Shown in pieces: positions 1 to 64,000 of a DNA stretch of 64,000 nt. The stretch is from contig JAJEKV010000072.1 of assembly GCA_021234155.1 (NCBI GenBank), forward strand, positions 5,247,620-5,311,619. The letters are read 5' to 3'. The notes under the pieces are model-generated. The model searched no databases. It was not told where the DNA came from and worked only from the letters and a program-made list of their open reading frames with translations. Position 1 is the first letter of the stretch. Each line of letters starts with the position of its first letter. This DNA is from Isoetes taiwanensis (Eukaryota; Streptophyta; Lycopodiopsida; Isoetales; Isoetaceae). A program made the position numbers and the translations under genes.

Positions 1-360
1 CACTTGGTTAAAGACGGTGTCTCCAGGTGATGATAAGTTGTGTACCACTTCATGCTCAGAACATGCTTGCATTATCCAACAACCAAATTTATCCAGTATC
101 CTTTTTCTCACCATACAACTTGTGCTTCCTGATCAAACAAAAGTACACTAAGATCTGTTAGATCACCTCTGAGATGCCTATCCCATTTGCAAACTTTGTC
201 TCCTGAAGAAAATAATAATTGGAATTTGACAGCAAAGGTAAATATTGATGCGTCAAGCCCATCTTTCTCTAATTTTAAGATATCATTGCATCAACTATAA
301 ATAGAGGTGCCAGTTACAGATGCATAGCAACGATGTATGCTGTTGAAATAAAATACTACC

Positions 361-412
361 ACAGCTGGACCAATTTCTTACAAATCACAGCTGGACCAAT
401 TTCTTACAAATC
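361..412. repeat. 26-bp tandem duplication
   Basis: A 26-bp unit beginning ACAGCTGGACC occurs twice in perfect tandem. It lies at the 3' end of the decayed ethylene-receptor sequence. On the minus strand it duplicates the codons for the KKLVQL end of the kinase-like domain, so it is probably a local slippage event in a pseudogene. Confidence 0.9.
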
Positions 413-1160
413 ACTAGTTCAACCCTTCCATTTCCAAATGATCTTGTCTCTGATTGCTCAGAATCAGACACATCTTTCGCTAGAAATGTAAGACTGGAAT
501 TTTTAGATCCTCTTACATAGAGAGAATCACTGCCCAATGAAGCTGCTTCATCATTGCTCATTGTGTGAAAAACAGATAATTTATTCTTTGGACATTGGCA
601 CACATAAGTATACAGCCACCATTTGTAAAATCCATAGCAATACGCATTATGCTGAACGTAATTTGGTAAAATCATTTCTTATCACAATTACATGGCTAGA
701 TAAATGACTTGCAATGTCAAACCTCAAAGTAAGGCCTTCGCTTTCCATTTCTTGGTGCAGGGCATTTACAGTAGAAAATTCAACTAACTGCAACTCAATA
801 CACAAATTAGAATCCTCACCACGTGCAAAATCCATCACATTCCTGATCACTGCAGGAAGTATACTGCTGCTTCTCACAATAATGTCCACAAGCAATTTGT
901 TCTTAACACTTAATTTGCTAGCTAGAGTCAAAATATCATGCATGGAATCTGAAAGCCAGAAACTGATGCCTTGCATGAATTGCTTGTTGCGGTTTCAATT
1001 TTTTCATGATGCAGTGCCATATTCTGCTCATATGGGAAAGCGCTATTGCAACTTGGTCAGCAACAACAGTAACTATCATATCTAGTTCATGTTGAAGCCA
1101 TTCCTGTGGAAGAGCAAAATCGTGATTGTGGTTAACACCCTTTTTCCTACTAACAGTCCC
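385..1160 (-). pseudogene. Ethylene receptor (ETR/ERS family) pseudogene fragment
   Basis: Conceptual translation on the minus strand resembles the end of the GAF domain and the histidine-kinase-like domain of plant ethylene receptors, the ER-membrane sensors that act through CTR1. About 1106-1025 encodes EWLQHELDMIVTVVADQVA followed by IALSH, matching the conserved HELELVEVVADQVAVALSH segment. The following EQNMALHHEKIETAT stretch is in another frame, AIHARHQFLAF is back in the first, and MHDILTLAS is in the third. The H-box region between FLAF and MHDIL is shortened. About 920-700 carries the second kinase helix (LLVDIIVRSSSILPAVIRN). Near 385-430 a degenerate G-box gives VELVICKKLVQL, like GLGLAICKRFVNL. 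No N-terminal transmembrane or ethylene-binding region was found upstream. Several frame changes, a missing N-terminus and a 26-bp tandem duplication argue for a dead copy. A possible intron acceptor (CTTCCACAG) just before EWLQHE suggests a genomic rather than retroposed origin. Confidence 0.7.
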
Positions 1161-1457
1161 TTTCGACATTGAAGCCTGCCACATGGGATTTGTTTGCAGA
1201 GGAGGTGCTACTTGAATAACTTAGAATACGACACATTTGCTTAGCATTTTTCATCGAATATATTTTTCTCTATTCACAAATAGATGTAGTGCCCATTATG
1301 GCTGCCACAGGAAACAAGGCTTGAAAGATAAACAAGCTGGCTAAGGATGAACAAATAGTTGGGGCATATGATCCAAAACTTTTTGGGGCCCCCTACAATT
1401 TTTTGATCCAAAATGACCACATCTTAATTGATAAACTAGCCAGGAGAATTACAGCTA

Positions 1458-2212
1458 CTAATTTAACCACAACTTTGGTCCTGGCAAAATAATTTGATAA
1501 TGCTTTAAGAACCTGGAGAGCCAAAGTAATAATTTCAATCTGCTTCTTCCCTCAAGTGTTGAAAAGAAACTGACAGGCTTCATAGTCTGGTGGAGTAAGT
1601 AAGCCAGCACAAAAAACAAACATGTGCTTGATGTACAAACCCATAAACTAGCACTTTGCAATGAGGGGTTAAAATATGATATCCAACTTCCAGCAACTAA
1701 CTGGAATATCCCCATTGCAATAAGGAAAGATTTTAAACCAATGACATCTACTAAGGTGCTAATGCTCTTTCTGAATTCATTTGCAGCTACAGACAAATCC
1801 TTCTCTACAGTTGGGTCTACAATCTCCCATGCTGAAAGTTCTGAGAACTTTGCTCATCATGGTTCTGCACATCTGAGGCTAAGCCCCCATTCAGGACATT
1901 CAATGAGGTTTGCAAATTGTTCTCTGCATTCTGTTTAGTCTGTGCGGACAAACGCCTAAGGTTTAGCAACAAAAAGCAAGGAGTGCTCAAACTAAGGTTT
2001 GTGGGTGATGCATCAATGAGATCATACTGCCACTTCCAGTTGTTTCCTTCTAGGACATATGAAAATTCACTTCTCTTCTGAATAAAATGATCTTGACATC
2101 TAGAAGACGATCTAGCGAAGGAGGAAAAGGGTTGACCTCGAATTGATCCGACCGAACTTATTGAATGATCCACAGTGAGTAAATAAGCACGACAAGAGAC
2201 TACACGTACCAA
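1458..2212 (-). CDS. Unidentified ORF pair with two predicted membrane segments
   Basis: Two minus-strand open frames lie end to end. The upstream one (2212-1817) is Ser/Asn/Gln-rich, with the stretch WKWQYDLIDASP. The downstream one, open from about 1850 to 1458, reads EIVDPTVEKDLSVAANEF and then two hydrophobic segments, FLIAMGIFQLVAGSWISYF and LWVCTSSTCLFFVLAYLL, separated by a short polar loop. The frames differ, so either a short intron near 1830-1860 or a frameshift joins them. The family was not recognised. It could be the remains of a small membrane protein. No start or splice site was strong enough to fix a model, so coding status is uncertain. Confidence 0.3.
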
Positions 2213-3529
2213 GCTTGTTGTTGAAGCGACTATTACCCGCTACTCTGAGAGCTTGGCGAATAGCTTCTCAGTATGCCATTAGGTTCAACCTATTTATCGT
2301 GCCTGGAATTGAATTGTCCGTTGCCAAAAAAAAAAATAGAATAAAGGGATTACCACCATGCCATACGTGGTCAGACTGTAGGCAGAGGCCATCTCAATCT
2401 CCGCGGCTCCTCCATTCTGGCCGTTTTTTCTAAGTTTGCAAACACTATCTCAACCTGGATGTATGCTGGGTTTAGAAAATAAGAAAATCAGTGACCTTCT
2501 CCATCTCCGTGGCTCGGTGCCCATCAAGCACTACTAGGGTTAGTATTCCTGCAAATTTAAACCATCCACGTTAGGCTACACAAATTTCACAAAATGCCCC
2601 GATTCTAATTCAGCACCAGGGGCCACCAGTTCAGACTCTGTTGATCTAAAAAGGTACAAATCTGGGGCCTTCCAATAGTATACAATCCTTACAAGGGTTA
2701 AATTTGGCCTTGAATTGGCAGACCGATTTGCCCTGGACAAATTTCATTGAATTGGGAGGTCGATTCTTGGCAAAACCCTACTTGCATGTGTAAGCAGCGC
2801 TAAATGATCCATCCGCTATCTGCGACCAGAGCGTATTCGCAAGAGCAAATCTACATAACCCGGCAAGGGCTGGGCTGTTCGGAAAGAGGAAGAAATACAG
2901 ACGTTCTTCTAAGGCCCGGATTCCACTAGCGGCTGTTAGTGCCTGGCTTTTAGCAGCAAGCCAATCAAATTGAATGATCACAAACTTCTGGAGTTGCGCT
3001 CTGATTCCACAAGCAGCGGTAGTCTAGGTTTGGGGAGATGATGTGGAGCATCGGGAAGAGGCTGGGGAAGCCAGAATTTGCCGGATAACTGTCAGGGATG
3101 GACCCCGACAATTAGATGGGAAGAAATCACCGGGCCTAGATCTTTGACAGGCACTCTTGCTCCACGACGTCAATTCAGCCAGAGACAATTTTTGTAGTGG
3201 AATCGAGCAAGGGCAGTTCCATTTTTTTAGGGCAGGCAGTTCCGGTGAAACAGAGAACTGTCGTCTGCGGCAGTGGAATCTCACCCTAAATCTCTGTATC
3301 TTTTTTTAGCACAATTTCTAATTTTCATGGCCGTAGGATGAATAAAATAGGGATCTAATGGTAGAACATGATGCCAACTCAGATTTTGATGATGTGGAGG
3401 TGACAGGTGGATAGGCTGGAATCTGAGGAAAGGTTGTAGGCCCGGTAGGGCTGGTGTGCTAAAAAAAAAAGGAAAAATGAAGATGTATAGTAATCTTTGA
3501 AAAAAGTTTATAAAAATAATAACTTGCTG
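2213..3529. other. Intergenic, no gene recognised
   Basis: Only short open frames occur, and their products are Ser/Arg/Cys-rich without recognisable domains. The segment includes an A-run at about 2325-2337. Nothing supports a gene or a known element. Confidence 0.6.
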
Positions 3530-3850
3530 CTGCGTATTCTAGAATATTGTGGGGGTGAGCTAATGAGCTTTGACTGGTTAAGTAGCATGAATAAACACCT
3601 CAATCTAAAATAAAAAGTTGCTAAAAATAGTATTTTTAGTTGATATTCTAGAATATCGCGCTGGTTAGCTACTGATCAACTAGCATAAAACGAGCACCTC
3701 AACTTAAAATAGAAAGTTGCCAAAAATAGTAATTTTTGGTGCATGTTTGGAATGTCGTGGAGATCAACCAATGACCTAGATGGATTCACTTATCTAAAGA
3801 TAGTAATTAATAATATCTTTTAAAAAGTTGCTAAAAATAGAAATGTTTGA
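3530..3850. repeat. Degenerate AT-rich tandem repeat, period about 105 bp, about three units
   Basis: Units start near 3535, 3643 and 3743. Each has a head like TATTCTAGAATATYG followed by a TTGACTGGTTA/GCTAC-like block, then CACCTCAA and ATAAAAAGTTGCTAAAAATAG. The AAGTTGCYAAAAATAG block recurs near 3614, 3713 and 3825. The third unit is the most diverged. No coding potential. Confidence 0.7.
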
Positions 3851-3989
3851 AATAGAAGTTGCGTAATTCACATTTGAAAAGGAAAAGAAATACCTAAAAT
3901 CGTTAAGACGAGAACCTTTTGCCATTTGGCTAAGACCTTTAGGGAAATGTGCTTGAGTGCTTGAGACCAAGAAAACCCATTATATGCAC

Positions 3990-4056
3990 CCCATTGCCTT
4001 TTGGTCTTCGTGGACGTTAATATATCTACTCTATTCTATTCTATTTCAGAATGTCT
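3990..4056 (+). mobile_element. LINE 3' tail (truncated relic)
   Basis: The sequence CTTTTGGTCTTCGTGGACG followed by TTAA and then (CTATT)n matches the pattern of two other tails here, at about 35540-35616 and 62190-62265. Each has the core GTGGACG(T)TAA/ATAA followed by a different microsatellite. This suggests a severely 5'-truncated non-LTR insertion. No coding sequence remains. Confidence 0.5.
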
Positions 4057-5272
4057 TTCTTACAATTCTTCATTCAAACTTCAAAAAGGACACAATAGTT
4101 GAAGATATGTTAGATATGTTTGTTAGTTAGAAAAGCTGCCTCTTCATGCATTCTTCAAAGATCCTTGCGGCCAAAAAATAGCAATGATGTCAATCAAGAT
4201 GATGGCATCCGCATTCGAGAAGAGGATGTTGGATCCAGACCTCAATCTGGGCAAGGTTGAAATAACACATAATTTGAATAGCCAGGGCACGTAGCACTAT
4301 TATTGTGCCTATATTTGCTAGGGTGAGCCAAAGCACACATTACAATCTTTGAGATAAATGAAAAGGGGAGATTTTTTTTATTTCTCGTTAGAGGGCAAGA
4401 TGTCACAATTGACCTTCACGCTTGGCAACAGGTTCGAGCATGCAGTCAAAGGTGAAAAGTTCTTGAACTACTTCACACTTCATAGAATTCTAAAAAGGAA
4501 CCCTTGCCATGAAAGTTAAGCAAGTCGCAAATCAGCTCAATGTCTGTTGTAGTACCTGATATAGGATTATAACTTGGGGGGGTTTCTTTGGTTTGCAGCA
4601 GTCAGTGCTAGAGCTGCTACAACCACACCATATGGCCCCTGCACAGCCACATTTTTCCATGCAAATTCAAATAACAATGGCTCGTGACATTGCATTTTTC
4701 CAAAAAAATTATTGGTAAATGATGGCCTTGATGAGGGATCTTCGTTAAAATATACCTGCAGTTGGCATCTTGCCAGGACCTCTACATAATTGGTTTTTCT
4801 TTTCGTAATTCTGTACAGAATAGAAAGTTGCATATTCGAACAAATATTCTCTGGCATCCACCTTTGGTGATATTTATGGAAAGATCTAAATGATTAAAAG
4901 CTAACATGAAAACGTCATATTCCACACATGTTGTACCTCTTTCATGGAAAGCTGTGTATGCACCAACAAAAACTGCTCTGCAACACATATCCATATCCAA
5001 TGTCAAACCCTTACCTCAAACCATCTGAATAATAATCTTTTTCATCCTTACCATGCAGACAGTATAGTTCCTGTCAGGAAAACATAAAGTTCCTTCTCTC
5101 CATTCTCCAGTTATGGAATTCTCTAGATAAAAATCATAGCTCTTTTAATCAAGCATGGTCTTAACCAGCCACTTTACAGAAGGGAAGAAAAATATTTACA
5201 AGCCTACCTTTTTCTTATATAATATTCCTCGATCCGAGCCCTTCAGAGGAAGTGATCTTAATGCCTGCATGA
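4057..5272. other. Intergenic / 3' flank of the SNAPC4-like gene
   Basis: No gene was recognised. Minus-strand open frames at 4567-4857 and 4782-5006 have no motifs and lie just downstream of the SNAPC4-like stop codon. Part of this segment may be its 3' untranslated region. Confidence 0.5.
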
Positions 5273-8200
5273 TTAAGAGAAGCACATGTCATGAGCAGCT
5301 GCAGCTATTAACTTCTCCAGACCATCAAAGTTATCTTCAGCATGTCCAGGACAAGAACCATCCTGTTTCAGTGCCATCAATACACTTGGCATAATTTCCT
5401 CCAGCCCAAATTCAGCTTCATTATTTGGCTGCTTCTTTCTTCTCTTGTATGTTTGCAATGGTTTTTCTATTGATGTGTTTCTTCTCTTGTATGTTTGTAA
5501 AGTCTTTTCTTCCTTTTGTTTAACAACCATGTCATCCTGGTCGATTAAATTGCTTTCAAGGACTTGAGCAGCTACAGAAGATGGAGGATCTTTGTAGAAG
5601 TCACTTTTGCAGGCTTCCACTGCCATAGAAGCTGGATCTCTCTCCTGATGAATACCATTTTTGCAGACTTCAGAAACTGAAGAAGACACATGACTGCATA
5701 CTTCAGCAGCTACAGAGGATACATCTCCGTCCTGGAGGTTAGTACCTAGAGAAGACACAATTCTTCCCTGAGGATTGATTGAGTCATCTTCAAGCATTTC
5801 AGCAGCTGGATAAAATGGGTTTGTGCTTTGTCTGTCAATGTTATCTGGATTATCTGCTTTGCCACTTAAAATCAAGCTAGCTGTTTCTGTTTGTGCAGGT
5901 AATATGTTATCTGGATTTTTGTGCATATCATCCTGTCCAGTTAGTAAATTAGATGTACTTCGATGCATACTATCTGGTTCTGCTTGTGCGGGTGATGACT
6001 TAGCTGCATCTGGCACCTTCACTAACTTCATTGTATTCTGAGATTGCCTTACAGGCTCCTCCAATAATTTCATTATACCCTGAGTTTGCCTTCCAGAACG
6101 TCTCCTTTTGGGAATAACAGTTGGTTCATTGTCGTTTCCAATCCCAAAAGATTCATGGTCATTAGATGCAAGCTTCCTGTCTTTAGTTAAAGTCACTCTC
6201 TTCCTTCCTTGCGTCACTGATTCCGTCCTCTTGGTTGTTTCTGTTGCATTAGATGTTGATGAGCTCCTTTCTTTCCTCTTGCGTGTGCTATCAACCGAGG
6301 AGACCATATTCACATCAGAGCCATTTCCCTCCCCTGTGGAAGAAGTTTTTCTGCCCTCCTTATCAAGTGATGCCTCAGTTTGAACTGTGAGAGAACCCAT
6401 CATTTGCATTTCACCCAAACAAGCAGCCCCTTTAGCCTCAATCATGCCATCTATGTTTTCTCTCATGATATGTGTTTGAACATCTGAATAAAAAAATCTT
6501 CTAATCTCCTGTTTCCAAATACAGCCATTGGAGCTTTTCCTGATTCGATCACTTTTCCTGGTTGGAACTTTTGCCCGACCTTCACCTATAAAGGGATTAC
6601 CCATGGTTATGTTGTTACATAGGCCCCTTTTAGTCTTAGATAACTTCTTTTTCCCAGTTACTATGCGGTGGGATAATTCTATTCGATCCAACACTTTTGG
6701 CTTAGAACCTGTACAATTAAATGTTAGAAAAAAATTAACAAAGATATTTAACTAAATAAGGTGTAAAGCATACTCGCCTATCTTTCCTGACTTCCCAGTT
6801 GAACTTTTCACTTGACTAAGTATCGAATTAGCTGAATGTCCCGATGTAAATGCCCACATACTGCGCATCCCAAATAAGAATGGAAACGACAGAAGAGCAC
6901 GCATCAAAGCAGCTATTTCATGATCAGAAAATCTCTTTTTTTCTTCTGCACTCAACTTCTGCAGACCATGCTTTGGCACTTTACCTTGACTTTCTAATGG
7001 CATCTCTATCTCAGAAGACGCTTCATCGGCTCGCAGTAAAGAACAATAGCTTGTAATAGCTCGCAATAAGCTTACAAACGTAAGAGTCTGCTGCTCTGCA
7101 TTTTCCAAGCCAGACAAGTGTGAAACTTCCAAGACATCACTCTCAGGCACATCAGTAATTATTTTGGGGTCCGTAAATCCAGGAGAGGGCATAGGTCCAG
7201 ATGCTAATATTTCACCGACAGAATAATCTTGGAAATCCCTGCATGGCACAGCTTTTTCCCTAGATTCTTTAATTCTCGCTCTCAAAGGAGGGACATCAAG
7301 CACATCTTCCGACAACTGCCTGTCTGATAATTTGTCTCCCTCTCTGCATGGCAGAAACAGTTTGTTAATAGAATTTTTATTTTGGCTTGATAGAGAATGC
7401 ACTTTCATAAACAACTTACAGAATGTCATCTTTTTGTTGTCTATTTTTCTGCTGTTTCCTGTTTATGTCTCCTGTTTTTCCCATTCTTTGTTTTTGAATT
7501 TTGGCATGAGCCTTCTCTAGGCCAGCTTTTTTGCGCCTTACTTTGGTTTCTTGTCTCGAGTCCTGAGGCACTTTGAAGTGTTCAGAAAAGTCAGTTAAAT
7601 CAAGACATGGACGTTCCTTTGAGCGTTTTGTAAAGTTGGGAAGCAGATGGCGCTTAATTTGCACATCCTTGTGAAAATCAGCCCGTCGCTCTGGGTAGAG
7701 CTGTTTCCACCTCCTAAAATTAAAAGCAAAATCTCATCTCAGATTAAACATCTGTAGGCAGACACTGTAAACAAATTGAAGGTACTAATGCTGCATAGTT
7801 GAACAACACATAGCTCTTTTAGATATGAAATTTAATGCTAGAGGCATTACATGCCCAAAAAATCCTTTAAAGATGCTAGGTGGATAATAAAGGACTCAAA
7901 AAGTCTGATTATACAGATAATAGGATATTATCCATAAAAGACAACAAAGGTCTAAACCCTACAAGAGAACCAACAAATACGGCCAAAGCAGATATGGAAC
8001 TTCCTGTTATGGTTTGTGCGGAAAAACAAAAATTTCTGAACAGAACTATTAACACAGATGAATGATCTCCTAGGCACCAGAAGAAAACAGCAAGGTGCAA
8101 AATATGGTTTGCAGGAACAATTGAATCTGCAGTTGACGACGAATGATTATTCTTATGAAAAGAATAGAAAAAGTGATATTTAAGAAGTTCTTGCAGGTGC

Positions 8201-11200
8201 GGGATGCCCACAAAGTGAGGTTGCTTCAGATTGGGTACTACAATTGGAGCTACTACATATCAGTTATAAGACAAAAGGAAAAATAAGTCGACAGTAGCCA
8301 ACAAACACAATCATTAATATTTAGTGAATATGCGATTGGCCATCATAAAACCATTGAAAAATGGCATAACAGACATTTGGCACTGAAGAAAATACCGCCA
8401 GCATTGGTTATCTGTACGAGGTGCGAGATCGGCAGCAACTGCAGCCCACCGATGTGGACCATGCTTCTTAACTGCCTCTTCTAAGTGCCTATCCTCCTCT
8501 TCAGTCCAGGCTTCATGTTTGATTTTTGGATCCAACACATTACGCCACCTAAAAAGCCAATATGAGTATGAGCTGTGACAGCAACGATGAAGACTTGTAC
8601 CTTTCTCGACACTGCATCTCAGTACGTCCTTGAACATGCTCTGCTATCCTCTTCCAACGCATCGCTCCATAAACAGACACAGCTAAAGTGAGCCGTTTAT
8701 CTTCCTCGACAGACCATCTTCCACGCCGTTGTCTTCCCAAGTGTTTACGGTTCCACCTATCATAAGTAATTGTATTTATTACTCTTAGTATTCTTGCATT
8801 TTGGCATTCCAAACCTAACATTTGCAACACCTTGCTGTGTTCAACATATCTATGTTTTTATGTTATATTTGTGTAATTCTGTACTTGGGGCCCAAATATG
8901 TGACTATTGGATTAATTATTTCTAAATGCAATAAAATCTCAAAACCAGTTACAACTGAGCCACAAGAAAGACAAAAGCACCTTAAGTGTCAAGAAGAGTA
9001 GTTATTTATGCTTCAAGAAAAAATTAAAAAAGCCGTAAAAGAGAGTTTAAAAAACAAAACGATAAAAGAGAGTTTCCCACCTGTCAGCACATTGTGAACC
9101 AGTACGTCCTTCAAGGCATGCTGCAATGGCTTGCCAATCCTTTAATCCACAAGATTTAACTGCCAAGCATAGTTGCTCATCTTCCTCATGGCTCCATTCC
9201 CGATGCATAACACTTGCATTCAGGCTACGTTGATAGCGTATTAGACATTGAGAGGCAGTTCTATTTGTGTGAAGTTGATTGGCAATTGCCTCCCAGTCAC
9301 AAAAATTATGCCGCTTGGCTATTTGCAGCAGGTTTATATCTTCTGATTTGGACCATGGACCATGATTTATCAAAGGATCTTCATGATGTAACCATCTAGG
9401 TAACATAAAACAATAACAGAATAAGTACAGCAATATACCAGAAACAAATTATGGCCAAATTAAATGAGTTGGGGAGACTTTCGTTTTACAGCAGCCCCCC
9501 CCCCCAAAAAAAAAAACCAAAATGTAACACAAATCCAGACCATACAATCTGAAAATCAAGGTCTAAGATGCATGCCACATCACGTGGGGGCTGCAAAACA
9601 AAAACTAGCTATGAATTGTCAAGAAGCCAAATCGAAGATGCGAGAAAGCTAAAGAATAAGAAAATAATAAATAATTGATCTTTGTAGGACCATAACCAGC
9701 ATTTTCTAGGTTGAGATGGCATCATGGAGGCAGAAAACGGGAGATTACAGAAGGGACAAATACCTATACAGAATAAGGATCAGCAAAAAACATTTTGTAC
9801 AGAATAAGGATTAGCAGAAAACATTTGGAAGGTATGAGTTCCTCATAAATTTGCTTACCGAGATTGGCAATCGGAGGCTGATCGTCCTAATACATAGATG
9901 CGTGCTACATCCTCCCAATCCACTACATTTAGGAAATTTTTTATGTCTTCCGGTGTTAGTACCCGCTCCTTAATCTCCTGCATTTCATCCTCCAGAGATA
10001 AGTTCTGATCAATTCCTTCCCTGTGATATCCAGAAATATAATAGCATGTCATGCATTGATACATTATGAACACTGCAACATTTTTTTTGAAAAGGAGAAT
10101 TCAGTACATGGCAGTTTTCATAGCCTCTCGGAGTAAATGGTGCTGTATCTGCTGCTTCACTCCATTAGAAAGCTCCCGTCTTTCCTCCATTGACCAATTT
10201 CGAACAGAAAACACAGCAGGGTGAAGGGTCTGCAACCTTTTGTGGACTTCGATATCTTTGTTTTCTGGGGGTCCCCAATACTTTGACTGCAGAAGACAAT
10301 GATGCATTCAAACAAGGTGCTAGAACATGTTACATAATCTAAGTTAAATCAAAAGCAAAGAAAGTGAGGTTGAGTTCATCATATAGTGATTAGTAAAGTT
10401 CACCTGAGTGAATTTCCAGCGTTTTGGTTTTGTCTTCAATGGTAGTATTAGCTTTATGGAAGGACTAAGCCGATCTGAGATTATACCCATATCACGCTTA
10501 CAGTATTTTTCAAACCCTAGGATGGTCTTCATTCGTCTCTGCAGCTCTTTATTTTCCTTCTGCTTGACCTCCAGCTTGCTCAACAGGCCTCTAAGTGCTA
10601 CTTGACATTTTCTATTTTTCTTAAGAGCATTCTCAAGCACCTCCATAGATCCTGTGGATCCGCATGTTCCATCTGGCAAAAATGTCTGATCAAGTTGCAG
10701 ATCATCCAAGCTATCAAAATGATGACATGGGAACTTTGGGCTATCAACTTCATTGCCTGCCTCATTCTGAGAACTCTCCAAAAATGCAGTTGCTGTTCCT
10801 GACTCATTATGTAATGGTTCATCGTGTAATAATTCAGTATAAAGTGGTTCATTGGTGTCCTTGGAAAACTCTCTCAGCTCAAAGGCAGGTCCTACCTGTA
10901 GCCTCTTAAAAGTGTCTGTCATAAAACACAGAACAGTCAGAAAAAATAATCAAGTGTCGGATGGTCAAAAGAAACATCATGAGAACTAACTTTGAATCTT
11001 AAATATTACATTTGCATTGTTCAAAATTCAGATTTACCTGGAAATGCAGGATCAATTAACCCATTAGCAGGGTCAGAATTCTTTGAATTGGTCTCGTTTG
11101 AAGCAAAATGAAGTCCATAATGACTTTTAACTCTTTGCAGCAGCTGCTCATCATCATCATCATCATCATCATCGTCATCATCATCCCAATTATCTTCATA

Positions 11201-11524
11201 TTCAATTTCTTGGTTATTATCATATTTCTCTGATGTCTTAAAACCTGCTGGCTTGCCCTTGACAGATGCACCCCACTTTTGCTGCACCGAAAGCAGCAGA
11301 CTATCATCGTCCTCAAAATCATCATTGTCATAATTACCATGAACTGATTTCTCAATGCCATTTCCTGCTTTCCCGTCCCCAATTTGGATATCAAAGTCCT
11401 CATTTGCAGAGTGAACAGGCAAGCAAGCTTTTTTTAAGGCGAGAATCTGGTCCTGAAAACCTTCTCCAAAAGACTTCTCAAGTTCATCCTCGTCAAAATC
11501 CTCCTCTACTGAAGGTTCTACCAT
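5273..11524 (-). CDS. SNAP190/SNAPC4-like 4.5-repeat MYB protein
   Basis: Ten exons join in frame: 11524-11038, 10915-10404, 10286-10108, 10020-9859, 9395-9081, 8756-8601, 8548-8396, 7713-7420, 7343-6778 and 6708-5273 (1419 aa). SNAPC4 is the large subunit of the snRNA-activating complex, which binds the proximal sequence element of snRNA promoters in the nucleus; plant relatives are the 4R-MYB proteins. The N-terminus is acidic, with 12 consecutive Asp at residues 114-125. A coiled-coil-like segment (LLSKLEVKQKENKELQRR) follows near 290-310. A half MYB repeat (about 413-448) is followed by four full repeats: GPWSKSED (about 459), REWSHEED, GRWSVEED and EAWTEEED, ending near 663 at RWKQLYPE. 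This is the SNAP190 Rh-Ra-Rb-Rc-Rd layout, and the length is near the human protein. The rest is Ser/Lys-rich with two LQTYKRR motifs near the C-terminus. Exon 8 may start at 7713 or 7710. The exon 9-10 intron uses a GC donor. The start ATG opens the first long frame. The gene looks intact. Confidence 0.9.
11149..11186. repeat. CAT/CGT trinucleotide repeat in exon 1
   Basis: On the minus strand this run of GAT/GAC codons encodes the twelve-Asp stretch of the SNAPC4-like protein. It is a coding microsatellite and likely to vary in length between individuals. Confidence 0.85.
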
Positions 11525-12111
11525 GAAAATTAAAATATAGGCCCCTTGGAATGAATTCTTTTAAAAAATGGCTCTCTTGCCTGCGGGAGGAAGGAAAAAA
11601 TGCCCGTGTTCTTTCTCGCATTCATTCAATTATGTTGCTCAAAGAACTTCTCAACGGCCAAATTGTCCGATTTTTCAAAGCTTCCCACAAGCCAGACGGC
11701 TAAGAAGTGTCTAAGAGTGGCAGTCTGGCCAGAGAGCAAGAGGTCCGTCAGAAGGAGCGGGTGTCGAGAAAATAATTAGGGCTCCAACGAGAGAAAGAGG
11801 TCTGCTGCTTCGACATAGGGCCTGTGGGATAAAAGGGTTTTTTTTCTTAACAATGGACGACTCTAACTTTTTTAATAATGGACTTACTTGGTGCAACCCA
11901 TAGCTTGATCAGATAGGGTTGAGACCCAAGCCCCTATATTGCAAGGGTTTTTTTTTTTTTGAAGAACGAAAGCCAAAAAGTTTATTAATCAGAGAAAAAG
12001 TACAAAATTTACATGTCTCATCTAACTGTCTCATCTATATTGCAAGGGTTGATTAATCATGCAAGCTGTAATGTGTAGTTATTTGACAATACATTTATTA
12101 CTATTAAGGTT
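11525..12111. other. 5' flank of the SNAPC4-like gene
   Basis: No second gene was recognised. The segment upstream of the start codon (plus coordinates rising from 11525) presumably holds the promoter, but no clear TATA box was found. A T-run at about 11948-11961 is followed by a sequence that could be the reversed tail of a retroposed copy; this was not resolved. Confidence 0.4.
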
Positions 12112-12532
12112 TGTAACGGAGCCATGGGAGATCGCTCGAGTAAATCTTGGTGTGGCATAATACTACCATAAGATGGTGGAATAGATTTCCCATAAACATC
12201 TTATTAGGATGGGGTGGTTAAGGAACATTACATTTGGTATCAGAGAAGGGCTCAAATTCGAGTCTCGGTGGGGGTATATATGACTTGGATACTATTGAAC
12301 GGTATGGTCTTGGCTTAGTCTTTGACACCATGGGATAGTGTGGTCTATGGTCTTGTGATGATCAAGGACGAGCATAGGTCTAGTGGAAGAGATTATAATG
12401 CACCCATGGGAGACCACTTGATCTTGGTGTGGCATTTCCTGATACCACCATAAGAGTCTGGAATGAATTTCTCATAAACATCTCGGATGTTTTGGCCAGT
12501 TGGTTAGGCCAGGGTGGTTAAGAAATATTATA
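12112..12532 (+). mobile_element. TRIM-type miniature LTR retroelement
   Basis: Two diverged direct repeats bracket about 161 bp. The left repeat is 12112-12232 (TGTAAC...ATTACA). The right is 12394-12532 (TATAATG...ATTATA). They share CCATGGGAGA, ATCTTGGTGTGGCAT, ACCACCATAAGA and GGGTGGTTAAG. Two bases after the left repeat is TGGTATCAGAG (12235-12245), the primer-binding site complementary to the initiator-Met tRNA that plant LTR elements commonly use. A purine tract (GTGGAAGAG) precedes the right repeat. GGTT occurs on both sides (12108-12111 and 12533-12536), a possible short target duplication. Total length is 421 bp with no ORF. This fits a terminal-repeat retrotransposon in miniature, moved by enzymes of a full-length relative. 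The long unequal repeats indicate an old copy. Confidence 0.75.
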
Positions 12533-13186
12533 GGTTTTTCCCTCGAAAACCTTTCGGAGCGGTAATCATGGTATGTAATAGGTGCAATATTCTATTATTG
12601 TTGAATTCCACGGACCTTTTGGTCTCTACTGATGCTAAAATTCAATTTTCTTCTATTTTAGACTTTTGTTTCATCGGGTTTGTAGTTTTGTGACCTTAAC
12701 TGGAATTCATCCATCTCCAGTGTTGATTTCAGCTCTATGATAGGCCAAATTGATTCTCTTCCATCATGATCAAGATTTGAATCTGCAGGCGTTTACAGTG
12801 ATTTGATTTAATTAATCACGTCAATCTAGTCCATGGGCGAAAACTATAACAACATTTATATATGACAATAGCCATGAGCTTTGTGCTTCAAAACTATCTA
12901 TAAAATTGTTCAATTCCAAAGTTTCAATTCTCCATTTCCACCAAGTCTTCAAAAAGCTGCCAAGTTGGTCTCTTGATATATCTACTATCTCTGATATAGA
13001 TCTAGTATTGATCCCATACTCATCCTTTATATGCAATGATGTTGTGCAATATAGAAACGCCTAATTTTTATCTTCGACCACTCCCATACAATAGCAACAG
13101 CAGAAGCAGAGGTCTCTTGGCACCTTTTAACTTCTGCCATCTCAATCTCTAGCTTATGTGAGCTTAATGCTAGTTGCGCTACCAGC
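12533..13186. other. Intergenic with a LINE 3'-end-like motif
   Basis: At 12533-12562 the sequence GGTTTTTCCCTCGAAAACC followed by TTTCGGAGCGG matches the motif in the 3' region of the LINE at about 62125-62157 and a copy at about 24413. The rest shows no gene. The last eight bases (CTACCAGC, 13179-13186) are the left copy of the hAT target duplication. Confidence 0.55.
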
Positions 13187-13560
13187 CAGGGATAGGTTCT
13201 ATACGTACAAAATTAAAATTCCTGACGTATAAAGTAAAAAAATACGTATTTTTTAATAAAATACGTATTTAACGTATAAAAACCTCGCCGGCCGGGAAAA
13301 AAAAAAGACGCTGTAAAGCTTCGCGATAGCGTCGACGCCGAAAATTCTTCGCGACGCCGAAATACAAAGGATCGCGACGCCAAAAGTACAAATCGACTTT
13401 CGTCTGACGCGAAAAAAAAGTAAAAAAGCGTCTTGCGAAAATTTTTTCGCTGCATAAATCCGGACTATTTCGCGTCTGTAAACGAAGCGATGTTAAAGTC
13501 TCGCCATTTTTCACGTTTGACGCGAAAAAGTTTTCACGTCTGCTTGAATCAAGATTCAGC
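13187..13560. repeat. Left terminal and subterminal repeat array of the hAT element
   Basis: After the inverted repeat come AT-rich ACGTATAAA and AATACGTATT motifs (about 13220-13280), then a CG-rich stretch of CGCGACGCC, GACGCGAAAA (13406-13415, 13519-13528) and CGTCTG-type motifs in both orientations. The right end carries the same classes of motif. In hAT elements such arrays are usual transposase-binding sites; that role is inferred here. Confidence 0.7.
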
Positions 13561-13575
13561 GTCTGTGAAATTTTT

Positions 13576-13585
13576 TATATATATG
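13576..13585 (+). promoter_or_regulatory. TATA box for the plus-strand cargo unit
   Basis: TATATATATG lies just inside the left subterminal array. A transcript starting about 30 bp downstream would cross a good donor (ATG|GTGAGT, intron from 13784) and an acceptor (CTTGTAG, ending 14560), placing a 777-bp intron in the 5' untranslated region before the kinase-like start at 14619. The promoter and intron are inferred from consensus only. Confidence 0.5.
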
Positions 13586-14618
13586 CGGCGCGGGGATTTA
13601 GTTTTTGCGCCGCAAAGAAAGTATCTTCTGCGCCCAACCTTGCAATTTGCCACCCAAAACCAATTTTTTTTGTTTTCTTAGTTTTTAGGTTTTTTTCGGT
13701 TGTTTTTTTGATAGATAGGTCGTTTAGGTTCAAGCAGTTAGGCCCTCCTCGCTTTGCCCCCTAGCGTAAGGGGCGTAACGATGGTGAGTGCCTTGTTCTG
13801 TGGGCTGAGCTTGGCCTATTTTAGAAAAATAATAATAATAATAATAATTTAAAAGAAATAATAATTTAAGACTAAAATAAAAATAAAAGAAAAAGAAACC
13901 AAAAAAGAAAAGAAATTGGTTGCCTTCCCTTGAACGACAACCTTAGTTAAGTTTAGGGCTTTTTTAGGGTTGCGTGTTGTCAAGAGCATAGGCATGCCCC
14001 TTGCCTGGTATTGCCGCATTTATTTGCGCCATCTTGGGGTGGGTGGCAATCGCTTTGAAGCTTAAGGCAACTAGGGTCTCCCTTTATTAAGGGTATAACC
14101 CTCGCCTGACGCCGTTGTTGGCCTTGGTCACGCGATGTCGAAAGGTGTGCGTTGTACTCTTATTAAGGGTTAGAAGAATGTTTTATTAACTCATACCCTC
14201 GTTCCTGATGGTGTCGTTGATGAAAGTCCGACACTAATATAGGAACTGGCGTATGTTTTAATAAGCATTCGATTGGTCTCGTCTTTTGAAAAAAGCGTGA
14301 CCTGGGACAAGTGCAATGCATTTAAAACTTGCTAGACTTGCATTTTGGCAGTAGCTGGGCTAAGATCATAAATCGTGTTTTGGTCCTTTTATTTGTTACC
14401 CTATCCTTGGCCTTGCATATACATACTTATGAACTGATTAAAAAGTTAGGGTCTTAGCGTAGGAAGCGTAAAATTAGCGTTTTGTTTTGGTTAAAGTCAG
14501 TTGATTTACCCTCATGTGCTAAGCACTAAATTGAAAGTTTTATCTTTGCTTGACTTGTAGGTGTTGCTGTTGTCAGTTGCGTATTGTCGCGGAGTCGCAT
14601 TTTGCTAGAACAAGCAGT

Positions 14619-16356
14619 ATGACTTCAGAAGAGCGAACGGAAGTTAACTTGCAACCAAATGTGGCATTAGTGCCTCAGATAGAGCCGCAACCAGTAGAGG
14701 CATTGGCATCTCAAACACAGGCTACAGAGCTGCAACCTGAGTCATCTTCTGCAGCACTGCCGCGTAGAAAAAGAACCAGACCACAACAAGCATGGTCTAC
14801 TTTGAGACCAGATTTCATGAATTGGTTGTGTAATCGGCTGTGCAATGCCTCAGCTCAGGATTTGGAATTGATTACCAACAGCGAGGAAGGATGGCTAGAC
14901 TACCATGCAGGGCTGGTAAAAGATGCCGAGAGGGCTTTTAAGCTTCGAATGATGGAGCTAGAGCCTGAAAAGAGTGAGCAAGAGAGGTATACATGGATAG
15001 TGGGTAATATTAGTCGCACTACCGGCAATATGATCACAGAAGTTGCAAATTTGAGTAGTCATCGCTTGAGGCTAGAGCTAAAAGAAAAAGCCAGCACATG
15101 GAATGCGGCGTGGACTAACAGAAAATTGAAGAAAGAAGCCCATCAACCCCCCCATCTTGTTAAGAAAGTGTTGGCGCAAACCATAAAAGCCAAACGTCCT
15201 GGTGAGACAGATAGGGAGTGGGAAGCTCGTAGAAGAGCGGATGCCAAGACTACTTGGTTTGCCATGGTAGATTCATCACAAATAATAAATAGACAACGAA
15301 TTGGTTCTGGGTCATATGGCGCAGTGTATAAGTGCAATATTTTAGGGTCTAGTTTTATTAAGGATGAACCTTATTGTGTAAAACTTCAACATAATAATTT
15401 TCAGCCTAGTACAGAACCCAATAAGTTAGTGGAAGCTATGCTGAAGAACATGAGGGAGTCTGGAATGCAAGTTAGGCACGGGTGTATAATCTGTTTGCAT
15501 TGGTAGCACAACCGACCCTAGAAAGACAAGGCTTAATTTTCCCTTTTGGAATGGAGGTTCGTTGGCAACCTTCTTTACAAGTCATGGGTCTAATGCCTTT
15601 CAGAGCTTGCATTTAAGAAGTTGGGAGTCTGTCCCCCGAGTTGAGATCGGACTTGAGGTCGCTTGAACAGTAGCGAAAAAGAAAGAATTATTTGTTGCCT
15701 CTAGGGTTGGGGACTTAGCAATGTCATTACAGAGCGGCCTCAAAGCTCCATCAAGAAAGATATCTGCATATGGACTTGCATCCGGCAATATATTGCTCCA
15801 TTTTGATTATGGAAAGGAGAAGGGATGTATTGATCCTCGAGTCGCATACATTGGCATTTGTGATTGGGGTGAATCCAGGTTGATCCACGAGGCAAAGGAG
15901 GTAAAACGATGGCATTACAAGGGTATGGATGGCGAAGGTAAGAAAAGAATTGAGATGGAAAGGGCCAGGCATCCATATATGCATGATGATCTTTTTTTTG
16001 GTAGTGGCTCGAAGACAGTGCCTGCAAGGGTTGACTTTGATTTACACGGGGCAGCGTACATTGTCTACTACTTAGCTGACTTTGCTAGTAAGCACTCCTA
16101 TATGGAGTCAATAGGAAACTTGGAGCAGCAAGGCAAGCATCGGAGAATGTGTGACTATTTGAAACATTGCGTTGAGTCGCCAATGAGGGACAAAACACGA
16201 AAATTTGATATGGCCCAGCTACTTGACACAATGCGGAGCAGTTTTCATTGCTCTCCAATTCCGTGCACGAGGCCACAATTGGAATTAGATTGGATTCTTC
16301 AACTTGGCCAGGGTGGCGACGATGCATTAGACCAAGCTGGTCCTAGTCACGCCTAG
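14619..16356 (+). pseudogene. Protein-kinase-like cargo gene of the hAT element, frameshifted
   Basis: The first frame starts at the ATG at 14619 (an ORF open from 14550) and runs to 15506. It has a Gln/Glu-rich N-terminus, an RRKRTRPQQAW basic stretch, a charged helical region, then a glycine loop (RIGSGSYGAVYK) and YCVKLQ with the expected lysine. After about 15476 the reading continues in another frame (VYNLFALVAQPTLERQGLIF), then changes again. The C-lobe frame (15721-16356) has SGLKA, SGNILLHFDYG, the Mg-binding DWG in ICDWGESR (a DFG variant) and an F-helix-like DFDLHGAAYIVYYLAD. The catalytic loop (HMDLHP) is seen only in the +1 frame at about 15766-15783, so two nearby compensating indels mask it. 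At least four frame changes show that this copy is dead. It is a serine/threonine-kinase-like fold; the exact family was not recognised. It lies on the strand opposite to the transposase. Confidence 0.65.
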
Positions 16357-16621
16357 CGTGCATATTCTGCTATTCACAAGACCATAAACTTACATTCAAA
16401 CATTCTTGTATTACATAATATTCCAATTAAATTCAAAACACTTGTTTGATGCTATTTGAAAAAAATTATTGCCCATGTGTGTTTCTTTTCTTTTCGTGTG
16501 TTTTTTGTGTTATTTATTCTGTGCTTTTTTATATGTCGCAGCTAACGAAAATTATAAAGACAAGAAGTCAAAGCAGACCTATACAAGCCAGCGCAGCTAT
16601 AGATACGTCAGCACTATAATT

Positions 16622-17945
16622 ATGTCTCACGAACAGGACGAAGAATCGAATCCAATTCCACAAAATGTGGGTGCATCAGAGCAGCAGGATCAGCATGATT
16701 TTTCGGTCCCCTCTAATTTGAGAACCCCCTCTCCTTGGCAGCAAGGCATGGAGACCGAGCTTGAAATGTCAGCTGCTCGGCAAATGGAGAGAGCAGCAGC
16801 ACATGCAAGGGCGAATGAGTATCGCACGGCTGAGTTAAGAAGGTTGCGTGCGATGGATGAAGTTTCAAAGAGGGATAATTGCACCATCACAGAGGTGCAT
16901 AATGTAGCTGGCGAGGCAGGGCCTGGCTATTGTCCGCATGGAGCAGACTACGACGATGTAATTACAAATTTGGACAAGAATGAGTTTAAAAGAGAGTGGC
17001 CTAGTAGGCGGGGTAAGTATAAGGTTCACGAGTGCAAGATTGCTGTGGTTCGAGCAAAAGCAGTCGAGCGTCATGTCCAAGTGAAGGGACATTTACCCCA
17101 CAACGGTGAGTTTAGTAAGAGTTTTGCGCAGCAAGTATACTACGAGCTTGTGAAGGAAGTGCCCGTAAATTATGGGAGTAGAAAATGGAGGCAAGGAAGT
17201 GGTAGTGGCAGCACCAAGAGGGTCAAGCTATCGGAAGATAGCGAGAGTGGGTCACATGGTGAGCCTGTCACCATTACATACCTTGTTCTTGGCCATCCAA
17301 CTTTTGGAGGTGGCGAGGGGGTAGCCTACTGAGCCGTGAATGACCTTGTGGATATTCGAGCCCAATTGGAGAATGAGAGAAGTCATAACCTAACACTTTC
17401 TGAAGAGAATATTCGCTTGAAGGACCGTGCCGATGGGTTTGACAAGATGGCCGCTGAATTAGAGGATGCTAAATGGCAACTAGCGGCATTAAACAGAGAG
17501 GCAACGGTCCTTAGGGAAAACAACGATCACCTGCGCCATTTGACCAGATCGTTAGACTCTGACCCTTTTAGGGTGACTTGAGCGCCGATATCCTATCTCC
17601 CTCGCGGTATTTGTACGAGAGTCGGTGGGAAGAGCTAAAGGTTGTTGATTACGGACATTGCCAATTGTGTGGTGACAACGACACCGCAGTGGGCTGGTAC
17701 ACTCTAGGGTGTGGGCATCGTATGCACATGCGATGTCTTCTTGATTGGATGTTGCAAAGCCGCTTCGTCCAACAATGCAAGGCGGATGGATTTTTCCCGA
17801 AATTTACAATATGCCATATTTAATATGCAAGGTCGCATGCCGGCGTTGCCACATTTGGACCGCCGCGGGAGGGATGGGCGAGATGCACACTTTTCAATCC
17901 TTTCGCGAAAGCAGGAATTGTGGAGGGGGTGGAGGAGCCGCGTGA
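16622..17945 (+). pseudogene. Cargo gene: unknown domain + coiled coil + RING-H2 finger, broken
   Basis: The chosen start is the ATG at 16622 (MSHEQDEE), preceded by an acceptor-like TATGTCGCAG at 16531-16540. The first frame ends at a TGA at 17330-17332. It has a charged region with an Ala/Arg-rich helix, then an unrecognised domain (HGADYDDVITNLDKNEFK to KSFAQQVYYELVKEV) and a basic KRVKLSE patch. The same frame reopens directly after the TGA and encodes a coiled coil (LENERSHNLTLSEENIRLKD) to 17581. A frame change leads into 17578-17823: CQLC, then CGHRMHMRC, then after another frame change CRRC at about 17835-17846. The spacing C-x2-C, C-x-H-x2-H-x2-C, C-x2-C is the RING-H2 pattern of ubiquitin E3 ligases. 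Whether this was one protein or two is unclear. E3 activity is inferred from the finger only. It lies directly downstream of the kinase-like gene. Confidence 0.55.
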
Positions 17946-19428
17946 AGGAGAGATGATGCCGGACATTAACCCGTTCTTACCACCACCTCCGGGGCGCGGG
18001 GTGATTATATTGACCCAAATGACCAATGAAAATGAGATATTACATTTTTAGACAAAGAACATTTTGACCTGTATCATTTTGTGAATGGATAATAAGGTAT
18101 AATGACGGGTATAATGACGTAATTTCAAACAAGGTATAATGACGTTATCAAAGCATCGAGTAAAAGCATGGAGTAAAAGCATCGAGACTTCCAACTCGCC
18201 ACCCCTCGGCTTAGTCTCTTTTCGTTTTTACGTTTGGTGTATCTAATTTGCCCCCTAGGATGACATCGCTCACTCAGGTGGCGAATTAGATACGTCAAGC
18301 AGGAAACTCGAAAAGGGAGTAAGCCAACAGCGCAACCCTCTTGAATAATTGTCAGGTCACCAGGCTTTATATTCTCCATGGCAAACAATATAGACTTCTC
18401 GAAATTCTTGTTACCTCCTTTAGAAGGAGCGAGCTTTGCTCTGACTCTCTTTTGCGTGTCTCTGTGTCAATGTATCTTAGATACTTTGCTAGGTTATATT
18501 ACACAAAGGCGCCGCCAAAATGGGGGGCCGGAGCAGAAATCGCTCGTTCTAGAGGAGGTTACAAGGTTTTTGAGTACTCTATTTTTATTGTGGCCACGGA
18601 GGATATAAGGCCTAGTGGTTGCTTGCGATTCTGTGGGTTCATTAGATGTTAGTGATTGATGAGTTCAAGCTTCGAGACTTCCCCGTTTTTCTTTCCCCTG
18701 CCTCTTTGGGCAATGTAGCTTAGTTTACACGCTAAGTTCCATTGTCCATAAGAGGCGGGTGAAAGCAAAGACTGGGACGTCTCGATGCTTGGACTCAGGT
18801 CTTCGGGTTAATTGGATGTTAGTGATTGATGAGTTCAAGCATCGAGACTTCCCAATCTTTCTTTCCCGTCCTCTTTGGGCAATGTAGCTTAGTTTACATG
18901 CTAAGTTCCAACATGTGACCCTCTTGAATGGTTGTCAACTCACCAGGCTTGATATTGTTCGCTGCAAACAATATAGACTTCTCGAAATTCTTTTACCTCC
19001 TCTAGAAAGAGCGGGCTTTGCTCTGACTCTCTTGTGTAGTCTCTCTGTGTCAATGTAGCTTAGTCACTTTGCTAGGTTATATTACACAAAGGAGGCTCAC
19101 AATGGGGTCGGAGCAAAAATGGATCGTTCTAGAGGTTGAACTTTGCTATGGCGTCGGAGGTGAGAGCGCACTCTAATTTCAAGCCAAAGTGGTGCACGGG
19201 TGTTGTCCATCTATATAGCGGTTGTTAGGCACCAAATCATGGAACATCCTAACTCACACTATTGATGGAGAACCTTGAGCATCACTATGACTTCAAATTA
19301 GAGTCTGCGTCCCCTTTGGCAAGGTGGTGGATTGTAGGTAACAAGGTTTTTGAGTACTCTATTTTTATTGTGGCGGATGATATCAGCCTAGTGGTTGCTT
19401 GCGATTACGTGGTTGCCGACGCCGATGT
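17946..19428. repeat. Non-coding middle of the hAT element with internal direct duplications
   Basis: A block of about 240 bp (about 18322-18555) recurs about 590 bp later (about 18917-19133). Shared pieces include CTCGAAATTCTT, GCTTTGCTCTGACTCTCTT and TGCTAGGTTATATTACACA followed by AAGG. A second pair (about 18646-18745 and 18825-18910) shares TTAGTGATTGATGAGTTCAA and GGGCAATGTAGCTTAGTTTA. The phrase ACAAGGTTTTTGAGTACTCT occurs near 18561 and 19340. No gene was recognised. Confidence 0.65.
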
Positions 19429-19593
19429 ACGCCAAATCGGCATTTGGATGCCATCAGGACCTATAATTTGTACCTCCATTCCTTTGGGTGGCACATGCCA
19501 TGCAAATCCACTTGGGTATTCAGAGCATGTGCCACCCAGAGGAATAGAGTACAGATTATAGGTCCTGATAGCATTCAAAACCCAATTTGGCAT
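19429..19593. repeat. Long imperfect inverted repeat (about 69-bp arms)
   Basis: The left arm (about 19429-19498, GCCAAATCGG... to GGGTGGCACATGC) and the right arm (about 19525-19593) are complementary, with a loop of about 26 bases. Both arms hold the core AGGACCTATAAT. Identity is roughly 85-90% with one indel, by eye. A transcript would form a long hairpin. It could be a foldback insertion or a small-RNA source inside the hAT element. Confidence 0.8.
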
Positions 19594-19978
19594 CTGCGGG
19601 TTATTCCCGACTTGGGTGCCGGTACCTTGTGAACCTTTCCGATGGATCAGATTAGTCCCAGCTGGTCCGAGGCTGTTTGGCTCCTTTGCATGCGTAGATT
19701 ACTTCTCATCAGCAAGATTCTGGCGCATGCGAAGAGGCAAGCAACAACGGAAGTCAAGACGGGTCTGATCCGAGGAAGGTTTTCAGGGCACTGCGGTTAC
19801 ACATGAATGAAACATGAAAGAAACATAGAAAGAACTATCATACATGAACGAAACATAACCAAAAAATCATAACCAAAAACTTCTTTTTTATTGATAGTGC
19901 CAGGGACGGTTACAATAGTATGAAAATCCTCAAGACTAATTACAACAGACTGAAGATACTCATCACATCATTTTTCTA

Positions 19979-22345
19979 GACAGCGCCTTCTTCATCAGTT
20001 TCATCATTCGCAGTTCCATCCTCTTCTACCTGGGGACCTAGGTTCAACCTCCGATGACCCTTTCCCTTAGTGAAACGTCCTCGAGACGTGTTTCTTCTAG
20101 CCCGTTCTCTGTTTGTCAAGGTAAAGCGCGAAGGTGAGTCCGCTGGATTACGTAGGCCGATCAAGTCATCAACCATTGCTTTCGAACACGGCCTTTACGT
20201 ATCGGGACTCCTCGGTATCCTCGCTGTCGGTTGATCCGTTTGAGAATATGGCTTGGTCTATATCATCTTCGTCATCAACAAAGTGGGTACGTTGAATGTC
20301 TTCATCAACATGGCTTGCAGCATTTATTGCAAGCATCTCGTCCTCACTGTCTTCGAAGTTGTCCTCTTCCACTTCGGAATCTGCATCCATGAAAGGAAAC
20401 TGTAGCTTATCGATTGCGGATGTACCAGCTTTATTACGATTCAATAGCCGCCCGGTTTTGAGAAGTTGTATACAAGTTTATGCGCCTTCTTATGTAGCAA
20501 GCGATTGCGGGTGACGTTGTGTATGTACTTATAGGCACTCCAATTCCTCTCACTTGCACTATTGGAAGATACCAAAGAGAGGATAGTCATTGCAATTGCC
20601 TGCAAGGTATCAGTAACTTGCCCATTTTGGTTCCTTCTTATGACTCTCCAGTGCGTCGTGAAGCTCTTCATCTGCCCACCTTCCACTCAGGTTCTGGTAT
20701 TCAGTTAACTCGGCAATGAAAAGCTTGTAGTCCGAGCTGTTGGGATAGAACATTTTTGCAACCTTCTTCAACGAGCCCATCACTTCTTTATCTGTATGCT
20801 GGTCCATATCGTGGTTGTGTGGGTCTAAGGCATGCGCGGCGCCATGAATATCATTGTATGACTTCTTCCATCGTTCATTGAAGTTTCTAAGTAGTGCTGC
20901 GCGCTTAGCATTGTCAAATGGCGCATTGGGGCCATCACGTTCTAGGAAGGATTGAATGGAGTGCCAACACCTCCAGACCTTTCCAGTGCTTGCCTTCGAA
21001 GAATCAAGGGTTTTGATGGCATGACAAACAGGTTGCATGCACCTCACAACATTTTTTACACCTTTCCAAAATGTCTCCCGCCCAAGCATTTCTCGAAGGG
21101 CAGCAGCTTGTTGTCGGTGTTTGGCAGCATTTTTCCCTTTCTGCCTCCTTTCCCAATCAAAAAACTCTGTATGATTAAAGGTTGAGATAATCCAATCACG
21201 ACACTTCAGCACTCTTTCAAGACAGATGTAATTGGAACCAAACCGAGTTTGCCCAGGATTCATGAGTGCTAGGCTCTTCTGACGCAATGACTTGTAAATG
21301 GCATAAATTGCCGGCTTCTTTGTGATGAATTTTACAAACCGACGCGCTTTCTGAATGGGATCTTTGAACCACTTGTGCTGTGAGAACCAGTCCTTCAGCA
21401 ATAGGTTCAGGCAATGGCATTGGCAACTAGTAGCATGCAACCCTGGAAATTCAGACTCCAATAATTCACCCGCTAGCTTGCAATTAGACGCGTTATCCAT
21501 TACAACTTGAAATATTCTCTTCGGTCCAAAACTTTCTATCCACGGCCTTTGTTTTTACGAAAAATCCAATCTCCGGTCACTTGGTGGGTTTTGGTTTCTA
21601 CGGTTTTCAAAATACTTCACCCCACGGATACACGATCATGAAATTTATAAGATGGTCCTTGTTTACATTGCTCCAACCATCGATCACTAATGAAGCTGGC
21701 CGCTTGATCCACCGCGACACAACTTCATTTCCACCCTCTCAACCATTTTTCCATGTATTTCATCAACCATTTTATTGTTGGCATGCTTGTATGAAGGCAA
21801 TCTAAAAGCCGGTCCTGCTTTAGCAACTTCTTGGAAGGCTTCTTTCATTGCTTTGTGCTCCAAAATATGTGGAGACAACCCAGCATATAAAAAGCCTCTA
21901 CAACCTTCGTTCGCGTCTTCTTCAATTGCTCGATGTTAAGCAATGATCAACCCTCTGTTGCTTAAATGTCTTTCCACTATTTCAATTGTCTCTATCATTC
22001 TCTGTTCTCCGTGCTTATACCTATTGACCCTAGTCCACCCTCGATTGGTATCTTTGTCCCAACAGTGGTGGTATAGTTATCTTCGTCTGCTCTGCCCCAA
22101 TGCTCTTGAGTATTAAGTAACTTCGTCTTTTCTCATATTATTCTTCGTTTTGCGTATCCCATCCGGTCGAGACAATCTCTCGATGGCATCCTTTCGCAAG
22201 TCGGCGATCACGGTACAAGTTGCGACACCGACGTCTCGTTCACGTAAGATGTGAGCTCGAATTCTTGTTGCGCAAACCATTTACCGATGAGTATCCACAA
22301 AACACACATTCCCACTCATTTAAGCCAAACTCTTTCACAAACTCC
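19979..22345 (-). pseudogene. hAT transposase (BED zinc finger, DUF659-like, hAT dimerisation), frameshifted
   Basis: Read on the minus strand. A BED finger lies at about 22315-22180: WECVFCGYSSVNGLRN, then after a frame change RIRAHILRERDVGVATC. Then come AGPAFRLPSYKHANNK (about 21820-21760) and, in another frame, SLVIDGWSNVNKDHLINFM, the DUF659-like DGW block. The long frame 21500-20610 gives QVVMDNASNCKLAGELL, SCQCHCLNLLLKD and TRFGSNYICLERVL. After another frame change near 20640, SSNSASERNWSAYKYIHNV and RNRLLHKKAHKLVYN form the hAT C-terminal dimerisation motif. An acidic tail (20444-20169) and a basic Arg-rich end (to 19979) follow. There are at least five frame changes or stops. The transposase would cut and reinsert the element; this copy cannot encode it. 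Confidence 0.85.
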
Positions 22346-22865
22346 CATTACGGGCCTCTTTTCCGACCACCCAACTCCACTACCGCGACCCTTACGTGCG
22401 AGTTGCGGTCCCCGTGTTCCCACGCCACGGGCACACGCCGATCCTCGCACCTCTAGAGGTAGATGCATGACCACGCGCACGCACCTCCAGGTGGTAGATG
22501 CATGACCGATAGCCACCATTGCTCGGACCCGGTGACAATGTCTCTTAATCGACTCCTTGATTACACGAACTAAAGGAAGGCGTATATATGCAAAGGAGCA
22601 AGCTCACAATGCATATGTTACGTCGGCGTTAAATCTTGCGAAGAATCAAGGGGGTTGAGACGGGACCCTATAGGATATTCTATGGAAGCGGATCACGAAC
22701 CCAAATTTTGGAAACCACTGGGACGAAAGTAAACTCACGTTCCAAATCCAACGTCGAGGGCTCGTGAAAAAACGACACCTCAAAGGCAAACCGTTTCCCA
22801 AGGAGTATTTTGACTCAACTTTGGCGGTCAACGTTCGAGGTGAATTCTAGGGCTAATCACGTTTT

Positions 22866-22876
22866 CTTATATATAC
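22866..22876 (-). promoter_or_regulatory. TATA box for the minus-strand transposase unit
   Basis: The minus strand reads GTATATATAAG. It lies just inside the right subterminal array and about 530 bp upstream of the first transposase codons, mirroring the TATA box inside the left end. Inferred from consensus and position. Confidence 0.45.
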
Positions 22877-22889
22877 TATTAATAAATTA

Positions 22890-23323
22890 CCACAAAACAA
22901 AGCCAAGCGGTTGGCGCAAAGATTTTTTGCTTAATAAATGGGGCAAAAAAGTTAAAATTTTCGCGACGCCGAAAACAACTAAATTAACGTGACGCGAAAA
23001 GACCCTTTCGCGTCGCGAAATCTTTAGGAACGCGTGCGAAGTTCAAATTTTTTTTCATACGCGAAAACAACTAAAACCGCATGTCTGCGAAAAATGTTCG
23101 CGTCTGCTGATGGCGTTGTTTTTCGACGTCTGTGGTTTTAACCAGCACGTCGCCGAAAAATTTTCGGCAGACGCGATTTAGTTGTTTTCGCGTACGCGAA
23201 AATCTTCCGATGCCGGAATTGTTTTTTGCCATATTTTTTGCATTTTATACGGCAAATTTGTGCCGTATCATACAATTCATACATATTCCGTATAAAACGT
23301 ACAGCGTATTGAACCTATCCCTG
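22890..23323. repeat. Right terminal and subterminal repeat array of the hAT element
   Basis: GACGCGAAAA (22991-23000), TACGCGAAAA (23058-23067 and 23193-23202), TTTTCGCG, CGTCTG and CGACGCCGAAAA motifs occur in both orientations, as at the left end. The last 100 bp are rich in CGTATA/TATACG and end in the inverted repeat. Confidence 0.7.
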
Positions 23324-23331
23324 CTACCAGC

Positions 23332-24696
23332 CCTCTTTTAAGTATGTTATAGGTTGTAAACCAACCCCTATATGTTGTTGGTCCATTGATTCAATACCAA
23401 TCTAATTATCTAGATGTGCTAATCATCAGCTTGCATGTGTGATAACTTGCGAAGGGTGCAGGTACATGTATGATAATCAATCTCAGAGCCCTTTACTGGT
23501 TAAGCGGATTCATCTATTTCGAGATGTCATTACCACAACTACATGGCAGGAATAATGTACTCTCAGGGAGGTGAATTCCCTCATTATTTCAAGAAAGTCA
23601 ATGAGGAGAAGGAGCATTTGAGCAATGCACGTATACATCTCGTCACCATCCATGTTATATTAGGAGGGAAATTGCACTAGTGAGGTTCAGAAAATGCACC
23701 CAGCACCTAATGGACATTTTCCCCCATCAACATTTAGCAAATAATTGTTTTGTTATGGTTGTACTGCTGCAAGAAAAAATTTTAGTACCAAAGTTTTCCA
23801 TTGATATTCATGTGAAACCATCATCAGAGAACACCGATGCCCCTCACGAGGCTATATACATGAAAGCCACGTATACAGATGATAGTATAATATCAACACT
23901 GGATAACCATTATCATATGCGTCAGCACCCAGGTATCACAGAGCCTACACATGCATCCACATATTAGCAATATGCATAAAACTTATCTAGTAGATAATAA
24001 CAGATAACACAATGTACACACCATAACATCTGCACTCAGATGCTTCCCATCATCTCTGGGCCGGTGGACCCAAAGTAAAGGATATAACTGCAAGCATCAT
24101 TAAGAACCTAGGTTGCTCGACTTGGGGTTACATCCATCAATGTTCCATACTAGTGATACACTTCACCTCACAAGCACCTATAGTTCTTAAGTAGATAAGC
24201 CACACGTATCTAATCATATGTCATGCATAAAACTTCCTAACACAAGTAACTAAGTAGCTCATCCCTTCAGCGTTAAGACTTGTAAAGCCAAGTATCTCTA
24301 AGATAACACTATGCATCACTCGTTATTGACCAGTATCTAGTGGTGACTTGTACCAACACACTCTCTTAGTAGTTTTATATACTAGGACCTTAATTATGAC
24401 AATCAACAATTAGGTTCTTCCCTCAAGAACCCTTTAGAGCGGGGATTTTTAGTAAGTTGCAAAAGAATTTTTGTAATCCAACCAGCGTTTTAAAGAGCAT
24501 ATACTGGAAGGATTAATGTACCCGCATTTTGCAGCAGCATTTCGGAAGGATTAACCCACTAGCAACATTGAAAATCTCCAGTTTCAACACCATAGAAGGG
24601 TTTTACAAAGCATCACCATACTATAGTTGCAGCAGCGTTTCAGAAGGGTTTAACTGGTAGTCCTCATACCCAGCGAAGGATATATTTTGAACCAAT
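23332..24696. other. Intergenic with a LINE 3'-end-like motif
   Basis: An open frame at 23680-23967 has no recognisable domain. At about 24413-24447, AGGTTCTTCCCTCAAGAACC followed by CTTTAGAGCGGGG resembles the 3' motif of the LINE near 62130. Below it, GCAGCAGCRTTTC with GAAGG occurs twice (about 24530 and 24630). The last five bases (CCAAT, 24692-24696) are the left target duplication of the next element. Confidence 0.5.
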
Positions 24697-26589
24697 TGTT
24701 AGTTTTGGGTTCTTGGCATACACCTTGCAGCAGCAATCGATGACTGTCGAATGCTAGAAGATTGCCACAAATGCTCATGGATCAACAAAAAGATTGAAAA
24801 AGAACAAAAACATAAGCAAAATATGAACAAAGGAAACTGAATTGTATTGATCCTAACCTAATTGACTAACCCTAGATCTAGGCTAAATTTGGGCTCTAGA
24901 TCTTTTGGTCCAATATGTTAAAGACATGTGGCCTATGCCACTTGTGCAAATAGTAGCCCACGCCACTTGGTAATTCTTGCCGACGGTAGATTTCGAGGTG
25001 CACGCCCAGGCTGGCGACAACACAAGCATAACTTCCCTCACGTTGTGGGGTCGTGAGCATGATCTCAAGGAAGCCCACATGATGTAAAATGTTTTTTGAA
25101 GGGGTAATTTCTGTCGGTAGCATATTTTGGGGCAAAAGCTCTGGCGAGCGGCAGCAGCTTTCAGCCTGGGCGTGCGCCTCAAAATCTGCTGTCGGCAGAA
25201 ATTTCCCTACGAAAAAATGCCGCCCTACTATTTCCGGCATGTCAAAAGTATTTCTCAGCATTTTTCTGATCATAAAAATCAACACGCCATCGACATAAAT
25301 TTTAGTTTTCAATAACCTGATGAAAACATCGAAATAGGAGGTCGGTTTTTTTTCATGAATGTGGACTGCATGATCATGAGTACAACGTGTGGAAAGGGCC
25401 ATGTGTGTGACCTAATAAGCCTTGAATATTTCACATCATGTACTCTATGAGCAAAATGAGCAATAAATGACCTATTGAAAAAAAAAATCCTAAACCGTTG
25501 GATATGAGAGGCGGCTAAATTTCAGTTTATGGCTTAAGAATGCCCTCAAATCCGTCAAACGCAGAGGAAAGCTCCTAATTTGAGTGCTTGAATCGGAAGA
25601 TGTAGTCAGAAGAGTTGAGGCCCAACATAGTGTTCTGATTTCTACTTCATAAACTAGGGGCTTTGATGCTGCACAGATGACAATGGCAAAGAACCAGCGA
25701 GATGTGCTTCCAAGGTCCGTGAATATGATCTATTAGTATGGTTGAACCAACAAAATCACTTATGGTAGTGCTGGGCGGATCTGCGTATTTGATTTGTGAT
25801 GAAATCTACGCCAAGAAGCAAGGATGTGAAAGGCGGTGGTAGTGCTCGAAAATATAGTATGTTTTGCAAGTCTGGAGCTGATGTAGGTGAAATGGAACTG
25901 GAAAGTGGCTATGCAAGATGCGACCACAAAAAGTGTTCAGATCACCCAGCCTTTTCAGATACTCGATAAACTCCATTAGAGAAGGAGCAAAAAATATACA
26001 CGACAAAAATCTTTTGTTGCTGCACCTTGAAGATAGAGTTTTAAAAATAGATGGAAAAGTAGACCTCTGAAATAGACTAATAAATCAATGCCTATTGAAC
26101 AAGAAAGGCCTCTAAACAGATAAGTCAACGGCTGTTTGGGCAAACTAAGGGATAAGATTTAAAATAGTGTACAAAGAATATTCAGAATGGCAACAACAAA
26201 ACAACGAGGCTAAAAAAAGATGATCCTGAGCAAACTTGGCATAATGGTTCCAATGTTAGTTTTGGGTTCTTGGCATACACCTTGCAGGGGCAATCCATGA
26301 CTGCTGGATGCTACAAGGCTGCTACAAATGCTCATGAATCAACAAAAAGAGTGGGAAAGAACAAAAAGAAAGGCAAAACAAAGGAAATTGAGTTGTACTG
26401 ATGAGGTGCTCTAAAACATGAGCAAAAACACCTAAACAATGAGGGGAGATCCTCACTCTAAATAGTAGAGCAAAACTTGAAACCTAAATGACTACTCACC
26501 TACCCTATGAGCCCTAGATCTTGAGGTCCAATATGCTAAAGACATGTGGCCTATGCCACTTGTGCCAATGGTAGTCCATAGGGCTAACA
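24697..26589. mobile_element. 1.9-kb non-autonomous LTR retroelement
   Basis: The left LTR (24697 to about 24959) and right LTR (26254-26589, TGTTAG...CTAACA) share TGTTAGTTTTGGGTTCTTGG, ACAAATGCTCATG, CTAGATC and AAAGACATGTGGCCTATGCC. The flanks are a perfect 5-bp repeat, CCAAT (24692-24696 and 26590-26594). The right LTR ends in CTAACA; the left LTR's 3' end is missing or rearranged. Next to the right LTR, the minus strand reads TTGGAACCATTATGCC, a possible primer-binding site that would put the element on the minus strand. The 1.3-kb interior has no gag or pol, so movement would depend on another element's proteins. Confidence 0.75.
24973..25206. repeat. Inverted repeat inside the LTR element
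   Basis: The arm at about 24973-25016 (CTTGCCGACGGTAGATTTCG and GGTGCACGCCCAGGCTG) is complementary to about 25158-25206 (CAGCCTGGGCGTGCGCCTC and TCTGCTGTCGGCAGAAAT), with several mismatches. About 140 bp separate the arms. Confidence 0.7.
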
Positions 26590-26594
26590 CCAAT

Positions 26595-27616
26595 GGATTA
26601 GTAGAAACAAGATTCCTTCAGCCCAGATTGTAGAACTGGCATTTAGACTGGTCGTCCATCAAGCATCATGCAAGGGCATTTGCTTTTAAAACCTAGAACC
26701 ACATAGAATTGGAACAAAGCTAAGATCAAGACAATGCAAGGCATTAACCATTTTCATCCTACTGCTAGAGTTTAGCTCTGAAAGGTAAATATGTAATCCC
26801 TCTCTCTGTGTGTTCTAGCCCCTTGTATAACTAAACATTCTGTTGCAAATCAAATTTGTGAAGTCATTCTATTATTGGCATTGCGAGTGATCAATTCGCC
26901 ATTCATATTGCGATGGCTTTATTCTCTTAGGTTGGAACACAACTTTGTGGTGGTCTTAGGCCTTCATATATCCACAATTATACACTGCAATTTAATCAAA
27001 ATAGTTTGTTTTATATATTACAATTAAAACTAATATACTAAACAAGTCTGAGCCTGAAGGAAGATACATATTCTTGCAAAAATCTTATAGCAAATAAATG
27101 TTATTGCCATAATCATTAGGTAACAGATCCACATATTAAAGAATCCAACTAATTTCAAGTCCAAGCAATATGAAATATCAGCCACTACAAAATTAATTCT
27201 AAACAGATAAAGGATGTGAAGGGCAAATGGAGGAGATCAAATGAATAAATGTGGACAATAACAATAATAGAGGTGTATAGAGAAGAGGAAGGCTCAGAAA
27301 AACTTCACCTTGAATATCTTGGCTTGAGGTTCCATATGCATGATCGCTAGTGAGATATGTCACAGGGTTCAGTCTGCTCACAGTTGTCGTTTACTTAGCA
27401 ATTCACCTAATACAAATACTAACACATTCTACAATTGACACAATGATATTTGCACGTTGAATTAGATGTACATATGTGCAAAACATAAGCATGAGACAAC
27501 AATCCATATATATGTATGTACAAGAAGGATATATGCAGGTAATTTGATTCAATTAATTGATTGATAATAAAAAATGGAGGTAAGGGATTATACCACCGAA
27601 CCTAGCATGTATTTGA
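26595..27616. other. Intergenic, no gene recognised
   Basis: AT-rich sequence without supported ORFs or RNA genes. Short minus-strand frames at about 27199-27381 have no recognisable features. Confidence 0.5.
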
Positions 27617-27660
27617 CTAGTTACGGTGCCCATCATTGCTGGGCAAGCTAGGGTTAGCTA
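27617..27660 (-). mobile_element. Helitron 3' terminus, minus orientation
   Basis: The reverse complement reads GCCCAGCAATGATGGGC, then seven bases, then CTAG followed by T. Helitrons end in a short hairpin a few bases before CTRR and insert in front of T. The terminal 29 bases closely match the forward terminus at 33670, with the same seven-base spacing. The body would extend to the right; its 5' TC end was not located. Confidence 0.65.
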
Positions 27661-30600
27661 TCTGACCGTCTAACTTTTAAGTCAAATCTGGACCGTCAAA
27701 CTTTTAGGATTTGATCCACGACATATAGTAAAACATTATCAATTATTATCAATCAATCAATCTTGTTAATTTGGGATTTTCCGGTTTGGCCAAAAACTTT
27801 TTTGGAATTTTTGTTAAGCCGATTTCCTATGATTTGTGGGTTTCTACCTGCCGGAAAAACTTACCGATTGTCCAAAAATCGTCATTATAGTTTTTTTTCT
27901 TATTTCCATCCTTATCTGGCAGAGAGTGCATGTTATACAGAGTGCTATACAGAGGAATCGACGTGTATCGCCGTGGCATCCACGAGGATATGTTAAAGTG
28001 AAATTGGCAAGCCCGGAAGCATTTGTCTGCATTTTGTCCGACTTTTCGTTCTTGATTGATTGGAAATGAGGGTTTTCCATGGCGGATGGTATGCTTTTGG
28101 GCAGGGGTTTTGGGGTTTGCATCGAATTGCCTTGACTCCACAATGCGGTGTCCAAGAAAGGGCCCGATTGGCATGCAATCTGGAACATGAGTTAATCTGC
28201 CGGTTTTATTTGTGCTCAAAGGCGGTCCGGATAGGCTTTGTGATATCTTGATAACAGAGGTATCGATACTCTAGGTTGAAATCGAAGTTTCGTTTTGATT
28301 TGCTTATTGTTTCTAGGTTTAAGCAAGATCAAACCGACAAGAAGGCATAGGCCAATCATTTCCTCTAGATATCTTTGCTGCGTTTATGTTTGGGTTATTT
28401 TGTCGACACGGAGGCATTGCTATTTATCTATGATTCGGTTTTATTCCCTTTTAAGTTTTGTTCGAGAAACATGAGAGCTGGCTCAGAAATATTAAATCCT
28501 ACTAAGATATGACGAAGTTTTTACAAATGAAGAAACAACAGTGGATAGATGCATATCGGGCTCTCAAAAGATGTAGTTTTTCATAGTTTCTTACTACACT
28601 TGAGTTCACAAAGCAGCTTATTTTCCCGATTCGTATTTCAATTGGTTTTAAGGTTAGATTTCTAAGATCCTGTTGATGTTTAGATAAGGGTAGAATCAGA
28701 TGCTTTATGCATGTTTTTCCTCCGTAACTTGAAAACAAGGCTACAAATTTGGTTTGCATGCATAAACAGAGGAAAAGGAATACATGGGCAAGGCATCTAA
28801 TATGTGCTAATTTTGTTATGTTGCATTATAATTCTGCTTGAGGCATGTTCTACTAGGGGAAATTGGGTCATGTTTAAGGTTCTAACTAGGTTGCAAAAGG
28901 TTCTACAAAGGGAAATTGCATCTTTGGAGATTGGCAAGGCTTGAGCTTTGAGTATTAGGTTCTCTATAAGTTTGCTTCAAATTTAGGATCTTTAGATGGG
29001 GAATGTTCATGAGCTCCTTAGCTCATTTTAGGACTTTTCTTGTGATCAGAAATATCTTGCCTGATTTGAAATATGAAAAAAGGCTTTGTGCAAAGGGCTT
29101 AGTTTTCCATCAAATTATGTTGCATGTGGTTTGTTCTCTCTGTTCCTTTCTTTATACCTAGATATAGACTTGAGATGTAACATGCTTTGAGTTCGTTGTC
29201 TTTTTAACTTTGATTCATAAATATTTTTATGAATGACTTTGTCTCTTCTTCATTGTGTCACGGGCAAAAGTTTCCATAGACATAGACATGTTGCTATCAA
29301 TTGCCAATATATCCATGCTAAAAGAATTATAATATAAGAAGTGTTGTACAACATGAGATAAACTATTGATATTGTATCCAGGGATGAAGATCTGCCATGG
29401 CACTTGATGTGTAAATGATATTTGACACTTTGAGACTAGATTGGCATTTACATTTTCGTTGCAGAATGGAGCTTGCCCATTTTGGAAAGATGGGTTATGC
29501 ATCTAGATATATCATAGAAGTAATTACGTATCTATTGGACAATGAGCCTTGGTTTTCTCTAGGCCTTCTGTGCTTCTTCCTCCACCTGATCAACAAATTG
29601 CTTTAGCATGGATACAAGCCAGAGCATGGATACAAGCCAGCTGATGGGTTTAAAGGCAATGGCGACAAGGGATGCCAATTCTAATGCCCAATTCTAACAT
29701 TGTAGGTTAATCTATTGCATCTTCAACATATTGTCTTGCTTTTTGTCTCTTGATTGTTTACCTGGGTTACTTAGTATCTTTCTTAGTTTTTGCAAGCCCT
29801 GCTCTACATGCCATTTGCACATTACTAACATGGACGAAATCTATAGTTACATTTTCTAAATTATGTATGTATCTCTAGCTGGAGCTTGCTTTAAACAATC
29901 ATTAGCGGATGTTTGCATGCTCTTTACTCTTTCGTAGAATACATGTAAGCTGGCGGAATGATCTTGGCGTTGCTTGAAGCTCTGTTTTTATGCTAAGGAC
30001 ATCCGTCGAAAAGGTCACTGGAAGGTGGCGTCCATTTTCCAACTTCCTAGCATAAATGGGTCGAAAACGATGCCAAATTAGGCAATATCTTTTTGCCCAC
30101 AGTTTTCTGATCGAAAAATATGGCCATAGCTCCTAAATGAAAGCTCCATTTTCTGCAAGCAAGAACATCCATCGGAAAGGTGACTAGAAGCTCCACAATT
30201 GATGCTAGGCGTCCATTTTCCAAATTCTTAGCATAAATGGGCCAAAAGAGTGCCAAATCAATCAATGTATTTGCTGCCACAGTTTTGATTGGGTAGAAAT
30301 ATGGCCATAGCTCCTAAATGAAAGCTCTATTATGCATTGCAGAACATGTATTGGGAAGATCATTGGGCGATCCACAAATATTGCTAGGCATACATTTTCC
30401 AAATGCTTAGCATGAATGGCTCAAACCACCAGTGCACGCATTTGTTGAACTTGGTTTTTACAAATTGCAACAAATTTTGTTATGGCCAGGTTGAATGCTT
30501 GGACTTACTTAGTATTTGGCTTTCTTGCACATCTTTGAGAACCTTAGATGTAAATTCAAGCAACACTTAGGCAAGGCTTCTTCAAAGATTCCATTGGCTT

Positions 30601-33600
30601 TACACACAAAAAATGCTTTTCTTTGTGCAATGATGTGGATCATGACCGGTACAACATGCGGTTTCTTGCACATAGTCACGTTGAAGATGAAGCGATAAAG
30701 TCTTGGCCATTACTCTAAGTTTCTCAATTCAATTTATCTTGAGAAATGCATTGTCCATATTTTCATTCTGCGGGATGTTGTTTTGAAGAGGTATTTCAAG
30801 TTCATAGCTGCAAGATTAATGAATTTGGATAAATCCAAAAGTTTGGTTAACCTAATTGCGGATCTTGATTATATTGATCTAGGTCTTCCTTATACCTCTA
30901 GCCTTGGGGTACCTCAATATTAGTGACATTGGTTTGAATTTCAAGAATGGTCATCTTTGTAACTTAGCAAATTCTTCCAAAGTGATCAACTTTGTTTTAC
31001 GGTAATGCAGAATGAAGGGCTTCATTTGACAAGTCCTTGAATACTTGCCACAAAAAAAGTGGGCTTGCGGCTTTGATTTTCATTCCCGCATATTCTTCAT
31101 TCAATGAGGAACAGCTATGAGTTGTTTTAGCATTGGAATATTTTAAGAGTTACGGAGAGGGCATACAATGTCGATTCTATGGTCTTGCTTTTACGCCATT
31201 TTTCACGGAGGCAAAAAGGATTAAAGAGATGAATTTGCAAGTGAGAAGGAGCATCATGATCTGCGGTGCAATAATGGAGCTGCCGCTCTTCCATTCTTGC
31301 TGCGACAACTTATTCCATTTGAGTAAAGTTTTACAGAGGTAGATAAACCTGAAGCATACCGCAGTTGGCGAGGAAAGAAACAAAAGCATTTGAATTTGAC
31401 CACGGCCTTCCACGGATATCAGCGATTTAGGACAAACTTGCTTGCCAAACTTGACATGTATGCAACTTTAAGAGGGGTGATAGTGCCAAAACACGTTGAT
31501 GCTTAAGTTTCTTAAATGATCCTGACATCGTTTCTTTCTCCTTGGAATGACTATTACTTCTGTCTTGGTTGATAAGTGCTTCTTGGAGTCATTTGAGGTG
31601 CAATGAACCAAACGACCTTCAACAAGAGAAGGTATTTACATCAACTTTGTTATCTGGTAGTGTCCATAGCACTAGAGTTCATTGTGTTAAAACCTTCACC
31701 ATATTCTAGACATTGATCTGACTCTGCAGACACTTTGTCTTGGAACCACCTTTGCATTCAAGGCATAACAAATTCCATTTTTTTTATGTCACCCACGTTC
31801 TTTGATTAGGCCCTTCAAAGACCGAGGATTTCAATGAGGTGGTTTATGAACTTTCTTACAAGTCCATAGCACTGTAGTTCATTGCATTTCTCTTCTTTAA
31901 TCTGTTGTATTGGAAAACCTTCACCATATTCCAGATATGAGTCTGATTGTAATCATGGCTACATTCCAGATCATAACAAGTTTCACCATTTGCATTTCAT
32001 TCAAGTGAGCTCAGGTAACATCTTCTTAATGTTCTTTTAAAAGTTGTTCATTCATTCAATGTAATTGTGATCAAATATGTTTTTCTCTGTACTTTAGCTT
32101 CTAGCAAGCTCTAAGTAAGCTTTATCCCTGAGAATGGCAATAAACAATTAGAAAAGAACCAGTGGAAGATTTTAACTTATGGACTCAGGTTTATGACATT
32201 ACCTCTGTGACGGAAGAGCGAATTCAGGATATCTGGAAAGCAAGTGCGGCCATGATGGAGGCTGTTGATAGAGCATCTGCAAGAGAGAAAAGAGGAGAGA
32301 AAGGCACTGTTTCCATGCAAAAAGGAAAATAACATTTCATCGTTGTGTACATTTGTGCAGTATTATTTCCTCTCTATTTGAGTTTTAATGGTATTAATAC
32401 CACATTTTAATACTAGAAATTGGTGCTTGCCGCTTATGTTCGATGATTTCAAAGTTCAAATATCACGACTGCAGGTCTGTCCCAGTGTCCAGCTTGCAGT
32501 TTGCAGATACAGCTCCCATCAAAATCTGTATAAAATGTGGAATTGTTATCTCAATTTAGAGAGATCATAATGTTTCAAATGATTCAACAGGTTGCTTTAG
32601 CGCCTTATTGCGTAGCTATTAGTCTTTTGTGTAGAAGTTGAGATAAGTTATGAACTTGCCTTCCCATCTTTAATGCAAATGAAGAATGAGAATGCTCTTC
32701 ATACAACTCAACTAAAAGGAAGTTAAGGTCTGTGTTAAGTGAAATTATTAAAGAATCCAGTTACATATTCCTGCATTATTGAGAAATAGGAAGTAATTCC
32801 ATGCAATTAAGTGACACTGAAGGCAAGCCAAATCTTGATGACACCCAACTCAATTCACCGGAAGGTGACGGATGAGAAATTTTGGCGAATATTCAATGGG
32901 CTTTTTCTTGATGACTTGCTTGCTGCCTTTGCAGATAGACATCTATCTGTCAAGAGTGTTCTTTGCTCAGCTAAATGTGTTGCATGCAGCGAACTCAGAT
33001 ATGCTAACCCGATCTTTTGAGCCAACCATCGATTCATTTCTAGAAGTATATGTTTCATGAAAGACTACAAGTGAAATACCTCACTATGGAATAGTTTATT
33101 AAATTCACCATCTTCAGGTTGGTATTTCCATAATTTTGTGAAATGACCACAGAATGAGGATAGGTTGCTCCTATTGGGAGCTAATAACATATATTACTTA
33201 ATACACACCATTTTGAGCATATCAACGTTCATGTGCAATTATTTACTCCTATGGTTTTGCTTGCCATAGATACATGGATGTGCATTATGGTTTTATTCGT
33301 CTCACAACATAATTGTAAGACACACAAAGACTAGATGTAATAGGACAACTGCATGTGTTTAGGTAGTAAAGATACCCTTTTGCAAATTGCTATTGTAATA
33401 ACTGTTTTTGCATCATGCCTTAAAATCTATGTTGTGAGGATGCAAACTGTGCATACAAAATGAGAACATTCAAATTTACAACAGAATCATCATATCACAC
33501 TTTACAACATCCAATGATCAATGATCGTGTAATAACAACCAAAACTTAATAAATGAAGACTTAACACATATTACCTTTGCCATTGTATTTTTTAGCCAAT

Positions 33601-33629
33601 GATGAAACAACTGCCTCTTCTCCTCTTCA
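27661..33629. other. Gene-poor segment between two Helitron 3' ends
   Basis: No helicase/Rep gene and no recognisable host gene was found over about 6 kb. Short overlapping frames near 27760-28250 on both strands have no known domains, though the local base composition differs from the AT-rich surroundings and could be a captured gene fragment. The segment may be Helitron body, host DNA between two insertions, or both. Confidence 0.4.
29999..30425 (+). repeat. Tandem repeat, period about 166-179 bp, about 2.5 units
   Basis: Units start at 29999, 30165 and 30344, each with ACATCCRTCGRAAAGGT or a variant, then GGCGTCCATTTTCCAA, TAGCATAAATGGG, CACAGTTTT and ATATGGCCATAGCTCCTAAA followed by TGAAAGCTC. 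The third unit stops after the GCATGAATGG block. No reading frame persists through it. Confidence 0.85.
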
Positions 33630-33642
33630 AATTGTTACTAAA

Positions 33643-33670
33643 GCCCGGCAACGCCGGGCACCATAACTAG
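33643..33670 (+). mobile_element. Helitron 3' terminus, plus orientation
   Basis: GCCCGGC-AAC-GCCGGGC forms a perfect seven-base stem (33643-33659). Seven bases later CTAG ends the element at 33670, and T follows. This is a textbook Helitron 3' end. The body would lie to the left. Confidence 0.75.
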
Positions 33671-35346
33671 TAATATAAAGATCCGACAATTCACTTTAAG
33701 CACTCTGGCATCTTTAGATTTGTTTTGTCTTTCTATTCCATGCTTTCATAGTTTTAGCTTGGTTGGCTAAACAATGAGCATTCTAAGCTACTGATAGAGT
33801 GTTGAATATGCACATGTGTAAATAGATCAACACGTGATCTTTGGGTTGCCCATACGGGCACACCCTCGCTTATGTGGGAATGTCGGATCTTTTGAGTATA
33901 TGTTGAATATTCTGCATGATTGGCCTAAACTTGCTGCAACCGTCATTCTTCATGTTGCGCCTATTAAATTGGCCGAGCCCTATAGCGCATGTTCTAACTA
34001 GCAAATCGACATATATTCTTGACCATTCTTCTTTGGGAAAATGGTTCACGGGAGTGTAAGGAGGCTCATGGTCCGTTACATGGATCACTACTTTCATGAC
34101 GGCGAATTGAATAAATAATAGTATTTATGTTACATCATGTTGTTCAAATCAATCTGTCAATCAAAGTCTAGTACATTAACTCGTGCCCTTCGATCATTTT
34201 TAAAGCTAGTTGCTGCTATTTTGTATGAGGTCTACTTTATCTTTTGGTGTAAGAAATCAAATTCCCTAGTGATCCGGAGTTGAGATTGACTTTTAGCAGA
34301 AATTTTAAGGTAAGCACTTATGTTAGAATTTATGTTTCTCCTCACTGGGCTACCAATGAATTAGATTCAAAGATTGCACTGGATCAGAGATACTGTCAGT
34401 CGGATAACTGGAGGAGAGCAATGACATGGGGTTTCGGGTTGGAATGGAATACCATATTCTGCAGGTTCAAATGTTGCCCTGGATCAGAGACATTGGCAGT
34501 CAGATAACTAGAGGAGTTTTCATAAAGGTGCTATAAAGTCTTGTATCCAATGGGTTAATGATTAGTTTAATGGATTACTCTAAAGCAATGCTAGGCTTCT
34601 TACGCAAATGTAGTTGCCAATGCAAATAAGAGTTTCATTTGTATTCAATGCCAGGTTATTATATTTGTTTGAATAATGTAACTGAAACTGTCTGCCCCAG
34701 GTCCTGCTTTTTTAGGGAATGACATTGATCATCACTGCTTGTTATATGAAGACATGTATTTTAAAGGACATATTTGCAAATGCATAAATCATAGCTGGAC
34801 GTTTGCTATTAGCAAAGGAAATGCTTCAACTACCAGTTAAGGAAGCCAAAAGTTTTGCTGGAACAAAACTATTGTTATTCAACTCATGGATTCTAGTAAG
34901 TGGAGGATACTTTGATGATATTATGTGCTGGAACGAGATTTGGCTAAAACAGTATAGAACAATGCACTTGGTTGTCTTCTTTGTGAAAAAAGAAAAAGAA
35001 AAACACTAGCTAGTAACTCAATAGTGGATAATTGTCAGTGCCTACACAGGCTGCCGCTTCTTGATTCCTAACTTTGCTAGATTTATTGCTTTCAATGCAG
35101 AACCAAGACAATTCGAAAATAATCTTCTCGCTTTAATAGAATAGCTCGTTTGAAATTAAATATAAAACTTGTTTTTTTACTAGTTATCATAGGCCTCCAA
35201 TATTTGTGCTTGTAATCTAGAATGCCTTTACTATTACTTTGGTAGGTTCCAGGCATTGAAATATTTTTAGATGACTAGGACCCAGGGAATTCACCTTCAC
35301 AATGATGATATACGTCATCTGCGTTCCTGAAGTTGCGCACTTCCCT

Positions 35347-35365
35347 CCCCCCCCCCCCCCCCCCC
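35347..35365. repeat. Homopolymer run of 19 C
   Basis: Nineteen consecutive C on the plus strand. The length may be affected by sequencing error. Confidence 0.9.
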
Positions 35366-35539
35366 TCAAAATAAGGATTTTTACCAAGAAAACCCCCCTT
35401 ATATGATTCTATATTTTCTTAAATCTAATAGCCCTACATTAGATTTGCCCCATAACTTTTCCTAAATTGTCGTAACCTTATAGCACTTATACTCTCAAAC
35501 TTCATATCCTCATACACCCCTTCCCTCGGTCCAGGACTT

Positions 35540-35616
35540 CGGTCCCTTATGTACTTGGTCCCATAACCCGATTGGGTTCCGTGGACGTTAAAAATTTTTC
35601 CTTCCTTCCTTCCTTC
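35540..35616 (+). mobile_element. LINE 3' tail with TTCC microsatellite
   Basis: CCCATAACCCGATTGGGTTC then CGTGGACGTTAAAAA is followed by (TTCC)n. It parallels CCCATAGGCCGATTGGCC...GTGGACGATAAAAAA with (CATTCT)n at the end of the LINE near 62200-62265. Only the tail is recognisable. Confidence 0.6.
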
Positions 35617-37378
35617 CTTAAATGTGCAATTTTTAAAACTAGAAACTTATCTAGTGCCTTACACATGTGTACGACAATACATAGTAAGAAAACCCCCTCC
35701 CCACCACTTACATATTTTTCAGCTGCATACAAAGAATGACCACCACTATTCCTATGAATTAAAACTATCTTCATTGATTTGTCCATTTCAATTTGGATAA
35801 TTTTCATTTATATACTCCCTTTTGTCTCCTGATAACAGATCTATTTTGTTCAAGAGCTCCATTTTATAGATGATAAGATCATTCTACGCCAGTCTCTTTT
35901 ATTGCATTGGCATGGTTTTCTTCTTCTTTCAAATACCAAAGCGACAAGGATGACCATTAGAAGTATGGCTTTTTGCATTATGTCAAGGATCGTGAGATAA
36001 AGATTTTTAAAACCCAGCAGCTGCTCCTTAGGGGAGCAGATGGTAACGCTGTGGATCGTGATGATGATGAAAATATAGTTTTCCATATAGATGCAGCCAA
36101 TCAATTCTATAAGCTTAGAAACACGAAACAACAAAACAAATAACATGCAAACATACTCTCGAGTCATCGGAGGGCAACCCTTCGTGTGCAACACTTTGTT
36201 ATACAAGATATGAGGATAATATAACCCATGATATCCTCATTAACATTATCCACAGAGTATGATTGTTGTGATGAAGCTATTTTTATTCATCAAACAATGT
36301 GCTTTCAACTGATTTGAGTTTTTCTGCTTTCCTCAAATAGGAGGAATAGAGTAGATTTTTCAACGTCCATGGAGACCAATAGGCCATGGGACCCCTACAA
36401 TGGACTAGAATATCACCAAATATAATGAAAACGTTACAAAGCTTGGGCAAAAGCCCAGATGAAACTATGACTTGATCCTTAGGCCAAACGATCAAATCAG
36501 ACTTTAGATTTTAGGTTATAGTATATGGTTCATGTTATCTAAATATGACCAAATTAATGGTTGGATGGCCAATGCTCTAGAAATTGATGCCATTCCACAA
36601 TAAACTGTCTTCTTTTAGACCCGCGCTTCTCCCACTTTGCATAGCTCCTCTTATGCTTGCAAATCTGAAGAGGAGAAAGGTCTTCTTGTACAGAGAAGTT
36701 GGTACCTTTGAGATGTTTGTTGTGCTGAAGAATATGGAGTCGACTAATTGCATCTTGGAATCATACCAACAGATGGCATAAGCAATCATGTCTTACAGCT
36801 CCTTCTCGACAAGTGGAGACTACTCCATCAACATGTACATGCATGACATTATTCAAAAATTGCAAAGCCTCATCCAACTCGGAGTGAGTGCCTATCAACC
36901 TCCCTGCAATCCCTATGATACACAGATTTAGGGCTCTAGTATCGAAGCCATGAGACCAATAGCCTAAGACCAATAAACATCCTTCTAGAGGATGAGAGTT
37001 TTCTACATCTATTGAGACCACTAGACCTATAACAGATGCCTTTTGTGCTTGTAGATGGTCTTTCATAGACCAGAAAACTCTTAACTTGTCATGCAACCTC
37101 CATCAAATGTTAAGATGCATGGGAGTAAGGAAATGGGGACTCCATTTTGCAACAACATGAAGGCCCTACGACTAACGAAAAGCCAAGAACGAGGTCTCCT
37201 TCTCTTGGAGAGTGGAGGACACAGTTGCGTACTCCCACAATATGGTAAATGGGGAGGGAATGACACATGGCACCCAGTTAAAAAAAACATATAGGAAGAT
37301 AGAACGGTGAGGCCAATTATTTTTGTGTGATTGATTGGTGAGCGAGGTCGGGGCAGCAAAACCTATGAAATCGCCCAA

Positions 37379-37499
37379 TTACCATATTGTATGGGGGGAT
37401 GGAAACAGGGGAGATGATTCCAGGGGTCCCGCGATCGGCGGCAGCCGGGAGCGGGCCCTGAAATCATCGACCCTGTTTCGTCCCCCCACATCATGGTAA
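37379..37499. repeat. Foldback sequence with about 45-bp inverted arms
   Basis: The left arm 37379-37425 (TTACCATATTGTATGGGGGG ... GATTCCAGGG) pairs with the right arm 37456-37499 (CCCTGAAATCATCGACCCTG ... CATGGTAA) at roughly 80% identity. The 30-base loop is GC-rich. It lies about 250 bp downstream of the GDSL gene's stop codon. A related piece (CACAATATGGTAAATGGGGA) occurs at about 37235, so it may be part of a small mobile element. Confidence 0.7.
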
Positions 37500-37745
37500 G
37501 TGGGGAGCGCCAGCATTTTTTTACCTGTTGATCCATTGCAGATGACCGCTTGAGCGGAATGATGCTGCGATTTTCCATTCCGGAGGCAGAACCAGCGACC
37601 CACTTTCCATGATGTTGAGCACAACTACTTTGGATGGGTGGATTTGCACACACTAGTTGCAACTTTTAGGGTACATAAACGTCATACGTTGGATAGGTAT
37701 TTGTATGTATGACTCGAACATGTGGAATAAGAAATAGCCTTGTTC

Positions 37746-39380
37746 TCATTTTACGAACCACGACGACAGTGTGTCGGCATATTCGACATAACCAGGATGA
37801 TTTAGGTAGAGATCTACCACAGCTCTGTATCCGGCTTCAGTAGGATGGACGTCGTCCCAGTATACTGCCGAGTTTGGATCTTCGCACACACTATACAGCT
37901 TCTTTTTCTGAAGATCCGTGTCCCCACATAGATTGGAGCCGACTCCTTCGCAGCATGGTCTTAAAGTCCTGTTGAACCCTGAAGATCAAACAAGTATGCT
38001 TTTCTTTAGTTTTTACTGATTCTTCTACCTAAAAAGGTCTTTTTTTTTTCTCTTTTTCTTCGTTAAACCTCATACCCATAATCATTCTTCTAATAATGTC
38101 ATGAAGGTTGATGTCTGTATGCGGTAAATTTGTTTACTTTACCTCCATAGAAGAGGATTTGCTTGAATGCCTTTTGTTGGTCCAAGATTATGAAGCGCCC
38201 TCCTGGGAGTTTGTTGAGCTCTTTGACACCAGAGCTGAGCAGATTGTTGTGAAAGGCTTGCATATTGTCTGTGTCATTTGAGCACTTTGTGTAGTTTGTC
38301 TTGACTGCAGTGTCAGGTAAACATCCAAAAGGGGGCAGATTGAACACAATCATATTTCTGAGCCCTAAATCATACAGCGTTTTCAGGTTTTCCAGGATTC
38401 CATTTACTACCTCCTTAGTAAAGTTTTGATAATTCTGCATGAATCAAAACATTTCGTTACTTATATATTTTTCTTAAATCTATTCTATTCGTTCATGCAT
38501 ATTAGCGTCTGAATTACTAAATCTCAATGATACAATTGAAATTAGCTGTACCGTTTTAAGTTCTTGATGTGCACCATAGTCATTCCCGGCTTCACATACC
38601 AAGGCAAGTGAATTGGCTAATGTTCGATTAGAATAATATCCAGCTTTGATTATATGAGACAATTGAGCCACCTGAACGGGAAGAGGCGGCAAACCATAAG
38701 CAAATGTCACTCCGCTACCAGAGATAGCAAAATTAATGCCATGCTTCTTTGTGTGCATGACCAAATCTATGTAGTTTGTTGGTAGAGGCATTCCAAGTGC
38801 TGCAGCTGCTGACACCAAGAATTATCAACAAAAAGTATTCTGAAAGTCAAATTACTGTAGATACAAATGAAATGATATCTTTCTTGATATGGAATGAAGT
38901 CAAAGTTATCATCTTTAAAAAAAAGAAAATGATGGATCTTTGTCAAAAATATTTTTTCTAACAATTAGCTGGAGCTGTATCAAAGTTATCATCATTATTA
39001 TACAAAAAGGAAATGAGGGATCTTTATCAAGAAAACTATTAAACAGTTAGTTGGAGAAGCAGCAGGTGGAGATGCTTTACCAAAAAGATCTGTCTGTATA
39101 TGGCCATCAGAAAATCGGCCTGTCGGGTGTCTAGGCCATGTAATTCCATACGGTTCTTTCCAAGCTCTTGACAGTGGTAGGTTACCTATGTCCGCATATG
39201 AGTCGCCAAATACAAACAGACCTTCAAATCCATGCGCTTGACCTGATAACATTGTGTATTTAAAGTCAGAGGCGAAACATAACTAGTTCTTTTGTCTAAT
39301 AGCATGAGAAAGGCTTTACCTCGCAATTGCTGCAAAGCTAGGAAGAGGATGAGAAAGGCAGGCCGAATGCGAGGCACCAT
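37746..39380 (-). CDS. GDSL esterase/lipase (SGNH hydrolase)
   Basis: Five exons on the minus strand join in frame: 39380-39320, 39242-39081, 38808-38552, 38434-38143 and 37978-37746 (334 aa with TGA at 37748-37746). All introns have GT and AG. The protein is a secreted plant-type ester hydrolase; such enzymes act on lipids, cutin or other esters in the cell wall or outside the cell, but the substrate cannot be read from the sequence. A hydrophobic N-terminal signal peptide (PAFLILFLALQQL) is followed by block I FVFGDSYADIGN with the nucleophile Ser, block II in the SGSGVTFAYG region, block III GNDYG, and block V WDDVHPTEAGY with the catalytic Asp and His. Length is close to the usual 340-370 aa. 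Cys in LRPCCEGVG and NLCG match conserved C-terminal positions. The gene looks intact. Confidence 0.92.
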
Positions 39381-39470
39381 AGTTGAGCTCTGAGGTAACA
39401 GAGGCTAGAAGAGCCAAGCAAAATAGAAAAAGAAAAAAACAGCAAGCATGTTGTACAGAATGTGCACCTT

Positions 39471-39477
39471 CTTATAG
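39471..39477 (-). promoter_or_regulatory. Possible TATA box of the GDSL gene
   Basis: The minus strand reads CTATAAG about 90 bases upstream of the start codon. A start of transcription about 30 bases downstream would leave a leader of about 60 bases. Consensus and position only. Confidence 0.4.
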
Positions 39478-39499
39478 TTCTGTCTCTTGTATTGGTATG

Positions 39500-42400
39500 C
39501 AGAGATCGGTTCACACAGTAGCTAGGCTTTTGATTTGGTTGGAAACAGCCAAAAATGCCTCCATTATTCTATTCAGCCAACTGTCCTTTATGATTCTCAC
39601 CTTTGTGGCCCCATGTCCTCTTGACACAATTAGATTAGATGCCAGATTGCTGGCACCCATGTTGTACACATTGCCCATATGAGCTTTTCATGAATTCAAC
39701 TACCACTGGAAATGAACTTGGTTCCTGAATTGACACGTCTGTACTAGAGTGTAAAATGGGTTCAAGCAATCTAAAATAATGTTGAAAAAAACTCCCTGAT
39801 GCTGATAAAAGCCTTGACTTCCGTAATAAGACATGACTTGTTTACCTATTTGCTAGACTTTCGATGTCAAGTTACTGTCAAAGGGTCCTTCTTTGTCTTT
39901 GATAGTGATGTGAAACGGAAGGGCTATAGCCCAGAGTCTTGTGAGCCCCTTCCCTTACAGTAATGAAATGGGCGAGCAGTTAAATAAGCTTGATTATTAG
40001 CTCCCAGCCTAGATTATCAGCTCCTAGGCGCACAAAGAGAAATGCCAGCTGCCTGTTATGCACATGGCTTGAATCAACGGCCAGACTGTTATGCCCCATC
40101 ACATGGCTTGAATCAACGGTCGGGATTTCTTGGATTAGAAAGCATGTCGATTAAGGAATTGAGCAATTTGTAATTATCCCTTTAATTGGTAGATCCTCGC
40201 AAATTTTAGATCATAGCCATCGCAGATGGATTATGCGGACTATTTATCGTGATAAATCGGCTCGCCCCTCCGGGCTCGCCCATTTATTTGCTGTAACGGG
40301 CTCTCATAGAGGTTTAACCAGGGATCGAAAAAGTGGGGGTTAGGCTCGAGGATTGCCGGTTGAAGTTCTTATTTTTCAGTTGACGCTTTTGCACGCCGGC
40401 AAAAAAACTGGTAGCAAAAATAGAGTTTATATGTAAAATCCGGTATTTTTGAGCTTTACTGTAAAGGAAATCTGGTATACACTAACATACACCGGCAAAT
40501 TTTCTGGTTGTACCTCAAATGTTTTTCGAACCCTGGGTTTAACCCCTTCCTAAAGGAGTCTCGTATGCATCACGATGGAAAATGTAGGTTGCAAAACATT
40601 CTAACTTAATGTATTATTACCTCAAAAGCACAAAGTTGCTAAACCTTCCAATGCATTACCTCAAGAGAGTAGACCAATTTGTGTTTTACTCATTGATCTA
40701 CTCTTTTGAGGTAATGCATCTATTTTCGAATCTACTCTTTTGAGGTAATGCATCCATTTTCGAATCTTCTAAGAGTAAAGGGATTACTTCAAGTTTTGAA
40801 CTTGAGTTGATTTTATAAATATTAAGTGGCCTATGGAATCAAATCTGTATATGATTGCACCATTATTTTATTGCCAAAGAAGGTGCTAATGCACGAATGG
40901 ATGGAGGGCTCGTGTTAGGCTTTAGATTATTGTCTATTTGCTTACCAACTCCACTATAGCATGATAGCTACATTACTATGCCACTTCTTATAATCAATGT
41001 TGTCAATGAGATCACATTCAGTCAATCGCACTTTGGATTTCCCTTCATTTTTGGTGATGTGCTGTGAATTATCCTCTTGTTTGGCGTCAAGCTTAGGATG
41101 GTCTTTATGTATGTTGAAGTCTCATCTCTGTGTATGACTCATAAAGTAAATTGTAGATCAAAATTTAGATATACGCCTCATTGACTGTATAATGTCAATA
41201 AATATATAGAAATTTTAGTGTCTATGGAGACCACCAATATCCATGAGACAGTACAATGAACAAGGGTATTAAGCCCAAATCAATTAAGGGGTGCAAGACC
41301 CCATCACACTAAAATAGACCTATAGCTGAGATTAAAGGTGTTGCACACGGATGGCTAGGGTATATGTTTGTTGTTTTGTGTTCATAGGGCAGCCAGTTGT
41401 TGTGGATTACACGTCATTTGTCTTTGGGGCATGAGTTTATACGGAAATAAGCGAGCTTGCCTTTTTTTTATTTGGAGGTTATGTCTTGAGCTTGTTGAAT
41501 TGTAAGCTAATTGCCAATGTGTCTTGAACATATTGAATTCTTAGCACAATTATATGTATATAATTGTCAAACTGTTTGATTGCAATTTTTAAGATGGCTT
41601 ATGGTTCCATATAAAATAGTACAACTAGCATCCTATTACCTGCAACTGTTTAGAAATCTAGTTTTTTACGTTGTAGCAACTTCAATTTTTCCACATGGGG
41701 TTCACTACTCTTTGAAACTTCTCTCTTCTAATCAAATAGTATAAGATTGCAACAATAAGTTGTTCATCAATGACAACAAGCAAGTAGCTCTACATTTGTT
41801 AAATCCTTTAGAAACATGCTTTGGGTTAGTTCTGCCACTTCATAGAATACCCTATTTTAGCTCGGAAATATCCTCTAAATCAACATATCCATGTACCTCA
41901 ATCCGGCCCTATTGATGTTGTACGAATTAGCTCTATAGATGGATGAAGAGATGCATTGATCAAGTGGTGCATTGGGTTGTATTTCATGAGAAATGACAAT
42001 AATATCAATAAAAGAATCTCTTTTGCATGTTTGGCATAAAAAATCAGAACCGTGTATGGTTTTAAAATTTGAAGCAAATGTGAAAAAATTCCTTCACTTG
42101 TTAGTGGAAAAAATTCTCTCTTAAAATTTTTGACCATTTCTGTCTTTTGGCAGGCTAAATCACTGGCAAATGAGTAATAAAAAAAAAAAGAAAAAGAAAA
42201 AACCTTGAACAACAGGACAATTTTTAGTACTGCAAACAATTTCTATAACCTCGACAGCAAACAACAACCAAGGAAGGAGGGCATGAAAGAAGGTTTCTTG
42301 CAAATTACTCTTCTAGATCTTGGCTTTGAAGAAATTTGTTGGAGCAACCAATTATTGTCATGAAATTAGCTTGAATAAACTGCCCTATAAACCAGCTAAA

Positions 42401-43130
42401 TAGCCTCGTTTAATCTCCCGTAACCAGTTTATCCCCCTCTTCACTTTATTTGGTCCTTGCAATGCTTAAATTGCTAGTGAGATTGTTAAAAGGCCTGCAC
42501 CATAGAAAGAATGCGTTATCTTGAGGAACATTATAGAGGCACTATAATATGAAGGCTTCATAAATGCCATGAAAAGATATGCAACTTGAATACAGCTCAA
42601 CTTATGATGGGTGCATCAAAGCTTAAAATATTACATGCCACATAAGCTGTTTTTGGTGCTAGCAATGGACATAAAAAAAAAAGTGATCTTGCTATTCCAC
42701 TATAAAAATTACAAGTCATAGATAATGTGCTAGCAGCCAGTAAGATCAATGTTAAACGTCTAATTATTTTCACTTAACAGGAGATATACCTTGCAAGATG
42801 AAAACATGAGCTTCCACAAACTAGAAGGGAACCAAAATGTGATAAGTTCAAAGACAAGAATAGGTGCTTGGCTATTAAGATCTAATTCAAGAAACTTTAA
42901 ATGAATTTAAACACCACATGTTCGCATTATGGGAGCCTGGTAATTGCCAAATTTGCCTTTTAAATCCTAGTCTTCTGTAAAATCTAAATTTAAGAAATTT
43001 GCTCTAACGATCCCCTTTCTTTCCCTGTAAAGCACAGAAGCATTATTCAATTTTAGGATTTTCATATAGAACGTATGATTTTCACAAAATCCAGACGCAC
43101 CTCGTTTAGAATATATAGTCCCAATAGTGT
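39500..43130. other. Intergenic, no gene recognised
   Basis: AT-rich sequence. A phrase ATGGCTTGAATCAACGG occurs twice near 40063 and 40104. At 40653-40763 there is a small inverted plus direct repeat, listed separately. A minus-strand frame at 41898-42239 is Phe/Leu-rich without motifs and is probably not a gene. Confidence 0.45.
40653..40763. repeat. Short inverted and direct repeat cluster
   Basis: GCATTACCTCAAGAGAGTAG (40653) is the approximate complement of CTACTCTTTTGAGGTAATGC, which occurs twice in tandem in 34-35-bp units at about 40695-40729 and 40730-40763. Confidence 0.75.
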
Positions 43131-43590
43131 GGTAGACAATGGACATTTTTGGCACGCTCCCACATTATTGTTGATAGGTTGTCTCAATGATGGCGTTTGA
43201 GCTGTGACTTTTTTTCATATAGCCTATAGACCGCATTTTGCAACTCCCGAGGGACACCTGATTGGGACAATCTCCTCATATGTTCTCCCTAGAAACTCTG
43301 TTGAAAGCCTTCACAAAATCCAAAAAACAGCAATAAAGATTCCTATCATTTATTTCTATTGTCCTCTAGCACGATGCATAATGTGAAAATGTGGTTCACG
43401 GTAGAGTGCTTAGGTCTAAAACTTGCATGTCCGAGTGCATGCACCCATGGTCCCTCTGTCCATACTCTCAAGTGTTGTTCAATAATCTCGACAAATAATT
43501 TTATCAACAAAGGGTTGACCATGATTGTTCGGTAATTTCTCTCTTTTCTAGAATTTCTTTCTATGCAATGTGACATATATGTGCTCCATA
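43131..43590 (-). mobile_element. LINE reverse-transcriptase fragment
   Basis: Minus-strand translation gives NYRTIMVNPLLIKLFVEIIE, then HASFRPKHSTVNHIFTL, matching the NYR...L.K....E...GFR...ST.DHI region of LINE reverse transcriptases. In another frame CCFLDFVKAF follows near 43340, the first catalytic-Asp motif. The same motifs occur in the plus-strand LINE near 60350-60600, so this is a second, decayed and truncated copy of a related element. Confidence 0.75.
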
Positions 43591-43599
43591 AACTATTTG

Positions 43600-46500
43600 G
43601 TCTTAATGATGTGATATAAAGCTAATCTAATTTTACAAGTTAGATCAAATGTGGTATCACATAGTATAGGCCATATATGACATGTAATGGAGATTTTTTT
43701 CGACCCTCTATGTGAGAGTTATAGATTTTTAGGGGGCAATCATTACTTCTTGACCCATTAGTAAATGCGCAAGCATATTGGAAAAAGCTTCAAAGGTACG
43801 GATTGAAGTCGGCAAAAGGGTGCATGAGTTCGTTATAGATGACAAAGTTGTAAAACTCCCCGTGTTCCCATACAACACGTCCCATGTTACGACACATGCT
43901 CCATGTCTCCGAGATCCATGCGGGACACTTTCCATATCACCAAGATCCAATCTCAGCCCACCTTGGGGGATACTGAATCTTGTTATGTCATTATATGCTT
44001 TATATACACTTTTAAATGCATACTCACTTTTATACGCCAAACTCAACTTTGCCTATAAAAACTTTATTGCGATTTTGCCCATTTGGCTCCTCCTGTTTTG
44101 CTCTAGCACCTTCATCAACACAGGTCCTTCTTGTCCTTGCTCTGCTTCACCATATGAAGCAGCTATGCACAGGTACTTGCTTTCTTCCCATTTTTTGCTT
44201 TGCTAGATAGAGTCATTGTTAGCTTAGAGGCCATTAAACCTATGCAGCTTCCAAGTCAAATCCACCTGAGATCTTCAAGGGCTAACTGGAGGATTGTTGT
44301 ATGTTGGGCATTAGCACAAGAAAAGTCTAGTCCAGTCTAGCACAGACGAGATTAAGGCAGATTTAGAATCTCAAAATGGCCCATAACTTTGTTGTAGCTG
44401 AATGATTATGGCCTGATGTTCTTTTGTGCAAGGGCCCAAAAATAAATTTGTTGTGGCTGAATAATTATGGCCTGATGTTTTCCTACTCCCATAGGCTCCC
44501 TAAATTTACTAGAGCATCAACAAGATTTGCCTAGTGAATCCTCAGGATTCGCTCAAGTGAATCCTCAGATTCGCTCAAGTGAATGCTCTTGATGACATGG
44601 CATCCATGTCTCTTCTGAGGAGGATTCACTGAATCCTCAACCCTGGTTGAGCAAAAATCATTTGAAAAATTGCCAGCAATTACTGCGCTGACTTTGCATG
44701 CTTTCTAGTATTTCGTTAGCCTCATGCATTCAATATCTTGCAAAATTGTAAGCAGTACCATGTGGAAAAGACAAAAAAGAAAAGAAAAAAAGGAATATCG
44801 TACCTCTATGGATAGCCAAGAATCAAGCTAGATTAGAAAAAAATGGAGCCTTTATCCCTTGCTATGTAGCATTACGATGTGCAGTCAGAACCGCATTTGT
44901 ACATCAGTATCAATATTTTTGCAAATCCAATGAACCACGTTAATTCCACCAAAGAGATTATGGGCGCTGCCCATAACTTCCTACAGTCAACACCAAGAAT
45001 TTATCATTTGGCACACATCATATTTGCATTGATTAAGTAATTTATACCTGGTAGATTCCAGCCAAAAATAGGCCACTAAGATAGGTTTCTCCTTTATAAT
45101 CTTACGCACTGGCAGTGAGCTTGAAATCTCCCCATCTCCAATGAACCTATGTAATTTCCCATACAGGTTAAGTTGGCCAACTTCCATTTTGAACTGTTTG
45201 GTATCATCATAGGCTTCTTGAAAGTTTAACTAATCCAAAGATCTGTATATTTGATAAAGGTTGAGATCTCAATCACGTTCTAATAGAACCTCCTCCCCAA
45301 AAGGCTCATCAGTTTCAGTATTGTCAGCAGGATTTCCAGTCAATTTACTTCTATATAGCAATTACAAGTTCATTGCTGTAGTTATTAGCGTACATAACAA
45401 ATTACATTGAACTCATGGTATGGATAAAGATAGGCCTCAATGTACCTTAAGCACTTTAGATGGTATCAAACAAAAGCACCAATAACTCAAATGATGTGAT
45501 AAATGTCTCCAAAAACCAATTTACCTTTGGTTTTGCAAAGTTTTCAGAAACTCCAATGCATCTCCTATGAAATAGAACTTGAGTCTGCATATTAAGAACA
45601 ACAAAGAGTTCAGTGGTCATGTTGTCCGATTGCAAATACTTTTCTATGATTCTATTTCAATGAAGAATTAATTTTCAATTTGTTCTTCCACCAACTAGCT
45701 ATCATTAGTTTGTGAAGCTACATACATTTCACAAATCCCATGCATAGAAACCAGTGTGTAAGATTCAATAAAATTAAAAAGAAATCGTTTTATAAGAAGA
45801 AAAGCTAAAACAGACAAAAGGCATCATTTCCAACTTTCTTTCAAGCCTACATAAACAAATGTTTAGGAGGTTGCCAAGACGTAAAATATTAGTTCCCTAG
45901 GTTCCAGTAAGTCATTATTGTGGATTCTAAGCGAGCTAAAGGTCTCTGAAAATGTCCACATTTTTAACAAATAAGAGTTTTAAATTGGGGTTAGCAAGTT
46001 GAGAATTGTCCTCTATGAGAGGTAAAGGGAGACAAATTACTAGCCTCACATTTCTTCATAAGCATGTTCGATACCAGGATACCAAGAGTCTGATCTTGTA
46101 AAGCTTGGCATTCTAACAGCCGATTGATGCACTTCCAACAATTGTGGATTGCACCAAAGCCCAACACATTGGACGTGAGTTTCATAATAAACTCGAAAAT
46201 ATTCTAGACAGGTCTGCACTCTGCAATGAACTTATCAATGAACTTATCCAGTCAAGTATTATGGGCCTCGATATCCCATAATAGGCTACAGTAATCTGAG
46301 TTTTGACAGAATGTTTTTTAGTTAAGAAATGGAGTTGTTAGAAAAAGCTAACCCCAATCTTGTTTAATAAGTTATACCGCCTGTTGCAAAATGGGTTATC
46401 ATTCAGGCCATAATTTTTTATTCTATGTTCTACCAGATTCTATATTTAATTCGGAACAATACATATGTTTGAGAAAAAAATCATGAATACGAAATATGGA

Positions 46501-48116
46501 CATTGCTGCTTCAAACCTTAGAACTATTTGTAGTCGCACGCATGGTAGTCAGATGATGGATCTTTTTCTTATTCTGCAATGCAATGCTATGACAGTATGA
46601 GGCAATATAAGAAGTTTCAAAGAACCAAAATGGAAATTGTCTCTATATTGACCATAACTCGGTGAGCATGAAACATCGTCATTTACTCAAACCTTTCTCA
46701 AATGGAGGATCATCTCCATAGTAAAAACAATTTAAGCTTTCAAAATGTATCAGCATACAAAAGCAAAACAAATCTGAAAAAGTAAGGGAAAAGTATTACC
46801 AGTGCAGATTAGATGATTTGCTAAAGCGGAAAAACAAGAATATTTTCAAAAGCATCAAATACACCATGAATTCTATGAGCTGCCTAGGATAACATAATTC
46901 ATGCTCTTCTTCCCTAATAAAGAATCTAAAGAATCATCATCATCACTGAATAATCTAAGTACAAACCATGCAAGAATTGGCTGAGTAATATGTCTGAAAA
47001 CCTGATAGCATTTGTAAAAATAATGATGCATTTGCAAAAATATATTGCATATGTTGCAATCTCCACTGGCACTCCTAGTCCATCATACTCATCTCGTTAC
47101 CTGAAACAGAGCCAAACCCAGCTGTAGGGAACTCAATTTCCTATTTATACACACTCATTGAAAAAGAAAAATCTCATATACTGTAACTCTGGCATTGCAT
47201 GCAGAACTTACCATTAATGTTTTTTGAATCTTGTAAAGCATCATATGTTTCGATTTTCAACTGCAAAATATCAGGCAAACCAAACAAATGATGGATGCTG
47301 CACTTTTAGTTATGAGAAAGAGAATAAGAAAACTCGCTCTTTTGTTCATAAACGTACCTTTCTGGTCTGGTAGCAAACGGATATTATGCTGATGAGGTGC
47401 TGCTATTATAAGCAGATCGATGCTGGATCTAAGCTTCATGAATGAGGAAGAGAAAGTGCAGTTTGCTTTTATATTTGAATTTGAAGGTAATATTTCTGAC
47501 CCAGAAAAAAGCGTGAGCACGACACGTGTATTTTTTTAATAGAAAAACATTTCTTTCTTCCTTCACGTTTCTTGCTCTGCAAGCAATCTTGGCTTTCATA
47601 CTCCCACACTCGCGGCATCCTGTTCCACCATAGCCAGACGCTCCAAGCATCTCCAAGGAGGGCCGCTTCGCCTGCTTCAAATCCGCTGTTTCCCAGAGCA
47701 AAATTTTACATTCTATTTTCATGAAGCAAATTAGCTCATTTTCCTGAAACTATTCATTCGTCTATGAAGGCGTAGAACAATGAAGGGTCTGGGCAGAGCC
47801 AAACTAGATGCTGATGCTTAGAGGTCCTATACGCCTTAACTAGCCCGCCGGTTTGGATATACATTTGAGCTTTCTACAAGCAAATGCCAATTACAAAAAT
47901 ATTGTTCTTGCAAAAGTGCTGCCATATTGAAGGTCGTCAGTGCGCCAAACAACACAAATACCTCGAATACCTCAAGTATGAACCAAGAATCGATCCTGCT
48001 TAGGTTAGCGCCTTTCCTTTCTGCTTTCTTTTCTTTATTATTCGAACCAAATCCAGACACATTTTCTTCCACCCTTAATAGTTATGCAAACTTGCTCTTA
48101 TTTTACAACATCTTAT
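43600..48116. other. Intergenic, no gene recognised
   Basis: Mostly AT-rich. At about 44385-44480 a 70-bp unit with TGATTATGGCCTGATGTT occurs twice, diverged. At 44534-44580 GTGAATCCTCAGGATTCGCT-like units are tandem. Minus-strand frames at 44987-45187, 47257-47520 and 47429-47722 show no domain and no convincing splice model. A gene fragment cannot be excluded. Confidence 0.4.
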
Positions 48117-49111
48117 TCTTGGGCAGTGTCATACTCCTTGGAGACTTCAATGCGCGCACCGGGGTAGAACAACCCATGAGATTTGATCCCTTGACTGATG
48201 ATATATTGCAGTTGTGTCCTGCAGAAGGAGCTTGGCCACGGACATCAGATGACAATCAGGTCACGCGCTATGGTCGACAGTTGCTTTTGCTCTGCAGTAT
48301 CTTTGACCAGATAATCTGCAATGGACTGGCACAGTGGCCTTCCACCCGCAAGAGCACTTGTAGGCAGGAAAACCAGGGGGGCGGATCTAGTGTGGTGGAC
48401 TATGTGTTGGTGCCTGAGCAGGATATGCATGTCATCAAGCACTTTCAGGTGGGAACAACTAATCGGGATGAAGAGATCGACTCAGACCACTTACCACTTT
48501 ACTTGAAGTTGGCTTGGTAGGTTGTGCGAACCCCCGGTGCAACAACTCCTCACATGCCTCAGCTGCGATTGGATTACGAACATGCAGGGGCTTATGCCCA
48601 GATGCTTATAGATGACCTGGCAGAAATTTTGCAATATCCTACACTAGAGCAACAGACAGGCCGGCTGACTGATGTGTTTAGGACTGCGGCAGAGAGTTGC
48701 TTTGCGATAAGCCGCCCGCGACAGACCTCCAAGAAAACCTTCCCACGTAATCAATGGTTTGATGCAGAGTGCAAGGAACACAAACGCTGGCTCCTCCAAG
48801 TCACAGACCCTGCTTTACGCCCGCATGCAATCAGACAGTACCGCATCTTAAAGCTAAGAAAGCCAGGTACATTGCAGCACATCAAAGGGAAATGTTTTAC
48901 CTCCTGGAACGTCACCCCAGGACCTTCTGGCGAAGGGTTCTTAGAAAGCCAGTACAGCCCACAGGGAATATCACTCCCGAGCAGTGGAGGCAATACTTGC
49001 AACAGCTATACGACCCTCAGGGTGCACATGCAGCATTACCCTTGCAAGAAGGCCAAGTGCTGGAAATCACAGATTCGGACGTGGAACAAGGCTTACAACG
49101 TCTTGCCAATG
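48117..49111 (+). mobile_element. LINE, 5' part: endonuclease and linker, decayed
   Basis: The frame around 48129-48519 encodes an exonuclease-endonuclease-phosphatase fold: VILLGDFNARTG, then LLLLCSIFDQIICNGL, GGGSSVVDYVLVPE and DSDHLPLYLKLAW. These are the GDFN, SVIDYV and SDHxP motifs of LINE endonucleases, which nick the target for primed reverse transcription. A TAG stop follows at W, then the linker continues in the same frame and shifts near 48850 into RHPRTFWRRVLRKP and ITPEQWRQYLQQLYDP. The sequence before about 48117 is not endonuclease-like, so the element is probably 5'-truncated. The LINE stops abruptly at the LTR at 49112 and resumes at 60182. Confidence 0.82.
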
Positions 49112-49696
49112 TGTTTGGGGTCTGGGTTCGGGAACTCCTGGAAGACAGCCCTCTGTGAGGACCCGTGGATCTAACAGGAGAGTCCGGGGGACTATGTCAC
49201 GCGGGATTTGCTGAAAGAGAAGAAAAAGAAGAGAACAGAACAAATGAGAGAAGGATGATAAGCTTCCTTGATATCAATGATGAAAATACATGAGCTCTCG
49301 CAATAGAGAGAAAACTGAAAGGAGACAAGACTCAAAACTCATCTAAAAACTTATGAGCTAACTCTACTCATATATATAGTACAATGGCCTTGGGCCCAAT
49401 ATAGACACTCTGACTGATCTCGGTGCCGACTCACGGAAGGAGGCCCGATTCAGGTGAATGTTGGCGGTGCCTCTTGAAGTGCCTAGAATCACGCCGACGC
49501 CGACGCTGGCGGTGGCGACGGGTCACTTGTCCGAGCGGGCCTCTTGGCAACCAAAGGCTTTGATCAAGCGGGCCTGCTTTTTAGTCTTCTCGTGGAGGCT
49601 TGGATGTCTCACCCGGTGGTTGACCGAGGATCTTTGAGCTTGACCTCGTCTCGATGTATGCATGAATAGTCCTGCACCGGGAGGCACAGACTAACA
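49112..49696 (-). repeat. 3' LTR of the gypsy element (left copy)
   Basis: 585 bp. It aligns over its full length with 59610-60181, with small indels (for example extra G in GGAGAGTCCGGGGGAC). It holds a TATATATAG stretch near 49372. Confidence 0.92.
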
Positions 49697-49710
49697 CTCC
49701 CCCACCAAAC
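49697..49710 (-). promoter_or_regulatory. Polypurine tract of the gypsy element
   Basis: On the minus strand TTTGGTGGGGGAG directly precedes the LTR start TGTTAGTC. Such tracts prime plus-strand DNA synthesis. The position confirms the minus orientation. Confidence 0.7.
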
Positions 49711-51366
49711 GACACTCGAGTGAAGAAAAAGGAGGAAGCGTTTGGGAGGGCTGAAGCCATCGGGCCGAAAGTGATCCTCACGGGAGTGAGGACGGCCCCA
49801 TTATGGTACCGGGCCGATGAGATCTTGGCGTGATTGAAGAGCTTGAGGTGTGTCTTGGCCAAGGGCGGGATCAGCATCAATAAGAAAACGAGAGCGTACC
49901 ATGTCTTCAAGTGCGCCGTGGGCGCCCAAGAAATGTCCGACACTCCATGAGGAGACAGTCCGAAGGCCAAAGGCACCAGACTGGCATTTGGATTGCGATG
50001 AAAAATGGGGCCATTTGCCGATTTAAGGAGCTTAGCAAAATGCATTTGAGGGCGGCGCAAAATCCTTTGAAGATGGACGAGAAGGATTAGGTGAGGTGGA
50101 GGCGCTCGCAAGAAGGTGTTGAAACCATGAAGCGCATCCGGCGGCCGCTTTGCCAACCACGCCATTAGCAATGTAGATCCAATTGGTGGTGTTGTCCGTA
50201 GTAGCACCTTCTTCCCAATGTGATCGGGCCGAACAAAACGTGGATCCCACCGAGATCCGTCGAGATCTGAGGTGGTGTCCAGCCGCATGACCATCCATGA
50301 CCTTGGTCCAAAAAAGGAAGGCGCCAATCGGTCGGGAACCTCGGGCGTGGAGGTACACCCGTGGGAAGCATAGGGAGAAGGAACCATGCCCGGTGGGGTG
50401 GGTTCTTGGCGATCTCCCCTGAATTGACCGACAAGATCCGGATCAAGTGCGACACCAACGATCCCAAAGAGAAGCGAGAGTCGAGAGTTGACAGAGGGCT
50501 ATTCCATCCCATGGGGACCGCCTTGCTATCCAAAAGAGCCTCATGAATCGATTGTAACCAAATGGTGGTGTCTTTGCATATAGACTTGTGCATAGGGAAG
50601 ATCTTCTGATGTCCCGGATACTTCTTAATTTGTTGCAACCGCTTCGCTTGCCCGAGAGAGATAAATGATTGGCAAGTTCGGGCATGTACTCGATGAAAAG
50701 TTTTGGTCCGAAAGCGGATCCGCAAGATATGGATTGTTATCCCCGAGCACCCATTGCGCAGATGGGGTCACCCCGAAAAAGTCGGGCGCGGCCCATTGCC
50801 AAAGTTTTCCCCGTCACCACCGATAGAAATCATGAAAGATATAAGCCATGGGCTGAACCACGCTTGAAAAGTGAGAAAGTCCGGATCGGCAGACAAGTAT
50901 GAGATCAAAGACAACAAGGGCACAACACAACCCTTTGTCTTCAATGGAGAGTTCCAAAACCGAAAAAATCAGCATCGCCGCTGGGATATCCACAGGGCCA
51001 TCACCGCGTGCCACTTTGAAAGGAAGAGGTGGCGCCGAGCAACCACATAATCATGATAGCAGGGAGGGAGCCGGGAAGTCCACCGGCATTCTCGTGGAAG
51101 AATTGAAATCAAGGCCAAGTTTGGTTTGAGCCTCATCGCCAGATCAATAGCTTGCCGCAAATTGTTGTTCGAGATCACGGATCCTATTTTCCTTTTTCAA
51201 GTAGGAGGCGTGGATCGGTCACGGACCCGCAGCCGAAAGGATTGACCTGGGAGGAAGATTTCCCGGTGTATTGAGACGAAGCACGGCAATCTCCGCGTCA
51301 TCGAGTATTTTCTACGCTTTACGCACCTCCTCGTAGTCGATCTTGAAGAGAGGTGATCCGAGAGGT
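49711..51366. other. Gypsy element 3' region without a recognised gene
   Basis: Several long overlapping frames exist on the minus strand (for example 50387-49581 and 50725-50165), but none shows a domain, and one runs through the LTR border. It may be the decayed 3' part of the extra coding region or untranslated sequence. Confidence 0.4.
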
Positions 51367-52677
51367 TCAGGTAGAAAGCCGAGCTGGCAAGGAGGCAACT
51401 TGAGCGTCTCGGGCTGAAAGATTTTGAACTTGAGTGCGGAAGTTTTCACACAGTTCCGAGTACAAGGCATTGAGTTTAGCAATATCTTCATCCTTGGTAC
51501 TCAGGAGAGCAGCTTTGGACTTGTTATGCTCCAATAGAGTCTGAATTTCTGACTGGAGCTGAGCCTGCTGATCCGCGAGTTGGCTGACTTGAGCTTGTGT
51601 ACTCTTGAGATCCGCATGAGCCTGTAAGAGAGCTTCATGCTTGTCTTGAAGTTTGGCCTCCAAAGTTGCAACTTGGGCCGTTGCTGCTTGAAGGTCTTGG
51701 TGTACCGCATCAGAGGCCTCGAGTGCCCGTTGAACCCCGCTCATAAGAGCGTCTTGGGATTCCTGTAACTTAAGTGCAGCAGCTTGAGCATCCTGCTGAT
51801 ACTGATACAACAACTGACGAGGGTGTTGTGGTGGTGGAACTGGCTGTTGCCTGGTGTGGGAGGTTTGGGAAAAATGGTGGGAAGTGGATGGTGTAGCGGA
51901 GGAAGAAACAGTGACATGAGTGTGACTGTGGTCATGACCAGGGGAAGATGGGCGTGATGTGCCAACTTGGTGATTGACTGGAAGGGAGCGCTGAGTGGAA
52001 GTATGAGAATTTGGTGGTGTGGGAGGGAAGTAATGACGGATGAGGGCTTGAAAGTGCCCTCCCACAGAAACTTCAGAAATGGAAGTGGTACCCCGAAGGC
52101 GGTCCATTTCTTGGAGAAGACGATAGAACATCATTTGGGGCCAATCTATGTGGTGCTTGGAGTGTGTAGCAGTAAGGACCAGGTTATAGAAAGGCTTATT
52201 GATATGGGTGTTCTTGATAGAATACCCCAGGAATTTGCGCCACAAAAATTTCACAAAGGTCTCATGAGGCTTGTCGATATTGGTCAGACGATGGACATTG
52301 GCGTGATAAGCAGGTGCGCCAAACTCTGTGACATCAATATCCTGTATAGCAGACCATGATACACAAGGAGTGTGCAAGGGAATATGAAATACCTCAGAAA
52401 TCAAGTGTTGAGTCAATGAAATAGTGGTGCCATCGACCACGCGATGGTGTACCCTGGCGGGCTGTTAACAATATTAGCGATGAATTGCCGCGAATCGGGG
52501 ATTTGGAGCCGGAAGTTCCATTTGAGAAAATTCGTAAAGCTGGTGTCGTTCAGCGACTTCTTTATTGGGGCCAACAAGGGCTTCACGGAAAGTGGGCGTC
52601 AAGAAGGATACAGATGCAAAAAGAGCCGGATCCTTGGGAGCAGTAGCTTGAAGTGTAGAAAATCTTGGGGCAGCCAT
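51367..52677 (-). pseudogene. Extra ORF of the gypsy element (unknown domain + coiled coil), two in-frame stops
   Basis: A single minus-strand frame runs from the ATG at 52677 (MAAPRFSTLQATAPKD) to 51367, about 436 codons, and is broken only by two TAA codons close together near 52471-52460 (around IHR*YC*QPARV). The first part (VVDGTTISLTQHLISEVFHI to VGGHFQALIRHYFPP) resembles the putative plant transposon protein domain found in many plant gypsy elements; this is a tentative match. Next is a Ser/Pro/His-rich linker and then a long coiled coil (QVATLEAKLQDKHEALLQAH, SQLADQQAQLQSEIQTLL). It lies after integrase in sense orientation, where some plant gypsy lineages carry an additional ORF of unknown function. 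Both stops could be single C-to-T changes of CAA. Confidence 0.6.
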
Positions 52678-53178
52678 GGGAATGATTTGCAGAACGAAAA
52701 GAGATGCCAAAGGCAGAAGATGAAAGTCGAGCACGGAGGATGAAGGCGCAGAGGAACGAAAAGGTTTGTTTTAGGGCGCACAACTGGAGGTGAAGAGGTA
52801 TGAAGAGTGCGAAACAGGAACCGTTGATGATGCCAGGTGTCAAAAGATGCGAAGAAGGGGATTGAGAGGCAAAAATTTGGCTAAGTCCCCAAAAACGTGA
52901 GGGAGAAGCAATGAACGGTGAGGATGAGACGTGAAAGAAAGATCGGATGTGACAGATGGCAAAGGACACCCATTAATGTTCGACGGGCGTGGAAAGAAGG
53001 AATGGCATTCAATGCTGGCAACTCGAAGTGGGATATCATTAAAAGGAATGTGTCAGAAGGTACCATGGCTAGATATGCGGCGGGAAAACAGATTCTCATA
53101 TTAAAAACAAAATTTGCATTGCAAACACGTTGGCGATTTGTGTGATTGGTCCACGTCGACAAGAAGTGCCTCAGTTGG

Positions 53179-53187
53179 CTATATAAG
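53179..53187 (+). promoter_or_regulatory. TATA box of an antisense unit in the gypsy element
   Basis: CTATATAAG on the plus strand, 28-36 bases before the ATG at 53215. Position and consensus only. Confidence 0.45.
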
Positions 53188-53214
53188 ACGAACCGAGAGA
53201 AACGAAGGCATCCG

Positions 53215-53481
53215 ATGGCGCTCAGTATGGCGGCTGCTGGTTTCAACGAAGATTGCACCATGCCGACGAACTGTCAGGAGTGGATCACTTGTAAGATGAA
53301 TTGTCTGGATCTCTGGCGCTGCCACAACCGTGGCATTCGCATGGACGGCTGGTGTGCCGGGATGGCTGAACATCCCGACCCGAAGACCAACGGGATGGAG
53401 GTGGTTCTGCACCTTCGCTGGGATCCGGAGCAGAACCTCTACCATCTCCTCCGCATCACCTCTGCTCCGAACCCGGAGTAG
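53215..53481 (+). CDS. Small Cys-rich antisense ORF in the gypsy element
   Basis: An 88-aa frame on the strand opposite to gag-pol, starting MALSMAAAGFNEDC. It has six Cys with spacing C-x5-C-x5-C-x3-C-x5-C-x10-C, ending at the WC of MDGWC, followed by NGMEVVLHLRWDPEQNLYHL. A second ATG four codons in (53227) is also possible. A TATA box lies just upstream and the frame ends before an AT-rich stretch. No family was recognised. It lies between integrase and the extra sense ORF, where some plant gypsy elements carry antisense genes. It is unproven that it is expressed. Confidence 0.4.
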   Translation: MALSMAAAGFNEDCTMPTNCQEWITCKMNCLDLWRCHNRGIRMDGWCAGMAEHPDPKTNGMEVVLHLRWDPEQNLYHLLRITSAPNPE

Positions 53482-53675
53482 AGGGTTTTTCCTCTTAGGA
53501 CTTAGTAGATAGGGCTCTGAGCCCGTTTTTGTATATAGGGCAGTGCCCATAGCGGAAGTAGCTGGGCTGTGCCCACATTTTGTAAAAAATCTCCACTATA
53601 ATATAATCTACCGCCTTTCTAGTCACTTTCTGTGGTGTTTGATTCTGGAACTGTCTCTGTGTTGGAATGTTCACT

Positions 53676-54832
53676 TTACGGTCTTTGAAATGCTTTGAGA
53701 CGAAAACCATTAACTAATGTAGGTAATGGAGTGCCATCTAATTCAGCGAGTTGGAAAACACTTGGTCTAACCACGTGAACAATTTGATAAGGGCCAAGCC
53801 AACGAAACTTGAGTTTACCCGGAAAATTTTTGTACCTGGAATCATAAAGAAGAACCAAATCTCCTTGTTTGAATGTTTTTGTCTTCAAACGTTTGTCATG
53901 TAAAGATTTTTGCAACTGTTGTCCATGAAGAACACGAATATAAGCATCCTCGCTGAAGTTCATCCAACCTGTTCTAATTGATAGACCCGTTCTTTGAGAG
54001 CGGTGGTGGATTATGAGCGTGAGCTAGTTGAAAACGGAGTGTTGGAAGGATGAATTCAAAGGGCATGAGAGCTTCCCTGACCATAAACCAATTTAAAAGG
54101 AGTGTGACCCAGAGCAATCTTGAAACAAGTATTGTAGGCCCAAAGAACAAAGAGGAAGTTTTGTCCGCCAACTGGTATGGGAAGCGTCACAAATTTTCTT
54201 GAGAATGGTGACCAGAGTTTTGTTGGTGCTTTCTCCCAACCCATTGCCTTGAGGATAGTAAGGTGTGCTCTTGTGATGATGTATCGGAGATAATCCGTCG
54301 GCTCTTTGATAGTATGATTGATGAAATGAACACCACGGTCACCGACCAGCTCAGGTAGGGCAGCCGGCGCGTGATGATTTGTTGATAGAGGACTCGGCCG
54401 CGTTTTGCAGCAGGTGTTGTCCGGAAGTGCACAAGCTTCCGCCCATTTGGTGGCGTGGTCGCTGAGAACCAGAATGTATCGGCACGAAAGTGTGCCGCGA
54501 GAGGGTCTATAGGTCCCACAAAAGTCCATTCCCCATTTGTGAAGGGAAGTGGCGGGCGACCGGCGCCAAGGGAAGAGCGCCACGGGCGTATGCCCCACCA
54601 CCGGCAAGCGCCACACGTCGGGCGTGGGGCGTGAGCATCTTTAAAGAGCGTGGGCCAATAATACCCGGCGAGAAGGATTTTGCGCGGCCGTGGTGTCACC
54701 ATGAAAATGACCACCACCGAGCCCTTGATGAGCTTCTCGAACAATGTCCGGAACTTCATGAGGGAGAACACGGCGTCGGCTGATGGTGTCCTTACCCTTT
54801 TGTAGAGATGTCCGCAACCATGGTGTAGTCAC
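53676..54832 (-). pseudogene. Gypsy integrase, frameshifted
   Basis: An N-terminal HHCC zinc region near 54790-54590 (REAHQGLGGGHFHGDTTA, then CGACRWWG) is followed by the catalytic core (WGMDFCGTYRPSRG, ILVLSDHATKWAEA, VGDRGVHFINH), YNTCFKIALGHTPFKLVYGQ, and the C-terminal GDLVLLYDSRYKNFPGKL with FRWLGPYQIV. No chromodomain is evident. Integrase inserts the cDNA. The reading changes frame several times (near 54690, 54300 and 54000), so it is not functional. Confidence 0.85.
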
Positions 54833-54960
54833 GGACCTCGCGGAGAAATTGATGGCGGCGGATTGTCGCCATGTGAGAGAGCCGTCTCATCTTACTCGGT
54901 GGAAGAGCACCGTGAGGAGGTACTGCTGAAAATCATGAAACCAATGTGGTGTTGCCGTGA

Positions 54961-56300
54961 CTAAAAAGAGTTGAGCATCGGGAAAGGCATTCGAGACCCA
55001 CATTTGCGGATCATCCGTGTGGATGCGTGAAAGATAATCCGAACAACATGAGATTTGCCTGCCTTATGAACGATTTCAAAAGGAGCAAATTCTTGGAGAA
55101 GAAGGACCCAACGAGCAATGCGGCCCGTGGGCGTGGATTTGTTGATCAAATAGAGAAGTGCTTGGTGGTCCACAAAGAACTTGATTTGACTGCCCAAAAG
55201 GTAATGACGGGCGTTGGACACGTAAAATGAGACCCAAAGCTTCACGCCCGTAAGCGAGAATAGTTGCGCCGCTGAGAATTGAGTTTTCTACCGGCATAGC
55301 GATTTGGTTTATCGGTGTGCGATCATATTCTTGAGATAGAAACGGCTCCAATAGCAAACGCCGGTGACATCGACATGAACGTGGAAGGGCTTGTCCCATT
55401 GAGGAGGGGACAAGAACCGTGCTCGAGTAAGCAAAAGCTTCATTTGTTGGAAAAGACTTCACTTTGGGAATTCCAAGCCCAGGTGGATTCGTCACCCGTG
55501 AGTTTATGAATGGGATCTGCAATGGCTGCCAGTCCAGGTATGAAGGTGGAGTAATAATTGACCTTTCCCAGGAAAGAGCGTGTCTCTTTGATATTGGCTG
55601 GTGCTTGAGCTTTGAGCACACAACTGATTTTGGCAGGATCAGTGGTGATTCCTGCTTTGCTGACAACATGGCCTAACGAGACACCGTAGTGACGCGAAAA
55701 GGTGCATTTCTCAGGATTGAGACTAATGCCGGACTCATCACATTTCTGAAAGACGAGTTCCAATTTATCCAAATGGTCAGCCATGGAACTGTAGGCAGAG
55801 AAATCATCTTGAAAAATTTGCAAGAAGGGTTTTTCCTTCATGAAATCATGAAAAACGGAGAGCATGATGCGTTGAAAGGTTGAAGGAGAGTTGGATAATC
55901 CAAAAGGAACCACCTTGTAGGCAAAAAGTACTTACCCGGGTGGTGAAAGTGGTCTTGAGTTGATCGATTCTTTGATGGAGATCTGATTGTAGCGAGAGAA
56001 ACCATCCATAAAGGAGTACATCTCATGTCCGCCACTTCTTCCGTAACTTGGTCCGTGAAGGGAAGTGGAAAATGATCACGCCCGTGGCCTAGATTGAGTT
56101 TCGATAGTCCACAATGCCTTGGATCTTACCATTGTGCTTAAGGGCAATGACGATAGGGCTCACCCATTCGAATGTTTGACCTCATAGATCAAACCCGCAA
56201 AGAAGGAGTTTGTCAATTTCCGCGACGCGATCACGGTAATTAGGGTTGAGCCCAATCGCCGCTTGCTACCGTCGGGTCGCATCGATTTGGTAGGAATGGT
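54961..56300 (-). pseudogene. Gypsy reverse transcriptase and RNase H, frameshifted
   Basis: From right to left: GLIYEVKHSNG (about 56200), MYSFMDGFSRYNQISI (about 56020), VPFGLSNSPSTFQRIM (about 55910), the catalytic box FLQIFQDDFSAYS, GHVVSKAGITTDPAKI and TRSFLGKVNYYSTFIPG. These are standard Ty3/gypsy reverse transcriptase blocks. RNase H follows with FFVDHQALLYLINKS and FAPFEIVHKAGKSHVV (about 55190-55040). The usual Tyr of YxDD is replaced by Phe. Frame breaks occur near 56160, 55920 and 55450. Confidence 0.88.
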
Positions 56301-56912
56301 GAGTTCCCCCAAGCTTTTGTTGATTCCCCAAGATCTTTGTAACTCCGTGCTTAAAATGTGTTTGAATTTTTTGAACAAACGTGGACGGCCCGATACGATA
56401 AGGAGCCTAAGGTTTGCAAAGAATGCGACGAAGTTGATTGTTGCCAACATCCACAATCTCGACTTCGAGTCCGAATATGGGGTATGACTTCAAAGATCCC
56501 GGACAATGTGTGCGGAGGAGGTTGGAGCATAACCGATCGCGGCACTTTGGCGTGGTGAAAAAGAGAGGTTGCTCGGTGTCATCTAGCGGTGGTTGCTTCA
56601 TGACGTGTACATCAACAGGGGAGTTGCGTATGTGTCGGCCCAAAAAGTGATCTCACGCGTTGGATTGATTGCAAGGAGCCGTAGGGGTCAAGCAAGGCGC
56701 CCACAAACTGTCCCGATCAAGAGTCATTTCTCCCCAAGGATCAAAGATATTCGGTAGGGATGACAGAGGCGCCGCCAGGGGGAGCCCGAACTTGATAAAT
56801 ATTCTCGAGCCGCCTTCGTAATCGCGTCCGAGAGAGGGTTCCGCATTGTCAACCGAAATGATCCCCGCCTCGCTTGCAAGTCCATGGTGGCATTGAGATG
56901 ACCGTCGGATGA

Positions 56913-57575
56913 CTAACCGTCCGCGGCCCAAAGAATGGATACTTTTGCCCGGGCGGAGAAAGGGTCTTCCCACCAGCATTTCATAGTCACCGGATCTTCG
57001 CCAAACTTCCAAACTCCAAATTCCATGGGAAAGCGGAGATCACCAATGTTGATGTGAAGAATAGGTGTGACGCCTTGAGGTCTCGTGATATGGCCATTAG
57101 CCAATTTGATGTCATATGGGGCACGAAAGAGTTGTGTGATGCCCATTTGTTTGCGGAGTTTATCCGTGATGAGATTGACTGCACTACCTCCATCGATTTG
57201 AACATGGTTGACTTGCTGATTTCCCACCGCTGCATGGACCGTGGGTGTAGAGGTAGGCTGTTCCCCAACTAAAACAGTTGGGAGTGGTAACTGGTCCTTG
57301 AGAGCAGGACAGAGTTTTAAAATGGTAGCCAAGCTTAAAGGAATTTTGATCTTGGCAAGCTCCTCTTGGAGTTCGAGAGGTACATGAGAAAAAGGATCTG
57401 CTGGTTCCAATCGGTGCTGGAGTGGGCGGAAAGCAAAGAACCTCTTTGAGTAAGTCAACCTCGGCTGCAATATTGGGATATGTCCGAGCCGCGGGAGGTT
57501 GAGATGTTGAAGGTGTATCTTGTCTTTGTTGAGCTCTAGTGGTGGCATGAACATTTGCCAATGTCGCGCCTTCAA
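56913..57575 (-). pseudogene. Gypsy gag-pol segment with aspartic protease
   Basis: A 220-codon open frame. The active-site region reads VQIDGGSAVNLITDKL at about 57206-57160, followed by IKLANGHITRPQGV and GDLRFPMEFGV, the flap and second hydrophobic region of retroelement proteases. The DGG in place of DT/SG is common in plant gypsy proteases. Flanking frames show breaks, so it does not connect cleanly to gag or reverse transcriptase. Confidence 0.75.
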
Positions 57576-58152
57576 ACAGCCTTTTGCATGAGATTCAAAA
57601 TGCTTTGGCTAACTTTGGGCATGACATTTGGCATGAGTTTTTCTAAGTCGGTGCAAAGTGAACCTTTTTTTCGCCCTCATGAGGAAGGGGTGTCAACCGC
57701 AAAGGCAAAAGTTGCGTGTCCTTCCGAATAATAGTCAAGGGACGTGATGCCTTGGTCCGGCGTGAAACGAGACCAACCCAATTTGACGGGTTGCAGGGAG
57801 GATTGAGTGCCCGAAAAATTTCCTCTTGGGCTTGTTGATCCAAATTGAGGTTGATTTGTCGGAGCCGGTTGATAGCGTGATTGCCGAGGCGCTCTTGGGG
57901 GCTTCTAAGAACCCGGTCGCGGGCCTTGTTTGCCATTAGCTAGCCGAGTTGGTAAGCCGTGAGGCGGACCGATGTGGTCTGATTGGTACCGTGAAGTCGC
58001 ACTGAACCTCGTGGAAGTTGAGGACACGCCGTGGGTGGTATGACCTCATTCTTGACAAAGATGATAACACCGAGCTTTAGAAGGATCAAAAGGAGGTCGC
58101 TGGTTGGATCCCCGGTTGGTCCCGCGGTCGATAGAGTTGCGTGGATCGCACC

Positions 58153-58892
58153 TCAAGAGGTGGTCACGAGCAGTGCGCGATTGTGGGTGAGGTGTGGTTT
58201 TGCACTTCTGATAAACCATTTTGTTGGGCGAAACGGTGTGGGATGAGTGCGAGTGCACTCTTCCGTGGCATGATTGCACATGTTGCATCGCTTGCAATGA
58301 GGCGGGCCATTGGTGGAGTTGCACTCATTGGCCAAATGGCCTTGATATTTGCAAATATGGCACCAGATTTGACTACTTGGCTGGATTAGCGTGTTGAGGC
58401 TGAATGACGTTTGTGGAACCATGACGGGTGGAATGAACGGGAGCTCTTGAAGAGCCACGCCGCGGGAGGAAACATTGACGGAGTGATTGACAAGGTCGAT
58501 AGCCTGCTCCAAAGTTTTTGGACGCAGGTATTCAGTCATGAGTCGAATAGCGGGAGGAAGTCCTTGGAGAAACCGCACCAAAATGCGCTCGCGGTAGGGT
58601 ACTCCTTGAGCTTGCTTAGCGAATGTGAAGTCGATCCATAAAATCCTCGCATCTCAGCGGGCTCTTGTTGAAGTTCATTGAGTTGCTTGAGATGAAGTTG
58701 ATCATCATCCCGTGGTCCCGTGAATGAGAGAGAAAAGCAAAGTCGCATTTCGACCGGGGCTTGTTTCCAATGGCTTTTGTTGGACATGAGCCATTGATGA
58801 GGAGAGCCACGCAGTGGTGGAAAAAGATGTGAAATTTCGGTTGAGGTTGCGCGTGCCCATTTAGGGCAGCCTAGAGCCTCAAATTCTTCCAT
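58153..58892 (-). pseudogene. Gypsy gag with two zinc knuckles, frameshifted
   Basis: A capsid-like stretch (LHLKQLNELQQEPAEMRGFY, then after a frame change VRFLQGLPPAIRLMTEYLRP) is followed by two CCHC knuckles at 58255-58362: CHICKYQGHLANEC and CKRCNMCNHATEEC, both C-x2-C-x4-H-x4-C. Gag packages the RNA. The proline-rich frames upstream (58913-59390) may be the gag N-terminus. Confidence 0.82.
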
Positions 58893-59609
58893 GTGGGCCC
58901 GAGCACTTTGGTCTAGCGGTTTGCCTTTAAGTTGCCAAAGGTGGGATAAGTCGGGCCGAGTCTAAAAGGTAGATGTGAAAGTGCTTGGGCTGGACAGAAC
59001 AGGATAGTGAGGATATTGAGGTTGAGGTGGATTTGGCATTGTGCCCTGACTAACCCCGATGAAGGGGGATGACTGCTTGAGAAACCGGGCGTAGCCGAGC
59101 ATTGGTTTTGAGATCGGTAAGGTTGTAAACAGAAGAGCAAAGTGGGAAACGTAGGGAAAGGATATTCCGGGCAGCGAAAGGAGACATGTGGATAGCCATG
59201 CCCACCCGGGGAGATGATGGTTACTTGAAAGAGAGGCGTATGGCCCGAAGAATGATGGATGTAGGCATGTTCGGGGGTATGAAAGTACGGTTGAGAAGGT
59301 TGAGCCGGATAAGGCCCGGATAGTGATGAGGGACCGAGGTTGTGAGCAATGTTTGCACGCTTGGGGCGGGAACCGGGACAGGACCGACACGAGGGGTGGG
59401 TGGCGCGGACCGAGCCCTAGACCTAAGATGGCCTCCCTCTATGTCATAAGCGATCCATACATGTCGCGGGTCAGCTTCCCCGCACGATGGCGTCCGCGAG
59501 ATGCCGTTCGAGAAAGGAGTTCTTCCGGCGTGAAATTACCATTACGCATACATGGCGCATGTAAGAAAGTAGGAGAAAATCAGACCCGGCAAGTAGCCAT
59601 GCGGCAAAG

Positions 59610-60181
59610 TGTTTGGGGTCTGGTTCGAACTCGGAAGACAACCCTCCGGAGGACCCGTGGATCTAACAGAGAGTCCGGGGACTATGTCACGGATTTGCTG
59701 AAAGAGAAGAAAAGAAGAGAACAGAACAAATGAGAGAAGGATGATAAGCTTCCTTGATATCAATGATGAAAATACATGAGCTCTCGCAATAGAGAGAAAA
59801 CGAAAGGAGACAAGACTCAAAACTCATCTAAAAACTTATGAGCTAACTCTACTCATATATATAGTACAATGGCCTTGGGCCCAATATAGACACTGACCGA
59901 TCTCGTGCCGACTCTCGAAGGAGGCCTGATTTGCAGGTGAATGTTGGCGGTGCCTCTTGAAGTGCCTAGAATCACGCCGACGCCGACGCCTGGCGGTGAC
60001 GGGTCACCACTTGTCCGAAAGGCCTCTTGACAAACCAAAGGCTTTGATCAAGCGGGGCTGCTGCTTAGTCTTCTCAGTGGAGGCTTGGATGTCCCACCCG
60101 TGGTTGATCGAGGATCTTTGAGCTTGACCTCGGTCTCGATGTATGCATGAATAGTCCCATGTGCGGAGGCACAGACTAACA
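59610..60181 (-). repeat. 5' LTR of the gypsy element (right copy)
   Basis: 572 bp, matching 49112-49696. It ends CTAACA, directly followed by CAATG, the right target duplication. No standard TGG primer-binding site was recognised next to it. Confidence 0.92.
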
Positions 60182-62265
60182 CAATGGGAAAGCCCTGCAC
60201 TTGGATGGTATGCAGGCGTAATTGCTTAAGTGGGCAGGGGCACCCATAATACCAAAGGTTGACCGCCTTTGTTCAATAAGGCATTACAGAAGGCTTCCCG
60301 CTGTAGTGGACCAATAGCAGAGTTGTTCCCATCTATAAGGCAGGTGACCCACACTGCCCCGCCAATTATCGAACAATCATGGTCAGTTCGGTGTTTGCAA
60401 AACCGCTTCTTTGGGATTCTCGAAAGCAGCAGCTTGACCGGTCAAGGGCAGAGGGTAAAGCAGGTGCGGGCCCTCACCTGGCAGGATTCTGCACCCCTAC
60501 ACTCAACCATTGACCACATCTTCACGCTAACTCTCGATTGAAGACAACAGAACCGCCGATCTATATTGTTGTTTTGTGGATTTTGTGAAGGCGTTTGACA
60601 CCTGCATCCTGAAAAACTATGGGCAAGATCAGCAATTTACCGGGGTTCCAGAGATTTTCAGAATGCAAAGTGTATAGGCTATATGAAAAGATGCTCTGGG
60701 TTTGGTTGCAGCTTGAGACAAGCCAACCATTTGATAGTAGTATCGGGTTCGCGTCGGGGATGCCCTCTCTCCCCAACATTATTTGGGCTTTACATTGATC
60801 AATTGGAGAGCTGGCTTGCTGATAATGGGGGCGATGGAGCTCACCTTCTCTATCACATCATCAGACAGTTAATATATGCTGATGATGTGGATCTCCTAGC
60901 TTACACACCAGCAGACATGCAACGACATCTCGATGCCCCGGACACATTCATAGCGTGATATATGCCGTCAACCCGCCAAGACTAAGGTGGTTTTCATATC
61001 ATCTTCACGTCAGCCGAGGGTCCCCTCCTTCATTTACCAAGGCCAGAATGTGGAAGTTGCATCCACATACAAGTATTTGGGAGTGGAGTTTCCTTCTACT
61101 ATGCACTGGGACACATCTACGGCTACGAGTGACGGCAGGCTGGAAGGCACTATATGCAATGCAAAATAATAGTCATAAAGCGGAGTTGTATGATTGGGCC
61201 CATCAGTCACACCTGCTCAAAGTCTTAGTAGAGCCCGTCCTTTTTATACGGGGGTGGAAGTATGGGGCCCAATGGTATCACTTGCTACTTGAATGACTTG
61301 GAGCAGGTCCGAAAGCCTTCTTAGTACGAGCACTAGAGGTGAAGTCCACAGTCCCATATCAAATTCTCTTTGCAGAGACAGGATTCTTGCCTCTTCAAAG
61401 GCAGCCCTTGATCGCCACATTGTCTATTTTCGAAAGGTGGTCAATATGGACGATGCTCGCCTCCCTAAACTAGCTTATATCATGGCATTGGGGCGCGCAG
61501 CCTCAGGGCCCAAGTAGAGGGAAAAGAGAGCTCAATGGTTGGCTAGATGGAATGTGCAGAGCACAGTGCATACATATGCAAACAGAGGAAGATCGCCATA
61601 GCTTGAGGCAATACCTTGATGCTTGCTTCCTCGGCCAAGCTTTGGGATGCCAATGCCCTTGAACATGTCAAGACAAAGACACTATCGCTTACCACATAAA
61701 TCCCACATTGGAAACGAGGCCCGCAATGCTACCTCAAGGCATCCACTTGCCCATGAAAAGCGCAGACTCATTGCCTCCATTCGCATTGGGGGCACATCAT
61801 CTTCGAATTGAGACGCAGATGGATTGGTGAGCCACGCCAGACGGGCTCATCAATGCCGCCAAATGGGAGTCATTGAGGATGAATCTCATACCCTTCAAAG
61901 TTGCCCAAAGATATGATCAAATTCGACGCCGCTTATGCTTTGAGTTGGTCGCCCGCCCAGCCATTACATGTGACATTGAGCACGACATCGATGCGGGTCT
62001 TTGGGATCATACCTTCAGGAGGTTATGGACATGCGAGATCAGCTGTGTCCTCGGACACACACTTGACATGTATATATACATTGATGTATACTTGTACAGT
62101 TTGACAGCATTCTTATTACTGCCACGGTTTTTCCCTCGAAAACCCTTCGGGGCGGGGGTTTTTTAACCCGGACATTAATAAGTTTGCTGCGCTCCTTGTG
62201 GGTCCCATAGGCCGATTGGCCTGAGTGGACGATAAAAAATCATTCTCATTCTCATTCTCATTCTT
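60182..62265 (+). mobile_element. LINE, 3' part: reverse transcriptase, C-terminal region and tail
   Basis: Resumes the LINE interrupted at 49111. Joining across one CAATG gives LANGKALHLDGMQA, the GK.PG.DG motif before the polymerase. Then come NYRTIMV (another frame, about 60363), CCFVDFVKAFDT (first catalytic Asp, about 60570-60605), GCPLSPTLFGLYIDQLESW and QLIYADDVDLLA (YADD box, about 60870-60900), and KTKVVF with YKYLGVEF near 60975-61085. At least four frame breaks exist. Toward the 3' end, GGTTTTTCCCTCGAAAACC with CTTCGGGGCGGGGG (about 62125-62160) and GTGGACGATAAAAAA plus (CATTCT)n (62240-62265) form the tail. The element is dead. Confidence 0.85.
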
Positions 62266-63484
62266 AGATCAAACTTGGATAAAGCTGCAATAGTTTTTGC
62301 TCTTACCTATCTCAAAATGTGAAACTTAGTATGAACACATAAATGCTGCTTTTTGTTCTTACCTATTTCAGAATGTGAAACTTGGAATGGCAAACATATA
62401 AAGGCCACTAGCATGTATTGTGCAGAGTAATTATTTAGTTAGAATGGTTAGAGGGCAACAGTGTCTTTTGGCAAACATCGAAATTATAATTGATGTTCAA
62501 ATAAGAAATACAATGTTAATAATGATAGATTTATTTCATGTTCGCCTGTGCAGGTTGAGGCTGTGGTCTATTATGTCCAAGCAATTCAAATGTAGAAACA
62601 ACATAACTCGCAGGAACAAGACGATAGGGATCCCGAGATACAAGAACAAAAAAGTTTCTTAAGGTGACAAAGCAAATATGCAATTGAGAACTGGTAGATG
62701 ATGCCACAGATTCATCGAGGATGGGGTCAATGCCAAGATGAGGAATGGATGAAGAAAACTTGATATTTGTGCATGAGGACCTTTTTCTAGAATGGAATAT
62801 CTCAGATGACTTTCAAATGCTGGCTCGAATATCAGATGACCTTCAAATGCTGTCTTGAATACTTTGGATGGAGCCCAATGGCATCATAAGAAAGCTGGGA
62901 AGCTACAAAAATCAAGTCAGAATACTTCTACAATCAATAGGAGTTTGTATCTGTCCAATTCTGTACATACTATTAATAAGCTGCAAAATGTACAACTAAC
63001 ATTGAGATGTTTAACTGAAAGTTTGTGTACCTCAACAAAGTACCTTGGTGCTGCCATTAAAGAAGCAGAATATGCAATACATCTCATAGTAGGAATTATC
63101 TGGCCCCCACCGTGATTAAAACTTTCATGCATTATGGTTGCATCAAAGATTGTAGTTTTTTGTAAATTCCTTTTCCATAATATCCTCCATTCGAAAAATG
63201 TTTCGCCATGCTTTTCACCTCTTTGCTAAGTTAATCATTCTTCCCCCTTTAGTTCTCGTGTTGTGTTGAAGAACATCAATTTCTATGTCAAAGTGCCATG
63301 TTCTATCACGTCAATGTATCATGTACCCTTTGTCTTGCAGGTTCACTTAAATGCGCAAGTGTCCGAACACTCGTGCATCAGTGAACGGCAGAGTACCAGG
63401 TTCGTGCTTTTTCCATTTATTTTACTCAGGAACTCACCCATTATGCATTAGTTTTGATTTGCCTTTTAAATAGAGTGCAACACC
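62266..63484. other. Intergenic, no gene recognised
   Basis: Diverged duplications near 62300 (TTTTTGCTCTTACCTATCTC) and 62355. Possible acceptor sequences (GCCTGTGCAG at about 62550, GTCTTGCAG at about 63340) hint at exons of an unrecognised gene, but no supported coding sequence joins them. Confidence 0.4.
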
Positions 63485-63751
63485 ATGGCAGAGGCAAACA
63501 CCAATGATCCAATATGTCATATTTCAGATGAAAACGACAGTGAGTATGACCTTCATGATACTACGAAGCCGCAGAGCACATCGGAGGAGGAAACAGAGGA
63601 AAATATTACCAATATTGGTAGTCCAAGTGCCCATGCTACCTCAAATGTGACTCCCAACCAAGTTCCCCAACAAATTTGCATAGGAATTGGTCGCCGCTTC
63701 GCCAAAGCCCGGAATGGTTATACGCTCAACCAAATGCATATGGGTTCATGA
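63485..63751 (+). CDS. Unidentified acidic ORF near the right edge
   Basis: An 88-aa frame starting ATGGCAGAGGCAAAC: Asp/Glu/Ser/Thr-rich (ISDENDSEYDLHDTTKP, TSEEETEENITN), then IGIGRRFAKARNG. An overlapping frame (63676-63885) is Pro/Tyr-rich (PHYVPMPLGVSPANPYLP). Either a splice joins them or the copy is frameshifted. The family was not recognised. It could be the first exon of a gene running off the window or part of a mobile element. Confidence 0.3.
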   Translation: MAEANTNDPICHISDENDSEYDLHDTTKPQSTSEEETEENITNIGSPSAHATSNVTPNQVPQQICIGIGRRFAKARNGYTLNQMHMGS

Positions 63752-64000
63752 GGTTGTGTTTAATGCCACACTATGTTCCCATGCCATTAGGAGTAAGCCC
63801 TGCCAATCCCTACTTACCCTCGATCCCACAAAAAAGCGGCAGGGCCCATGTTGGGAGTGATATTCGCCTGGGCTACATATTGTGATGAGCTGCATGCGAT
63901 GCAGACTCTGGCAATTGGTTGTATATTTGCTAGGGGCTGCCACACAAGACCTTCGAAGTATTGGGATGACTCGTGCAGCATGAGACTTTGCAAGAGCACG

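What the first reader, a model, noticed from the sequence alone, without database searches (positions are those of the whole stretch)
13187..23323. Cargo-bearing hAT transposon with kinase-like and RING-H2 genes
Seen: inverted ends CAGGGATAGGTTC(T/A)ATACG, the 8-bp duplication CTACCAGC, BED/DUF659/hAT transposase sequence on the minus strand, and a kinase-like gene plus a coiled-coil/RING-H2 gene on the plus strand, all inside one 10.1-kb element. Known: hAT elements normally encode only a transposase of about 600-800 aa. Inference: this may be a lineage of large hAT elements that keeps signalling or ubiquitin-ligase genes, either as captured host genes or as accessory functions acting on host silencing or on transposition. 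Decay of all genes to a similar degree suggests that they arrived together.
Basis: partly seen in the sequence, partly recalled or inferred. Interest (0 to 1): 0.88.

Follow-up and report, generated by a model that had tools for sequence, protein, structure and literature searches.

The report
Transposon carrying kinase and RING genes
A family of large cut-and-paste transposons in a quillwort genome carries, besides its transposase, a kinase-like gene and a RING-H2 (ubiquitin-ligase-like) gene that recur together in the same order and bear marks of selection.

Summary
Confirmed and extended. The 10,137-bp element is a hAT transposon: 19-bp inverted ends, 8-bp duplication, minus-strand transposase (DUF659, Dimer_Tnp_hAT), plus-strand kinase-like and RING-H2 genes. 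The host assembly fits Isoetes taiwanensis. The ends occur 2,952 times (control 33). The cargo is not a one-off: of 78 sampled end-bearing loci (67 looked into), 8 carry all three genes. Of 77 scored kinase loci in the genome, 41 have a RING match just downstream on the same strand; one other arrangement was seen. Stop-free frames exist for both genes. Against a divergent kinase-RING pair both genes show strong third-codon-position excess (p below 1e-12): long purifying selection. The apparent decay is partly doubtful, since differences between copies cluster at CpG, as nanopore errors in methylated repeats would. Open: whether divergent pairs also lie in hAT elements or are a host gene pair that was captured, and what the proteins do. 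Best reading: a hAT lineage with a conserved two-gene accessory module. Cargo-bearing hATs are known; no kinase-plus-RING case was found in the papers searched.

The parts
13179..13186 (.). left copy of the 8-bp target-site duplication CTACCAGC
13187..13205 (+). left terminal inverted repeat (T-type: ...TTCTATACG)
13206..14600 (+). left subterminal non-coding region with many CpG; about the first 118 bp are shared with shorter copies that lack the genes
14619..16356 (+). kinase-like gene (566 aa as read through; P-loop GSGSYGAVYK, VK, HMDLHP, DWG), frame broken in this copy
16622..17823 (+). coiled-coil-like/RING-H2 gene (about 400 aa), frame broken in this copy
18051..19900 (.). middle region with direct and inverted repeats, present in other full copies with indels
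20000..22400 (-). hAT transposase gene (DUF659, Dimer_Tnp_hAT), frame broken in this copy
22400..23304 (-). right subterminal non-coding region
23305..23323 (-). right terminal inverted repeat (A-type: ...TTCAATACG)
23324..23331 (.). right copy of the target-site duplication CTACCAGC

Best explanation
This is one copy of a family of hAT transposons about 10 kb long in a lycophyte (assembly fitting Isoetes taiwanensis). Shown: the family has defined ends, 8-bp duplications, a transposase gene on one strand and, convergent to it, a kinase-like gene followed by a RING-H2 gene. Shown: the two cargo genes recur together, and both have been under purifying selection over the span that separates two subfamilies of the pair. 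Inferred: they are working genes of the element, not passengers. The most likely role is that the kinase (the catalytic motifs that I looked for are present) and the RING protein (best PDB matches, weak, are the E3 ligases AMFR and synoviolin) modify host proteins, or the transposase, so that the element escapes silencing or controls its own movement; the transposase moves the whole unit by hAT cut-and-paste and, as inferred from shared ends, also the many shorter derivatives.
For: Ends and duplications: 1,477 + 1,475 matches, reversed control 19 + 14; 17 distinct end pairs, window included: 12 with 8 of 8 duplication bases, 2 with 7, 2 with 6, 1 with 3; all 17 have one T-type and one A-type end; C404 is a further 8 of 8. 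All three genes: window plus C390, C404, C22, C25, C204, C513, C419, C734. Order: 41 of 77 kinase loci have a RING match 3' of it on the same strand, gaps 239-1,238 nt, median 324; 1 other arrangement within 8 kb (on the capped lists). Stop-free frames: RING C999, 88% identical, 463 aa open; kinase C1010, 90% identical, 574 aa open. Selection: position 1/2/3 differences against a divergent pair, kinase 0.261/0.222/0.471 (p 9e-13), RING 0.314/0.235/0.577 (p 7e-14); RING C999 against C1034 pN 0.244, pS 0.843 over 397 codons; among close copies at codons away from CpG (kappa 2) kinase dN/dS 0.45 (p 0.003), transposase 0.53 (p 0.016). RING similarity to AMFR (E 7.6e-4). No homologue of either cargo protein at E 1e-3 in a search of 5.8 billion proteins.
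Against: No functional evidence at all. RING selection among close copies is not significant (0.55-0.75, p 0.054-0.34). The kinase signal weakens with kappa (0.50, p 0.011 at kappa 3), its own estimated kappa (4.7) was not run, and one wrong frame of the kinase is also below 1 (0.49, p 0.014 at kappa 1). With all sites, shared changes show no significant codon-position bias in kinase or RING (p 0.22 and 0.08). One copy with both ends, C177, carries the transposase alone. The divergent pair at C801 has no recognisable transposase in 6.2 kb beyond the RING gene and none of these ends in 12.9 kb. Of the 8 other three-gene copies, both ends were seen in 3 (C390, C404, C419); in the other 5 only one end lay in the stretches taken. 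The transposase search of the whole genome did not complete, so linkage of cargo to transposase is known only for sampled loci. Pfam's kinase score is below the curated cut-off.
Confidence: 0.62

Rival explanations
1. Old transduplication: a host kinase-RING gene pair (or multicopy host family, the 57-66% identical loci) was captured once by a hAT element and amplified as a passenger; the selection seen against the divergent pair acted in the host, not in the element.
For: Divergent pairs with the same order exist, with a stop-free RING frame at C1034 and stop-free kinase frames at C13 and C1075 (their other gene has one listed stop each). The C801 pair has no transposase or known ends in the stretch read. 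Capture by hAT elements is known: histone H3 in a fungus (PMC6710886), grapevine Hatvine-6 (PMC2528002). RING selection among close copies is not significant.
Against: Selection is also seen among close copies of the element family at codons away from CpG for the kinase. The divergent RING genes are themselves multicopy (stop-free over at least 350 residues at 9 places at 58-61% identity). No homologue was found in the protein search. Long kinase matches run without a clear break from 90% to 58% identity, as in an evolving element family.
Confidence: 0.25
2. Dead relic: the family is decayed and the cargo is long non-functional; open frames are chance survivors.
For: The window copy and the copies read in full have stops and frameshifts in the genes; even the majority sequence of 10 (kinase), 10 (RING) and 14 (transposase) rows has broken frames.
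Against: Differences and indels concentrate within 2 bp of CpG, with 35-52% transversions at the CpG itself, which points to sequencing error in a nanopore assembly (PMC8566536); away from CpG and indels, copies differ by medians of 2.3-3.4%. Stop-free frames over nearly the whole length exist.
Confidence: 0.08
3. The kinase and RING genes serve the host (functions in signalling or immunity) and the element is only their vehicle.
For: Both protein types commonly act in plant signalling (general knowledge, no call).
Against: Copies are numerous and often broken, and no homologue was found in the protein search.
Confidence: 0.05

Closest known systems
hAT transposon of Pseudocercospora fijiensis carrying histone H3 (PMC6710886, passages)
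   Same: hAT with 20-bp ends, 8-bp duplication, DUF659, about 9.5 kb, multicopy cargo
   Different: fungus; one captured housekeeping gene, copies inactivated by RIP; here two unrelated cargo genes that recur together, with marks of selection, in a lycophyte
Grapevine Hatvine-6 hAT elements (PMC2528002, passages)
   Same: plant hAT with foreign sequence between its ends
   Different: there the extra sequence is often unique or shared by few elements and resembles genic and non-genic host DNA; here the same two genes recur in many copies
Plant MULEs with ULP protease domains (PMC2528002, passages)
   Same: DNA transposons that carry a gene of a ubiquitin-like pathway
   Different: other superfamily; a protease, not a RING protein; no kinase
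Arabidopsis VANDAL elements with VANC anti-silencing proteins (PMC10398659, PMC5735166; abstract starts only)
   Same: plant DNA transposon with an accessory gene; model for a counter-silencing role
   Different: MULE superfamily (recalled); VANC is a sequence-specific anti-silencing protein, not a kinase or RING protein

Membership tests
hAT superfamily | transposase with DUF659 and hAT C-terminal dimerisation domain | tested here: met
   (both above the Pfam cut-offs in the read-through)
hAT superfamily | 8-bp target-site duplication | tested here: met
   perfect in 12 of 17 distinct end pairs, window included, and in C404
hAT superfamily | short terminal inverted repeats shared by the family | tested here: met
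   2,952 matches against 33 control matches
hAT superfamily | BED zinc finger at the transposase N-terminus (common, not universal; recalled) | tested here: inconclusive
   no Pfam BED call
eukaryotic protein kinase-like | protein kinase domain by profile | tested here: inconclusive
   Pkinase E 4.9e-7, 29.9 bits, cut-off 31.7; pieces of other copies also hit APH weakly
eukaryotic protein kinase-like | Gly loop, VAIK-type Lys, HxD..N and DxG motifs (motifs recalled) | tested here: met
   GSGSYGAVYK, VK, HMDLHPGN, DWG in copies, DWG in place of DFG
RING-H2 finger protein | C3H2C3 zinc ligands (recalled) | tested here: inconclusive
   C-x2-C and C-x-H-x2-H-x2-C clear, the last Cys pair differs between copies; zf-C3HC4 above cut-off in C734 and C999
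RING-H2 finger protein | E3 ubiquitin ligase activity | not testable with these tools
   weak sequence similarity to AMFR, E 7.6e-4
one-off gene capture (transduplication) | cargo confined to one or few copies, with a close host parent gene | tested here: not met
   many copies; no parent in the protein search, but an old host origin is not excluded

The most novel reading that the evidence does not exclude
A kinase and a RING-type E3 ligase form a dedicated, long-selected accessory module of a lycophyte hAT lineage that acts on host silencing or on transposase stability: a phosphorylation-plus-ubiquitin system encoded by a cut-and-paste transposon, with at least two subfamilies of the pair that diverged to about 60% protein identity.
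Probability: 0.4. Interest if true: 0.85.

Novelty: new variant of a known kind. Interest (0 to 1): 0.74.

Why it matters
hAT elements are usually described as carrying only a transposase. A lineage that keeps two signalling/ubiquitin-type genes under selection would be a plant case in which a transposon may act on host proteins directly, and would make the question 'do DNA transposons carry counter-defence genes beyond DNA-binding anti-silencers?' testable in a genome with many copies. It also warns that long-read assemblies of methylated repeats may make living element genes look like pseudogenes.

Tried and rejected
Structure prediction of a kinase C-terminal piece and of the RING protein's N-terminal part gave mean pLDDT 38.6 and 35.0 and was not used. 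A PDB sequence search with the kinase C-terminal piece gave only 3 matches with E 0.52-0.93. Region identities were not used as evidence of selection: coding regions are more alike than the subterminal regions, but the middle region is as alike as the genes in some pairs (window-C390 0.915, window-C801 0.918, C404-C22 0.908). Codon-position tests that included CpG sites were flat or weak for the cargo and are reported as such. Decay by homopolymer error was checked: 26 of 360 short gap events lay in runs of 4 or more (14 of 118, 3 of 92, 9 of 150; four full copies), about the 5-7% of bases in such runs; one event can be counted in several copies. The idea that C525 and C257 are cargo-free elements was dropped: their homology to the window stops at element positions 7096 and about 5957, with small pieces beyond in C257, and no left end was found. 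The idea that C801's flanking kinase is another copy of the same subfamily was dropped after the joined flanks gave no nucleotide match at E 1e-10 and the wider stretch showed a divergent pair. C22's right end was not found: the next 1 kb (L068) gave no listed match.

Rows dropped or doubled: the plus-strand setting left C525 and L008 out of the transposase alignment of 18 rows, and C188 and C25 each gave two rows that overlap slightly; C999 (L097) came later and is not in the alignments. Columns near CpG or indels were masked and part. Read-throughs used for searches join frames of broken genes and hold X at some joins; one residue at the kinase join (an extra S in HPSGN) comes from that splice.
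Full report
What is in the window. The ends at 13187-13205 and 23305-23323 are exact inverted matches, with 0.01 expected by chance, flanked by the 8-bp duplication CTACCAGC. Between them lie a broken kinase-like gene (14619-16356, +), a broken RING-H2 gene (16622-17823, +) and a broken hAT transposase gene (about 20000-22400, -).

Host. The assembly holding the window has 1,658,258,908 bases in 1,110 contigs. The Isoetes taiwanensis paper gives 1658.30 Mb in 204 scaffolds and 909 unplaced contigs (1,113 in all), assembled from nanopore reads and polished with racon and pilon (PMC8566536, passages).

Family. The 19-bp end pattern with at most 2 mismatches matches 1,477 + 1,475 times against 19 + 14 for the reversed control. 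Only the first 100 places, all exact, were listed. By hand these form 22 facing pairs and 56 single ends, 78 loci. I looked into 67: all 56 singles (8 over about 10 kb; 48 by a 1-kb probe 1.5-2.5 kb inside the end) and 11 of the 22 pairs; the other 11 pairs, each under 0.8 kb apart by the listing, were not fetched. Fifteen loci carry coding sequence: 8 have kinase, RING and transposase (C390, C404, C22, C25, C204, C513, C419, C734), 4 have one cargo gene and transposase (C801 and C425 with RING; C23 and C188 with part of the kinase), 3 have transposase only (C177 with both ends; C525 and C257 cut short on the cargo side). A probe can miss copies, so 15 is a lower bound. Both ends were seen in C390, C404 and C419; in the other five three-gene copies only one. 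The copies first compared at length (window, C390, C404, C22) are collinear at about 85-87% nucleotide identity. Of the 12 non-carrier loci in which both ends were seen, 11 are 0.5-2.5 kb long; one, C452 (L012), is 9.3 kb with perfect duplication but no match to the three genes.

Cargo genome-wide. The RING protein search gave 112 matches in 104 merged loci (104 of 1,205 candidates scored), the kinase search 86 matches in 77 merged loci (77 of 1,614 scored); both are lower bounds (merging). Of the 77 kinase loci, 41 have a RING match 3' of the kinase on the same strand, 239-1,238 nt away, median 324; one other arrangement was found within 8 kb. RING matches without stops over at least 350 residues: 14, five at 78-88% identity and nine at 58-61% (counted by hand). 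Stop-free kinase frames include C1010 (90%, residues 1-545), C1081:5869677 (74%), C941:1562073 (71%), C908:16253100 (66%), C1075 (64%) and C13 (62%). Many other matches have stops.

A divergent pair. The C801 element sits inside a different kinase gene (duplication GCCAGGTA on both sides). That gene is 50-67% identical in protein, and 3' of it lies a RING gene 56-65% identical, same order and strand. No transposase match was found in the 6.2 kb read beyond the RING gene, and none of these ends with up to 5 mismatches in the 12.9 kb read. Against it, the window's kinase differs by codon position 128/490, 109/491, 231/490 (p 9e-13) and its RING gene 111/354, 83/353, 205/355 (p 7e-14). The open RING frame of C999 against that of C1034: 397 codons, 63.5% protein identity, pN 0.244, pS 0.843, synonymous sites saturated. 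Both genes were therefore under purifying selection over that span; whether in elements or in a host gene pair is not settled.

Selection among close copies. With all sites, shared changes by codon position are 64/57/99 in the transposase (p 0.001), but not significantly biased in kinase (50/50/66, p 0.22) or RING (46/46/66, p 0.08); private changes are flat. After removing codons near CpG or indels, dN/dS at kappa 1, 2, 3 is kinase 0.37, 0.45, 0.50 (p 0.0003, 0.003, 0.011), RING 0.55, 0.67, 0.75 (p 0.054, 0.19, 0.34), transposase 0.43, 0.53, 0.58 (p 0.002, 0.016, 0.043). The true frame has the lowest ratio of the three frames in each gene, but one wrong frame of the kinase also reached 0.49, p 0.014 at kappa 1. 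Copies are not independent, so p values are optimistic.

CpG clustering. In the kinase alignment (11 rows) substitutions are 12.7% and indel bases 5.8% within 2 bp of a CpG seen in any copy, and 0.8-2.1% and 1.6-2.0% at 6 bp or more. RING: 13.0% and 6.5% within 2 bp, 1.6-3.3% and 0.8-1.3% at 6-20 bp, but 5.3% substitutions in the 61 columns beyond 20 bp. Transposase: 12.1% and 4.8%, then 1.4-1.7% and 1.3-1.7% at 6-20 bp; 26 columns lie beyond. Using only CpG seen at least 3 times the contrast is weaker (kinase 12.6% against 1.9-3.7%; RING 13.9% against 4.0-4.7%; transposase 12.9% against 2.3-3.2%). At the CpG itself 35-52% of changes are transversions, and the neighbouring bases are affected as well; deamination would give transitions at the CpG and no indels. 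I read this as nanopore miscalls at methylated CpG in repeats that short reads could not polish; reads were not available to prove it, and methylation was not measured. Away from CpG and indels, pairwise divergence has medians of 2.4% (kinase), 3.4% (RING) and 2.3% (transposase); that filter also selects conserved columns.

Proteins. The kinase shows a glycine loop, a VK lysine, HMDLHPGN and DWG; for the stretch before the glycine loop Pfam gave only a sub-threshold TFIIF_beta match. The RING protein has a coiled-coil-like stretch (by eye and weak Pfam matches) and a RING whose first six ligands are clear; its best PDB matches are AMFR and synoviolin (E 7.6e-4 to 0.011). Neither has a homologue at E 1e-3 or better in the search of 5.8 billion proteins (a word-based search that misses distant relatives). 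The transposase has one close relative, 58% identical, from an unnamed ENA contig of 3.6 kb, too short to show cargo; four more distant ones were listed.

Precedent. hAT elements with a captured histone H3 gene (PMC6710886, passages; also Pyrenophora tritici-repentis, PMC3538342, listing only) and plant hATs with host sequence (PMC2528002, passages) are in print. ULP protease genes in plant MULEs (PMC2528002) and VANC anti-silencing proteins in VANDALs (PMC10398659 and PMC5735166, abstract starts in the listing) are the nearest functional models. Full-text searches listed, by title and abstract start, no paper on a hAT element with a kinase and RING pair; a search for Isoetes, hAT and transposase together found 0 papers. 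Only openly licensed papers are held.

Verdict. A real, multicopy, cargo-bearing hAT family with a recurrent kinase-RING pair that bears marks of selection. The mechanism is inferred. Whether the pair is an element module or an old capture of a host pair is the main open question.

Noticed in passing
49224-49591 and 59710-60075: direct repeats about 10.5 kb apart (98-100% identical over about 190 bp, 77% over a further 86) with gag-pol-like ORFs between by eye (weak aspartyl protease match E 0.012): probably the LTRs of a retrotransposon
   Followed up: no
47840-49174: endonuclease-like ORF of LINE type by eye; no Pfam match for the second piece
   Followed up: no
5273-11560: minus-strand host-type gene with long open ORFs, Myb/SNAPc4-like by eye only (one piece had no Pfam match); contrasts with the broken frames of the repeats
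   Followed up: no
18330-19600: direct and inverted repeats in the middle of the element, differently arranged among copies
   Followed up: partly
L012 123-9397: 9.3-kb element with the same ends and perfect 8-bp duplication but no transposase, kinase or RING match: a large non-autonomous member
   Followed up: partly
G000 C919:1183718-1358835: three kinase-RING pairs within 175 kb of one contig
   Followed up: no
L015 96-4382: 4.3-kb element with both ends and transposase only; its transposase shows clear third-position excess against the other copies (0.072/0.065/0.154), so a cargo-free form may be functional
   Followed up: partly
L098: in the divergent pair at C1034 the kinase frame is split near the DWG motif, perhaps by an intron
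   Followed up: no
L094 and L095: about 1.7 kb of T/C-rich low-complexity sequence between kinase and RING genes of the divergent C801 pair
   Followed up: no
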